Shown here piece after piece: positions 1-64,000 of a stretch of 64,000 bases of DNA. Source of the DNA: Protoeuglena noctilucae. Taxonomy: Eukaryota; Chlorophyta; Pedinophyceae; Marsupiomonadales; Marsupiomonadaceae. The stretch covers positions 930,001-994,000 of the forward strand of contig OY253671.1 of NCBI GenBank assembly GCA_958009085.1. The letters are read 5' to 3'. A program made the position numbers and the translations under genes. Every line of letters begins with the position of its first letter. Within the stretch, counting starts at the first letter, position 1. The notes beneath the pieces were generated by a model, which saw only the letters and a program-made list of their open reading frames with translations, did no database searches and had not been told where the DNA came from.

Positions 1-1372
1 GGTGCAGAGGGACAGGCCCCCGCTGGGCTTCTCGTTCGCGGCGATCGCCGCCTCGCCGCTGTGCGTGTTGATGACCCACGAGGGGTCGTCCACGAAGTAC
101 AGGCCGCCCCAGCTGCAGTCCCACCAGTTGGGGTTGAGCGTGTCGGCGAAGACCACCTGGGACGTCTCCAGCGTCTGGATCTGCGCCTCGCCGGTCTGTG
201 GTGGAGCGGAGGCGGGCGGAGCTCGGCCCGACCCACCAGGGGTGCAGGGGTGCGGGGGCATTGCAACGTGGGCGTCGACCGTTCCTTGCCTGGGACAGGT
301 CGAGGCCCACGCCGGGCGAGATGCTGACTCCGCAGCAGAAGGACTGCTGGCACCCGAAGGGCGAGGAGAGGCAGGCGGGGTCCCCGAACGTGCTGTTCCT
401 CTGGGAGCACGTCAGCCCGTTCACCGTGACCTGGTCCGCGCTGATGCGACCGAGGGCCTGGGACGAGGACGCGCCGGCGCTCCCGAGGTTGTTGAAGGTA
501 AACGTGAAGGACCGCATCCCTCCCCCGCTGTCGATCACGCCGTTACTGTCCTGCAGGCAGTACATACAGGCCGCGGCCAGTGGTGCCGCGAGTCACGGGC
601 CGGGGCGCGCGCGGGATCTCAAGGAGCAGCTGCACGATTGGCGTTCATCCGCATGCCAACAGGGCCCGGCGCAGCAGCGCGGGAGGCGAGCAGCAGGGCA
701 GCGTGGGGCAGCGCGCACGAGGCAGTCCCCAGCGGCGCCCGGGAGCGTCCGCCGTCCAAAGGTGCGCCTCACCGTGTTCACTGCTCGAACCTGGGACGTC
801 CCCGGGACCGCGAGGGGCAGGGCGCCCTTGAAGTTGGCAATCTCAAGGTCCCCCGCGTCGCGGAACGACCAGACGAGCTGCCAGCCGTCGATGGGCTGCG
901 ACCTGTTGTTTTGGATGGTGAAGAGCGCGAAGAGGCCGCCCAGCAGGTCGCTGTCCGGTAACGGGGACGGCGAGGGGGCGGGCGTGGCCCCGGGCTTGGG
1001 CAGCAGCGCCGTGCTCCCCACCAGGTACGTCACCGAGACCTGCCGCCCGAGGCGCGAGTGCGGGGTCAGGTACTCCATTTGGGATCGCCGGCATGCGCTC
1101 CGGTGCGCGGGCCTTGGCGCGGCGCCAGGGGGACCACCACTCGCCTCGAAGTTCCCGCAGGTGGCGTCCGCCTTCCCCTGGGTCTGCTGCTGGAGGGACC
1201 GTTTATGCCATACATCTCCTCCATCCCCGCGAACGTTGGCGGGCGGGTCGCCCGTGCCCGCGCCCAGGTCCCGCGCGAGGAGCCCGGCACCTTCCCCCGT
1301 CCGCAGGCTCATGAGCACCAGGACCCACAGGACAGCGAAATCCGTGAAGCGCGTCAGCTGTAAACGCCCCAT
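1..1372 (-). CDS. secreted protein with CBM2/COBRA-like beta-sandwich domain (3' end beyond window)
   Basis: Exons run 1372-1145, 1039-791, 550-290 and 195-1, all joining in phase 0; the protein continues beyond base 1. The first ATG (1372) is followed by a hydrophobic stretch (FAVLWVLVLMSL) that reads as a signal peptide, so the product is probably secreted or wall-bound. After a Pro/Ser linker comes a segment around IQNNRSQPIDGWQLVWSF, which resembles the tryptophan-centred strand of CBM2 modules and the COBRA N-terminal domain. A Cys-rich stretch follows, with QQSFCCG. This is a fold resemblance only; I cannot name the substrate. Two of its three introns (1144-1040 and 289-196) have GC donors. 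The 1144-1040 intron is 105 nt with no in-frame stop, so retention would also give an open frame. It is divergent from the SLC10A7-like gene. Confidence 0.55.
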
Positions 1373-1843
1373 GGCTTCCCCCAGCAAGCGCCCGTCCCCA
1401 TCGGTGCCCAGGCCACGCTCGGGGATGGCGCGACGCAGCCCTGGTGCGCACAGCTCCCGCTTGCGTCCCCGGAAATGACCGCACGATCAACCACTGCGCG
1501 CCGGAGGGATCCGCGCAAGCTTGATTTCGGCGTCAGCTGCTGTCAGACTTCCAGCTCGCCCTCGAAAGCAGGCAGAGGGCGCCTGACGCTCCCATAGATT
1601 CGCTGTCGTCGGTCACAGCCCGCGAGAAATCCCCGCCGCTGCGAATCTCGCTTCGCTGCCCGCTCGACACCGCGCGTGTGCATCGCTCGAGCGGCAAGCC
1701 CGCGTACCTGCCGCCGGCTGTTGTGAGCTCCCTGCAGTGCTTTTGATCAGCACAGCCCGAGCTGCACCGCAATTGCCTCGGAGGAGCGGGGCCCGGGGGG
1801 AGCACGGGCCGCAGTGTCCGGCTCGCGGCCGCCGGAGCAGACG
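1373..1843. promoter_or_regulatory. divergent intergenic region
   Basis: This 471-nt gap lies between the divergent secreted-protein and SLC10A7-like start codons and must hold both 5' UTRs and promoters. I see no clear TATA box, repeat or RNA gene. The AT content rises slightly around 1500-1760. Confidence 0.4.
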
Positions 1844-3794
1844 ATGGAGAAGGAGAAGACCCAGTTAGTCTACAGAAGCTTAGATGTGGACCATGGGCAC
1901 CACGCGACGCACCAGCCGGGGTTCTGGGAGGTGGTCCGGGACTTCTTCCCGGCGGGAGACGACCTGAAGGATCGCAAGTGGTGGAAGACCAAGCTGATCA
2001 AGCACTTCCTCCCACTCGGTCTCATCATCGCCCTCGTATGGGGGCTGGCGTGGTGAGCGCGCGCCCCACGAAGTTCCTCGTCCCGCGGCCCTTGGCGCAC
2101 CTGCGGCTGGCGCGCCGCGCGGCCGAAACTCGATGGCCTTCGCCGGCGCGGGAGGTGGAAGCCGACGCGCGTTTTCGCCTCCGCAGGCCCACGCCCGGCG
2201 CCTTCCTGGGCGGCCTGAAGAGCGGGAGCTGGGAAATTATCTCGACGATCAACATCTCGCTCATCTTCTTCCTGCAAGGCGTTAGCCTCAAGACGGACGA
2301 GATGAAAGCGGCGCTGAAAGCGGTCAAGGCGCGTGGCTGCCGCGGAGGCCCGCCGCTGCCCGAGAGAGGGCGTGCCTCACATTGCGTCCGGGCCCCTCCC
2401 GCCCGCCCGCAGGCGCTTTCGTACGCGGTCGTCGCCATCCTCGGCATCACGGCGTGCTACGGCTTCATCCTCTTCAACATCCCCTTCCGACCCGACGAGT
2501 TCCGCTACGGTGCTGCGTTATTCTGCGTGGTGCCCACCACGCTCACGTCAGGCGTCCTCCTGGCGAGCGGGCGCCCGCGCCAGGCTTCTCCCGCCTCTGT
2601 CTGCGCGCGACGCAGTGCCATCGACCGTCTCCCTGCCCCTGCACCGCAGGTGACCCAGGCTGGGGGCAACAGCACGCTCGCGCTGATGCTGACGGCCGGC
2701 ACCAACATCCTCGGGGTGGTGACGAGCCCCTTCTTCCTCAAGGCCGTCATCTCGTCCAGGGGCGTCGCCGCCAACGCCACCCTCAACCCCGTCAACCTCC
2801 TCGTCAAGCTCCTCATCACGGTCCTCGCGCCCTGCATGGCGGGCAAGGTGCTCCGGGAGCTGTCCAAGGCCGTCCAGGAGCTGGTGAAGAAGCACAAGAC
2901 CGCCGTCAGCCTCACCACGAACTTCCTCCTCATCATGATCGTCTGGATGCAAGTCTCCAAGGTGAGAACTGGGAGGGAGGACCACGGCGGGCATCGCAAC
3001 TCGCCCCGGTGGCTTGCGAGAGTCTGTCCTGACGCTGACAGGAGATCTGATTAATTGGACAGTTGGCCTTCAATGATCTATTGCCCATGGCAACCCGCCC
3101 CTGCAGGCCCAGCCCAAGTTCCTCTCCATCCCCGGCGCCCACATCGTTGAAGCCATCGCGGCCATGGTGGGGCTCCATCTGGCCTACCTCACGCAAAACT
3201 CGATCTGCGCGCGCCTCCTCAAGCTCCCCAAGGTGACTTGCCCAGCACTGCCCACTCTATCCCCGTGCGCGACACCCCTGCGTGCGATGGGGCATGGTGG
3301 CCGATAATCGACGCGCGCTCGCAACCCTTTCCATCGGCCCGCTCGCCGCAGGAGGAGTACCGCTGCGTCGTGATCCTGACGTCGCAAAAGACCCTGCCCG
3401 TGTCCATCACCATCATGTCCTTCCTCCCCGCCAGCCTGGGGCAGAAGGGTCTCATGACCATCCCCGCCATCGTCGGCCACCTCAGCCAGCTCCTCATCGA
3501 CTCTGCCGTCGTCTCCTACTGGGTGCACCAGGCGAGTTGGGTCTCAATCGACGAGCGGGGCGATCGGCCCAAGTCACATGAGCGAAGTGCCCATACCAAG
3601 AGATGGGACCTCTTTGTTTGTCGCAGGATGAGAAGGCATCAGAGGACGGCACGCATGCCGCGTCCGATGAGGAGGATGCGAGGTTACCGGACGGCCACGC
3701 ATCCTCGTCGCAAGACGTGCAGCACGACGACCCGTTGCCGCAAGGCCTGAGGCACCACGAGCCCACCCGGTCCAGCCACCCTTCGCGCGACTAG
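1844..3794 (+). CDS. SLC10A7/RCH1-type sodium-bile-acid-symporter-like membrane protein
   Basis: Seven exons (1844-2052, 2187-2322, 2413-2562, 2650-2961, 3107-3232, 3352-3531, 3627-3794) give about 426 residues. The protein is nearly all membrane helices. It carries SLC10A7-family signatures: ISLIFFLQGVSLKT near residue 90, VPTTLTSGVLL followed after the splice by QAGGNSTLALML near residue 165, and LTSQKTLPVSITI near residue 310. The family (yeast Rch1, human SLC10A7) sits in plasma or secretory membranes and restrains calcium entry; transport of bile acids is not expected. The hydrophilic tail is rich in Asp, Ser and His. The start is the first ATG in frame and precedes a charged cytosolic segment. 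Introns 3 and 6 have GC donors (GCGAGC, GCGAGT). The donor of intron 2 is ambiguous (GT at 2323 or GC at 2329, both in phase). Confidence 0.88.
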
Positions 3795-3977
3795 CACACC
3801 CACGTTCCCCTCACTGCGGCCCCTCTCCTCTCCATCACAGCAGCAAGGCGTGGTCATGGAGAGGTTTTTCCTTCGCATTCACACGGACCAGCATTCGCTG
3901 GGAATACTCGGTTTGAACCAGACCATACGCACATCGTCTCGGTTGCCCACTGCAGCAGCCATGGGGCAGCCGCTGCG

Positions 3978-6821
3978 CTAGGGTCGGCTGGTGGCTGCGG
4001 ATGCCGCCGCTTTCACACGACGATCCATGAGCTCCTCGAGCCCCTCAGACGCACTCGTGCGCAGCACGTCCTCGTGTGCGAGCGCTGCGCCCATCACACC
4101 GCCTCCCCCAGAACCCCCTGCAGCCCCTGCCGTGGCCCCCGCAGCGTCCTCCGCAGGTCCCTCTTGGGGAGCATCTGACTCGCCCATCCCCTCCACATCC
4201 TCGTCGCTTGCATAGTCCTCCTCCGCCTCACTGCGACCCTCGTCACCCGCCTCTGCCTCCTCTTGCCCCTCTCGCTCAGCGTACCCACGCCCGTCATGCA
4301 CGCCGACGGCGTCGTCGCCTTTGCCCACCAATGCCGGCCCTCGCGTGTCGCCCTGGGGCTGAGACTGGCCCTGAGACCGGCCCCGAGAACCCAGGAGGTA
4401 GCCGCTGCTGCCGTCGTGCACCCGCCCCTCCTTGACCAGCGCCCCGGAGCTCTGCCTCGCCCGGCCCCACGTGCCGCTCCCATCGGCAAACGAAGCCTCC
4501 GAGGGGGCATGGGCGCCCGGGCTCGCCCGGCCCCGGCCCCCCAGGCTGCCCTCGCTGCTCCGGCGGTCCATGCGTTCCCGGAAGGAGGGCCCCTGCAGGG
4601 CCGACCCCTGCCTGGCCCGCCACCCCGCCCCTGGCTCTTCGTCGTAGTCCCCGTACTCCTCCTCCGCCCCCGCCGCCCCATCATCGTCGTTCTGGAGCAC
4701 CACGCCCTCGTCCAGGCCACCGCTGCGGTCCCGGGCATTGTCCTCGCCCCGGCTGCGGCGCACGTACTCCAGTTGGGCAAAGGAGGGGGCCGGCGGAGGC
4801 ACGGCGGGAGGCCCTGCGTGGGGACGAGGCACTGGAGCTGGTCACAATGGCCTGGCTGTGAAGAGGGCCCATGAAAAGGTGCGCTGTCGGCTGCATACGA
4901 GGGAACTCTCACCAGGCGTATAGGCGCCCTCATCGCCGTCCCCCATGCCTGGCAGGCGGGGCGAGATGGCAGGGTCGGGTGCCAGGTCCCCCGACACCTC
5001 GCCCCTCACGACATGGGTCGTGTAAGGGGACTCGGAGGACTGCCGCGTGAGGCTGGGACCGGGCAGCAGGCCCCAGTTGGGGTCCTCAAGGCCATGCAGC
5101 CCGCGGGACTTGCCGCGGGAGAACTGCGGACAAGACCAGGGTTCTACCGCATGACATGCAACCAGGCGGGGCCGGTTTGGGACGGGAGCCAACGCAACGC
5201 TCGTGCGAGCTCAGGCAACAATGCTCCCTCGCCTTTGCCGCCGTGATGTCTGTCTCCTCGTCGTCGACCTGGCTGCCCTCCCCGTACGACGCGGACGTGC
5301 CGTTGGCGCCGAAGATGGCACGCACCTCGTTGGTGCGCTGCGAGCGCTTGCGGCGCTCGACGCCGATCTCTGCCTTCCTCTGCGGGGCATCAAAGGGCAG
5401 GTGGGCGACGTGCAGCGGGCCACGGCGCATCTCCGTAACGCAGTGCCGCGAGCAGGGATGCTGCCCGCACCTGGGCCTCGCGCTTGTTCTTGTCTTCCTC
5501 CTCCATGCTCGCCAAGAGCTCGCGCTGCTTGTCGGCGTCGATGGCCGGCCGGAAGACCTCGCGCACCACCTGCCCGTACGCCTGTCGCCGCTTGATGCGG
5601 GCCAGCTTCTCCTGCCTCTCGCGCTCCTCCTCCTCCTGCCTCCGCCGGGCCTCGTCCTCCAGCCTCTTGGCGAACTTGCTCTTGTACTGCACCCCTATGG
5701 ACGCGACGCTCCCCGAGACGGACGTCTGCGCGGCCCGCGCCTTCTCCTCTCGCTCCTTCTCACGCTGCACCTTCTGCTCGGCCTTGCGCAGCAGATACTG
5801 CTGCTCGTGCGCCTGCGTGAGTCACCAAAAGACCGATGAGTCGAGACCCTACTCCTGGCAGCATGCAGACATCTGCAACGCCTGTGGGCCGTGGTCAGCG
5901 AGCCCAGCCACGCTGCCGCGAGGCGCGTCGCACCTGCACCATCTCCCACGAGCGGACCCGCTCCTCGAAGCGGCTGGGGCTCGTCTTGCTGTGGCCGTCA
6001 CTGTCTCGCGCCCGACGCTCCGCTGCGCGCTGCTTGATCCGCCACTCCATCAGCCGCTTGCGGTCTTCCGCGTTGCCCGCCAGCTGCCGCTCCCTCTCGG
6101 CCTTGCGCTCCTCGATCTGGGCCATGCGCTGCGCCATCTCCTCCCTCCGCCGCGCGTCTCTCTCAGACGCCTTCTCTCGCAGACGGTTCTCCCTCGCAGC
6201 GAGCGCCATCTCCAGCTGCTGCAGCCGACTCTGCTCCGCCACCTCCCGCTCGGCCCGACGCTTGTCCATCTCGAGCCTCAGCGCCGCGTTACGGCGCACC
6301 GCCGTCCGGTGGTCAAAGCTCGACGCCCAGTTCGCTGCTGCAGAGGCCAGGGAGCCCCCGCCGCGCCTGACCGCCTCGCCGTCGACGTCAAGGACGGACC
6401 GGACCGGCACAACGAACCCACCCGGCGAGTTTGACGAGCCGGCCGGGGACGTCTCCGGTGGCACGATGTGCCGGACGGGTCTGAGTCGCACAAAGACTGT
6501 GAGGAATGCGATGGAGCGCGGGCTAGAGGACGCATGGCGACGCGCAGGCGCAACAGGTGTGGCCTCACCGCACGTCGCTGATGACCGCCCGCCTCGGCGC
6601 ACCCTTGGTGCCATTCTTGACGGGAGGGAGGTCTTTGAGCTCCTTTTTCGCTGCTGGTTCCGCGTACGAACTGCAGCGGCGGCCAGGTTGCAACGCGGGT
6701 TTGGCAAGGTCTCGCGCAGGGCAAGGGTCTCCTGGTGGCTCCGCGGCCGGACTGCTCACCTCGTGACAACCACGCCGTCATAGGATGCCTCCTGTGACAT
6801 TGTGGGGATTTCCGGAGCCAT
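3978..6821 (-). CDS. coiled-coil protein of unknown function
   Basis: Seven exons (6821-6760, 6670-6569, 6480-5934, 5812-5471, 5379-5233, 5123-4913, 4813-3978) join in phase for about 748 residues. I chose the ATG at 6821 because the first two small exons read as ordinary protein (YDGVVVT, then KKELKDLPPVKNG) and splice cleanly; a single long open frame through here from 6614 is probably intron read-through. Residues about 100-380 are a charged Arg/Glu/Ala-rich coiled coil (for example LEDEARRRQEEEERERQEK). The C-terminal 280 residues are Gly/Ser/Glu-rich and look disordered. Such architecture is common in cytoskeletal and ciliary proteins, but I do not recognise the family and assign no function. 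Intron 5 has a GC donor (5232). Confidence 0.6.
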
Positions 6822-7555
6822 TTTATGCTGACTTCGGGGCCCTAAAATGCGGAAACAGTGAAGGTCATGAGCCGCGGAACCCGCCCAGCCACTGCGTCCA
6901 GACAACTGCACTGCGTGTAAAGACAAGCAAGTAGGTAAGAAGAACGGGCTTACATTCCACTCCGCTGGGCTGGAAAGATCTGTTAGGGCTGCCTGCATGC
7001 ACGAGACGGTGCATGCGTCCCAGGACGTCCGGGGCGTATCCAGGGCATGCGGAACCGACCTGGAGGCTCGAGAGCTGTTGTGGTTTCGTCCGCGGCAGCT
7101 GACACACACGTGCGTGGCCTGGGGACGTGGCGCACTAGGCACGAGGTCTATGCTCGCAGAGTTCATTCAGCAAAGATGCTTAGGATATATCGGTGCAAGC
7201 AGCGGGTGCCGTGCTGCAGTTCTTGCTCGCACAGACCTGACAGGGGCGCGCGCCGTAAGTCTCAGTCTGTCGCCCGCTTCCGGTCCTGGGCCGGCGTCCC
7301 ACGCGGTATTCTTCGCACCTCAACCAAAACGAATATGCCCGCGTGCCGGCGCGCGGGAGCCTTTATCTTGCGGATGCACAGCCTGTAATGGGATGTGCGC
7401 GTGCACAATGCATGCTCGTGACAACGCATACGTAAACGGGCGGCTTAGCGAGGACGTGGTGCCTTGACAGGTGACAGCGCGCAGTGACGGGGGACTGCCA
7501 GGCTCGCGCTCAGCTCGAGAGCAAAGAGGAGGGTTGCGTGGTGCAGGTGGCCAAA
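6822..7555. promoter_or_regulatory. divergent intergenic region
   Basis: This 734-nt gap separates the start codons of the coiled-coil gene and the channel gene, so it should hold two 5' UTRs and their promoters. It is less GC-rich than the flanking exons. An open frame at 6997-7467 has no codon pattern or similarity that I can support. No RNA gene is seen. Confidence 0.35.
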
Positions 7556-10500
7556 ATGGGGCCCATGCGCGACGTCCTCAAACTGGGGACGGACGTAGCA
7601 GGAGAGGATGGCCACGATGTGGGCCTCCTGGGCCGTCAGCTCTTCCCCAACCAGCCCGAATGGCTTGCCTTTGGCAATCCGCTGACCAAAATTGCCGACG
7701 GTGGCGCCTCTACAATCATCGGAACGCTGGGAGACCCCGCTCCGGACCTGAAGACGCGCATGGCGCACAAGTGGGTGGTCGTGGCGTGCGACACGTCCTC
7801 GGACGGGCGCGTCGTCGCGGCCCTCGTAAGGTACGTCACTCTCTGCCGAAAGCTGCCGCTGCGGCTCGCGTCCTCGTCCCAGCTCACCGCCAAAGTCGCT
7901 CAATCTCTGGCAGGGAGACCGCTCCATTCCGGCCGGGAGCCTCCCTCCGCCAGCAGCTGGTCATTTGCGACTCGTGGGCCGGGTCCGCCAACCGCACGGT
8001 GCTTCTCCGCAATGAGACAGAGATATCGGGCCTCTCGCTCTCGTTCGCGGGCGACTGGTTCGTGGGCGTGATTCACAAGGGCGATCCCGAGGACGTGAAG
8101 GCCTGGAGCAGTCGGGTGAGCGCCACGGGCGAGCCCATGACATGGCTTGGTACGGAGACGTGGGGTCGTAAACACCTGCTTTGCGCCCCTTTGATTCTGT
8201 CGCAGTCGGGTGACGAGCTCGGCATGGCCATCCAGGACGCGATGGGGAGCGTGTTTGAGGAGCTGGCTAAGGAAGGCTTTGACGCCGTCGTGCACAGCGT
8301 GGCGTGGTCGCCCGTCGAGGATCGCATGGTCGTGGCGCTCCTCTGCCTGGACACCGAGGGCGTCCGGAAGATCGCCCTGGTGTCCGGTGGGTGTCTGCCC
8401 CATGCCTTGCGCCTGTCGCTGCCAGCAGCCAGCCGACAGAGCCTCTCCTCTGACGAACGCGCCCCGTCCCGTCGCAGTCGTCGTGCACCAGGCGTGGGCG
8501 CGACCGCGGGTGCGGGGCCAGGACCGCCGGGCTTCCCAGTTCGACGGAGACATGGGCAGCAACCGCGACCTCCGCCGCGATCCCCCTGGGGAGTCAGCGG
8601 CCAAGCCCGTGCGCGCCGCAACGATGCGGAGGCCCACGGCCGCCGGGGACGCGACTCCGAAGCGGAGCAAGGTCGTGCCGGAGGGCGGGGACCCCGGATG
8701 GGAGCTGGACTGGGTGCAGGAGTGCGCGGTGGTGTCGGGAGGGGAGCCGCCTCAGCCGGACGACATCGACTTCAAGGTGAGGACCGGCACATACGTCAAT
8801 GCCTGTTCCGAGTGGCACCGTGAATCGCAACGTGACGTAGCCTTGTTCTGTACACGCAGGTCCAGTTCAACGGCAAGGGCACGCTCTTGGCCACGAGCAA
8901 GGGCTCCATCATCGATGCGGCCTCGGGGGGCGAGCTCTACGACCTGGCTCTGCGTGGCCGCAACTCCATCACGTCGATCAACCACTGGCGAGAGGGCCTC
9001 ATCGCCGAGCAGGAGATCTGCTTCAGCCCTTGCGGCCGCTTCTTCTTGCAGACCGGCACGGCCGGCTACGGAGGTGACGGGGCTCTCGCTTGCGTGCGGG
9101 CTCCCTCGCGAGGCCCTTGTCGCTGCGCTGTTGACCCTGGCTCCTCCCTCCACTGTCACAGTTGCTGCCGGCACGTTCGCGCTCGTGACAGTGTGGGACC
9201 TGGAGGCCGTGGCTGGGCCGGAGAACATGGGGGCGATTCAAATCCACCATGACGACTGGCTGGTCCTGACGCGGGCGCGGGGTCGGGCGCTGGTGACGAG
9301 CAAGGGCGCCGTAATTTTGCTGGTCACGACCGACACCGGCACGCACGTGATGGTGTGGGGCATGGAGACGCTCAAGCGGCGCATCGAATTCAAGGACGTC
9401 GGGTCCACCATCCTCCCCACCAACTCCTTCCCTCTCCCGGAGCAGCCCGTGATGACGCCCGACGGCGTGCCCTGCGCCTACTTGCACCAAAACGACCAGG
9501 TGCAGGGACCATGGGAACAGGAAGCAGCGATGAATGACACGCGCGGCCTTTGCAGATGACATCTTGGCTTTACGGCCTATCTGCTTCAGATAGATGACGT
9601 CGTGACCTGTCAGCTGTGTCTGTGGTCGTGATTGGTGTCCCCTCGCATCGCCGCAGCCCGTCGTGGAGATATGGTCGCGGGACGGGAGGGCCCTCCGCAC
9701 GAGCCTGTGGCGGCTGGACTGGCTGACGGGCCTGTGGAGCAAGGTCGCGACGCGCGTGGTGGCGAGTGCATCTGGCGGCGGCTCCGACGGCGCGCAAGGC
9801 ACGGGCGAGGACAAGCCCGGCGCATCCGCGACGGAGCATTCCCTCAAAGCAAGCGCGCCTGGCGCGATTCGCAGCCGCCTCCGCCCCGAGGCGCCCACGG
9901 CGGCCGAGGCGCTCCAGATAGACCCAGAGAGGGCCCACCGCGCCATCACCCGGGTGGTCAGCGTGGGCAAGAGTCGCTTCGCGGTGTTCTGCGCCGGCGG
10001 CTCCGACCTGGGCCTCGCCTTCGTCACGAGAGGCGTGCCCCTGGTCGAGGTCTTGGGAAGGGATGCTGTCCACGCCGCCATCCTCAAGTCCACGCTCGCC
10101 ATGACGGTCCTGGCAGGTGCATGTTGCTTGAGACCTGCTCCGAGGTGCCAGCGCCGCTCTGTCTGGACATCTTGTGTTGCAGGCGGCATGCGACAGCCCC
10201 GGCACCGGCACCGCTTGCCCGCAGTGACGCTCGAGCGTCCCCCGATCGACACGCCGTCGTCGGCCAAGGTCAACAAGAAGAAGAGCCAGCCGCAGGGGCA
10301 GAGCGGACAGAGGAAGGCTCTGTTCGGGTCCCGGCGGCCCGGGCGCACTGCAGAGCGGGTGCTGCACCCTTCGGGGTCGGGGTCTGGCGACCACAGCGAG
10401 GGCGCGTCCCTGGTGAAGCAGAGCACGGCGGGGTCCTCGCTGTCGGGTCCGAGCACGATCAGCGCGCTCCACTTCCCGGGGCTGGCGCAGTCCTCGAGCA

Positions 10501-13500
10501 TCGGCCACAGCAGCGACTCGGCCGGGGCGCAGATCTACAAGATCCGCGGGAGGGACTGCGACGCCCTCCTGCGCGCCACGGGGTTCGAGGTCAGTCAAAG
10601 TCATCGGGGCTGTCATGAGGGCGTGCGAAGTGACTGGGGTGGTTACTGAGGCGTGCAAAGTCAGTCACTAAGCGCATCGCTTCCCGGTCGTCACGTCCGA
10701 GCTATCCAATATACTGAGCCTTCCACACCTCGCTTCCCCCCGCAGGTGGTCGTGGTGGACCTGCTGATGCGCAGCAAGCGCACGATCTTCTGCGTCGCTG
10801 ACCTGGACCCGGCAGCCGAGGCCATCCTGGCCACGGAGCCCTCCAGCGGCGCAGGGAAGGCCGGGGCGGGCAAGGCGGACGCCGGGAAGGCCAGCCGGGA
10901 GCCCAGCGCCTGGAATACGACGAGTGGGGAGACGGCAGCTGGCTCCTCGGCATCCACGTCGACTGCCCCTGCGTCCCAAGGGCCCACCGCCCGGGCGGCC
11001 CCCTCGAACGCGGCCGGGCCCTACAAGTGAGCGCGCGCGAGCGCAGCACGTCTGCTCGAACGGGGCACAATGACAGCGTCTCCTTGCGCTTATAATAGCC
11101 ACCTGCCATGGGTGCTTGGGGGCCGCTTCAAATGCCCGCCTCGTCTCTGCGATGCGCGCAGCTTCCCGTACGTTCCCTACACGCTCGTGCCCGACGGCAA
11201 GTTCGGCGCATTCAAGCCGGGTCATACCCTGGGCCGCGTCGTTGAAGTGGGCATGTCCGCGGACGCCTCGATGCTGGCCATCACCCACTGGCTGCCCCAC
11301 GTGGTCGCGGCGGGCTACGAGGACGAGGTCGTTAACCTGACCATCGAGGTGAGACAGATGGGAAGCACGGCGTACCCTAGTCAGCCCACGCACGCGATGC
11401 GCGTCCTTGCGGGCACGACACGAGAGACACCATAACTCAGCGAGCTGCCCCAAAGATGACTAATTTAATCACACATCTATTCTCCTCGCTTCCCAGACGG
11501 TCTTCGTGCGCACGGAGGACGGCGGGTACCGCCCCACGGCCAGCGGCGCCCCGGACCTGCGCCGACTGAACGTGCGGGCGTCCCAGCCCTTTGAGATCGA
11601 AGTGCAGCCGCGGAAGGGGCCGACCACGCTGTCGGGGAAGGTCTTCGACCCGGCCAAGACCCGGCTGGCCGTGTTTGGCGTCAGCAGCCTGATCCACAAC
11701 GTCGTCGACTTTGAGTCCCGGCAGGACGTCCCGTGGGTGCAGCTGCAGGTGTTCGACGTGTCAGGAGCGGCTGCGGATGTCCTCGACCTCTCCACGGGCG
11801 TTGCAGAGACAGTACCCGGGGCCACCGGCCTCAAGCGTATGCGTGCCCTGCACACACGCATACGCGCGGGCGCGTCGCACAACATATCGGCGGCCTTCAA
11901 CGTCGACTCGACCCTCCTCGTCATCGCCGGGTACGACTGGGTCGAGACGGTCAGGCGAGCGGGGCGGCGCACGGCCGCCTGGCTGCGACAGCTCCCGACG
12001 GCAGCCGCCGTCCTTTCTCTGCGTCTCTGCCAGCCAGGATTGGCATTTCGTTGATCCGCGCCGTGACGCTTCCTCATTCCCGTCCCCGCAGCCTCGACAC
12101 GTGGGCGGCGGAGCGGCGGTTCCACATCGACGCCCTCATCCTGCACCCCGTGGACCAGACCATGTGCCCCAGGGGGCTGCCCCAGGTCTTCGCCTATCGA
12201 AAGAAGGACATCACCGCTCAGATGATCGAGAGGGGCGCGCCGTGGAAGGTCCTGCCGCCGCGGACCGTCGAGGAGCGGCCCCAGGCGCTGGCGCGGGTGA
12301 CGGCTGAGTCGGGCGTCGGGTCGGTGCCAGACTCCGTGCCGGAGTCGTGCCCGCCGTCCCCGCGGAGGGATGGCGCCGGGGGCCCGGCGGAGGCGTGGCC
12401 GGACCCGGCGCTGTCGTCGCGGGCGTCCCAGGAAGACAGTGAGCCGGCGGGCGTGGCGCGTCACGCCCTGGCCGCGCCTACGGCCCTGGCCCCGGCCTTG
12501 CACGCCCGCATGGGCCCGCGGCTCACGTGGGCGGAGAGCGAGGACGCCGACGAGGAAAGGGTCGCCGGTGAGAATCGAAGACCCGACCTGCGCCGCCTTG
12601 GAGGGCGTGACTGCTGAGTTGACGACAGATTGATGCCGAGTATCCACCCATGCATGGCTTGCTGCTGGGCAACCTGGACGGCATGCCTTGACTGGGATGC
12701 GCGTGTGCTCATCGGTGCTGAGATGCCACCTGTCGCAGGGCGGGGCGATGGGGAGAGAGCGGCTCGACTGACGGACCCCCCAGTGATGGGGAGCAGGCAA
12801 GGCGACGAGGCGACAGGGCAGGGAGGCAAGTCTTCTGAGGGCCAGAGGACTGGGCTTAGAGAGCAGAGCAATGACGCCGAAGATCCATCAACGGGACCTC
12901 AGCGTACCGCCACTGTCGTCCCCAACGGCGGTGCCGGTGTCCCCACCGCCGACCACGAGGGCCGCCAGGCGTCGCGTGTGCCCTCTCGGCAGGCGTCTGC
13001 AACAGCTGGGCCACTTGCCAAGGGGCCTCCTGGTCCAGCCCCAATCGTTCGTCGCGACAGAGGCGCGTCGGGCACCCTCCCGCCACTGCCGGGCTCCCTC
13101 AGCGACCGCGCTCTGCTGTTAGACGGTGCCATCGACTCGGCGGGCCCCATGGCTGAGTCTGCTCTCCCTGCGCTCTCTGCGCGTGAGCCCTCAGGCACAG
13201 TGACCCCGTCGGACCGGCGTGGGGCGCTCGGCTCGGCTGGGGAGTCGCTGCTGGGCGACAGGGGGGGCCCCGAGGACGCAGAAGAGTACCTGGGGAGCAC
13301 GTGGGTGGACTCCGACGGGGCCGGGAGCAAGGCCGGCTCGACGCGGGGCCGCAACGCCGGGGCACGGCCGCGGGAGGGGACCGCGCTGTCCGTGTCAATG
13401 TCGGTCGCGCCGCGCCGCACGGCGCACCACTCGGCGCCGGGCATTGCGAACGGCCGGGGCTCGGCGGTGGCTGACGGAGACGGCGCGGGCGCAGCGGGGG

Positions 13501-16500
13501 CGCGCGCGCAGCCGCAGGGCGACCCTGCAGGCGACGGGCGGTCGCCGCAGCCGCGCACTGCGGACGCGCAACAAGGCGCGGAGCCTGCCAGGGGCCCCGG
13601 AGGCGAGGCTCCCCAGGATCACGTGGCCCGCGCGGGCACTGCGGTGAAGTGGCGGGGCGTGGACGGCGAGGAGGACCGGTCAAGGGAGGTGGCCACGTGG
13701 CTGGTGTACCAGATCGACCCAGCGACGGGGACGGCGACGTTCGTGGCCCCGGCGCCCTCGGCGTCTTCGGAGGACTTTCTGCGGGTGAGGCAGGGGCGGG
13801 GGTAACGAGCATGACTGGGGGGGTACAGATGAGCGAGACGGGAACAGCGGACGCGCACTGGCGCTGGGTAGGCTCTCTGGCTCTCTGGCAGAGCTGAGGT
13901 CTCTTTACACTCCTTGGTGCAACTAATCACAATGCCGTGACATGCCTGGGACTAACTGCACGCAGATGCAAGGCAGGGGAGATGCCGTTTTCCAGGCGCG
14001 GGCGCTGGCGTCCGAGCGGGCACCTCGCCCTCACGTGGAAGTGCCTCCCGTGGGCGTCCAGGCACGTGGGCCACTGTCTTTGCCTCCCCACTGCCTTTGT
14101 CACCTCGCTGCCTGACACCTCGCTGTGCCTGCCACGCAGCACCTTGCGTGCAACAAGCACTCTCTGATCGTCTGCTCCTCATTCCCTGTCACCCGTGTGC
14201 TCGTAGGTGCTGTCTTCCAATTCGGTGGCAGTGTATCGGGTTAAAAGCACCAACTACACCATCCGGCTGGGGGACAACAACCACAACGACCCGGACATAA
14301 GGTGGGCGGCAGCAGCTGCGGCTGCTGTTACACACACGCAGCGAGTCGCCCTGACTTGCACCGGTAGACCTCCGCTCATGGCCTCGCCACGACTGGTCGC
14401 ATAGGTGATTGACCCTGGACCCTCAAAGCCCCCTAGTGTCTCTTTCTCCACAGGGACGTCACGTCTCGCAATTCCTTCGCCATCCTGACCCGGGCCGCGC
14501 CCCAGGACTACTCGGGATGGGACGCGGAGGAGGTCGTGGGCAACATTGAGCTCCCCTTCAACCGCCTTACGTCCCACGCCTTTCCCCCGGTCCTCACCTA
14601 TGACGGCGTGGCGCCCAGCCGCACGACCGTCGACTGGCTCATCCTGCAGGGCGGGTCAGGTGAGTGCAACATGCCAGAGTTAGGGTGCGCTAGTCCCATT
14701 CGCTGCAGCGCTAGCGGAGGAGTGGAATGATGGGTGCAAGTTGCGAGGCGCGTACGTGCTGGTGACGCGTTTTGTCACACCTGGGTCGTCATTCCATCCT
14801 CGCAGGCGCCATTGCCATCTACTCCCATGCCATCGTGCTCGTCAGCGCGGCGTGCGCGGTGGGGCACTTCATGCCGGGCGCGTGGGTGGACGCCACGCAA
14901 TGGATGTACCGCATTTGGGACGATCAGAGGATGAAGCTCACCGCCAGGCTGGGCCGCCAGGTGAGATGCGCTCGTCAAGACCACTACCGTTTGCGCAATG
15001 CGCCCACCTGTCCATAGCAGCAGCCGTGTCCACCGCAACCCCATAGACTGCGACCAGCTCCCACCGTGAGCCCCTCGTGCTTGCTGCAACACCCTCATGA
15101 TACACTGCCCACCATAATTCTCGACCCCTCGCCCCGTCTTGCAGTGGAACAAGCTCTTCCAGCGATCCTTCCTCATTCTGCTGAACCGCACGCGGCGCGC
15201 GGCGCTGCAGGGGCTCTTCTACTACGCCCCGGAGATGCTCCTGGCCCGCAGCACATGCGGGGCACCCTTCGTCTCGCGGGTCATGGAGTACACGAGAGAG
15301 GTGCGAGATTCCTCAACGGCGACGCGGGAATCCTTATCGGTGCAGTCTGCATCGCGCGAGCCGCAGCCGCGCACCTAAGCGGGCATTGGCCCTTCGTCAT
15401 GCACCCGCAGGCGGTGGACGTCTTTGACCCTTACGAGCTCGACCCGAAGCGGCGCTTCCGCGTCGCGCAACCGACGCTCATCCTGCTAAAAGAGATCTTC
15501 GAGGGCCTGCAGCTGTGGAAGAAGTTCATGCACAAGCGCCTCAAGCTCATGCCGGGCGCGGGGTGGAAGGCCCTCGTGGTCGACTCCATGTCGCCCCTGT
15601 GAGTGCGCGCGGTGCCATGGCAACGCTCCGTCGATGCAAGGAACCCATTGCTCTTATCACTCTACCTGCTTCTGTCATTCGTAATCACTCCATCTCTCCA
15701 TCTTTCCATTGTTCCCATCCTTCGTATCGCCCCCACCTCTCCCGATCAATCCATCGCTCTGATCGCTCTCGCCGCTGCTCTCCGCAGGGCTTGCGTCGAC
15801 AACTTGCTGGAGGGCATGGGCGCGGAGAATGCGCTGCAGCTGGCGCAGTGCCTGGTCCGGTGCATGGAGCAGCGCATCCTGGTGGACGACGGCAGCATGC
15901 ACCGCACGCTGCAGCGGGTGATGCACACGCTCCTCCGGGACCCCACCGACACGGTCCTGCGCTACCTGGACATGCTGGTCGTCAAGAGGCCCGAGACGGT
16001 GCCCGCCAGCGCCCTGATGAAGGACCTCAACCTGGCCACGCGCGCCGAACAGAACACCAGGGTCACGCTCGAGAGCTACACGAACGTGATGACGCCCCTG
16101 ACGCAGCCCATGGTCATTCCCGTCCAGGGCAAGACGCCCTCGGACAGGGACCACCGCGTCGGCATCGAGATTCCCCTGCACCGGCGCCTGTGGCTGGCCC
16201 TCAAGCTTATCGCGCCCATCATGGCCTACGACCCTCAGCGGGGAGAGACGCGGCTCCGGAGGGCGCTGTGCTCCAAGTCGAGGGCCCTCCGCATCATCTT
16301 CGACCCCATGGAGTTCCGGAGGCTCCTGGCATCAGGTGAGGGTGACGTGGATGTTGCTGTGACGGTGCGATGATGGTGCTGTGATGGTGGTGCTGGACGG
16401 TGCTGTGATTGTGTGAGGGTGGCGCGGACAGTGCTACGATACGGCACCGCCCCTTGTGAGTGCATGAACCCCCCAGCATTGCCCTTCTCAGTGCGTCGCT

Positions 16501-18590
16501 AACCTAACCCTGCAGGATTACACCTCTGTCCCTTCGATGGCCGCAGAGACGGACTGGTCGATGGATGACCTGATCGTGTTCGAGCAGGCGGCCAAGGGCC
16601 ACGCAGCCCACCGCTCCTCCTGGGGCCGGCAGACGGTCCAGGTCCTGCAGTGCGTCATATCGGACATCGTAGCACCCACCCACGACCACAAGCACCCCTC
16701 CTGGTTCCAGGTGAGCAGGCCAGGTGGCAGAGCAGTAGCAGTATCACAACCACCGCGCAGTCTCTCTGCAGCACTGCGCGTTGCCTGAGCCCTGCCTTGG
16801 ATGCAACACCTCCCCTCTCGCCACGCGCATGACGCCCGCCCATCACGCACCCCCGCTGTCGCTCACAGGAGATCAACCGCTCGGGCACCCACATCGAGGT
16901 CTACGACATGCCCATCGTGCAGTTCCTCATCCAGGCCAAGTGGGAGGCGTACGGAGCGCGCATGGCCTTCTACGAGGGTGCACTGCACATCGTGATGGTG
17001 GCTGCGTACATGACCTACGGCGGCATGCTCCCCACGGCCATCTACGTGCCTGCCCCAGGTGCGCCAGCGCTTCGTGGCGTTTGCGTGCACCTGACACAGC
17101 GCCCGGCCACACCGGCCGCGGCACTGAAGCAGCCCTCATAGCCATGGCGACTGCCTGGGATGCCGTCGGCTCCGTTGTGCCCCAGTGCCCCCGCCGCGAC
17201 CCCACCGCAGCCGCCACTCCGCATAGCGCCTCTACCCTCCTCCCATCACCACCGCATCGCCCTCGCCCGCGCAGGCCAGGCGGAGCCCTCCCTGAGCACC
17301 CGCTCCGGCAAGTCGTCGGCCGCGACGGCCTTCATCGCGTGTGTCCTGCTGATCGGCGGCCGCCTCCTCCGGCGCAAGGTCCGCCAGTTCAAATGGTTCG
17401 GCGCATCGCGACTCATCCGCTCCCGCTGGGACATCAACGACCTCCTCGTCCTCTCCCTCCTCATCGCCACCGTCGTCCTGCACTTCCAGTTCCTCCTCCA
17501 GCCGTCCCTGAAGGCCGCTCGCGGCCTCAGCGCCGTCGTGGCCCTGGAGATCCTCACCCTGTGGTTCGGCCTGCTCCAGTACGGCCTCAGCATGGACCGC
17601 ACCGGGCCCCTCATCCGAATGATCTTCGAGATCACCATCAACACCCGCTTCTTCATCCTCGTCATCGCCGGCATGATCGCCGGGTTCTCATTCGCCTTCT
17701 ACCTCCTCTTCGCCGAGACCGCCGCCCAGTCACCGAGGGGCAGTGACGTCGGGGACAACTTCGCCACCCTGCCCCGCTCCCTGGTCACCGTCGTGTCCAT
17801 GGCCGTGGGCGGCTTCGACCAGCTCATTTTCTGGGAGACGCCCCTTGCGGCCCTTGCTGTCGTCCTCTTCATCGCCTTCATCGCCCTGGTGTTGATCCTC
17901 CTACTCAACCTCCTCATCGCCATCATGTCCGACACCTACGACAAGGTGAAGCAGTCCGAGCGACTCCACCTCCTCCGCGAGCGCGCCATGCTCATCGAAG
18001 AGCTCGAGGCCTCCATGGGCCGCTGCCAGCGCCAGGACCTCGCAAGACGCCTCCCGCCCAACCTGGCGGTGTTCGTGCCATCCACGGGGCCCCAGCGGAA
18101 GCGCGACAACGACGAGAGGCTCGCGGCCATCGAGGAAATGGTGGGCAAGATCTGGCGGCGCCTGCGACGCATCGAGCGGGGCGCGGCGGGGGCGGCGGGC
18201 CACGGGGGTGGCGGCCATGAGGGCGAGGGTGACGGTGAGGGAGAGGGCGAGGAGGACGACGGGGACGAGGAGGGCCAGCCGGGGCGCACGCTGGCGGCGG
18301 AGCTGGACCCGGCGGTGGTCAGCCAGCTGCTGATGCTGTACAACATGGTGCGAGGCGGAGGGGCCAGCGGGGGCGGGGGCGGGGGCGTGGGCCACGCAGC
18401 GGCGGGGATCGCCCACGCGGCCCCTCACCCTCGCCCCGCCAAGTCGACGGTGGAAGGGTCCGGGGGCCACGCTCACGGCCACGGGCATACCGGGTGGGAG
18501 CGCCTGGCCCATGTGCACCACGTCAGCAGCGGCGAGTCCGGCGCGCACGCTGCGCAGGGACCGTCGCATGGGCAGGCACCGCCCTCGTGA
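7556..18590 (+). CDS. giant WD-like beta-propeller / TRP-type cation channel
   Basis: Twenty-two exons splice in consistent phase to 2605 residues: 7556-7830, 7914-8115, 8206-8386, 8478-8776, 8860-9073, 9162-9499, 9657-10116, 10183-10589, 10746-11026, 11162-11348, 11497-11930, 12092-12567, 12739-13784, 14207-14301, 14454-14659, 14806-14960, 15145-15300, 15411-15598, 15788-16335, 16547-16710, 16869-17058, 17275-18590. Residues 1 to about 1250 contain degenerate propeller blades (SVAWSPVEDRMVVAL, ICFSPCGRFFL, VTVWDLEAV). Exon 13 encodes about 350 disordered residues. A helical linker leads to the channel. S1 is near residue 2145 (ALHIVMVAAYMTYGG), followed by S2-S5, a pore loop (LVTVVSMAVGGFDQLIF) and S6 ending in LLNLLIAIMSDTYDKV, a TRPV/TRPML-like hallmark. 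The C-terminus is Gly/His-rich. It is probably a non-selective or Ca2+ channel in a cell membrane. All 21 introns are GT-AG. The start ATG at 7556 sits in aaaATGg; an upstream exon cannot be excluded. Confidence 0.82.
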
Positions 18591-19042
18591 CGGCGCTGTG
18601 ATGAGTTGCGAGGGGAGTGCGAAGCGCGCTGGTCTCTCTTTTCCACCCTCCCTGCATGTGCATGTCGTCACCCAACCCTTGGGACACAGCAACGCGCGCC
18701 CCAGCTGTGCAGCGCGATATCTCTCGTGATTTGTATGCGATTAGACAAACAGCAGGACGTTGTTGGCTGTATGCGGCTCTCTGTGCCAGCCTTGCTCGTG
18801 ACATGACAACGTGATGCAGTGACCTCTTCACCCCTCGTTTACTTGTTCCCATGTTACCGTGAATGAACGTTGCAGCCATGACTGAATGCACGCATGTGCT
18901 CTGCCCTGGCCTGCCCCAGCCCTACCAACGCTTGAACGACACGACCCTTTCAACCACGACGAGCGCGTATGCAGGGCCCAGGCAAGCCACGAACGCGGCC
19001 TGCATCGCCCCATCACTACCGCTGCATCGTCACGACTCCTCG
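18591..19042. other. convergent intergenic region
   Basis: This 452-nt gap between the convergent 3' ends of the channel gene and the GPATCH4-like gene must contain both 3' UTRs. No ORF, RNA gene or repeat is supported. Confidence 0.4.
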
Positions 19043-21204
19043 TCACTTCTCTCTCCGCTTCTTGTTCTTCTTCCGCCCTTCACCGTCACCGGCACCGCCT
19101 GACCCCTCCTCAGCCTTGGCCTCCTTGCCCCGCTCCCGCTTCCCTCCTTTCGCCCTCTTCTCTTTCTTCTCTTTCTTGTCTTTCCGCTTTGGAGATGACT
19201 CGTCCCCACCCACCGCCCGCTCGCCCTCCACGCCCTCACGCTTGCGGCCACCCGACCCCTTCCCGGCGCCCCTACCGTCCTTCTCCACAACCACGGCCGC
19301 CAGGCTGTCCTGGCTGCCACTGGGTGCCTCGCCAGCCTGCACGGGTACAATGCTTGTGTGCCAATCGCAAAGCCCTATCTGCAGCCCATCGCAGCATCCG
19401 CTACTGCCAGCCTTCTCGCCCATGCACCCCACACCGAATCACATCCCAGCATCCGCACGCCCCAGCACCCGCCCACGCTCACCTCGCCCTCCGCTCCGTC
19501 TTCGTCCCCAAACGTGCGCTTGCTTCCCGCAAAGTCCTTGCCCAGCGTCGTCGGTCGCTCGGCGTGGCTCGCGCCCAGCCCCATCTTTCCCTCCTTCTTC
19601 CCGCGTGCATGGTTGTGCGCAAACATGAAGACCCGCTCTTGGTCGTCCTCCGTGAAGCCCTTCTTCGATTCCTGCGAACAATAATCAGTATCAATACTCA
19701 TACACCTTCCCTTCCTGCGTCGAACATTGCGAAGCTGCACCCTCAACGCCCTCAGCACAAAGCACGTCGCAAAGCCTCGCTGCGGCCGGCTCACCAGGAT
19801 CTCGTCTCGCGCGGAGCCCACGAACCCGACGCTGACGAAGACCTTGCGGCCCCACCACTGCGGGTCAGCCTCGGGCGTCGTGGGCGGCAGGGTGCCCTCG
19901 TACGCGACGCGCTTGACCGTGACCGTCACGCGCTGCCGCCCGCCACCGCCGCCCGCAGCCTCCCCACCGTCACCGCCCTCCGTGCGCCCTGTGAAGGCGC
20001 CCACGATCCCCGCGAACCGCCCCCAGTGCGAGTGAGCGCCCCCGGTCCCCCCGTCCTCTGCGGGTGCGGGTGCCGCGTCCGCATCCACCTCGTCTGCCGC
20101 AGCATCTTTCGCCTTCTTGCTACGCTTCTTGGACTTGCGATCCTTCCGGCTGTCCCCGGCCCCGTCCTCCGCCCCTCCCTCCTCTCGCCCCGGCCGTCCT
20201 TTGGGACCCTCGTCCACCGCTCGCGACTTCGATTCCTTCGACCTCTCCTTTTTCTTCGCCTTCTTCTCCTTCTTGGACTTTGACGTCTCCCCTGACGCGG
20301 CCCCCTGCCCCGCCTGCGTGCAATGTACCACCATGCGGTCCCTCTGCGTCAGTTCGGCCCCGCCCTGCCTTGTACCTCCGCGCTGCCGCGGCCGCGTCAC
20401 TCACCCCGTCCGCTTCCACGGGACTCAGTCCCAGCTTGGCCCTCGCCTCCCGAGCCATCTGCTCCTCTTGCTCCCTGCACGCAAGGCGTGGCCCACACTC
20501 ACATGCCCGTCGCTGACCCCTTTGCGCGGTCCGCGCCCGCAGAAAACGCGCCAGCCAGGTGTCCATCGTCGCCCCGCACCTGATACGGGCCATCTTGCCC
20601 TCCCTGCCGCCCCATCTGCCCCACTTCTCCTGCCCCAGCTCGTTTAGGATGCGCAGCTCCTCCCGCGATGCAGACGCCGCCAGGGTCCCGTCGCGGTGGC
20701 GCGCGGCGCCCGCCGACGGCGCAGAGCTTTCGTCGCTATCCGAGCTCGACGAATCTGCGGGAACAATGTCGCGAAGTGTCACAAATCCAATCGCACGTGC
20801 TGCAAACTCGCCCCGCCGCCGCCGCAACGGCCGCCGTGGCACGCGGGCACCTCCTCCGTCTTCGCGATTATGCACCGCAGATATCTTGGCAGCGATGGAG
20901 TTGAACGCGCCCTCCCACCACTTGGAGTCCCAACGGTACCCCGTGGCGCCGCCAATGCCGAGGTTGTCCTCCTTCTTCTTCACGCGGATGTGCTCCGTCA
21001 TCCCGTCCTCGTTCTTTCCGAGGCCCTTCCCGTCGGACCAGCCCATCTGCGAAACCAAGCGGGTGGGTTCGGCCGCCGGCAGGAAGACGCGTGGGCTGGC
21101 GAGCCAGGCCCGGCGGTCACCTTCTGCATCAGCCGCTTGCCATAGCCACTGTAGTGCTGCCGCACATGGCCGTTGCCCTCCACGAACCCCGGTGGCAGCT
21201 TCAT
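19043..21204 (-). CDS. GPATCH4: G-patch domain protein, GPATCH4-like
   Basis: Six exons (21204-21121, 21046-20580, 20474-20405, 20313-19795, 19671-19483, 19336-19043) give 540 residues. The G-patch lies at residues about 20-75 and includes MGWSDGKGLGKNEDGM. It is followed by WDSKWWEGAFNSIAAKI, matching the DxWWxxxFN segment that marks GPATCH4. Further on, KKGFTEDDQERVFMFAHN resembles a second conserved GPATCH4 patch. The middle and C-terminus are long Lys/Arg/Glu tracts (ending KNKKRREK), typical of nucleolar proteins. G-patch proteins usually bind and activate DEAH-box RNA helicases, and GPATCH4 acts in ribosome biogenesis and RNA processing; that role is inferred from the family. All introns are GT-AG. 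Confidence 0.82.
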
Positions 21205-22043
21205 GGCGCTCCTGGGCACCCGAGCCCCTCCTCGACGGCTCACGAGCCTGTCACGCCCCTAGCGCGGCGGCTGCAGTGCCCACCGCCCAGCTGAGGACCA
21301 ACGAAGGCAGTCACGCGGCACGGCCCGCAGATTCGGGCTCAGCAGCGGGAGCTCGTGCCTGCCCTAATGTGGGTGCGGCGCAGGCTGTCACCCGAGACGT
21401 TTAGAGCAGGCGCTGTCGTTCCACGATAGATTTGTTGAGCCAAAATATGCTGCCGATGTCGTTAGTTCGGGGGCGCTTGGGGATCGCCAGAAACAGCCGT
21501 GGACGCTGGGGGCCAGAAAAGCTCAAGCCCCAGAGCTTCGTGTCGGCGATGTCGCGTCCGTGGGGCAGGCGTGTGCACCTGGGGGTCAGCGCGATCATCC
21601 AAGCGTGGGGCCAACAGAGCACGCAGGGCGCTCAAGGGGCAGCGGGGCAGCGCAAGCGCTGTGCGGTGAGCAGAGAACAAGAGGCGGTTTGCAACTCCAG
21701 AGTTGCGCCGCTGATGTGCGATTCGCTGCGCGGGGTGTCATGCGACGACATCTCGCCCTCCTTTCGCGCGGTATCCCCCGCATCCCGCCGAGTGATAGAC
21801 CGTCATTGGTCATGCTTTGCAGAAAAAAGGGAGGGGCGGAGCCACTCGTCGCCTGCGGCGTCCTCGTGAGCATGCACGATGCGCGAGGACGGGGAGGCAA
21901 GGCGCCGGGGCTCCCAGCCGCCGAATGAGGGTGACACGGGCTGCTCGCGTGGATAAGACGTTACGCTACTTTCATTGGACGCGCACGCCTCGGCCGTGGC
22001 CAGCGCGGCCCGCTCTTCGTCGCTTGAGCCAGGTTGTCAACCG
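21205..22043. promoter_or_regulatory. divergent intergenic region
   Basis: This 839-nt gap between the divergent GPATCH4-like and K+ channel starts is the largest in the window. It is more AT-rich than the exons and no open frame in it looks coding. Promoters and 5' UTRs of both genes are expected. I see no tRNA box pair or repeat. Confidence 0.35.
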
Positions 22044-24211
22044 ATGATTGCCGCAGACTGCGGACCCGCAAGCACCTCCGGCGCGGCTCATACCCACGGT
22101 CAGTATATGCCGTTTTTCGTCACTCTCGGGTCCCACGCGTATCTCGTCAAGTCCTCCGTGAGTTCCCTGGACGAGCTCGAGAACTTGTACATCGGCGCGT
22201 TCCACATGGGGAGTTGGCGCCGCTACCTCAAGCGGCGGACCAAGGACGGCTTCCCGATCCGCCCGGCCTTGTTCGCCGTGTTCGTGGACGGCTTGCCGGG
22301 GGTGCCCACGGTGGGGGGACCGCTGGACGAGCCGTGCGGGGAGTGGCGGCAGCTCCAACACATAAGCGAGCTGCACGAGGGGTGCGTGGTGACGCCCATG
22401 CACCTCGCCTGGCGCGCCATCGCGAGGGTCAGGTGTGTGGCCGCGCTCGTGGGCACTCCAGACTGGTGGCACTCAAGACTGGTGGGCGTGCTGGCCATAC
22501 CTTGTCTGGCTCGTGCAGCCCTGCAACCGTGCTGCTGCGCCCCTCTGCAGCATCGAGCGGGGGAAGGACGCCCGGCGGCCGTGTCATCACATCCGCGGCC
22601 CCCAGTCCAGCTTGGAGAGACTGACGCAAAACTTGCGCATCTTCCTCAACGAGCCCAACTCGTCGTTCCTGGCGCGCACGTGGTCCCAGCTGGTGCTGGC
22701 CGCCATCCTCGTCTCGTCCTTCAGCTTCGTCATCAGCACCCTCCCGCAGTATTACTCCGGGTCAGGTGACTACGCTGAGCGGGGCGCATGCATGTCCACA
22801 CTGCGCGATGACGAACACAGCATGCTGAGTCCCAGCGGGCGTCCGTGCGTCTGCAGTGGGTTGCTCCAACTCCGCCTTCTCTTACATCGAAGTCACGTGC
22901 ATCGCCTTCTTCACCCTGGAGTATGCGCTGAGGATCCTGGTGTCCCCCAACCCCGCCATGTTTGTCATACAGCCCATGAACCTGATCGACCTGGCCGCGG
23001 TAAGGCATGGCTCTGGCTCGCTCTGGGCAGCCAGTCTTGCGCCGTGTCGGACAGGGCAGCCACGGAACGCGTCGGCTCCGTCGCCGCCTCAGATCCTGCC
23101 CTTTTACATCACCATCGGCCTGCCCTGCAACTCCGGCGTCCCCGGCCTTCAGTTCCTGCGTATCCTGCGTTTGATGCGCGTCTTCCGCCTCTTCCGCGTC
23201 TCCCGGGGCACCCTGACCATCCTGACCGAGACCATCGTGCAGTCGGCGCACCCCATCTGGATCCTCATATTCATGCTCAGCATGCTCGTGGCCGTCGCGG
23301 GGTCCATCACGTGGTACACGGAGGCCACGGATTTCGACGAGGTCGCCGAGCAGTGGCTGCGGCAGAACGGTGAGCTGCAGTGTTGCAGAAGGGGCCACGC
23401 CACGTGCGCCGCTCCGCCAGCGACGCACGCCCCGCTCGTGCCTGCAGGCTACCGCTGCCCTGCCGAGTGCCCGAGCGACCCGCGGGAGTTCCTGAATGGG
23501 ATGTGGAGCGACTGCACTGCCCCTGGAGACACGGTCACCCTGATCCTCGGCACCAAGGTGTCGAGCAGCTGCGAGACAAACATGGAGCCGTCGCCCTTCA
23601 ACTCCATCCTCCAGTCCCTGGTGAGGCAGTGCGGGCTGATTGCGCTACTCTCGGTCATCTTGGGAAGTCATGCCTGAGATGTGAGCGAGGGGGGAAGCGC
23701 CGCCCTTGCAGTGGTGGGCGCTCGTGACGTGCACGACGGTGGGGTACGGGGACATCGTGCCAGTCACGCCCCTCGGGAAGTTCTTCGGGTCGCTCACGAT
23801 GCTCACGGGCCTCCTGGTCATCTCGCTGCCCGTATCAGGCAAGTCCCGTGGTGCTCCCGCGGCGGAGGCTGTGACACGGCGGTAGTTCTCGCGGCACAAA
23901 GCGACTCCGCTGCCCCTCTGCAGTGGTGGGAACTCGATTCATGGAACTGTACACCAAGCAGGGGGGCCACACCACCAAGGCCCTGCGCAACTTGGAGATG
24001 GAGATGGAGCCGGATGAGCAGTGGCTCCCGCGACGGCCGGGATCCGTCGGGCGGTCCAGGTGAGAGCCAGGTGGTCCGGCGCAGAGGACGTGCCTGGAAG
24101 GAGTGTTCTCGCATCGACGCGGCCCCCTCACGCTCCCTGGGCTGCAGCTGCACGAGCGACAACTTGTCGGTCTGCGAGGAGAGGCTCGCCCGGCGCACCG
24201 CGAAGTACTGA
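22044..24211 (+). CDS. voltage-gated potassium channel (Kv-type, six transmembrane)
   Basis: Eight exons (22044-22432, 22551-22765, 22857-22999, 23093-23369, 23448-23620, 23712-23838, 23924-24059, 24148-24211) give 507 residues. S1 is in exon 2 ([19 protein letters not shown]), S2-S3 in exon 3, and S4 near residue 270 reads [16 protein letters not shown], with an Arg every third position. The selectivity filter at residues 408-413 is TVGYGD, so it should be K+-selective. S6 ends in [12 protein letters not shown], with the PxV bend of Kv channels. The 160-residue N-terminus is not a recognisable BTB/T1 domain, and no cyclic-nucleotide-binding domain follows S6. That favours an animal/protist-type Kv over the plant AKT/KAT type. 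The loop between S5 and the filter is long and Cys-containing. Intron 6 has a perfect GC donor (CAG/GCAAGT), required to restore the S6 motif. The last short exon is less certain; without it the frame stops just after 24059. Confidence 0.87.
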
Positions 24212-24953
24212 TGATCAACTGCGCTATCTGGGGTTCGCCGATATGTTTTCTTTGCAGTAGGGATAGAACCTTGACTGGCAAGACTGGGAGGCCTTGACGA
24301 CATGCGCACGATTCGCGCACGACCAGACGCGATTGAAAGACAGCGCGTCGCGGCACCTTCGTCCCCTGGCTGGCCGTCCCTGCGAAGATGTCGCTGCATA
24401 CTTTGGCCGCAGCGCGCCTGGCGCCTGCGATTGCCCAGCGAACAGCGTCATTGCGAGGTTCAGTCCGATTGGCGGCCGCGCGGGATGACGCGCCCGCCCC
24501 CAGGTGATTGGGGCCTAGCCTTCGCTGCCCGGCCAATCGCACGCCCGATTCCCACGTATGGGCCTTCTTGCGAGCTCTTTGCGGTGTCGTTTGCCTGGAT
24601 ATGTTGCCCGGGGGCTTCCCGGGCCGTTGCCTGGCGCTCTGGGGCGGCCCCGGGGCACGGAGACATGAAATCACCTTGCCGGGTCTTTTGTGGTGGGCCG
24701 CACGCCGGACCATGGGTGATCCACGCATCCTTTGATCGCCCAGACGTGGACGCGAGGTCCCATGCGCGCATCGGGAGGATCTGCGGCGCTTCCGCCCCCT
24801 CTCTCTGACCGCTTAGTTTCCGTGGGCCGTCTGGTGCACACCCGGGCTTTCTTGGTCCCAACTTTGTGTCTTGCAAAGTGAAGCAAAGTCCGCGTCTGTC
24901 GGCGGGCCTGTCCTCCGATCGTGCGCCCGGGCGTGAGCGAAATAGCTGCGCAG
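24212..24953. promoter_or_regulatory. intergenic region upstream of pyruvate kinase
   Basis: This 742-nt gap lies between the K+ channel stop and the pyruvate kinase start and should hold the channel 3' UTR and the kinase promoter. Open frames here on either strand lack protein-like composition. Nothing else is recognised. Confidence 0.35.
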
Positions 24954-27944
24954 ATGGTAACTGTCGCAAGGGCTCCGCTTTCCGAGCCTCCGCGGAGTTC
25001 CGGTGTCGTTCCTGCGTTTTCCCGTGCTTTGTGCGTGCAAGACATGCCCACACTGCGCCCCGAGCCCCCCGTGCCCCGCAGGGCGCGCGACGTGGTCGCC
25101 GCTGCCGCAGCCATCCCGCCGGCCGCGCCCGTGGTGCCCCCGATCCCGAAGCGGAAGTACTCTGCAGGTGCGTCGAATAGCTAGCGATCTTTCGCATGAC
25201 TCCGAGGTCCAGGCTTCGCGCCCCGTAGGACGCGAGGTGCCGAGACAACCAGGCAGCGAGACCCACCCCCAGCTGACTTCCGGTCCGCGTTCGCAGTGAG
25301 CGCCGAGGAGCTCGTTTCCGAACTGCTATCGACTACAGAGGCGCAGGCCCGCAAGACGAAGATCGTCTGCACCCTGGGCCCTGCCACGGGTGCGGGGAGC
25401 TGGCCTGGCAAGACGTGCCTGTTGCCGCTGCAGCCATGCCGTGCGCCGTCAGTATCTCGCACCCTCCCCTCCCGCAGCGTCCGCCGAGGGCATCCAGATG
25501 CTCGCCAGCGCCGGCATGAACGTGGCTCGCCTCAACATGTCCCACGGGTGCGTTGCCCTCGCTGCCATGGCTGATCACGGCGTCAGCCCCAAGCGCGACT
25601 CGGGCCATGGCAGCGTCACCCTGCACTTGCCTCGTCTCTGCCGCAGCGACCACACCTGGCACCGCATGGTGATCGACCTCATCAAGGCGTACAACAAGGC
25701 GCACCCCGAGGACGTCATCGCTATCCTGCTGGACACCAAGGGCCCTGAGGTGCGGTCCGGGGACGTCAAGACCCCCCTGCAGCTCAGCGAGGGCGACAAG
25801 CTCACCTTCACCTGCCGGGTCGGGGCGGACGGGGACGGCAACATGGTGTCGGTCAACTACGACGACTTTGTGCACGACGTGGCCATCGGGGACGTCATCC
25901 TCGTCGATGGCGGCATCATGTCGTTCAGGGTCGACTCAAAGGTGACCGCAGGGGCCACTGGCTCGCTCAGGCCAAACGACCTCGCGTCGCTCCATGCCTG
26001 TGCCTCGCGTTGAGGTGGCTTGTGTTTGAACGGCACCCGAGCCTCTGCGCCTCGCTCGCAATGCCCGCAGACGGACGCCGACGTGCGGTGCACCGTGGTG
26101 GACGGAGGGGAGATGAAGTCGCGCCGGCACCTCAACATCCGCGGCAAGAGCGCCTCGCTCCCATCCATCACCGAAAAGGACTGGGACGACATTCGATTCG
26201 GCGTCGAGAACGACGTCGACTTCTTCGCCCTGAGGTGCGTGCGCACCCGCGCCCCGCCCCGATGCCCCACGCATGCCTTGCGGGCCAGGCTACGACATCA
26301 ACTCGCCCCCGCCCTCGGCCGCAGCTTCGTGAAGGACGGGGAGGTGGTCCGGAAGCTGAAGACGTGGCTGCGCGAGAACAACTCGAACGTGCAGGTCATC
26401 TCGAAGGTGGAGTCCGCTGACTCGGTGCAGAACCTGGAGGGCATCCTCGATGAGAGCGACGGGGCCATGGTGGCACGGGGGGACCTGGGGGCCGAGCTGC
26501 CGGTCGAGAAGGCGAGGACGGCGACGCGGGGCGGTCGCTTGCAAGCGCTGTCGTCAGCGGGATGCGGGTTGGTCGGGATGCGGTGCCTGGGTGCGGACGC
26601 GCTCGGCTGCCTCGCACGCAGGTGCCCTTCTGGCAGTCCCAGATCGTGCAGGGGTGCCGCAAGCGGGGCAAACCCGTGATCGTGGCGACCAACATGCTCG
26701 AGTCGATGATCACCAACCCCACCCCGACGCGGGCCGAGGTTTCTGACATCTCCATCGCCACGCGCGAGGGCGCCGATGCCGTGATGCTGTCGGGGGAGAC
26801 GGCGTACGGCAAGTTCCCGGCCAAGTCGGTGCAGGTGACGAGCGATACGCGAGGGCCCCGCGCGATGGCCGGCGATGGTGGCAACGTGACACGCGGGGAT
26901 GGGCACACCGATCAGTCCCCGTAGCATCAATCCGACCCGTTTGCATGGCCAGGCTGTCTTCGCCCATACCTCAAAGCCGGCGTTGGGGTTTCTCCCCGCA
27001 GGTCATGGGCACGGTCGCGAGCCGCACGGAGCGTGCCATGCGCGCCCAGGTGGGCACGCGCAGGTACGGCTCTGAGGAGGCCAAGCCGATCACGTGGATC
27101 CAGCAGCCGGAGGGGTCCACGCCGTCCATCTCGGAGATGTTCGCCTTCCACGCCACCACCATGGCCAACACCCTCAACTGCCCCATCCTGGTCTTCTCCC
27201 GCCACGGCAACATGCCCGCCCTCCTCTCACACTACAGGTGGGCACCAGAGCAATCCCAGGCCCGCTAAGGTTCTGCAAGTGCTCGGGGCAGGACCTCGAG
27301 GTCAGCACCACCTCCCGCCACTCGCTTGGCGCTGCGTTGGGCCCGCGCGTGTACGGACTGGCGATTGAACCGTGCCACCGCGCCCCTCGCTCCCCCAGGC
27401 CCAACAACTACATCTACTGCTTCACGGACAACCCCATGGTGCAGCGGCGCCTGGCCCTGTACCACGGCGTGCGGGCCAAGACGATTGTGATTGAGGACGA
27501 CGCAGACCGGGTCATCGACGCGGCGCTGGCCAAGCTGGTGGAGGGCGGACACGTCAAGCCGGGGACCCAGGCGAGTGGAGCAATGCGGTGTGACTGACAG
27601 TAGCTGCTGATGCACATGCCACTGCTGCCACTGCTGCCACTCTTGAGCTCCGCATCGACACTCATACAGCTCCGGAGCCCTGACCTGCCACTCTTAAGCC
27701 CGTCCATGCGCCATTCACATGCGCCCCCCGCTGCGTCGCGCCGTCGCAGATTGCGGTCGTGCGTGGTGGCCGCAAGCCCATCTGGCGCTCGAACGCGACG
27801 CACGCGATTCAGGTGCGCGTGGTGCCGGAGGTCAAGTCCACCAAGGTCGGTCTCAAGGTGCAGCCGGGGCCCAAGACGATCGAGGACCCCTCTCTCATGT
27901 TCACCTCGGTGGCTGGGTCCATCGACGCGGACAAGGACGAGTGA
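24954..27944 (+). CDS. pyruvate kinase, probably plastidial
   Basis: Ten exons (24954-25167, 25297-25389, 25478-25547, 25647-25941, 26071-26234, 26325-26511, 26622-26834, 27002-27237, 27399-27570, 27750-27944) give 612 residues. It converts phosphoenolpyruvate and ADP to pyruvate and ATP. Visible signatures are [36 protein letters not shown], the catalytic-lysine region VISKVES, NMLESMI and [12 protein letters not shown], with a complete C-terminal domain. About 85 residues rich in Ala, Pro and Arg precede the catalytic core. This looks like a plastid transit peptide, consistent with the plastid fatty-acid-supplying enzyme; targeting is inferred. The in-frame ATG at 25044 is an alternative start that would shorten the extension by 30 residues. 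Introns 6 and 9 have GC donors (26512, 27571). Confidence 0.92.
27618..27640. repeat. short tandem repeat, 9-mer unit
   Basis: Within the last pyruvate kinase intron, the unit ccactgctg is repeated about 2.5 times. It is a simple repeat with no evident function. Confidence 0.6.
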
Positions 27945-27972
27945 TGGACGAGAAAGGACTGTGCCAAAGCAG

Positions 27973-27977
27973 TGTAA
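27973..27977 (+). promoter_or_regulatory. possible TGTAA polyadenylation signal
   Basis: TGTAA lies 29 nt after the pyruvate kinase stop codon. In chlorophyte algae UGUAA replaces AAUAAA as the poly(A) signal. It is a single pentamer, so chance occurrence is possible. Confidence 0.3.
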
Positions 27978-28174
27978 TGCCGGATGGCGTTAAGTCGATG
28001 CCCAAGCGGCCTGTGTTGATTGGCGGGAAGCAGCATGGCCGCCTCTGTTCAAAATCTGGCACACGGGACTGCCAGAGCTCCCATTGAACGATGTCTCATC
28101 GTACGGTCAGCAGGGCCGCGCTTGAGCCCCAGCGCAGCGGGACTCGTGCGCGTTAACAACACAACGAACGATGC

Positions 28175-30813
28175 TCATGCGTCTCCGGCCCCTTCCCCAT
28201 CCTTGCCCTCCTTCTTCTTGGCTCGTCGCTTGGCGTTCTTCGATGCGGCCTTGGACGCGGGCTCGGCGGGCGCGAACCCCACGGGGAGCGCCCGGCCGCC
28301 CTTGGGCTGGAACGCGGACCCTTTGGCCGCAGTGACCCTGGCCCCCTGGTCCTTTGTCGGGTCTGCGTCGGGCGCAGGAGCTGTGCAGAGAGACGTCAGT
28401 GAGGCAGCAGTGCAGGGAGAAGTGAGTGCTGGCAGCAGTGCAGGCTACACGAGGCGCAACGCAATACAACGAAGCGCCGCGCGGCACAGCCGGCACCCAC
28501 CGAAGCCGAGCGTGGGGATCGTAGTGGGACTGGCGCCCGGCACACCCGCGCCCTCCCGGCCGCGTAAGTGGGGGGGGATGTAGCCCTTGCCGGGACCCAC
28601 CGCGGGCGCCGGGGCGGGCGCGGGAGCGTCGGCGGCGGGTGCCGCCTTGGCGCGCTGCCCCGGGGGAGTGGCCGGGCGGTCGGGGAATGCCCCGGCCGGG
28701 CTAGGCCGCCACCGCGCCTCGTAGAGCACCGGCACGGGAACGTGCTGCAGCTCCTCTCCCGTGTACTTGATGATGCGGAACCCGTTGTCCACTCGCAGCC
28801 GCGGGGTCGTGATGGCCGTGAGCACGGCGCGCCCGCACGGCGACCAGTCGAGCGTGACGCTGGGGCACCGCGTCTCGCCCACGCGCTTGCACTTGCCGTC
28901 GGCCTTCTTGTCGTAGAAGAAGATGTCCCCGGGGAGGTTGCCGAAGCCCGCCATGGCCAGGAAGCGAGAGTGGGGGCTCCAGCGCACTGCGGGCAGGCCG
29001 CCGACGGTGGTGTTGCTGTGATGGCAAGCGCAGGTGGCAGAGTGGCGGTTGTTCATGGGAGCAAAGCGACCAAGCACAGGAAGGGCTCTTATTGCAGCAA
29101 GGGAGCGTGCGCTGCCCGCGTGCACTCGCCCAGGTTGACTGGCAGTGTCCCAAAGTCGAAGATGGGCTTGCACTTGTAGTCGAAGAGGATCGCCTTGGCC
29201 GGCATGAAGCCGTGGATGACGACGAAGTACTCCCCGTTCGGCGCCCACGCCACGTCGTAAACCGGGCCCTCCTTGGCCAGCGGCACGGGGCCGTCATTCG
29301 CCCCGTCCAGAGACATGAAGTACACGTTCTGCTTGCCGTAATACGACTGGTTGCTCTTGTCCACGTCCTGTGCCGCCATCAGCACCAGCGACGTGCCGCG
29401 GCTGTTCTGCGGGCAACACATCGTGCGGGGGGCTTGCGCGACTGCTGGGGGCGGACGGCACACGCAGCGCTGCTACGCATGACCCCCCTCGCACCCAATG
29501 GAAATTCATGTTCTGAGCGCCCATGAGCGACCGAGAGGACATGGCCTGCGGGGGATCCCGAGAGTCCACGCCCGCATCCGGCAGCCGAGCCACGTCGTAG
29601 AGCGCCGCCCGCCCGGGGTTGCCCTTCTTCTCGGGCACTGCGACGGAGGGCTCATGTGGCAGATGCAGCAACGGCGCATGCCCAGTGGATGCTCCTGCAT
29701 GGCGCCGCAGCCGGGTGGCTCACCAAAGGCCGCGATGTGGGCCCCCGTCGGCGCTAGGCCGCTCCCCGCCAGCCCCTGGAGCGGCAGCTTCTTGGAGAGT
29801 GTGAACTGGGTGCCCTGCACCGCGTAGATGTTTACGAGATTGGCGACGGCGTGCGCCGCGACGGTCTCACTGTGGAATGGTGGGGAAGGGGACGGGGAGG
29901 GTCATGCATGGGTACGAAGAGCGAGGGCGGTCCGCGTGAACAACACAGCTGCTCACAGCCCGCAATGCACCTGTCAGAGAACTGCATCGCTGGCCACGCG
30001 TCCTTGGACGCCGTCTTCTGAGACAGCTCCAGGACGGGGGACTTGCTGGCGAGCGCCCGCACGGTGAGGTTGCGGTCGCTGCTACCCTCCTTGGCCTTGC
30101 GCCACGTGGTGAGGAAGGTGGAGCGGGGCGACAGAGAGAGGAGGGCGACGTCAGGGACGTCGATCTCGTACAGCTGCGGGGGAGATTGGTGGGCACCAGG
30201 TTGGGTGGGCACGGAGTGGCTGCGTGGCAGTGCTCTCTGAAGCCTGACGCTGCGCCGCTGGTCTCACAAGCGTCTCCGACTCCGCCGCATACACAGTGAC
30301 GACTTCCCGGCCCGCTACGGCCAGCAGGGAGCCGTCTTGAGAGAAGCAGAACGGCCCATCGGCCGCCTGGAACCCTGCGAGGGCGCACAGCCATCAAACA
30401 CATTCAGCGATGATGGAAAGGCCGAGAGAGCAAAACGAAGGAGCTAGGTGCCTCGCGTCCTCACCCGTCGGCGCAGTCTTCTGCTCAAACGGGCTCCTCC
30501 CGCTGTACAGCGCCGTGTCCCCGTCCTGCCGCACTGCGTGCACATCTCGAGCCGATTGTCCCCCGGATGGAGCCCATTTCCAGCAACAATAACAATTGAA
30601 TCCACAGCGCGCCTGATGAGTGTACCACTCATCGGGCAGGCAGGGTGCAGGAAGAAGCAGGCGGCACTGATCTGACGCGATTGCTTGCGTGGGTCTCCGC
30701 GCGGGAGCGACTCTCCGGCTCCACACCTTCATCGCACAACGCGCCTCGCACCGCGGCAAAGCGAATGGGCGCCGCTTACCCAAGATCTTGCACACGGGCT
30801 GCGGCGCCGCCAT
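28175..30813 (-). CDS. EIF2A: eukaryotic translation initiation factor 2A
   Basis: Nine exons (30813-30780, 30533-30465, 30374-30268, 30173-29971, 29869-29724, 29637-29495, 29406-29130, 28986-28501, 28380-28175) give 556 residues, close to the usual 580. eIF2A is a monomeric WD-propeller factor that can deliver initiator tRNA in GTP-independent, often stress-linked, initiation. The propeller is clear from FCFSQDGSLLAVAG, the family-typical VHGFMPAKA-like FVVIHGFMPAKAILFDYK, PIFDFGT, LAMAGFGNLPGD and TPRLRVDNGF. It is followed by a Pro/Ala linker with YIPPHLRG and a Lys-rich C-terminus. Restoring the conserved FDFGT...VRWSP junction requires a GC donor at 29129 and the acceptor before 28986. 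It is tandem with the sterol methyltransferase gene upstream on the same strand. Confidence 0.92.
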
Positions 30814-31173
30814 CCCGCGCCTAAAACCGGACTCCCGCGCGAGGGACTCTCGCAGGCTCTTCCCAAGGTCTCTGTTGGGCTCGCGGAGGGAATGACAGCG
30901 CGCAGGCGGGCTTAAGAACCTCAAATGAAGCGGCGGTGTGCGTGACCTGCTCTGAGAGCGTGGAACTCGTCACCAAGTGGTTCGCGGCCGCTTCAATGTG
31001 GCTAACGCATGCTGGACTGGCGAGCAGGGAGCGATAGCCAGCGCTCCTGCCCAGCGCACGCGCCGACCGTGCTGCACGATTCGGGCGCCGACAAGGAAAG
31101 GGACCGCGGGTGCTAAATCGATCGGCCCCAGGCAAGAGAGAGTCGCACCCCAGCTTTCCTACCGGACCGCCCT
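30814..31173. other. intergenic region between SMT stop and eIF2A start
   Basis: This 360-nt gap should hold the SMT 3' UTR and the eIF2A promoter and 5' UTR. No other feature is supported. Confidence 0.4.
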
Positions 31174-33186
31174 TCACAGGGGCTTCTCGCAGATGATGAG
31201 CTGCATGGGCGAGAAGATGCCCGTCTCCCCGCCGCGCACGAGCCAGTAGGCGACGTTGACGAGCATGTCGTGGGCCTCCTTGACGCCCGGGCCGAGGATC
31301 CGCAGGCTCGTGAGGCTGTTAACGATGGTGGCGTTGATGAAGTGCTGGACGCGGTTCACGGCCAGGCGCGCCGTCCAGCGCGTGCAGGGGGGCGTGCCCG
31401 CCGTCGCCATGTCGACGGAGAGGACGACCTTGAAGCCCACGTTCTTGGCGGCCTGCTCGGCCTGGCGCCGCGTGCGCATGTCGGGCAGGCCGTTGCCGCG
31501 GTTGATCTCGTCGATGATCTTGACGTGCTCCTCGTTGGTCGCGTCGTAGAGGTCCGTCGCCACCCACTCGTACGTCACGAACCGACGCCCCTTCTTCAGC
31601 ACGCGGAAGATCTCGCCGTACACGTCCTCCAGGCGCTGGGCGTGGCACGTGGCCTCAATGGCGTACGCCGCGTCGAACGACTGCGCGGAGCGACGAGGAG
31701 ATCTATCATTGCCTCGGCTCGGCAAGAGAGCGGAGAGGCAGTGGCGGCCGCCGGGGGCCAAAGCACGGCCCGGGCACTCGCCTCGTCGGGGAAGGGCATG
31801 TTGAGGAAGTTGCCCTGGACGACATCGGTGATCTTCTCCACGCCCACGGCCGCGTTGTGCTTCTTGGCGCGCTCCACCTGGTAGTTGTTGATGGTGATGC
31901 CCGTCACCTTGGCCCCCGTCCTCGACGCGATACGCCGCATGGGCCCGCCCACGCCGCAGCCGCTGTCCAGCACGCTCTCCCCCGGCATCACTTGCAGGCA
32001 CGCCGCCAGGTGCACCTCGTGCGCCACCTCGCTCGTGTGGTCGTCCTGCCCCACCAGCCTGCAGGGAGCGCGGGTCGGAGGCCTGATCAGATGGCGCCGG
32101 CCAGCCAGGGCGCGAACCCGCTGCTGTCGGCGCGCTGCGTTCTGCCGCACGACGCACCTCGGCGCGAAGTGGAAGGACTGGCCCCAACCCCACTCGTAGA
32201 TGTCCGTCACCAGGGAGTAGAAGGTGTCAACCAGGCCGGGCGTCTCGTCCTTGGCAATGATCCCCTGCGACGATGCTGCCAAAGGCCGTCGTTGGTCGGC
32301 GAACTATGGGGCCGATGGATCTTCAACGGGCATGCGAGTGAGTGCAGGATCTGTATCGCACGGCGTGCCGCACCTCGCTGACCTCCCCGTACGAGCTCAT
32401 GTACTTGGCGAACTCCTTGCCGGCGTCCTCGCCCTTGTAGCTGCCGCCGGACAGGCCGAACGACGATGGCGCGCCCTTCCTGCGGTGGCAAGTCGCTGCG
32501 ATGCTCGCGGCATCTGCAACGCCCCCCTGGATCCCAGGACCCGGCGACCGGCGCGCAGGCGAGCCAGCCCATCCTTTCCGCTCGCAACCGGCCAGGGGAC
32601 GTGGCCAGAAACGGCCGCAGCCGCCGACCCAAATCTCGAGCGCTTGTGGTCCCGGAAACGGCCTGGCCGTAGCGGCGCGATGCGCCCCCCCGGCCCCAGG
32701 AAGACGGCGCGCCACGCTTGGTACCCATCGCCGCTGACGGGAGTCTCGCCAAACAGCCATGCTGTCCTCTCCCGGACGAAAACTCCGTGGGGCCCCCCCG
32801 ACAGAGCAGCTGACGCATCCAGCGGCGCTGGGGATCCCTCACCTCGTCCCCACGAAATAACGCGCGAGCTGGATGGTGACGGCCGTCCCGGCCACCCCCG
32901 CGGTCACGAACCCGATGCGTTCCAACTGCCCGGCCTTCGACCACCGATCCTGCGGCCACGGCAGCGGCCCCGCGTAATAACATACCTTAAAGGCGTCCGC
33001 GGGTCCCCAGAGCATCCGCGCCAGCGTGCGGGGAGTCGTGGGCATCACTAAAGCTCGCCGCTCTCCCCCGATCCCGCGGTGATTCCGGCTCGGAGATCGC
33101 CACAGGTGGCGGGAGGCGGTCCTCACCTGCAGGTCCGCCACCTTGTCCATGATGACGTCCCGGACGCGCTCATAGGTGCTCGCCAT
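31174..33186 (-). CDS. SMT1: sterol C24-methyltransferase
   Basis: Six exons (33186-33127, 32949-32843, 32479-32383, 32264-32158, 32058-31782, 31680-31174) give about 384 residues. The enzyme transfers methyl from S-adenosylmethionine to C24 of cycloartenol-type sterols. Signatures in order are YEWGWGQSFHFA (sterol-binding region I), LDSGCGVGGPMR (AdoMet motif), AIEATCHA (region III), YEWVATDLYD and NGLPDMRT. A single hydrophobic segment near residue 35-50 (RIGFVTAGVAGTAVTIQLA) is a likely ER anchor, as in plant SMT1. The donor of intron 3 is ambiguous (GT at 32382 or at 32373), changing the length by three residues. Intron 5 uses a GC donor (31781), which restores the FPDE-SFDAAYAIEA junction. 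A near-perfect TATA box precedes the gene. Confidence 0.93.
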
Positions 33187-33231
33187 GGTGGGCCCCCCGT
33201 CGATGGCACCTACCCCTAGGTGAGAACAGGA

Positions 33232-33239
33232 TATTTATA
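33232..33239 (-). promoter_or_regulatory. TATA box of the sterol methyltransferase gene
   Basis: On the minus strand the sequence is TATAAATA, about 46 nt upstream of the SMT1 ATG at 33186, in a region otherwise very poor in A and T. A transcription start about 30 nt downstream would give a 5' UTR of roughly 15-20 nt. It is the clearest core promoter element in the window. Confidence 0.6.
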
Positions 33240-33456
33240 CGGTGCGGATGCGACGAGTCACACGCACGGCACAGTGACTGTCTGCGCGCGATCGCGCTGG
33301 GAGTGGCAATCGGTGCATGAAGAGTCTGGCGTGGCGTCGATCGCCAGCCAAGCAAGTTCTTGGGGCGACCCTGCGGCCAGACTGTGCTCCACTCCACTGC
33401 GGGGTCGTTGACGGTTCGAAGACGCCATCTGCGGCGGGCATCGTAGCGGAAACCAC

Positions 33457-35527
33457 ATGGCGGCCCCACCGTTCCTGCCGGGTTGCCTGCCCCGCAAGCG
33501 GATGCTGGTTATCGGCGAAAAGGGCGACGAGGTCCGCGAGACTGCCTCAGACGACGCATTCGAGCTCTATCTTCTGGGTGAGGGGGCGTGCATCGGTGGA
33601 ACGAGGGCAGGCGCGCGCGGGGCCCGTTCATGGGCTGAACACCCAAACCTGTGTGCCCATGCAGCCAATCCCAAGGCGGCGGAGCGCGAGGAGAAGCGCG
33701 GGCGTCCCCGCAAGGATGATGCGGGCCTGCACGTGTCGCGGGAGAGCGAGGGAGAGGAGGGCAGGGACGGGAAGGGCAAGGATGGCCGGACCGTGCAGGC
33801 GGAGCGCATCGGCCGCGTCCTCCGCGAGCTCTACGCTGCCAATCTCCACCTCGATACGATCCGGCACGTGATATGGCGTGTCCTGGGCCCAGATCTGCCC
33901 AACTCGCCGCTGGCGGACCGGAGGTGGGGCGCGAGGGAAGGCAAAAACGATATGATCCCATGCCCGAGGGTCCGACGACGTGGTATGACAGACATCATAT
34001 CGACTGCATCGCGCGCAGGGACCTCGGCGTCGTGGGTGTCGTCGAGCCCCCGCTCCTGGCGGAGGATGCGGGGGTCCAGGCCCTGGCGGCCGTGGTGCAG
34101 AGGCACAGGACCACGCTGCTCGACTGCTCGGCGCGCCTGAGGTGACGGGCATTGGCTCAGGGCCGAGTGAGATCGCACGGCAGCTCTCACGCGCTCCCTT
34201 GCCATGCAAACGCCGGGCGCCCCTCGCTGCGATGCAGGGACACGCACGCACGCGTCGGGCGGGAGCTGCGCCGGGACGTGCATTTCATGGAGCAGGTGGC
34301 GGAGCTGCGGAAGCGGTGGGATGTGCGACTGCGGGCGGGTGGGCAGCAGCTGTACGTCCGGCTTGGGTTCGGGCCCACGCCGCCCATGCTGGGCATCGTC
34401 CCCACGGTGTCCTTGCTCATGGGCCCCTCTGGCAACATCCACCTCTCCCCCGCCGAGACGCTCATGCGGCCGCCCTTTGTCGAGACCGCTGCGGGAGAGA
34501 GACATGTGAGTTTTGCCCAGGCCACGATTCTCTGGGTGCCTTGATCCGGGCATTGAAGCCCTGCCGACCTCTCCGAGTGCGGTCGCCCATCGCCGCCTCG
34601 CCTTGTCTTTCGCCGCCGCAGAGGGACGGGCACGGGGGTGGCTGGCGCGTCCCAGGCAGTGTGCCGGCCTTTGTGGCGAAGGAGGGACGCCCCAGGGAGT
34701 GCGCGAATGCTGCAGAGGCCAGCGACGCACTGCGCCAGATTCAGAACGGGCTCGTGCTGGGCATGCTGGCGGATCGGGTGCTGCGGGAGGACGCCGCGGG
34801 CGTCGGCCAGCTGGGAGCGGAGAGGGCGTTCTGGGAGCCCCAGCCGGGAGATGGAGATGAGTCGGACGAAGAGGGGCGGGAGAGTGCAGGGATAGGAGCC
34901 TTTGGCAGCGCAGGCCGGAGCGCGGGTGCGCGACATGGATGGAGGGCATCCGGGGAACGGACTGCGGCCGCGAATGCGGTGACGGGGGCGGCGGTCCTGG
35001 AGGCCATGAGCCTGCCCGCCCTGCACGTGCGGGTGGGGCTGGACGCCACCGCGCAGGGCAAAGCCGAGTCGGTCACCAGCACAGCGTTCGAGTCGTCAGG
35101 GGAGCGGGCGGCGATCGCGCGGTGGCTGGACGGGGTTAGCAGGGACCCTGCGAAGCGCGCGTGGCTGCGTGCCGAGGGCATCCGTGCGCTGGTGGCCTTC
35201 GTCGCGCACGAGACGGACGCAGGGGTGCTGGCGGCCCGGCTGCAGCGGCAGGTGCTGGCGGCGTCGGCCTCGGCCATGCCGGGTCAGAGGCGCGGGATGG
35301 CGCCGCCAGCATCCCCGCAGCCGTCGCGTGGGTCGGCGCAGACCGCGGCGCGGGTGCGGGGGCTTCGGGACAAAGAGGGTCTCCCCGCCTTCCTGATGCA
35401 AGTCGTGGACGTCCCGGCAGCCCCGGTATCGGACCCGACGGGCAGGGCGGGGCAGGTGTCCGTGCTGGGAGTTCTCCGCTGCAAGCTTGCATCTGCAGCA
35501 TGCGCTTTCGTGGCGACGGACGTGTGA
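33457..35527 (+). CDS. MED17: Mediator complex subunit 17-like protein
   Basis: Five exons (33457-33577, 33665-33923, 34019-34141, 34238-34505, 34622-35527) give 558 residues. MED17 is a head-module scaffold linking RNA polymerase II to activators. The match I see is to the plant MED17 core. A block around residue 180 reads GRELRRDVHFMEQVAELRKRW, resembling the plant segment of paired helices ending in RNWKVK. A second block near residue 290 reads LRQIQNGLVLGMLADRVLREDA, resembling the plant motif in which a FAEQLFD-like helix is followed by NREA. The N-terminal third is charged and carries an acidic/basic tract. The identification rests on these helical blocks and residue spacing, without a diagnostic catalytic motif, so it is tentative. 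All introns are GT-AG. It is divergent from SMT1. Confidence 0.6.
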
Positions 35528-35710
35528 GGTGGCAGGTCCTGTCAACGGTGAGACGGTCGGTCTCGTCAAATGCGGCCCTCCTTTACTCATCCGCATCACC
35601 GTGTCGTCTGATCATGATAAAACACTCGCGCTAGGAGTCTGCGCGAGGTAGTATCGACCGTTCGGAGCCCGCGCGAGTTCCGACACCGGAACTTCCACCG
35701 GAGGCGGGCC

Positions 35711-38700
35711 ATGTGGCGCGTCCTCCTCGGTCCATTTGCGTGCCTAGCGCTCGTATCGGTCGTACGCGCCTCGGCCGATGCGCCTGACCCCGTCGTCATC
35801 AACGAGGTGGACTGGGAGAAGGACTCCATTGAGCTCCTGAACACGTCCAACACCCAGGTTCGCGGCTGCCTCTGCTCACAGGTGCGCCCCCGCGCATCCT
35901 GCCTTGCTTCCCATGTCTCACACGCACCGCGCCTGCCGTTGCGAGCAGGTGTCGCTCAAGGGCTGGTCGGTATGCGACACGAGGCCCGCCCACGCGACCG
36001 CAATCGGCCTTGGGAAGTGCACCGCGCAAGCTACCATCCCCCCACACGGCTTCCTCGTCCTTGAGCGGGGCAAGCCCTGCGGCTTCACCTTCGGTAAGGA
36101 CCATGGGCACAGCACGTTCCCCACGCTCTGCGACCCCCTCCACACACGCTTGCTGGCCTGTTCCTGTGGTGTGCAAGTCGCTTTTTGGTGTGATGCCGCA
36201 GCAGTTAAGACGTCATTTCATGGTCTCGGCACCCACCCCGCCGCGCCCGCAGGCCTGGGGAGCAAGGACGAGGTCGTGCTCCGTGATGCGCACGGCCGCG
36301 TCGTGGACCGAGTCCACTGGGACCTCAAGCTGCCGCCGAACGAGTCGTTCGGCCGCGTCCCGGACGGGACGGGGGCATTCAAGCCCACGACGCCCACCAT
36401 GGGAGCCCCGAACAAGGCCGCGAGCGCCGCGGTGCGCAAGCTGTCGGCGAAGCTTGTGGACGGGGCGTCGGCGATTGGAGCGGCAGTGTCCGAAGCGCCA
36501 GAGCCCCAGCCGTCCCTGGCCCCGGCGGGCCCCGCTCCTGCCGCCCCGGACGCCTTGGCTGCCCCGGACGCCAAGCCACCTAAGGCACCGAAACCATCGA
36601 TGGAGGACAAGGACGGCGAGTGCTGCAAGGTATGCGGGTTTAGCAACAACTGCATCCTCGCCCTTGCCGCGCTCGTGCTTCCTTCCGCGTGACGTCGACG
36701 CTGCTGCCCTGCCCTCGTTGCACCACTACCCACTGCCTCGCTGCGCCACCGCAGCTGCTGGCGTCCGTGGGGTGGACTGTGGACTTGCCGGTCGTCGTCA
36801 TTGCCCTGGATGGCCTCGAGGACGTCCCGGAGGCGCCCAAGGCCCACGCGCAGATGTGCACGTGCATCGGCAAGGGCAACATCCCGGAAGCCAAGGACTA
36901 CTACGGCTGGACCGGCATCTCGCGCCGAGGCAGCTCCTCTCAGGCGAGCACCGCAGGGACGTCATGCCCTGTTGCGCACTGTGCGGATGCATCGTCAGCT
37001 GTGGTGCGTGCGAGCATGGGGAGCTGGTCTGTCCAGTCATTTACCTGGCGCCCCAGTGCCCCTCCCGCAGCGCATCAATCTGAAGAAGAGCTTCGCACTG
37101 AAGTTGGAGACCAACACCACCAAGGCTTCCACGGCCACCCCGGGTCCCCACCCAGAGTACGAGTCGGTGAGCATACGTGAACCACACCCATCCCGCGCGC
37201 AGTGACCTGATGATATCAGATCGAGGGATTCTTACCGCAGCAGCCGGGCTCACCCTCCCAGGCCCAGCTATCCTAGAAACTTCTGTCGGGTCTTTGACGA
37301 AGCGTGACCGTGTCGCGTGGTTGTCGGCTGCAGGTGGACTTCCCGATGCTGGGCATGCCCACCGAGAAGCACTGGGCCCTGTACGGCCCTGAGCTTGACA
37401 AGAGGCGAGTGCCGCGTTGTGGGGCGGCGCAGGGGGTTGTGCTGATGGGGCTGGGACGCTCTGGCTGACCCAATAGCTGGCCGACAGGGGTGTGGTGCTC
37501 ACGGTGTCTGCGCCGTACCTGCACATGTAGCATATGGCATACTGACCCCTGTTTGCCACCCTCGCCGCCCGCAGCCTGGGCCTGCGCAACTACATGGCGT
37601 ACTGGGCGGGCCGGCAGACCGGGGAGTGGGCGCCGAGGACGGAGTTCGTCGAGGTGTTTGTGGTCCGCGGCGCCAACCGCACCATCTCGCAGCTGGACAT
37701 CGGGAAGGACTACGAGGGCATCTACCTGTTCCTGGAGCTGGTTGAGCGGGGCAAGCACCGAGTGGACGTGGCACCTCTGGACCCGGCCAAGGACCTCTCG
37801 GGCGGCTACATCTTCAAGTGAGGGGTGGTGGGTGGGTGTGAGAGTGAGCTGTGGCTGCGTGTGCAAGGGAGGGTGTGTGGGTGGGTGGGTGGATCAGTGC
37901 CAGGGATAGGGGTAGTGCACTGGCTAGGCCCACGTCTCAGTTCCAGTTGGCTTGATGCCGGTGTCGCGACGTCACCGCATGCCGGCACCTGACGTCGCCG
38001 GGTATTGTATCGAACCAAAACCCCATCTGCCTTTCCCGTCGCAGGTACGACAACGACAACATCTCTCCCGGCGACGTGACGTTCCAGCCCATGGAGATCG
38101 GGCTCACCTTCATCTTCAAGTACCCGAAGAGTCCCGTGGCGCAGGCCATCGCGTGGCTCAAGAACTACATCAACGAGCTGGAGGACGCCATGCTGGCCAA
38201 GACCTTCGCCGACCCGCAGCAGGGGTTCCGCAAGTACATCGACGTGCCCTCCTTCATCAACTACTTCCTCGTCGTCGAGTGGACCAAGAGCCCCGACGGT
38301 GAGGCTTGTTAGGGGTGGCGCACATGTCTTGCGCTGAGCTTGTGACTTTTGTCTGATCTGTCTACGATGGGCACGTGATCAAATCGACAAGAGCCGCACG
38401 AGCGCTTGCTGGCATGCTCGGCGCATGTGTCACGTCATCCCAATGGGTGACCCTCTGCACACGCGCAGGGTACCGCGACAGCACGTACATGCACAAGGAC
38501 GTGGGCGGCAAGCTCCACATGGGCCCCCTGTGGGATTTCAACGAGGCATTCGGCGAGTGCTGCGGATACCCTATCGAGGGCTTCCAGGATGCGGGTCAGT
38601 CGGGTCCGGGTACCTCAGGAGGGTCGGCCATCTCCACGTACGGCTGGCGCTTCAACATCTGCGTGGACCCTGGCAGGTGCAAAGCCGACCCCACTGACGG

Positions 38701-39414
38701 CGTATCGCAGTGGTACCAGCGCGCCTGGGCCGACGACGCGTTTGTGGAGGAGGTGGCGCAGAGGTGAGGCTGGAGGGTTGCTTGGCATGCGTGCATGCGT
38801 GAGGGGTGCAGAGGTGGGGCTGGCAGCTCACTTGGCATGCAATGGCGCCGGCTTATTCCGTCGATAATCCCGCGTCACCCCTCCCCGCCCCACGGTGCAG
38901 GTGGGCGGAGCTGCGGGCCGGCCCCATGAGCCAGCAGACGGTGCTGGGGCAGTTTGACAAGATGAAGGCCCGCATCAACTCAGCCGCGCTGCGCAACGGC
39001 ATCCGCTGGAAGGACCGACTGCTCGACAAGTACTGGACGTCCTGGCCCGCCCGATGGGCCTCAGAGACCGAGTCGGTGACGAGCCCTGTCGCTGTTGTGA
39101 CGCCCACTGCGCCCATCGATGTTGCGCAGCGGTCCTCGCCCATGCACAGCCACGGGGTGGTTTAGGATTTGTCCAGGCGGCGCACAGCATGACGTGGAGT
39201 CGCCTCGTGTCGTGCGCAGATGCGGTCGTGGCTGGCGGACCACATGGAGTGGATGGACAAGGCGCTCCAGGACGAGGTGACGAAGAGGAAGGCAGGGACC
39301 GCAGTGTCGCCGCCGTCTCTGGCGCCCGCTGCACCGCCCGCCTCGGGACCGGGCATGCCCGTCTCGGCTGCTGCACCGATCGTCAGCGCTGCGTCTGGCC
39401 CGGCCGGGCCGTGA
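35711..39414 (+). CDS. secreted lamin-tail domain / CotH-kinase-like protein
   Basis: Eleven exons (35711-35857, 35949-36093, 36253-36629, 36755-36943, 37071-37166, 37334-37404, 37575-37817, 38045-38298, 38469-38763, 38901-39075, 39220-39414) give 728 residues. The N-terminus is a signal peptide (VLLGPFACLALVSVV). Next is a lamin-tail domain (about residues 25-150) with VVINEVDWEKDSIELLN and LKGWSVCD. After a Pro/Ala linker the CotH-type kinase fold begins: LPVVVIALDG, KSFALKLE, DKSLGLRNYMAYWAGRQTG, YEGIYLFLELVERG, the catalytic-region YRDSTYMHKD and the metal-binding MGPLWDFNEAFG. CotH proteins are secretory or surface kinases (Bacillus spore coat; Mucorales invasins). LTD-CotH fusions occur in bacteria, and here the gene has ten spliceosomal introns. 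Substrate is unknown. Introns 4 and 6 use GC donors (36944, 37405). Confidence 0.87.
37821..37892. repeat. GGGTG/GT-rich simple repeat in intron
   Basis: The intron between the seventh and eighth LTD-CotH exons holds an imperfect run of gggtg and gtgggt units. It lies just downstream of the 5' splice site. Confidence 0.5.
38758..38840. repeat. local 50-bp-period duplication spanning a 5' splice site
   Basis: Copy 1 (38758-38790) covers the end of exon 9 of the LTD-CotH gene and its donor. Copy 2 (38808-38840) lies inside the intron. About 27 of 33 bases match, including gcagaggtg and cttggcatgc. Copy 2 therefore car­ries a decoy donor-like AG/GTGGGG. Confidence 0.6.
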
Positions 39415-39790
39415 GCTAGAGGCAAGCAGCGGCCTGACTCCACGCACAGGCTCTGGCAGCTTGTCTATGCCAAGGAAGCTATCGCCAACAATGGCCCTTG
39501 AGTAGCCGGGTGTTGAAATGAGCTTTGTCCATATCTCACTAATCTCATTCGCATATCCCCAATGCCGCTGTCCGATGGTTGTTGATGCAGTTAGAGATGC
39601 CATCGGGTGTGTAGCCAGCGCGAGCGGGAAGCTGGAGACGGAGGGGAGAGGCTCGTCAGTGTCAGATGTGCCATCCCGCCTCGCAATGCCCGACCGCGAA
39701 CCGCTGGCCTTGCAACTCGCGGTCTTCGTGCACCCGACGAGCTCGTCAGCATGCAGTCTCGCTGACCCAGCCCGGCCCTTCGCTCCTGTC
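39415..39790. other. intergenic region between LTD-CotH and OXA2-like genes
   Basis: This 376-nt gap lies between two genes on the same strand. It should contain a 3' UTR and the promoter of the insertase gene. It is relatively AT-rich near 39500-39560. No further feature is seen. Confidence 0.4.
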
Positions 39791-42733
39791 ATGGCGTCCA
39801 CGGCAATCCGGCGCATCCGGCGCTCCTCGGTCGCGCGGATCGGCGAGCACCTCTGCTCGTCCAGCTCCTTCGGCGACTGGGCCGGGGGGACCGCGCCGGC
39901 CCTCGCAGGATGGCGCCAGCGGAGGGACGCGAGCACGGCACCGGCTGGCGCTCCAGCCACCAGTTTCGTGGCCTGCGCCATTGGGGAATTCAGCAAGTTC
40001 GACCCGGAATCGCAGACCGTGCGGTACACTCCGGGGAGCCAGGAGGCCCGGAGCCTCCTGGCGCAGCTGCAGGAGCTGGCGGGGCAGCAGGAGCACTTTG
40101 ACACGGTCTCACGGGTGCGTGCCGCTCCGCGCCGGGTCCCCGCGGACGGTCGACCGGCCCGCCGCGACACGCGCGTACCTATCCGCAAATGCAGGCGATC
40201 GCGGACACGCTGACGCTGGTCCACGACGCGTCGGGCATGCCCCACTGGGCCACCCTCGCAGTGTGCACGGTGGCTCTCCGAGCGGCCCTGTTCCCGCTGA
40301 CAGCCCTGTCCATGCGCAGCATGACGGTGAACGCGGCAATCCTGCGCACCGCCGGGATCGTCGCGGCCCGCGAGGGGAAGTCTCGGTGGGACCTGTTCCG
40401 GCGAGCCCGCCACAACGCACGCGCCCCTGGGCTGTGGTGGCCGGTGGTCAATGCGGGGGTGCAGCTGCTCGCGCTGGTGGAGCTGGCGCGCACCGTACGG
40501 AAGATGGCCTTCGTCGGCTGGCCAGGGTTCCACAACGAGGGCCCTCTGCTCTTCGACGGCAAGCTCACCTCTTTGCTGGTAGGTGTCGCGCTTGGGCCTG
40601 GCACGGGCGAGGTGCTTGCGGGAGCGCTGCAAGACGCCCGTGCGTCTCTTACCGCAGACGCCGCCCATCAACATCGGCGGGCCTTTCCAAGAATACTTTG
40701 GGTCCCTCCTTCCGATGGGCATTGAAGGCACAGCACTGCCCATCGCAACAGGTGGCGGGCAGATGCAGGCACTCGATCAGCGCCTTCCTTTGCGACTGCC
40801 TTGATGACCCTGGCCTCCACCCGTGGCTCCCCGCAGTGCTCCTGGCAACCGCATACACATCCCGAACAATCAACCGCCTCTATGCGGAGTTCTTCCCCGA
40901 AGGACCGGATGGGAAGCCCAAGGTTGGTGCTGGTGTTGCACTAGACCTGCTTCTCTGCTTTTCGTCAATGATACTCGGTACCCAAGAGCAGCGCACATGG
41001 CGCGGGCACTGAGGTGGCGATGCGCGCGTGCCGGGCGCAGGTGGTGCACCAGTTGGACACCCGGGAGCTCCCCAAGATGGAGAATATGGAGAAATTCCAG
41101 CTGGCCCTTCCCATGATCGTGTCGTTCGCGTCCATGACCCTCAACATGCTCTCCATCCCGCTGATGTACTCCCGTGAGTCTGCCCCATGCTACGCACCGC
41201 ATGCCTTGCAAAGGCATCTCCTGCACAGGCTCGGGACCTGTCCAGGACGCCGTTCGCTCGCGCAGCAACCTCTCCCGGTCTCACTGTCCGCCCCGCAGTG
41301 CTCACGAGCCCCCAAGCCATATCCTATGTGGTCGCTCCTTCGCTCCTCATGTCCCTCACCGTCTCTGAACTGAGGACCCTCCCTCCCGTCCAACACGCCA
41401 TCCTCGGCAAGGTTTTCTCCGAGGTGCGCAGAACCCAAGCCTAGCGCAGCGGCTCGCTTGCCGCCTTGCCTCCCGCCCCAATGCTGCGTATCGCCTGCCG
41501 CTGACGTGGGCACGCCCTGCGCTCTGTGGACTGGACATGCTGGCTTGGTGCCTGCGTTCACACGTCAAAGACCTGGCTGCAGGAGATATACGGGTCGAAG
41601 CAGAGGCAGTCCGTTACGCGCCCAGCACTCGACTCAGCGCCAGTGCCACCCGCGTCGACCTCTGCCTCTTCGCCTGCAAAGGTGACGGGAGCAAGTTGCA
41701 TGGTAGACACGTTTCATAGCAGCTGTATGCTGTTATCAGCAAACCCTACCCTCGCGTTTCCCCATCTCTTCAGGGCCCAACCGCTCCCGCAAGCCACGCC
41801 GTGCTGCTGTTGGGTGGCGCCCTGGGTCGCGTGGGGCACGTGGCTGGGCCCGAGGCCGAGCTGCTGCGCCGCGCAGCCTCCGCCGTCGTGCAGCAGGCCA
41901 ACGCTGCAGAGGAGGCGTGGAGCTTGCCGGTGAGCATGGGGTGGGGCAAGCGAGCCAGTGAGCATGGGAAGGGTGAGCGACGGATTGAGCAACAGAGACG
42001 ACTAAGAGGATGCTGCTATAGCTGTGTCGAGAACCTCGCAACCCTTGCGAGTCGAGGGAACGTGTTAGCCTGTTTGCCTGGCCTCAGGAGGGCCCCTCAC
42101 GCGCTGAACAGGAGGGCGCTCTGGGTGCCAAGCAGCAAGCGACGAGGGAGGAGCTGCGTGGGTTGCTGGAGGCGAGTGGCCAGTCATGTCATCTGTCGTG
42201 GATTCAGCATTGGGCCTCCACAGCACGTTTGTCAGGACAGCGGTGCGATGCCGACCCGGGTGCCCCCTACGCAGGGCGATAAGCTGACTTTCGAGCAGCG
42301 GCGTCTGGCACTCCTGGCGCTGGGATGCTCCCTGTTGACGCTCCCGAGGAGTCTCCCGGATGAGGCTGTGGAGTTTATGTCACGTGCCTCGCGGATGAGC
42401 CCAGACGACAAGAGCGCAGCCACGTGCCTGTCCATCGGTGAGCGTGCTGCGAGTACTAGCAGGGTGTCTGTTGGAGAATCAACTGGATACTGCAACACAA
42501 TCGCTCAGGGTTTGCTGCATGGGAGGGGTGGACTGGGAGGGGTGGTCGATGCAGCGCTGGGATGCTGAGATGTGGCAAGGTGTCTGCCCGTGCCGCTCGC
42601 AGCATTGGTTGCCGCGGGGCGCAAGGGGGAGGCGGAGAAGGTCCTGCGGGGCCAGGGTCTGCTGGCAGGCCGCGCACTGCAAGTGCAGGACGCAAGTGAC
42701 GGCGAGCGGGGTGGCGCGGGGGCCTTCAAGTGA
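39791..42733 (+). CDS. OXA2: mitochondrial OXA2-type membrane insertase with C-terminal TPR region
   Basis: Eleven exons (39791-40114, 40195-40578, 40658-40751, 40837-40922, 41041-41173, 41299-41423, 41583-41681, 41774-41929, 42088-42171, 42275-42437, 42603-42733) give 592 residues. The N-terminus is Arg/Ser/Ala-rich without acidic residues at first, fitting a mitochondrial presequence. The YidC/Oxa1/Alb3 core starts near residue 115 (LTLVHDASGMPHWATLAV) and includes LFPLTALSMRSM, a charged hairpin with WDLFRRARH, and later helices LALPMIVSFASMTLNML and YVVAPSLLMSLTV. After about residue 400 come helical hairpins (AAEEAWSLP, EFMSRASRMSPDDKSAATCL, AGRKGEAEKVL) consistent with TPRs, as in plant OXA2. 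It should insert proteins into the inner membrane, for example for cytochrome oxidase assembly. Intron 9 has a GC donor (42172). Confidence 0.8.
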
Positions 42734-43065
42734 TGTGCGCCTGGTTATTATGAAAAATTGATAGTGGGTCTGTTAGAGCACGTTTGCAACGAGGCGTCAG
42801 GGCAGAGGCTGAAAGGGCCTTGAAGAGGGCACAAAAAGGGAGAGGGGTGGCATCTACCGTGGTTCTACCGTGTAGGGTGGAGCTGCTGTGGAGCACACGG
42901 ACGGTGACGCCGATACTGAAAGGACAAAAATCGAATAAATGTGTGCTGCGAGTCGTAGGAGTCGGCTGCCGTGGGGTCAGTGCGGCCGACCGTGATGGCG
43001 TGGTGTGGATTGGTGTGCACCCCAATACATCTGATATACGAGCCCCCCATTGGGACTGGGATGGC
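42734..43065. other. convergent intergenic region
   Basis: This 332-nt gap lies between the convergent stops of the OXA2-like and SLT genes and contains both 3' UTRs. It has an AT-rich patch at 42745-42770. No gene or repeat is seen. Confidence 0.4.
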
Positions 43066-46000
43066 TCAGACGTTGTCTCGAGTGCCTGTTCGCCGAACGA
43101 CCTGCTGGCCCATCTGGATGCTGGGAGGGGTCGATCCGTTGACGGGAGACTGGTCGTCGTGGTCGCTCTCGGTGGGCGGCAGAAGCGCCGTGGCCCCCTG
43201 GATCGGCAAATCCTGAGCAACTGCATTGAGCAGAGATACACAGAGCAATCGCGACCTGACACCGCTCCTCTCCCCATGACATAGGATAGGGAGACTGGCG
43301 CACCACACACACGGGGTGGGATGGCCATGCAGTGTTTGCGACACGCTTATCAGTCCAAGCCAGCGCCACCCTCGCCCTCTCTCGCCTGAAGTCTGCGATT
43401 TCCGGAAGAGGCGCAGCACTGCTTGTAATATGCTGCGCCCGCCCAAGACGACCACCGCCAGCACGACCGAGGCGATGAGGATGAGGTACCAGAAACGGTG
43501 CAGGGCGGCCGCCAGAATGGCCACCACGGCCACCAGGAGCTGCAGCGGCGCCCCGAAGCGCAGGAAGTCGGCGAACTTGTACCCGCCCGCTCCGTACACC
43601 ATGAGGTTGGTCTGGTAACCGAACGGCGACAGGAAGGCGGCACTCGCGCCCATCTGCAGGGCAGGCAGGGTACCCACGACGCATTGGCTGGGAGCTAAGG
43701 GGCGCAAGCAAGGCGCCGCGGGTCAGAGTGGCGCCGGGGAGGGGCATGGCAGTGGCCAGGAGCGGCTGGGCATGCCAAGGGAACGAAGGTGACACGGTAA
43801 CGCAGGGTGACACGCATTAGACACGCAGTTGACGAAGGCACGGTAACGAACATAGTACTATCATCTAGAGCTGGCTATGGGCGCTGTCATCGAGCCACCC
43901 GAAGCATCCACGCACCATGATGAGGATGAGCGTCTGTTTGAGGTCGATGGCCTGCAGGCGGCTGGCCTCCACGGCGATGGGGAACATGAGGGCGGCCGCG
44001 GCGTTGTTGGCGATGATGTTGGAGAGGAGAGCCGTGGCGATGTACAGGGCGCCCTGCACGCCGATGCCCCCCACTTTCATCGCCTTGCCGCCCTTGACTG
44101 CGGGCGCGTCAGGCGAGCCAGGGGCAGAGAGTCAGCGACACAGATTACACAGCAAGTTGCGTGGGTCAGCCACAACGAGCTGCCACGGCATGAGGACCGT
44201 GCATTGCCCCTCACCGAGGACGTCTGCGATGGCCCTGGCGACCCCGGAGGCCTGGAGCGCCGCAGAGATGCCGAACGCAGCGGAGATGGCCACGAGGATG
44301 TCCCACTTCACGGCCTGCCTGGCCTCGGCCACACTGAGGCACCGGGCGAGCAGCATGACGGCTGCGGCGAAGGTGGCGGCCACGAAGAGGTCCAGGACCT
44401 TGGGGATGTAGAGCGCGATCATGCCGGCGAGGGCCAGGCAGCCGATCCAGAGCTTGTCCATGCGTGGCGGCGCGCTGCCCTCAAGCGACGACACGAGGGC
44501 GAAGGCGGGGCTCTTGGCGTGCTCCTTCATGAAGGACGGGCCGGCCTCCATCAGGAGCACGTCCCCCGGCTGCGACAGGGAGAAGAGCGGGCAAGTTGGA
44601 ACTGTCCATGTCGCCTATCCTGTCGCTCTCAGCACACAGCAAGGTGTGTCGGTAACCGCACAGCCTTGCTCCACCGTGCGCGCTTGCTCCTCGCACCTGC
44701 AGCTCGACGTCGCCGACCCTCATCTTGAGCCGCTGGCCCTGCCGGTGCACCCCGATGATGGCCGCGGAGAATCGGGTGCGGAACTGCAGCTCGCGGACCG
44801 TCTTCCCCGCCAGGCCACCGTGCGCCGCCACCACCGCCTGGACCAGGAACCTCTGCAGCATGGGGGCGGGAGGGCGGAGGCTGTCATGTCACCCTCTCCC
44901 ACAACGGGGCTGTGTCAATGGCCACCCGGTGAAGCACACCCTCACGTCCAGGCGGTGGTCTTTGAGCTTGTCGACTTGGTCCGTCTGAGGCACCACGCCG
45001 GGGATCTTGCGCAGGCCAGTGACGCCGTCTAAGTCGCCCGCGAACCACAGCACGTCTCCCCTGCGAGAAAAGCACGATCCTCGGTCTGATACGATGTTCG
45101 CAACCCGCCTGCGAGCAATGGCACCCGCCGCCACAACGCTCCCGTCTCACTTCATGATCACTTCGTCCGGCCCTACGGCGTTGATGTGCTGCCCCGTAGC
45201 ACGTTCCAGCGCCACCAGGAATGTCGCAGGCAGGTTGCGCAGCCCGGCATCCTGCACCGTCTTGCCCAGGATGGGGCTCCGGTCTTGCACCACCATGGCG
45301 ATCATGAACTCCTTCTCTATGTCAGCAGACCCCTCGGCACCGGACCCGTTCGCATGCCCCATCTCGGACACCACGAAGTTGGCCTGCATGTCCGCGTCTT
45401 GCCAGTCAAACGCCGGTCCCGCGTTCATCACCAGCTGGTCCCCCGCCTGGACGCAAAGCAAAGGAGGTCGTCAATCCAAGTCTGGCATACACATACCAGC
45501 CCCGGCTGCACTGGCGGTCTCAGCAATGGTCTCCGCTTGTTCACTGCACGTCGCGAGGCTCACCTCGAGCACGGCCAGGCCCAGCTTGCCCCCGACGTGC
45601 TTGCCGTTCCTGCGAATGGCCACCACCGACGCCCCGAAGCGGCTGCGGAAGGACAGGTCCTTCAGGCGCCCACCCACCACGGGCGCCCCTAAACGCACCG
45701 TCGCCCGCACCAGCGCAAAGCCGGACTGCCCGAAACCCCCCACCGTCGCGGCGCCCCCGCCCGACGACCCCGCGCCGCCCGCCCCCCGGCCCGCCGCGCC
45801 TTCCATGGGCGCCACCGCCGCGACCCCGCCCGTCGTGGACCGCCGGCCGATCATCGCCATGGAGTCTCGCTCCTCTTCCTCGGCCCCCACCAGCACCAGG
45901 CCCATGCGCGCGCAGAGGTCCCCGATGCGGTCCGGCATCCCCGTGAACTCCAGGCGGTCCCCGCCCGCCAGCACGCAGTCCGGGCCCACGGCGGGGATGG

Positions 46001-47064
46001 CCCGGCCGTGCCGCACGACAGATGCCAGGAACAGGCCCTCGGGGAGGCCACGCAGGCCCGCCTCCGTCACCGTCTTGCCCACCAGCGGCGACGCGTTCGG
46101 CACCTGCAGAGAGAACGCGTTGCTGTGTTGGGCAACTAAGACGCCAAGCGACGTCCCGAGTTGGGATGGAAAGCGCACAGCACATGGCGAGGCGGCTGCA
46201 AGGCACCTGTGTGACGTAGAGGTAGTGCTCGTTGTCTGCTTCCGTGAGTGCGTTGCCGGGGAGCAGTCGGTCTGAGAAGAGGGCCATGTACACGAGCCCA
46301 GCGACGGCCACGGGGAGACCTGAACCGGGGGTGGTGGCAGCGGGTCATCTGGCTGTATGCGACGGTGTCCATGGCCGACTCAGAGGGCCGACGAGCGTGG
46401 GCTTAGTGCTTCCCTCTCACGCTTCGCTCACCGATCGGCGCCAGGTCCAGCAGGGCGAACTTGATCCCCTGCCCAGACGCGAGGCCCGCCACGACGAGGT
46501 TGGTCGAGGTGCCGATGAGCGTGACGGTCCCGCCGAGGATCGAGGCGAAGGAGAGCGGGATGAGGAGCTTGGTGGCGCTGATGTTGCACTTGCGGGACCA
46601 GGTGACCACCAGGGGCACCATGATGGCCACGATGGGCGTGTTGTTGAGGAACGCGGACGCGACCATCGTCGGCACCAGCAGCCGCACCTGGGCCGCCGCC
46701 AGGGAGCGGGGCTGGCCCAGGAGCCGGGAAAGGACGTAGTCCAGGGCGCCGGTCTCCGAGAGGCCCGCCGCCACGACAAAGAGCACCGCCACGGTGAGCA
46801 CGGCCGAGTTGGAGAAGCCGCTCGTGCCCTCCTTCACCGTGATGATGCGCGCCGCGATGTAACAGACGTCGATGAACAGCATCACTGCGGATGCATCGAC
46901 AAAAGGCGAGCGTGGGGCGAGCCGACCGCATGCAGACAAGGGGGGAACTTGCGTCGCGGCCTGGGCGGCGGCGCACCGTAATCTGGAGGGGCCCAGTCCT
47001 TCAGCAGAACCGCGAACGCCCCGACCAAAAGGACGGCCACGAAGATGCCCTCCCAGAGCGCCAT
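43066..47064 (-). CDS. SAC1/SLT-type sodium/sulfate-like transporter with RCK_C domains
   Basis: Eleven exons (47064-46977, 46884-46432, 46319-46207, 46103-45564, 45446-45151, 45060-44946, 44852-44697, 44569-44215, 44097-43916, 43653-43386, 43220-43066) give about 906 residues. The two membrane halves carry SLC13-like hairpins: [16 protein letters not shown] and [18 protein letters not shown] in the first, and [17 protein letters not shown] and [15 protein letters not shown] in the second. Between them lie about 480 cytosolic residues containing repeated TrkA-C/RCK_C units, each with a [11 protein letters not shown]-like start and a GGDRLEF- or GDVLLMEAG-like end. Four are recognisable. This is the layout of Chlamydomonas SLT1-3 sulfate transporters and the SAC1 sensor. 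The last intron (43385-43221, GC donor) is inferred because the read-through translation is not protein-like. Confidence 0.87.
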
Positions 47065-47520
47065 CGTGACCCCCACGGGCACTGCCCGGTCGTCTCGCCG
47101 GCCGCGGCTGCGTATGACGCGCACGCCCTCAGCGCGCGAGTCTCAAAGCGTCGATGATCGTCCCTAGATTCGAGGGACTCAGATATATCGGCGATGTCGC
47201 AGCCCGGCGCGAAGCGCGGCCCCCCTGGACTGCGTCACTGCAGCCGCCCTCCCTCGCGCGGAGAGCCAACGGAGCGAAGGTCCGTCGAGTCCCCCGGGTT
47301 CGCAAGACGTCCGATGTCCCCCCGCCGCGCCCTTGCTGGCCGATGTCGCCGCCTCGCCCGTGCCAGTGCCCGGGTCGGGTATAGCCTGGTGTGGCTGGGC
47401 GCTTTGCTGTCCTCGCGACGCCCGGGTGCTCCGCCAGTTCCCTCGTGCAACTGCCGTCGGACTTGTCCTTGCTACCCATCCCGGCCTCCCGGGTCTCTTA
47501 GAGCCAAACCAGCGCTTCCG
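47065..47520. promoter_or_regulatory. divergent intergenic region
   Basis: This 456-nt gap lies between the divergent SLT and CBS-protein start codons. The sequence aggatatatcggc-like AT patch near 47181-47190 is the only AT-rich spot. No clear core element was identified. Confidence 0.35.
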
Positions 47521-48745
47521 ATGGCCGCTGTCGCCTCCCCCGCGACCTGCGCGCGTGCGCAGGCGACATTGTCGCGCCGGCCCACCGCCGTCACGGCCCT
47601 GCGTCTGCAGCGCGCGCGCGGGGGGGTGACTCGCGCCACCAGCGCGCATGGGGGGGCCGCGCAGGAGGCCATGTCGGGAGAATGGCCCTCAAACTGGTCG
47701 ATCGCTAGCTACGAGGTGGGTTGGGCCCTCGGGAGGCCTTCTTTTGCCCCCGTCAGCCCTAACGACCACCCGCGCGCCGCTGGGGCCCTCTCGCGCGGTT
47801 CGGACTCCCGTCCGCGGCCGCGTTGTGACATTTTGCCACTCACCGGTCGGGGGGGAGTCCGGCGGCCTCGCACGGGGCCTCCGCTGGCTGCTTTGCCCGT
47901 CGAGATCTCCGTTACAGCCGTCCCGCCGAGTCGGGCGCCTCCCGATGGACGGCTTCCTCCGTACCCGTCTCCTTGGTTGTTTCGGAGCGCGATCCCTCGT
48001 CCGGACGGCTCCTGGCTCTGTGTTTGCGCCGGGCCAGCACGACGGGGTCCCGGGCGTGCCGATCGCGCTGACTGCGCACGCATCGGCTTCCTTTCGCCCC
48101 TTGACGGATGTCGGTGCACAGCTGGGCCGCTTGCGAGCCGAGCCGCGCGCTCCCGCCCCGGCATGCAGGACCTCGCGGAGTTCTACAAGGGTAAGCTGAA
48201 GGAGGAGGTCGCGGCCAAGGCCGGGACGCCCGTGGAGGACGTCATGTCCACGCGCCTGTTCACCACGACGCCCAGCACGCCGCTGGACAAGGCGAGCGCG
48301 GGCAGCCGGGGGCAGCGCGTGCCCGCACGCGACGAGGCGGAGGTTACAACATGCCCCGCGTGCTCCCTCCCCGCAGCTGGACTTCGGCCCCGTCTCGGGC
48401 ATGCCGGTGATGCAGGGCAGCAGCATGGTGGGCATCATCTCCAAGCAGGACCTCGGGAAGCCCGGCAAGGTGGTGGAGGACGTCATGACCAAGGTGAGAG
48501 GGGCGAAGGTGGTGGGGAGGGCGCTCGCTCGCGGCGAGGCGTCTCGGCGTCTCGCAACGCAAGGCTCTCCGACCCCGCAGCGTGTGGTGGTGACGACGCG
48601 CAAGGCGACGGTAGAGCAGGCGGCCATCATGATGCTCAAGTACAAGGTGCACCGCCTCCCCGTGGTCGACGAGGGCGCCAAGGTCGTGGGCATGATCACG
48701 CGCACGGACGTCTTCAGCGCCATGGAGCATGACCTCGGCATGTGA
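47521..48745 (+). CDS. CBS-domain protein, probably plastid-targeted
   Basis: Four exons (47521-47715, 48169-48291, 48377-48493, 48581-48745) give 199 residues. About 55 N-terminal residues rich in Ala, Arg and Ser resemble a plastid transit peptide. They are followed by a CBS pair: VEDVMSTRLFTTTP with VSGMPVM and MVGIISKQDLG, then VEDVMTK, KATVEQAAIMM, KVHRLPVVD and VVGMITRTDVF. CBS pairs bind adenosine nucleotides; plant CBSX proteins regulate thioredoxins, and a similar role here is only a suggestion. In the first CBS motif the helix between LDK and PVSGMPVM is several residues shorter than usual. The first intron (453 nt) is the longest in the window, and intron 2 has a GC donor (48292); a missed exon within either is possible. 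Confidence 0.8.
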
Positions 48746-48876
48746 TGGGCGTGGGATGGTGCGCGCTAGTGAGAGTCAGCCGCCCCCACTCCCGGCCTCA
48801 ATTCACCGGTCGCCGTGCTGGCGTTGGCAACCTTTGATTGTCAATAGCGTTATGAAGTTCGAATGCTCTGGTCGCG

Positions 48877-51800
48877 TCAGGCAGCCCAGGCCGTCCCCGT
48901 CACCTTGGCCGCGAACCCATAGCAATCGGCGATCTCCTCGATCACCTTCGCCGTAGGCTTCCCAGCCCCGTGACCCGCGCGCACTTCGACGCGCACCACG
49001 AGCGGGTTGCGCTGGGGCGAGTCCGGCGACCCGCACAGCGTGTGCTGCAGCTCCGCAATGAGCTTGAGGCTGCGGGCGCAAGCAGGGACAGGGACGTCGT
49101 GAGCTGACGACTGATGCTGGGCTCACGAGCTGGCGTCAGGTCACACCCACCTGTGGGAGGGCACGACGCGGTCGTCGTGGTCGGCGGTCGTGAGGAGCAT
49201 CGGCGGGTAGTTGCGTGTCCCCAGCTCGGGCACCCGGACGTTGTGCAGCGGCGAGTACCCCAGGAGGTAAGCGAACTGCTCCGGGTCGTCCGCGCACCCG
49301 TAGCCCGTCTTCCACGCGTGCCCGATCGTGTGCAGGTGGAAACGCAACATGTCCATGACCCCGACCTTGGCGATGGCGCAGCCGAAGAGGTCCGGGCGCT
49401 GGTTGCAGCACGCGGCGACCAGCAGGCCCCCGTTCGAGCCGCCTTCGATGACGACCCTGCCCCGGGACGTGTACCCGCGCTCAATCAGGTGCTCCGCGCA
49501 AGACTGGAAGTCGTCGAAAACGTTCTGCTTGTTCATCACCGACCCGGCGTCCCTCCAGGAGACGCCGTACTCGCCGCCACCCCTCAGATTGGCCACCGCC
49601 GCGACCCCGTCGTAGGCGCGGAGGAAGGCGATGCGCGAGACGGAGAAGGTCGGGAGGATGGAGACGTTGAAGCCGCCGTAGCCGTAGAGGAGCGTGAGCG
49701 CGGAGCCATCCACGGGACGGCCGCGCCTGTGGATGATGAACATGGGCACCCGCGTGCCGTCGCGGCTCGTGACGAACTCCTGCCGTGTCTCAAAGTCCTC
49801 CGGATCGAACCCCGGCACCTCCGATCGCTGGACGAGCTCCAGGTCCACGCGCGCGCCGCCGTCCCCGATGCTGCCCCGGTAGATGCTGCCGGGGTCCGTG
49901 AAGGACGTGAAATTGACGAAGAAGTCGTCGTGGGACCGCTTGCCGCTCAGCCCTGACAGCGTGCCGATGCCGGGGAGGTCCACGGTCTGCAGAAGCGCCC
50001 CGTCGCTCAGCCGGCGCACCTGCAGCTCGTCTGCGGACAGGACGCGGGCGGGGGGCGACGTCGGCGTGGCGGGCGCGCGCCTCAGCGACCCCGCTGCGGC
50101 GCGGGCCGCGTCGCTGCGCACCCTTGACGTCCACCATGTAGCACGTGAGGAGCGTGTCGTGCTGCACGTGCGCCCACTTGAGCACATCCTTGTCGTGCTG
50201 CGTGCAGCCGACACGCCGGGCATCAGTGACAACAAGGGAGGCAAGGAGGTCCCCACAACAAGCCGCCGCCGTGCGCAGAGAGAGCGGCCTCGCCTGGGGC
50301 ACCACGGTGGCCCAGTCCCGAGGGTCGCCCGCGTCCCGCACGTCGCAGCGCACGAGCTTGTAGCGCGGCGCCCCGCAGTTGGTGCGGAAGGTGAAGACGG
50401 GCCCGTCGTTGCAGACGTACGAATAGCTCCCATCAAACGAGTCCACGAGCTTCGTCAGCGGGACCATGGGGCGACCCTTGGCCACGTCATGCGCCGAGAA
50501 GTCCAGCGACCCGTCCGGCGCACGGGGCACTTGCTCCAGGTCCACCACGTAGAGCCGGTTGGCGGGCAGGCACCCCTCGCTGATGTACAACACCAGGTAC
50601 CTGCGGGCCGGAGTGAATGGGGTCGCCGTTGTTGCGGTTGCCTGATAGCACCAGCCTGACGGCACCAGGGTCTCCTCTGTTTGCCCAAGCAGCCAGGGTC
50701 AAGACTCACTTGCCGTCCTCGGTGACTTCGGCCCCGCACATCCACCGCGGGTGCGCTGGGTCCGCCCACACCACTGGGTCATCCTCCTGCGGCCTCCCTA
50801 AGCGGTGGTAGCAGAGCTGCTGGTTCTCGTTGATGTCCCGCTCCGTGCCCAGCTCCTTCAGCCCCTTGGGTCCCAAGTATCGGTTGTAGAAGATCCCCAG
50901 GCAGTCGTGGGTCCACTCCAGGCTGCTGAACTTGACGTAGCGCAGGGTCCCGGCATCCAACAGCGCCTTCGCCACCCCGTCCGGACGCACGCGCAAGAAC
51001 TTGGCCTCGCACCAGTCGGAACCCCCGCTGGCCAGAAAGTAGGCCACGTGCTCTCCGTCCCGCGCCACGGAGTGCGCGGTGAGCGCCACTGTGCCGTCGG
51101 TCGAAAGCGTGTTGGGGTCCAGCACGGTGCTGGGCTCCCCGTCGAGGGTTGACCGGACCTGCAGCACGTATTGGTTCTGGAGACCCGAGTTGTACATGGC
51201 GAAGTAGCGCTGGCCTTCGCGGTGAGGCACGCCGCGCTTGGGGTAGTCGTAGAGCTTGGTCATCAGGTCGCGGAACGGCCCACGCGTCTCGCACTGCTCC
51301 AACAACGCATCCGTGACTCGGTTCTGGGCATCCACGAAGGCCTTCGTCTCGTCCGCGTCGGGATCCTCGAGCCACCTGCGAAACGAGCGACGTTGCACAG
51401 TGGATCCCAATGTACGAATCCCATGGGGCAGCGCATTGTGCACTCGTACGCACCGATATGGGTCTGCCACTTTGACGCCGTGGATCTCCTCCACCACCGT
51501 GGCATCCCTTCGCACATCGGGGTACTGGCTGGGCAGGACCTGCGTAAAGAGGGAGCCTTTTACGCTCACCGTGACTTGGAGCAGCTGCGCGCTGCCTATG
51601 CTCCCCTCATGAGCTGCATTGGCTTGCCTGCAGCGTCTCCGTGACGACAGCGCCCTCGCGAGGGGAGCGCGCTGCCATGGTCGTCCGCACCACGGATGCT
51701 CTCGCCGAGATCGGTCGTGCAACGCGAAGGGACGCCTGTAGCATGGAGCAGGAAGCGGCGACGCAAGTCTCGGCTGCAGGCAGTCGGCAACAATCGTTGC

Positions 51801-51884
51801 AAGCAATGCACGAGATCCGAAAACCTGTCTGCAGCTATCGCGCAGAAACTGGCAATTTGCCGCCAGTGTTTCGAAGTCGCGCAT
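48877..51884 (-). CDS. prolyl oligopeptidase (S9A serine peptidase)
   Basis: Six exons (51884-51454, 51375-50710, 50600-50294, 50197-50122, 50030-49151, 49069-48877) give 850 residues. The fold is an N-terminal seven-blade propeller followed by an alpha/beta-hydrolase. The catalytic triad is visible: Ser in EGGSNGGLLVAAC, Asp in TADHDDRVVPSH and His in RAGHGAGKPT. Other family marks are DPYRWLEDPD, YFAMYNSGLQNQ, LYGYGGFNVS and LRGGGEYG. It cleaves after proline in peptides of roughly 30 residues or less. Typical members have about 730 residues; the extra 120 at the N-terminus are basic and Ser/Ala-rich, so either an organelle presequence or an unspliced 5' region. The ATG at 51884 is simply the first in frame. 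Intron 3 has a GC donor (50293). Confidence 0.9.
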
Positions 51885-51994
51885 CGGTGAAACAGTGCCG
51901 AGGTGATCCAGAATTGTTGTGTCGGTGTTCACGAGCGCATCCTGACGATCCATCGGCGAACCTGGCAATCACTGCGCACAGACCAGCCCCTGCA
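51885..51994. promoter_or_regulatory. compact bidirectional promoter between prolyl oligopeptidase and HCAR
   Basis: Only 110 nt separate the ATG of the prolyl oligopeptidase (minus) and the ATG of HCAR (plus) in my models. Both 5' UTRs and both promoters must fit here unless transcripts overlap. No TATA box is seen. The spacing depends on the two start choices being right. Confidence 0.45.
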
Positions 51995-54027
51995 ATGGTT
52001 GGGGTCCTGGGGATAGCGCGGGCGGGCATTGGAGGCCCGTCGCGTGCAGGGACGCTGCATCGGTGCGGCGCGGTGCGCGGGACGGCACCCGTCGCTGCAG
52101 ATTGGCGCGAGAAGGCCAAGCCCATCGCACCTGGCTCGCCCTATCCCGCGAAGGAGCACTGCTCGAAATGCGGGCTGTGCGACACGTACTACGTGGCCCA
52201 TGTGAAGGAGGCGTGCGCTTTCCTCGGATCGGGAATGTCGGATGTGGAAGCGGAGATGGAGCAGGCGGTTCATGGGCGCCGGCGTGACCCCAGGTCAGAG
52301 GACGAGGACCTGCTGGGCGTGGTGGAGCGGACGCTGTATGCGCGCGTGCGGCCATCAGTCCCGGGCGCTCAGTGGACGGGCATCGTGACGAGCATCGCCA
52401 CACGGATGCTCGAGCGTGGCATGGTCGATGCGGTCGTGTGCGTGCAGAGCCAGGTGTGACGCCGAGGGTCAGGCTAAGCTCTTGAGAGGCCCCTGAACAG
52501 CATCTTGCATTCGTGGTCGTGAAGAGACACATACCAACTTCTGGTGTCTCTCTGTCGGCACGCAGGACGACGACCGCTTCGCGCCCAAGCCGGTGGTGGC
52601 GACGACGGTGGAGGAGGTGCTAGCCGCACGGGGTGTCAAGCCGTGCCTGAGCAACAACCTGTCCGTCCTCGCCACGGTGGAGGCGATTCAGGCCAAGCGA
52701 CTCCTCTTCATCGGGGTCGGGTGCCAGGTCCAAGCCCTCCGCAAGGTGCAGCAGCACCTGTTGGGCCTCGAGGAGCTGTATGTGCTTGGTGAGACCCGAG
52801 TGCGCTGGATGTGGACGTGCGGTGGGTGGGGTTGGGCAGGCCAGCACTGCGCCCTGCACTGCACCAGCACTGCGGCATGTCGTCAAAGCCACGTGCTTGC
52901 GTCTCGCAGGGACCAACTGCGTCGACAACGGCACGCGGGAAGGGTTCGAGACCTTCCGACTAAACGCCAGCGAGACCCCGGACACTGGTGGGTGCTGTGC
53001 GTGGTGGGACACTTGGAGCCAGGTTTCTGCGACCCCCGTGCCACTGCCGCGCTCGTCACGGTGATGCCCTCCCGCTGTGACGCTTTGCCCGCAGTCCTCC
53101 ACTACGAGTTCATGCAGAATTACAACGTCTTCATAAAGCACACGGACGGGCACACGGAGAAGGTCCCTTACTTCTCCCTCCCGGCAAAGAAGCTGTCCAA
53201 CGTGATTGCGCCGTCGTGCTACAGCTGCTTCGACTACACCAACGCCCTCGCGGACCTCACCGTGGGGTACATGGGTGCGGTGCTGCGGCAGATATCATGG
53301 CGTGCACGTGTGATGATGCCCTGCCGCAGCTGCAACTGCGGCGCCTGTTGATGCAACGTCCATGGCAGTGCTCGTGTGGCTGCGCAGGGGTGCCCTACCA
53401 GGGCGTGGACATGACAGAGCACCTGCAGTACGTGACGGTACGCAACGAGCGGGGCAGGAAGATGCTGGAGACGATTCGGGACGTGCTGGAGGAAGTCCCT
53501 GCGACGTCGTCAGGAAGCAGAGGGGAGCTGGTGATGCAGACGCTGCTGAGGCGAGTGCGGGCAGAGTATGGGTGCATGTGTGTGTCACTGTAGAGGTGGC
53601 AGCACCTGTGATTGCGCCCCTTTGGCAGGAGCACGGCAGAGACGCGCGTCGAGCTCTGCTCACAGTGACGACATGGCCAAGTTCGGGGAGGGTCCGGACC
53701 CCATGCCCCGGTGGCTTGGCCGAGTCCTGGCGGCCATCGTCACGTTCGTGGGGCCCAAGGGCATCGAGTTTGCCAAGTACTCAGGCGAGGGCAGACCCCC
53801 GTTGCGATGATACCTGAGGGTCATGAGACGGCAGTACCTAAGCGATGTGTAGTGTGTTTCCCGCAGTCGAGTACCACTACCTACGGAACTGGCTGTATGT
53901 GCACCGCCACTGGAAGCCCGAACGTGCTGCGGCGTACGTCCCCGCTTACGTGCGGCGCCTGGTGGAAAGGTACGACCGGGACGGCAAGATGACCGAGCTG
54001 CTGCGAAAGGGGAGGCCGGGCAAGTAG
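51995..54027 (+). CDS. HCAR: 7-hydroxymethyl chlorophyll a reductase, chloroplastic
   Basis: Seven exons (51995-52453, 52566-52788, 52910-52987, 53095-53274, 53388-53550, 53666-53784, 53867-54027) give 460 residues. HCAR is an iron-sulfur flavoprotein that reduces 7-hydroxymethyl chlorophyll a to chlorophyll a in the chlorophyll cycle and in chlorophyll b breakdown. The N-terminal 40 residues resemble a transit peptide. Cys56, Cys59, Cys62 and Cys74 (CSKCGLC then EACAFLG) are the first cluster ligands. Later come LLFIGVGCQVQALRK, NCVDNG and APSCYSCFDYTNALADLTVGY, with further Cys. The tail GPKGIEFAKYS-VEYHYLRNWLYV is typical of plant HCAR. It belongs to the FrhB/CobF420 hydrogenase-beta family but the tail and introns make it the plastid enzyme. 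Introns 5 and 6 use GC donors (53551, 53785). Confidence 0.93.
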
Positions 54028-54181
54028 CACGGTGGTTGCCTCAGCAACCACCGTGAGACGGCAGTCCAGTGGGCGAGTGTGTCCCGAGCGCAGTGAGCGC
54101 GCAGAGTTTGGCCAGATAAAACACCCCAGCAGTTCAATTGCACAGCTTCCCCTCCAATGTCATGCTCAAGGAAACACGTCG

Positions 54182-54854
54182 TCAGGCGCACATGCACCCT
54201 GCTTCCTCCTTCGACACACAAAGCACATCTGCTAGCTCATGGCGGTCACAGGTCCTCCTCGAGGCCGGGGTAGGGCACCTGGTCTTCCAATCAAAGCCAC
54301 ACTTCTCCATCGCGTCCATGCGGAACTCATCAAACGCGCCCCACGTCACGTCCTTGGCCACCACGTTTGCCGTGCACTGCGGTCCCAGAACAACTTGAGC
54401 TCGGTCGCAACTGCCGCTAAGCTGATACTGCCACACGTCGCCATGCAGCTAGCGGGCGCCGCTCACCAGAAGGTCCCCCACTTGCACGCCAAACCAGTCC
54501 ATGATCAGGTATGCGGGGCAGTCGTAGCGCTCCCGCGTATACTTGTCGCCGGGAGGGATGTACGTGGTCAAGAAGAGCGCCAGGTCATCGGAGCTGGCGC
54601 ACCCGTCGCCTGCGCCGACGGGGGAGGAATGCCCCAACATCCAAAGAGATCTCTCGCATGGCTGCCGGCGAGCACGCCTCCCTGAGCCAGCTGCCGCCAT
54701 GCATTGGTCGCCTCTCACCGTCCGTGTCCATGGGGACGTACGTCAAGGGGAACGTCATCACGGATGCCGGCAGGCTGCACCGCGCATCGCTCCAACTCCC
54801 CAGGAGCGCCGCCATGCAGAACAGCACGAGGACAGGGGGCAGTCGCAAAGACAT
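54182..54854 (-). CDS. small secreted cysteine-containing protein, unknown family
   Basis: Three exons (54854-54719, 54609-54467, 54427-54182) splice in phase with GT-AG introns to 174 residues. The N-terminus MSLRLPPVLVLFCMAALLGS is a clear signal peptide with a likely cut after WSDA. The mature part has a hydrophobic, aromatic core (ALFLTTYIPPGD, AYLIMDWFGVQVGDLL) and about nine Cys. Five of these are concentrated near the end (KCGFDW, TRCPT, RRTCDR, VLCVS and CMC), suggesting disulfides. I recognise no domain. It is convergent with HCAR (154 nt between stops). Evidence that it is real: signal peptide, three phased exons and consensus splice sites; no homology is visible to me. Confidence 0.6.
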
Positions 54855-55255
54855 TATGCACAGTCTACGAAGCCGAGCTGTCCACCAGGGGATTGAGAAA
54901 GTGTGAAGTTCTGTGGTGTGTGTCGAGAATGCCTGCGGTGCGACGAGTGGGTCAGGAAGGAGCGCTACGCTGCGTGACGTGATCTCGTCATGGACGGGAT
55001 TACTGGATCCTCATAGGGTTGCCACGAAACAGGACGACCTGACGCACGCAGCGTCGGAACATGCCGACCAGTGAATCGCTCACACGGCGTATCGCCCAGC
55101 TGCACTTGCATGGTGTCCCAGCTTGTATTCTGGACTCCCTGGTCGGACTCCCTGGTCGATACACGTCTGCTTGTGGTCTTCGAGCGAAGAAAGGGCAGTG
55201 GCTTGTTGCGAGCTGCCGCTGCAGCTGCCGCAGACCCCGCACCGCTAGTCCGGCG
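54855..55255. promoter_or_regulatory. divergent intergenic region
   Basis: This 401-nt gap lies between the divergent start codons of the small secreted protein and the PAP/fibrillin gene. Promoters for both are expected; no distinct element, RNA gene or repeat is seen. Confidence 0.35.
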
Positions 55256-56306
55256 ATGCTGAGCACTGCGCGACTTCCGGGTCCCGCGCCCACCGGGCGC
55301 CAGGCGCGGTTGGCGGGCCAGAGGCCACGCGCTTCGTCTGGAGCCGCTACTGCGACATCCGCGAGCTCCGATGCCGTCGAGCTGATCAAGAAGGCAGCAA
55401 AGTGAGCCTGTCTTTCCCTGCACTTCATCCTTGGGGACAGTCCTGCCTTGGTCCCCCACCACGACCACTACCTCTTCCAAACTCGTTTCCATCCCTCGCG
55501 AGAGCAGGGGCGGATTTGGCCAGCCCAGCCCCGCCGAGGTGCTTCAGGCGGTGAAGACGCTCGAGCGGAGCAACATCCCCGCTGGGGACGACCTCCTGGC
55601 CAGGCTTGGTGGCGAGCAGAGCCCCGGGTTCCGCTGGCGCCTGGTCTACGCATCAGGGCAGAAGGGCAAGACCCCGGGGAGCTTCTTCCCGATCCCCGCG
55701 TGCCAGCGCTGGGACGCCAGCAAGGGCGTCATTGAGAACGGGGTCTATCTGGGTGGCATCCTCGGCTTGATTTTCCAGGTACGCAGAGACCACCGCCACA
55801 GCGCACAGAAAGACACACATTATTCGACGCTCACGTGGCCACGGCCGCACCAACCTTGCGATTCGTGCGACGCAGGGGCCATTCAACCTGGAGGGCCGCA
55901 TCCTGCGCTTCGACTTCAACCGACTCGCTCTGCGCCTGGGCCCCTGGAAGCCCACGTTCACGATCAAGCAGGAGACGAACGACTTCCTCGAGAAGCTCAT
56001 CGTGCGGAGAGGTGGGGCGGCACTGCGAGAACTGCTATCGCCATGGTGGCGCACGTGGGCCCACGCGCACAGGGGACTGGCCAGGTGTCGCTCCCTTCAC
56101 CTGGCACACAAACTCACCGCCACCGCCGAATTGCGAGCGCAGGCATGACCGAGTTCACCCCGGCCAAGAGGTCTCTTCCCTTGTTCAAGATCATCTACGT
56201 GGATGACGAGGTGGCGGTGGCGCGCGGCCGCAGCGGGGGCCTCGCCTTCTGGGCCCGCACGACGCCCACGTGGGAGCTCGAGAACCACGTGGAAGGGCTC
56301 GACTAA
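55256..56306 (+). CDS. PAP/fibrillin-family plastid lipid-associated protein
   Basis: Four exons (55256-55401, 55508-55778, 55876-56011, 56143-56306) give 238 residues. The first 40 residues (Ala, Ser, Arg and Gly rich, no early acidics) look like a plastid transit peptide. The body is a lipocalin-like beta-barrel: SPGFRWRLVYASGQ near residue 90, NLEGRILRFDFNRLAL, and the C-terminal FKIIYVDDEVAVARGRSGG followed by LAFWAR. The last matches the PAP motif in which an aromatic strand leads to D-DI-I-RG. Family members bind lipids or isoprenoids at thylakoids and plastoglobules. The subfamily is not assigned. Its stop lies only 51 nt from the convergent RPN5 stop. Confidence 0.82.
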
Positions 56307-56357
56307 ACGCGCGGCGCGAGCAATTGCCTACGCCTGCCCTGCTGCCCTGACTCCGCA

Positions 56358-58367
56358 TCAGGCGGCCGACGTCCCCGCCGCTGCCGCCACCGCTTGCCCT
56401 CTCGTGCGCTGCATGGCTTCCTTCGAGATGTCCTGCGTAATCTTGCTCACCACGTCCAGCACGCGGTCGATGTTCCTGCCCCAGTCGTTCAGCACGTCGT
56501 CCGCCGTTTGAACCTTGCCGAACCGCACGATGCCCTGCGAAGGAAACGACACCAGACCCTGTCCTGTCACCTTACTGCCCCAGCCCAAGCGCCAGGCCCA
56601 ATTGGCTGGCTCCTACCGAATCTCCCTATCGACAGCGTTGGTGGACAGGAAAGTGACCGTCCCACCGCACCCGCATGCCCCACCCGCCCCGTATACGCCG
56701 CCGCACCTTGGGCCGGTCGATGCGCACCGTCACCGCCTTCCCGTTGACCATGTCGGCCAGGTGACGCTCGGCCTCGGCGATGGGCAGGGCCAGGAGCTGC
56801 CCCAGGCGCTGCATCGTGACGCGCGTGTAGTACTTGGATACCACGAGGATGTTGTGCTGCACCACCCGGAGGCGGAGGTCCTCGCGCCGCTTGGTCCCGC
56901 GCGGCCCCGCGAAGACCTCCGGCGTCGCTTCCATCTCCGGGGCGAAGCGGGACTGGAAGGCGTCCCACGGCGCAATCTCGACGGTCGTGAAGGTGCGCAG
57001 GAGCTCGCGGCAGGCGGGGAGGTCCTGCATGCGTTTGTCCTGCATCGTCGTGTTGAGCAGCGTGTTGTGCTCGACGCCGGCCGGCGACAGCGCCAGGTAC
57101 CAGCAGATGTTCCGCAGCACGGGCTGCCACTGCCCCGCGTCCGCCTGCACGCTGTCTGTGTCGTAGATGGCCCGGAAGCACCGGCAGACCTCCAGGTAGT
57201 CGTCCTGGGCCTCGTAGTACCGGATCATCATCCGATAGTACCGAATCTTGAGCTCCTCCACCCCGGGGGTGCCCTCCTCCGGGGGCTCGATGCGCGTCCC
57301 CTCAATCCTGCAGCACACGGCGCAGTCCGGGACGCATGAGGGTCGCGAGTAAGCTCGCGCAGTCGCGGGATGCCGAGACAGTCGCGAGCCGTCTGCGCGC
57401 GGGAGAGAAGGGCAGGGTGGAGCGGGTCACGCACCCGAACGCCTGCTCTGGGCCGGTGGACTTCTTGAACGCCCCCGGAGAGATCTTCTTGGCGAGGATC
57501 TGTGCGCGCACGTTGTCCCCGCGGTCGAGGCAGAGCCGGACTTGCTCCAGGATGTAGCTGATCTTCTCCAGCTTGTGCATGGCGCCAAACGTCTCGACCG
57601 CCACCTCTTGCAAAAGGTCAGCAGCCCCCGCCACGTCGCCCTGGCTTTCCCGGATGCCGGCCAAGCGCTTGGTGAGGCGGGCGCGCTCGATCTCGACGAA
57701 GATCTTGCCCATCGTGACGCCCAGGAGGGTCTCGATGAGCTTAACCTGGGTCGCCTGGTCCGGGGCCTGGTCCACGTACCGCATGGCCTGCCGCACGAAG
57801 TCCTGGATTGCACCCCGCAGCTGCGCCCGGCGCTTGGAGAGCAGCAGGATGTGCTCCATCAGCAGGTCCCACTTGCCCGCCGCGAAGCAGCACTCGAGCA
57901 GCGCCCGGCACGCCCGCGACGTGCCCCCGACGTCCTCCGCGAGACGCTCCGTGCGCTCGAGCGCCAGGAGTCCCTGCAGCGCCGCATCAAGACCTCCCTG
58001 CACGAATTCGGGGACCCACAGCGTCGCTGGCGGCGCGGGCGCGGAGGGAGCCGAAGTCCAAAGCAGTTGGGAATGTCGGCCTGCTCCCAGCGCGCGGTAC
58101 GGGATCGCTGGGTCCCGGGACCCACAAAGGAGCTCGCAGTCACTCGACCATGGCGCGGACTTCGCGGGATGCGCGAATCACGCGGCGCAGCGGGAGATGG
58201 CACCGTGGCAAGCGCTAGGCGCCCCTTGCCTTCGCTGCCAGCTCCTTGTACCCCGCGATGTCGGTCTCCAGACTCGAGTAATCCCGCGCCTTCTTGCTCG
58301 TCTCCCCCTCCGGCTTGTCCACGGCCATGCTGCTCCCCGCCGCCCCCGTGTCCTCCGGGACTGCCAT
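56358..58367 (-). CDS. RPN5: 26S proteasome regulatory subunit RPN5
   Basis: Four exons (58367-58230, 57997-57462, 57307-56707, 56534-56358) give 483 residues (usual 440-460). RPN5 (PSMD12) is a PCI-domain scaffold of the proteasome lid. The N-terminal helical repeats contain LLMEHILLLSKRRAQLRGAI and GVTMGKIFVEIERARLTKRL. The core has IRYYRMMIRYYEAQDDYLEV and FRAIYDTDSV. The PCI winged helix reads VVQHNILVVSKYYTRVTM, LLALPIAEAERHLADMV and KAVTVRIDRPKGIVRF. The C-terminal helix is followed by an Ala-rich tail. The donor at 57461 is a poor GTCCAC but is the only choice that restores the AKKI...ELKIRYY junction. Intron 1 has a GC donor (GCAAGG, 58229). Confidence 0.93.
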
Positions 58368-58866
58368 TCTCGCGCCCTCCTAGCCTCCCGCAGCAGATCC
58401 TCTCCGCCAACAGCAACCTCGCGACAATGGGACCTTCGCGTCGATCACCTCGCGCCGCGACCGTCCCAGGGAAGCGCGCACAGTGCAACTATTTGCGAAT
58501 GCTACCAACGTGTGCCTCTGAACGCGCGCGGGTGGTGGGCGCAGCAACGGGCGACTGAGGATGGCGCGTCTGAACACACGGGTCAGCAGACATTCCGCAC
58601 ATAGCCAGCTCGGGCCGTGTCCGACACTGACAGTCACGCCAGCACAATGCGCGCTTGCTTTCGGAGCGGAGGCCTCGCTGGTGGTCATGCCAACGTCGCT
58701 GACTTGTTGGCGGTCGCGCAGAGACTCTCCGCCATCGTGGTGGTGACGAAAGGCCGGGCAGTCTTTGGTCCGCTCGCCTGCTCGCCCTGCGTCGACGTCT
58801 CCCGCTGCGCCCAGCGACTCTGTCAGGGAGGGGCACTTACCCGAGCATGGCCTGCTGAGGGCAGAC
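58368..58866. promoter_or_regulatory. divergent intergenic region
   Basis: This 499-nt gap lies between the divergent RPN5 and PEX14 start codons. It should contain both promoters and 5' UTRs. Open frames on either strand continue from flanking exons and are not supported. Confidence 0.35.
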
Positions 58867-61800
58867 ATGGCGGACGTGGATAGCTCGGCGCCCGACAAAG
58901 CGGGGCTGAGGGAGGACCAAATCGGCAACGCCGTGGCCTTCCTCCAGCACCCGAAAGTCCGAAACGCAGGTGTGATGCAGTTGATGAGTGCGGTGCAATT
59001 GAGGAGAGCCAGCCTCGCCAGCTTCGCCCGTCCTCCCCCCCCCCCTGAGCCGCTTGCCTCGCCGGCCCGCTGCGCCGCAGAAGTCAGCGCGAAGAAGGAT
59101 TTCCTGAAACAGAAGGGGCTCACCGAGGACGAGATCGAGGAGGCATTCCGTCGCGCGGCGGCGGCCGGCCCCACGGAAGGGGCCCTGCCTGCCCCAGCTC
59201 CAGCACTGGCAGCGCCGTCGAGCGCCCCGGCCAAGCCCTGGCAGCAACCGAGCCAGATTGCTGTCCCCCCTGCCGCTCCAGCCCCGGCCCCGGCCCCGGC
59301 GAAGGAGGGGCGCGGGACCCTGCGCACGGTGCTGGGGCTCGCTGTGCTTGGTGGAGGACTCTACGGGTTGCAGAGGCTCGTGCAGCCGTACGTCACGGAG
59401 TGGATCCAGGCCTGGCGCGACAAGCGGCGGGCCGAGGTCCAGGTGGGCCGCGACCCACAAGGGCCACCACATGTATTCATGCCGCCGACGCGAGGGCATG
59501 AGCGGCGTGTTGCTGACAGAAGCCCGCCTGACAGAGCCCGCGTTCTGTTCCCGGACTCGCAGGAGAAGGAGGACCGGCTTGCGAAGATCGCGGAACGCAT
59601 GAGCGTGGAGTACTCGGAGCTGCACGTGAAGCTGAGCGACGTGGCCAGCTCGGTTGGACGCCTGGCGGCCAGCCTTGAGGCACAGGCGAGGAGGCGCAGA
59701 GACAGACGCGTCGGCTGCATCGGCTGCTTGCCCGCGCAGCATACCTTGACGCGAGCTGTCGCCCTGCCGTGGCGCAGGGTCGCTCCAGCACAGGCGTGTC
59801 GCTGTCAGACCTGCGCCAGGAGCTCCGCACGTTCGCCGCGGTGATACAGGACGCCGCGCCCTCCCCGAATCCCAAGTCCGCGGGGCCCCTATCCAGGTGA
59901 ATGCAGCGACTATGTTGGAATGCAGTCGGTCATGTCGGCGATCATCGTAGCGGGGGTTGCGACTGACGTGCTCCCTGCTCGCGGCTGGCATGACTGCAAC
60001 CGCCCTTCGCGTTCCTGCACTGCAGCGCGGTCGCGGAGTCGCGTGCGTCTCCTGAGATGGACGCCCGCGTGGAGGAGCTGGCCAGCCGCATGGACGCCCT
60101 GCAGGCAGAGCTGGGGTCGCTCCGCGCGAGCGTGGCATCCGCGGCTGCCCTGGGCACCAGCCACAGCAACGCGGCGTCTCCGTCGGGATGGGGGCAGCGC
60201 CCGGGGCCCAACCTCACGGGGGGATCTGAGAGGCCGTCTGGCGGCTCCAGCATCAGGTGATGGGCGGCGGTAGCGGGGGTGGCATACATGGCGATGATAG
60301 TTGAGACGCTTAGTGGTTGATGCGAGGACGAGATGGGCGCCTGAGTCATCTTGTGTCTTCTCGCCAACGCCGGCCCGCCTCTCCCTGCCCGCAGCCTGTC
60401 TCATCAGGGCACGCCTGCGGCAGACGCCAGGGCACACCCCGCGCAGCAGCTCTCTTACCAGGACATCCTCGACATGGTGCAGAGGGGCGAGACCCCACCC
60501 AACATCCGCAAGGACATCGGTGAGTGCTCATGCAGGCACGCGCGACGTGCAATGTGGGGTGCGGTAAGGGGGCTGATCGAGAGCAGCCGCGAGATTGGAA
60601 TGCGCAGTAATAGCGCTGCAGCTTCTTGGCGCTTGGATTATACTTTCCTCGTTGTGTCGCTCTACCCTTCAGGTGTACTGCAACCCCAGACACTTGTTGC
60701 TCGCAGTGGACTCCCCGCCGGACCCCTCTCGGCCCCTCCCGCCCCGTTTAATGGCGCTGCGGCCCAAGCCGTGGCAGGCCAGCAGCGGGGGCGGCCCAGG
60801 CGCCATCACACCGCCCACGCCACCCCCGCCCGCCCCGGGCCCCGTGGGCCAGCCCTCGGGGTCAGCCCGGGAGGCCCTGGCGCCAGGCCCCGCGCCCGTG
60901 TTCCGCAGCGACAGTCGGGTGGAGGATCTCAAGCCCTGGCAGGCCATGCAAGCCGGCATGGCCGTGCAGCCGCCACCCCACATCCGGAGGTGAGCCGCGT
61001 GGCGTCCGGCATCCGCACTCGCACATCTTTCACGTCTCCCGTCTTATCGAGGTTTCATCATCACTTGTGCATCGCTGCCCCACCATGGCGCAGAGCAGCA
61101 CACCGCGACTCGCTTCCCTTTGCAGTGCGGACTCGTACCTCCCCTACACCACCCTGGCTGCCGACAACCGCCGCTACGACGGACACACGGCCAACGCGCG
61201 CTCCGACGGCACGCCTGCCGCGACGGGGCCCCCAGAGCGCCACTTGCCACCGCAAGCCACCCCGGCCATGTCAGGGGTGTCGTCTGGTTCCACCGCACCG
61301 CCCCCCGGGTCTGCCTCTGGCTCCACGCCGCGCCAGGCGGGCGCGGGCCCCGCCGCGCAGTCGCCGCTGGCCTCCACGGCCGCCCCGACCGCGTCGTCTT
61401 CAGGGACGCAGTCGTCCTTCTCGCCTTACCACCACATGTACCACAGCCGGGGGGGCGCGGCGGGCGGCGCAGCCACGCCGGACACGGCCACGGGCGGCCG
61501 AGGGCCCGGGGGCTGGGGCGACGCCGCTTTGGGGGACGCACGCCGCAATGCGGGTGGGGTAGCTGTGGCGGGGTGGCAAGGGTCCATGCAGGGCGAGGGG
61601 GCGGAGGAGGATGCGTGGACCCCACCGCCGATGCCGAAGCCAACGCTGGTGAGGAACGGGGGTCGAGTCCAGGGCAAGGAGGGGAACGGGGAGGGGTCGG
61701 TGGACCGGGGGTCGGAGACGGCGGGGGACGTGGGGGAGAGTGGGGCGGGGCCAAGCGGGGCCTCTGGCGCGAACGGTCATCATGCTGAAAGGGGCAGCCG

Positions 61801-61909
61801 GGGCGAGGAGGACGCTCCGGGCAGTTCGGGGGAAGGGCGCAAGGGGTCCGGGCTTCGTGTGAGCGCCGCGGAGTTCACGCCCGGGGCTGCTGGGGAGTCT
61901 GAGGCGTGA
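58867..61909 (+). CDS. PEX14: peroxin-14, peroxisomal docking protein
   Basis: Eight exons (58867-58969, 59081-59442, 59563-59685, 59778-59896, 60026-60256, 60395-60519, 60707-60989, 61126-61909) give 709 residues, longer than the usual 370-510. PEX14 docks the PTS1/PTS2 receptors PEX5 and PEX7 at the peroxisome membrane. The conserved N-terminal PEX5-binding domain is REDQIGNAVAFLQHPKVRN plus FLKQKGLTEDEIEEAFRRA. A Pro/Ala linker leads to the single membrane helix (TVLGLAVLGGGLYGLQRLV, near residue 117-135), then a coiled coil. The plant-specific motif LDMVQRGETPPNIRKDI with PPDPSRPLPP and RPKPWQ is intact. The last 260 residues are low-complexity Gly/Ser/Ala. Intron 3 has a GC donor (59686). 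Confidence 0.9.
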
Positions 61910-62088
61910 GGAGAGAGACGGGGCTAGCAGTTCAACCACGCGCGTTGAATGCGAGAGCTGGGCAGTTTACAAGGTCCAGGGCGGCGTCTGCTACTTCGCG
62001 ACAGCTGCGAGCGTGCATGGTGCTACCACAACTCCACCACTAATATGCAACTATGCTCTATGCCGGGGTAGTTGCCTTGACGCATCGA

Positions 62089-64000
62089 TCACCACTCTCC
62101 GTTCGTGAGTGCGTCTAGCACGTCCTTTTCTGTCATCCACTGGCCTACCAGCACGCAATGGCCGTTGCACCGGGCGCGCCGGGGGCAGCATCGCCGGTGG
62201 GCTGCCGCGCTCAGGCATCCCGAATGCCCCCGCAGCGCATTGGAAGTTCCAGCGAAGGGCGCAGCGAGCCAGGGACACGTGGCCAGTGCTCCGGTGGCAG
62301 CAATGACGCTCGCATCGACGCCGGCAGGGGCAGCCATCGCGCTGTTACCCGCCCCGTCGCCCACGTCACCCTGCGCCGCGTCAGCGATGCCGACATCGTC
62401 GCCGCTGCACCCCAGGACGAGCACGGCCAGGTTGCGCAGGTTCTCCATCGGCGGACACCAGACACGCGCGAAGGATTCGCAGCCCCAGGCGCCCACTGCA
62501 GAAATGCGGGACAGGGAGGGGAGGCCGCCGAGGGCGGCGCACAGCCGCTGCGCCGTCCGCTCGTCGAGGCGGCTGCGGGGGCGAGAGACAGATCATCGTG
62601 ACGTGCACCGTGTAGGCTGCTAGGACACGGGCCTGGCTGTCATCGCAGCGCAGGCGCCGCACCCTGAGACTGACATATCGATGCGGAAGTGCGTCAGTCC
62701 CTCCATGACGGCGATCGCCCGTGTGCCCGCCTCAACGGCCGATGGCTGGTAATCCGTCAGCGCACACTCGCTCAGGTCCAGCGCCTGCGAGAGACGGGCG
62801 AGAGCACGTTCCGACCCGGGCATCGCCACACGCCTGGCAGCGGCACAAAGCTGCTCGGTCCAACACAGGCAACGTCAGCTCGCTAGGCCGCGTCGCTCGC
62901 CTGGAGGCCGCGGAGTGCGGCCAGCACCGCGACCCCTGCCCACGTCACGTGTTCGTTCCACGCCAGGCTCAGCCGCGTGAGGCTCGTGAGTCCCACCAAC
63001 CGCGGGAGCCCCTCGTCCGTGATGCCGGCGCCCGGCGCGCGCTTGGGCAGCGGGCGTCGCTGGCCAGGTGGCCCAGCAGACAGAAGGAGGCACTGGAGGG
63101 CGGGGACGCAGTGCAGGTACTGCATGCCCTCATCGGAGAGGAGCGACGACGCGGAGAGGTCCAGGTGCGTGAGGGACGACATGCCCTGCAGGGTCTCGAG
63201 GTCCAGGTACGGTGGGGCGCCGGACGTGGAGGCCCGGTGGAGGTAGGGCAGTCGGAGGGCGCGGAGGTGGCAGAGGCGGGAGAGGCCGTCGAAGGGGCGG
63301 TCGCATCCGCTGTAGAAGAAGGCGTCGGAGATGGCGAGGGAGGTCAGGGCGGACAGCGCGGTGAGCTGGTCCAGGCCCGGGTCGTCCCAGCACTCGACGC
63401 AGAAGCGCTCGAGGGAGAGCTCGCGCAGGCTGGAGAGCCCCGCCATGCGCCGGACGTCCGAGGGCGACAGGGACATGCGGTGGGTGTTGCCAGCCCGGGA
63501 CCCCACCAGGGCCAGGGACTGCAGGCCAGTGAGGGCCCAGAGACCCTCGAGGCTCCCCGGCACAAACTCCGGCTCTGAGCTGGAGACGTGGTCGCTCCAT
63601 TGGAACCACTCAGAGGGCGAGACGGAGAGGCGGGTCAGTTGAGTGAGGCCAGACGCCTCGTCCGCCTGCAGCGGGGCGACGTCCACGGCGCGCAGCGAGA
63701 GCCGGGAGAGGGACGGATGGGTGCGGCACAGGCGCAGGAGCGCGGCCCAGGGGTCGCTCGCGTCCCTGCGGGGGCCACGGAGCGGCGCTGATTGTGCGGG
63801 GCGAGCCATCAGGTGGGGTGAGGGCATGGTCGCTGGGCAATGCGGGGCTCACGAATCTGTGGCGCGGCTGGGGCGATCATCCTCCTTGGCGAAGGGATTG
63901 GGGTCGTAGTTGGGCTCGGGAATCGCATATGTGTCGCTCCCCAGCTGCGGTACCTCGACGGTGGCGTCCAGATCTGTGGCAGTCGGGCGCAAGCGGCGCT
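62089..64000 (-). CDS. leucine-rich-repeat protein (5' end beyond window)
   Basis: Exons visible are 64000-63853 (continuing beyond the window), 63765-62901, 62784-62663 and 62572-62089. The upstream exon reads EVPQLGSDTYAIPEPNYDPN and then seems to stop at TGA 63851-63849. That TGA lies inside a GTGAGC donor, and an 87-nt intron with acceptor CCCCGCAG joins it in phase to the LRR exon, so I treat it as one gene. About ten LRRs follow, with units such as LSSLRELSLERFCVECWDD, LTALSALTSLAISDAF and LTSLTRLSLAWNEHVTW, and continue across a GC-donor intron (62900) as LRGLQALDLSECALTD. LRRs usually bind proteins; function and location are unknown. The C-terminal 60 residues are Ala/Gly/Arg-rich and may include unspliced intron. 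Confidence 0.68.

Follow-up and report, generated by a model that had tools for sequence, protein, structure and literature searches.

In animals, TRP channels rank among the main sensors for heat, touch and chemical stimuli, with much of the coupling attributed to their cytosolic domains. Animal TRPV and TRPA channels carry N-terminal ankyrin repeats, TRPM channels carry a different large domain, and WD40-TRP-like proteins are present in fungal databases. Among the algal channels, Chlamydomonas TRP1 (PDB 6pw4) is a protein of 901 aa described with ankyrin and elbow domains in the available text of PMC6744473, and it was placed as sister to TRPM/TRPS in the available part of PMC9242649, through which the transmembrane part alone of Coccomyxa subellipsoidea CsTRP2 is known for comparison. 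As far as the accessible text of PMC5068960 and PMC8318260 goes, Chlamydomonas TRP15/ADF1 is a large, flagella-linked TRP and TRP11 a flagella-linked channel called TRPV-subfamily; ADF1/TRP15 is the proposed Ca2+ entry route in acid-induced deflagellation (PMC5068960, accessible part). Volvox carteri XP_002954593.1 was listed in 2012 as WD40+PKD_channel+COG2319+Ion_trans and placed under autophagy; the ATG18 column holds the entry, on which the available part of the paper makes no comment (PMC3407069, Table 2).

The locus described here lies in a window of 64,000 nucleotides (the whole stretch of DNA that was analysed). Judged by its sequence, the encoded protein has a TRPV-type pre-S1 helix, a channel core that bears the S6 motif of TRPs and, at its N-terminus, a WD40-like region, with a low-complexity stretch and a linker lying between that region and the core. 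We read the locus, with a probability of roughly two in three, as one gene, for which no second copy was found, encoding a TRPV-like cation channel subunit of ~2460-2605 residues, in which a propeller-type WD40-like N-terminus would act as a cytosolic docking or gating platform. The genome contains chlorophyll a/b-type LHCs and IFT46 and is probably that of a green alga.

An independent dynamic-programming splicing model, forced to run through 7556-18590 as a single gene, led from ATG 7556 to TGA 18588-18590 through 22 exons and 21 GT-AG introns and encoded 2463 aa. When the acceptor of exon 8 was shifted to 10183 and that of exon 13 to 12739, exactly 2605 aa without an internal stop were obtained, so that the 22 exons, 21 GT-AG introns and 2605 residues of an earlier sequence-only reading were recovered; the acceptor of exon 13 is uncertain between 12739 (CAG) and 13123 (TAG). 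All motifs quoted in that reading could be placed within the model, SVAWSPVEDRMVVAL at 8296, VTVWDLEAV at 9185 and LLNLLIAIMSDTYDKV at 17901. The features, all on the + strand, are:

7556..18590, +: whole coding region (dynamic-programming model; 22 exons; 2463 aa, or 2605 aa in the earlier model)
7556..11930, +: exons 1-11, residues 1-1078, WD40-like region (WD40 profile, Pfam)
8206..8386, +: exon 3 with SVAWSPVEDRMVVAL (residue 190, base 8296; sub-threshold Pfam WD40, about residues 186-203)
9162..9499, +: exon 6 with VTVWDLEAV (residue 399, base 9185; gene model)
12092..13784, +: exons 12-13, low-complexity region (gene model, coding test)
13785..14206, +: intron 13, weak link, 422 nt (gene model)
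14207..14659, +: exons 14-15, no in-frame ATG within them or in the sequence back to the preceding stop
14806..16710, +: exons 16-20, linker of ~400 residues (no credible Pfam family)
16869..17058, +: exon 21, TRPV-type pre-S1 helix (QFLIQAKWEAY) and S1 (phmmer alignments to Inactive and TRPV1)
17275..18590, +: exon 22, S2-S6, pore, S6 and tail (Pfam, phmmer, hydropathy)

A codon table derived from the remaining exons ranked the model frame first of six for 22/22 exons, and 0/21 introns were coding-like in the three + frames (best score 0.02), a test that is not fully independent as the gene model itself was picked by codon score. An exon-by-exon search of the same genome found no second copy among the matches listed: the channel exon had one match, itself, 12 of the 13 matches of the N-terminal exons were the gene itself, and all 10 matches of the second half were self-matches. 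An N-terminal match at C6 (E 0.07) was taken as chance. The channel exon (262 aa) gave 36 pattern matches in the genome contigs and 4 in the viral contigs, none of which was confirmed.

The propeller and channel exons are likely to be joined in one predicted transcript. The alternative, which we consider unlikely, is that two adjoining genes were merged, one for a WD-like protein that stops at 13805 and one for a TRPV-like channel that opens with a small 5' exon (e.g. ATG 13829), or that the split lies near 15602/15816; the N-terminus of the channel would then be the linker alone. Intron 13 is where this alternative finds its footing, being long (422 nt, where 19/21 introns measure 83-216 nt), having a TAG acceptor and following an exon whose frame runs into a stop at 13803-13805, six codons beyond the donor. 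A candidate additional exon in phase, 13966-14049, would split the intron into two of ordinary length. When gene boundaries were allowed at zero cost, the splits at 13805/13829 and 15602/15816 scored 680.8 and 680.4 against 679.6 for one gene, with a codon table that was trained on the one-gene model. The single fused gene of the sequence-only reading is thus upheld as a continuous 22-exon model, but it is narrowly outscored in this comparison. The test is permissive, however, as it cut the region seven times when left quite free (score 686.9), and a real boundary cost therefore favours one gene. Both gene ends would also have to fit into 422 nt, and exons 14 and 15 contain no in-frame ATG, so that a split calls for one more exon, tiny and nearly devoid of coding signal. 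The lack of an in-frame ATG is not rare, because exons 2 and 5 are likewise without one, and since adding such a 5' exon makes a split workable again, this argument is not decisive. No polyA signal (TGTAA / AATAAA) occurred on the + strand at 7556-19200, which includes the downstream side of the gene, and the absence is therefore uninformative on the boundary. The Volvox protein, with WD40 and Ion_trans on record together (PMC3407069, available part), further speaks against two genes.

By its profile matches and motifs, the C-terminal part is a TRP channel with a TRP-type S6, as had been claimed from the sequence. Ion_trans (E 2.1e-15) and PKD_channel (E 1.2e-5) both exceeded the Pfam cut-off, and NLLIA at S6, within LLNLLIAIMSDTYDKV at 17901, fits the TRP-type NxLIA. 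A polycystin (PKD2/TRPP) was rejected, as the PKD_channel match covered its end only (158-225 of 225) and there was no long S1-S2 insert. Six transmembrane helices had been proposed; five segments passed the hydropathy scan within residues 2039-2236, while S1 in exon 21 fell below the threshold and was placed by alignment to TRPV. Two further segments, at residues 641-659 and 1553-1571, also passed the scan. In exon 22 the pore VGGFD is at 17805, with an aspartate that aligns with the filter aspartate of TRPV1, and S6 is followed by a charged stretch and then by an acidic, His-rich tail (14 His in 203 residues). S4 has few positive charges by eye, so that gating by a stimulus rather than by voltage would be expected.

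With the pre-S1 helix included, the nearest solved structure was Inactive (PDB 9nvn; E 1.5e-15), which we take to be a Drosophila TRPV, followed by TRPV1 (8.9e-8) and Chlamydomonas TRP1 (1.1e-7), among the best 60 of 104 matches. Without pre-S1, Inactive was still first (4.3e-10) and Chlamydomonas TRP1 second (2.4e-7), ahead of the vertebrate TRPVs, among the best 60 of 184; TRPA1 and PKD2L1 were weaker than Inactive among the matches listed. The 12-residue TRP fingerprint (PMC9242649, Table 1), read by eye on the TRPV1 alignment, was kept at 8/12 positions (W426, G563, F591, Y666, which is F here, N676, L678, I679 and A680). The TRP-helix W was among the four residues lost, L occupying the position of W697 and no TRP-domain helix W following S6 in that alignment, also by eye. 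According to the available part of the same paper, at least 9/12 residues are kept in 95% of TRPs, and the published counts, set side by side with ours, are 7/12 for CrTRP1 and 9/12 for CsTRP2 (PMC9242649).

The protein thus resembles Inactive and the vertebrate TRPVs in its pre-S1 helix, S1-S6, S6 motif and filter aspartate, and differs from animal TRPVs in that neither their N-terminal ankyrin repeats nor their TRP-helix W was found. Chlamydomonas TRP1 is an algal TRP with detectable similarity, whether or not pre-S1 is included in the search, but, unlike the protein here, has the ankyrin and elbow domains. TRP15/ADF1 and TRP11 can be likened to it by description only, and WD40 is not reported for either in the available text (PMC5068960, PMC8318260). 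The protein might still correspond, as this genome's orthologue, to one of the named Chlamydomonas TRPs, e.g. ADF1/TRP15, which would be compatible with a TRPV-like subunit and which we hold to be improbable. TRP15 is very large, with an adf1 allele at residue 1724, and its authors set it outside all metazoan TRP clades (PMC5068960, available part). The presence of IFT46 makes cilia plausible, and the His-rich tail could, speculatively, sense pH. However, WD40 is mentioned there for FAP16 and in the title of a reference, and not for TRP15, and TRP15 is not grouped with TRPV in the same text (PMC5068960), whereas the protein described here is nearest to a TRPV.

A WD40-like beta-propeller is a likely but weak prediction for the N-terminal region. 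The best Pfam WD40 match reached 13.3 bits (E 0.14) against a curated cut-off of 27, although no other family was listed up to E<=10 for this stretch, residues 69-226. Residues 1-1240 had a whole-sequence WD40 score of just 0.2 bits, and residues 1-1200 matched neither a Pfam family at E<=1 nor, convincingly, a solved structure in the PDB (best E 0.12, photosystem subunits). Matches below threshold to Dicer_PBD (E 0.13), DUF3742 (E 0.67) and a photosystem I subunit (E 0.12) were put down to chance. A WD40 profile was built from 26 repeats of the same genome, 6 of them from 30 cut WD40 loci, of which six on the minus strand (L040-L043, L054, L061) and 18 near-duplicates were left out. With this profile 7/10 N-terminal tiles scored above zero against 7/126 control tiles (p 2.4e-6), the controls being 103 stretches (13,940 aa) chosen with a GC3 rule in 12 loci and in the window beyond the gene, some mutually overlapping and some perhaps not true exons. 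The sampled part of the window includes a prolyl oligopeptidase propeller gene. Elsewhere in the protein 0/4 tiles in residues 1241-1620 and 0/8 in 1620-2300 scored above zero, and 0/500 locally shuffled N-termini came up to the real one in either best domain score or summed score. The WD-like propeller of the sequence-only reading therefore keeps a signal far above the controls, but misses the Pfam cut-off.

The profile matched at residues 70-88, 187-195, 319-331, 372-379, 536-542, 892-911 and 1065-1082, of which 70-88, 187-195 and 892-911 scored above zero. The matches are irregularly spaced, and low-complexity inserts occupy about residues 221-318, 661-770 and 801-870. Propeller, linker and controls could not be told apart by their Chou-Fasman propensities. 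A fused channel protein with another beta-rich fold and no WD-type propeller at its N-terminus would suit the uneven spacing, the lack of a Pfam propeller family over the cut-off and of a PDB relative, and the roughly estimated strand propensity of the stretches assigned to the propeller (0.27-0.32, close to the control mean of 0.26), but it is quite improbable given the WD40 listing for residues 69-226 and the strong enrichment of profile tiles over real coding controls and shuffles.

The linker of exons 16-20 is presumed to be helical, as had been stated, but the crude propensity measure gives no such signal. Pfam searches of residues 1-1200 and 1460-2392 (E<=1) and of six pieces (E<=10) gave no ankyrin family, although HMMER filters can miss weak repeats; Ank_2 is abundant in the same genome (at least 188 matches). 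The earlier view that no ankyrins precede the channel fits, with a WD40-like region in front of a TRPV-like channel. Since N-terminal ankyrin repeats were not found, we use TRPV-like and not TRPV.

That the architecture may be known elsewhere had also been suggested, and the Volvox table entry bears this out: like the protein here, XP_002954593.1 combines WD40 with Ion_trans and PKD_channel in one green-algal protein, and it differs in that WD40 is recognised there and lies below the Pfam cut-off here (PMC3407069, available part). The likeness is one of domain listing, and the record could be a mis-annotation, given odd fusions elsewhere in the tables of that paper. The combination thus has a precedent in a table, and searches of an open-access library yielded neither a study of a WD40+TRP channel nor a functional description.

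In the single-gene reading, four subunits would assemble into a channel that may be Ca2+-permeable, as the aligned filter aspartate suggests. The long linker would tie a large, irregular beta-propeller to pre-S1/S1, as the ankyrin domain is tied in animal TRPVs, and a cytoskeletal, ciliary or soluble partner bound by the propeller may place or gate the channel. We infer that the propeller would be a sensing or assembly platform.

The protein is a candidate for Ca2+ entry in a lineage where few such channels are characterised. An algal TRPV-like channel that kept the pre-S1 coupling helix but carried another module on the cytosolic side would amount to a domain swap made by nature. More tentatively, and at less than even odds, green algae may possess an unrecognised TRPV-like class in which a large beta-propeller takes the place of the ankyrin repeats of animals and links the pore with a partner that is cytoskeletal, ciliary or soluble. 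TRPV-type gating through pre-S1 would then predate the ankyrin sensor and not depend on it.

The gene at 7556..18590 (+) was rebuilt with our own dynamic-programming splicer, which used codon log-odds and simple splice-site scores and was forced to return a single gene from the ATG at 7556 to the TGA at 18590. This resulted in 22 exons, 21 GT-AG introns and 2463 residues. Shifting two acceptors, to 10183 (exon 8) and 12739 (exon 13), yielded exactly 2605 stop-free residues, the protein length of the sequence-only reading, whose exon and intron counts were also recovered. With codon usage learned from the remaining exons, the model frame was the top-scoring of six in 22/22 exons, a check that is partly circular as the gene model itself was selected by codon score. 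None of the 21 introns was coding-like in any of the three forward frames (best 0.02), and 19 of them were 83-216 nt long. Intron 12 measured 555 nt in the rebuilt model and 171 nt with the earlier acceptor, and intron 13 measured 422 nt, with room for one extra in-phase exon (13966-14049). The segment added by the earlier exon 13 acceptor (12739-13122; GC3 0.66) is open in phase yet has a negative codon score (-0.21), and either acceptor could therefore be the genuine one.

The N-terminal region had been described as a WD-like propeller. Residues 1-1200 matched no Pfam family at E<=1, and a search of the protein in six pieces, at E<=10, gave WD40 as the sole propeller match (E 0.14); its 13.3 bits fell short of the cut-off of 27. 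A WD40 profile made from 26 repeats of the same genome gave seven scored matches in residues 1-1240, with positive scores for three (3.6, 2.3 and 1.3 bits) and a whole-sequence score of just 0.2 bits; 0/500 local shuffles reached the best or the summed score. Non-overlapping 120-residue tiles scored above zero in 7/10 N-terminal cases versus 7/126 in other coding-like stretches (p 2.4e-6), and above 2 bits in 4/10 versus 3/126 (p 4.8e-4). Overlapping tiles gave 11/19 versus 9/139. Based on the Pfam match, the profile matches, the shuffles and the tile enrichment, a WD-like domain is likely at residues ~60-1080. The proposed propeller is backed by profile scores above those of the shuffles and the control tiles, but its Pfam match stays below the cut-off. 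Judged by its sequence, the stretch joining this domain to the channel is not recognisably a propeller, since none of the 12 tiles in residues 1241-2300 scored above zero with the same profile. Simple strand and helix propensities were uninformative. No ankyrin family was among the Pfam matches, either for residues 1-1200 at E<=1 or for the six pieces at E<=10, although the same genome is rich in such families; this agrees with the ankyrin-free architecture proposed earlier.

A prolyl oligopeptidase gene falls within the part of the window that was sampled for the WD40 controls. Elsewhere in the genome, very similar WD40 arrays (SVAFSPDGRWVASGSDDRTVKLW), which we take to be NACHT/HET-E-like, lie within long open frames on contigs C11, C14, C15 and C23.

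Prolyl oligopeptidase gene of the window and WD40 arrays elsewhere in the genome
Window 49144-51968 (-): prolyl oligopeptidase, N-terminal beta-propeller Peptidase_S9_N (E 1.2e-60), catalytic Peptidase_S9 (E 4.5e-48)
C11:76784-78421: WD40 array, 13 listed repeats
C14:805221-806891: WD40 array, 13 listed repeats
C15:939690-941306: WD40 array, 13 listed repeats
C23:282763-283635: WD40 array, 7 listed repeats

Two Pfam families passed their cut-offs in exons 21-22: Ion_trans (2.1e-15) and PKD_channel (1.2e-5), the latter matched at its end. With the pre-S1 helix included, the best solved structure was Inactive (1.5e-15), presumably a Drosophila TRPV, in an alignment that covers the TRPV pre-S1 helix (QFLIQAKWEAY in the algal protein, QRLLEEKWKTF in Inactive); TRPV1 (8.9e-8) and Chlamydomonas TRP1 (1.1e-7) followed, and TRPA1 and PKD2L1 were weaker (among the best 60 of 104). 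When the pre-S1 helix was left out, Inactive was again first (4.3e-10) and Chlamydomonas TRP1 second (2.4e-7), above the vertebrate TRPVs (among the best 60 of 184). An aspartate of the algal channel aligns with the filter aspartate of TRPV1, which we take to be D646. By eye, the TRPV1 alignment retained 8/12 residues of the TRP fingerprint of PMC9242649, the missing ones being F434, Y441, F638 and the TRP-helix W697. By these alignments the core is TRPV-like, a label chosen because animal TRPVs have ankyrins and the TRP-helix tryptophan, whereas neither was found in the algal protein. The TRP-type identity of the proposed six-helix channel was borne out by Ion_trans and the TRPV relatives; five hydrophobic segments within residues 2039-2236 passed the hydropathy threshold, as did two elsewhere in the protein, and S1 was below it. 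The C-terminal tail (~18200-18587, +) is acidic and then Gly/His-rich, the final 203 residues including 14 His, and could possibly be a metal or pH sensing element.

A further PKD_channel locus is present on the same contig (C4:732762-733582) and is not among the Ion_trans matches listed. A second, unrelated channel gene lies ~3.5 kb downstream (~22100-24200, +); it has, by eye, an arginine-rich S4-like stretch and a TVGYGD filter and is apparently a voltage-gated K+ channel. A Lys/Ser-rich open frame (19375-20400, -) matched no Pfam family and may be the tail of the convergent G-patch gene.

Neighbouring features in the window
1747-3051 (+): exon of an SBF-like transporter (E 1e-22)
~20860-21204 (-): G-patch domain (E 6.9e-15) of a convergent, presumably PINX1-like gene
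23093-23677 (+): Ion_trans of the downstream channel gene (E 1.2e-9)
~25100-27950 (+): pyruvate kinase gene, PK barrel in one exon, 26323-26515 (E 1.3e-17)

That the region instead holds two neighbouring genes, split for example at 13805/13829 or 15602/15816, is unlikely. With gene ends and starts at zero cost these splits scored 680.8 and 680.4, against 679.6 for one gene, but this scoring is permissive, since when left fully free it cut the region seven times (686.9), and a boundary cost of realistic size speaks for a single gene. The 422-nt gap leaves little space for two gene ends, and exons 14 and 15 have no in-frame ATG, either inside or upstream as far as the preceding stop. An exon-by-exon search found no second copy of the gene in the same genome. 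The best outside support for a single fused gene is Volvox carteri XP_002954593.1, given in Table 2 of PMC3407069 as WD40+PKD_channel+COG2319+Ion_trans in the ATG18 column, which fits the earlier suggestion that this architecture may be known elsewhere. It is support, not proof, because further entries in the tables of that paper are odd fusions. Green-algal TRPs near TRPV are also already known, namely CsTRP2 (PMC9242649) and Chlamydomonas TRP11, termed a TRPV-subfamily channel (PMC8318260); in the open-access literature that was searched, no study of a WD40-TRP channel was found.

The order of the parts in the predicted single protein follows from the gene model. The protein would most likely form a tetrameric, Ca2+-permeable, stimulus-gated channel, for which we infer the tetramer, the selectivity, a partner of the propeller and the stimulus. 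In TRPVs the pre-S1 helix serves for coupling, and here it would relay movements of the linker and the propeller in place of ankyrins. For the best LHC gene of the 26.3 Mb genome (26 contigs), the matches included chlorophyll a/b-binding proteins such as LHCII, with a long LHCI chain of a different kind ranked first (best 60 of 365 matches), and IFT46 is present; the genome most likely belongs to a green alga that possesses at least some of the ciliary toolkit. A ciliary role of the channel is a reasonable guess, because Chlamydomonas TRP11, PKD2 and ADF1/TRP15 function, or have been proposed to function, in or close to flagella (PMC8318260, PMC5068960).
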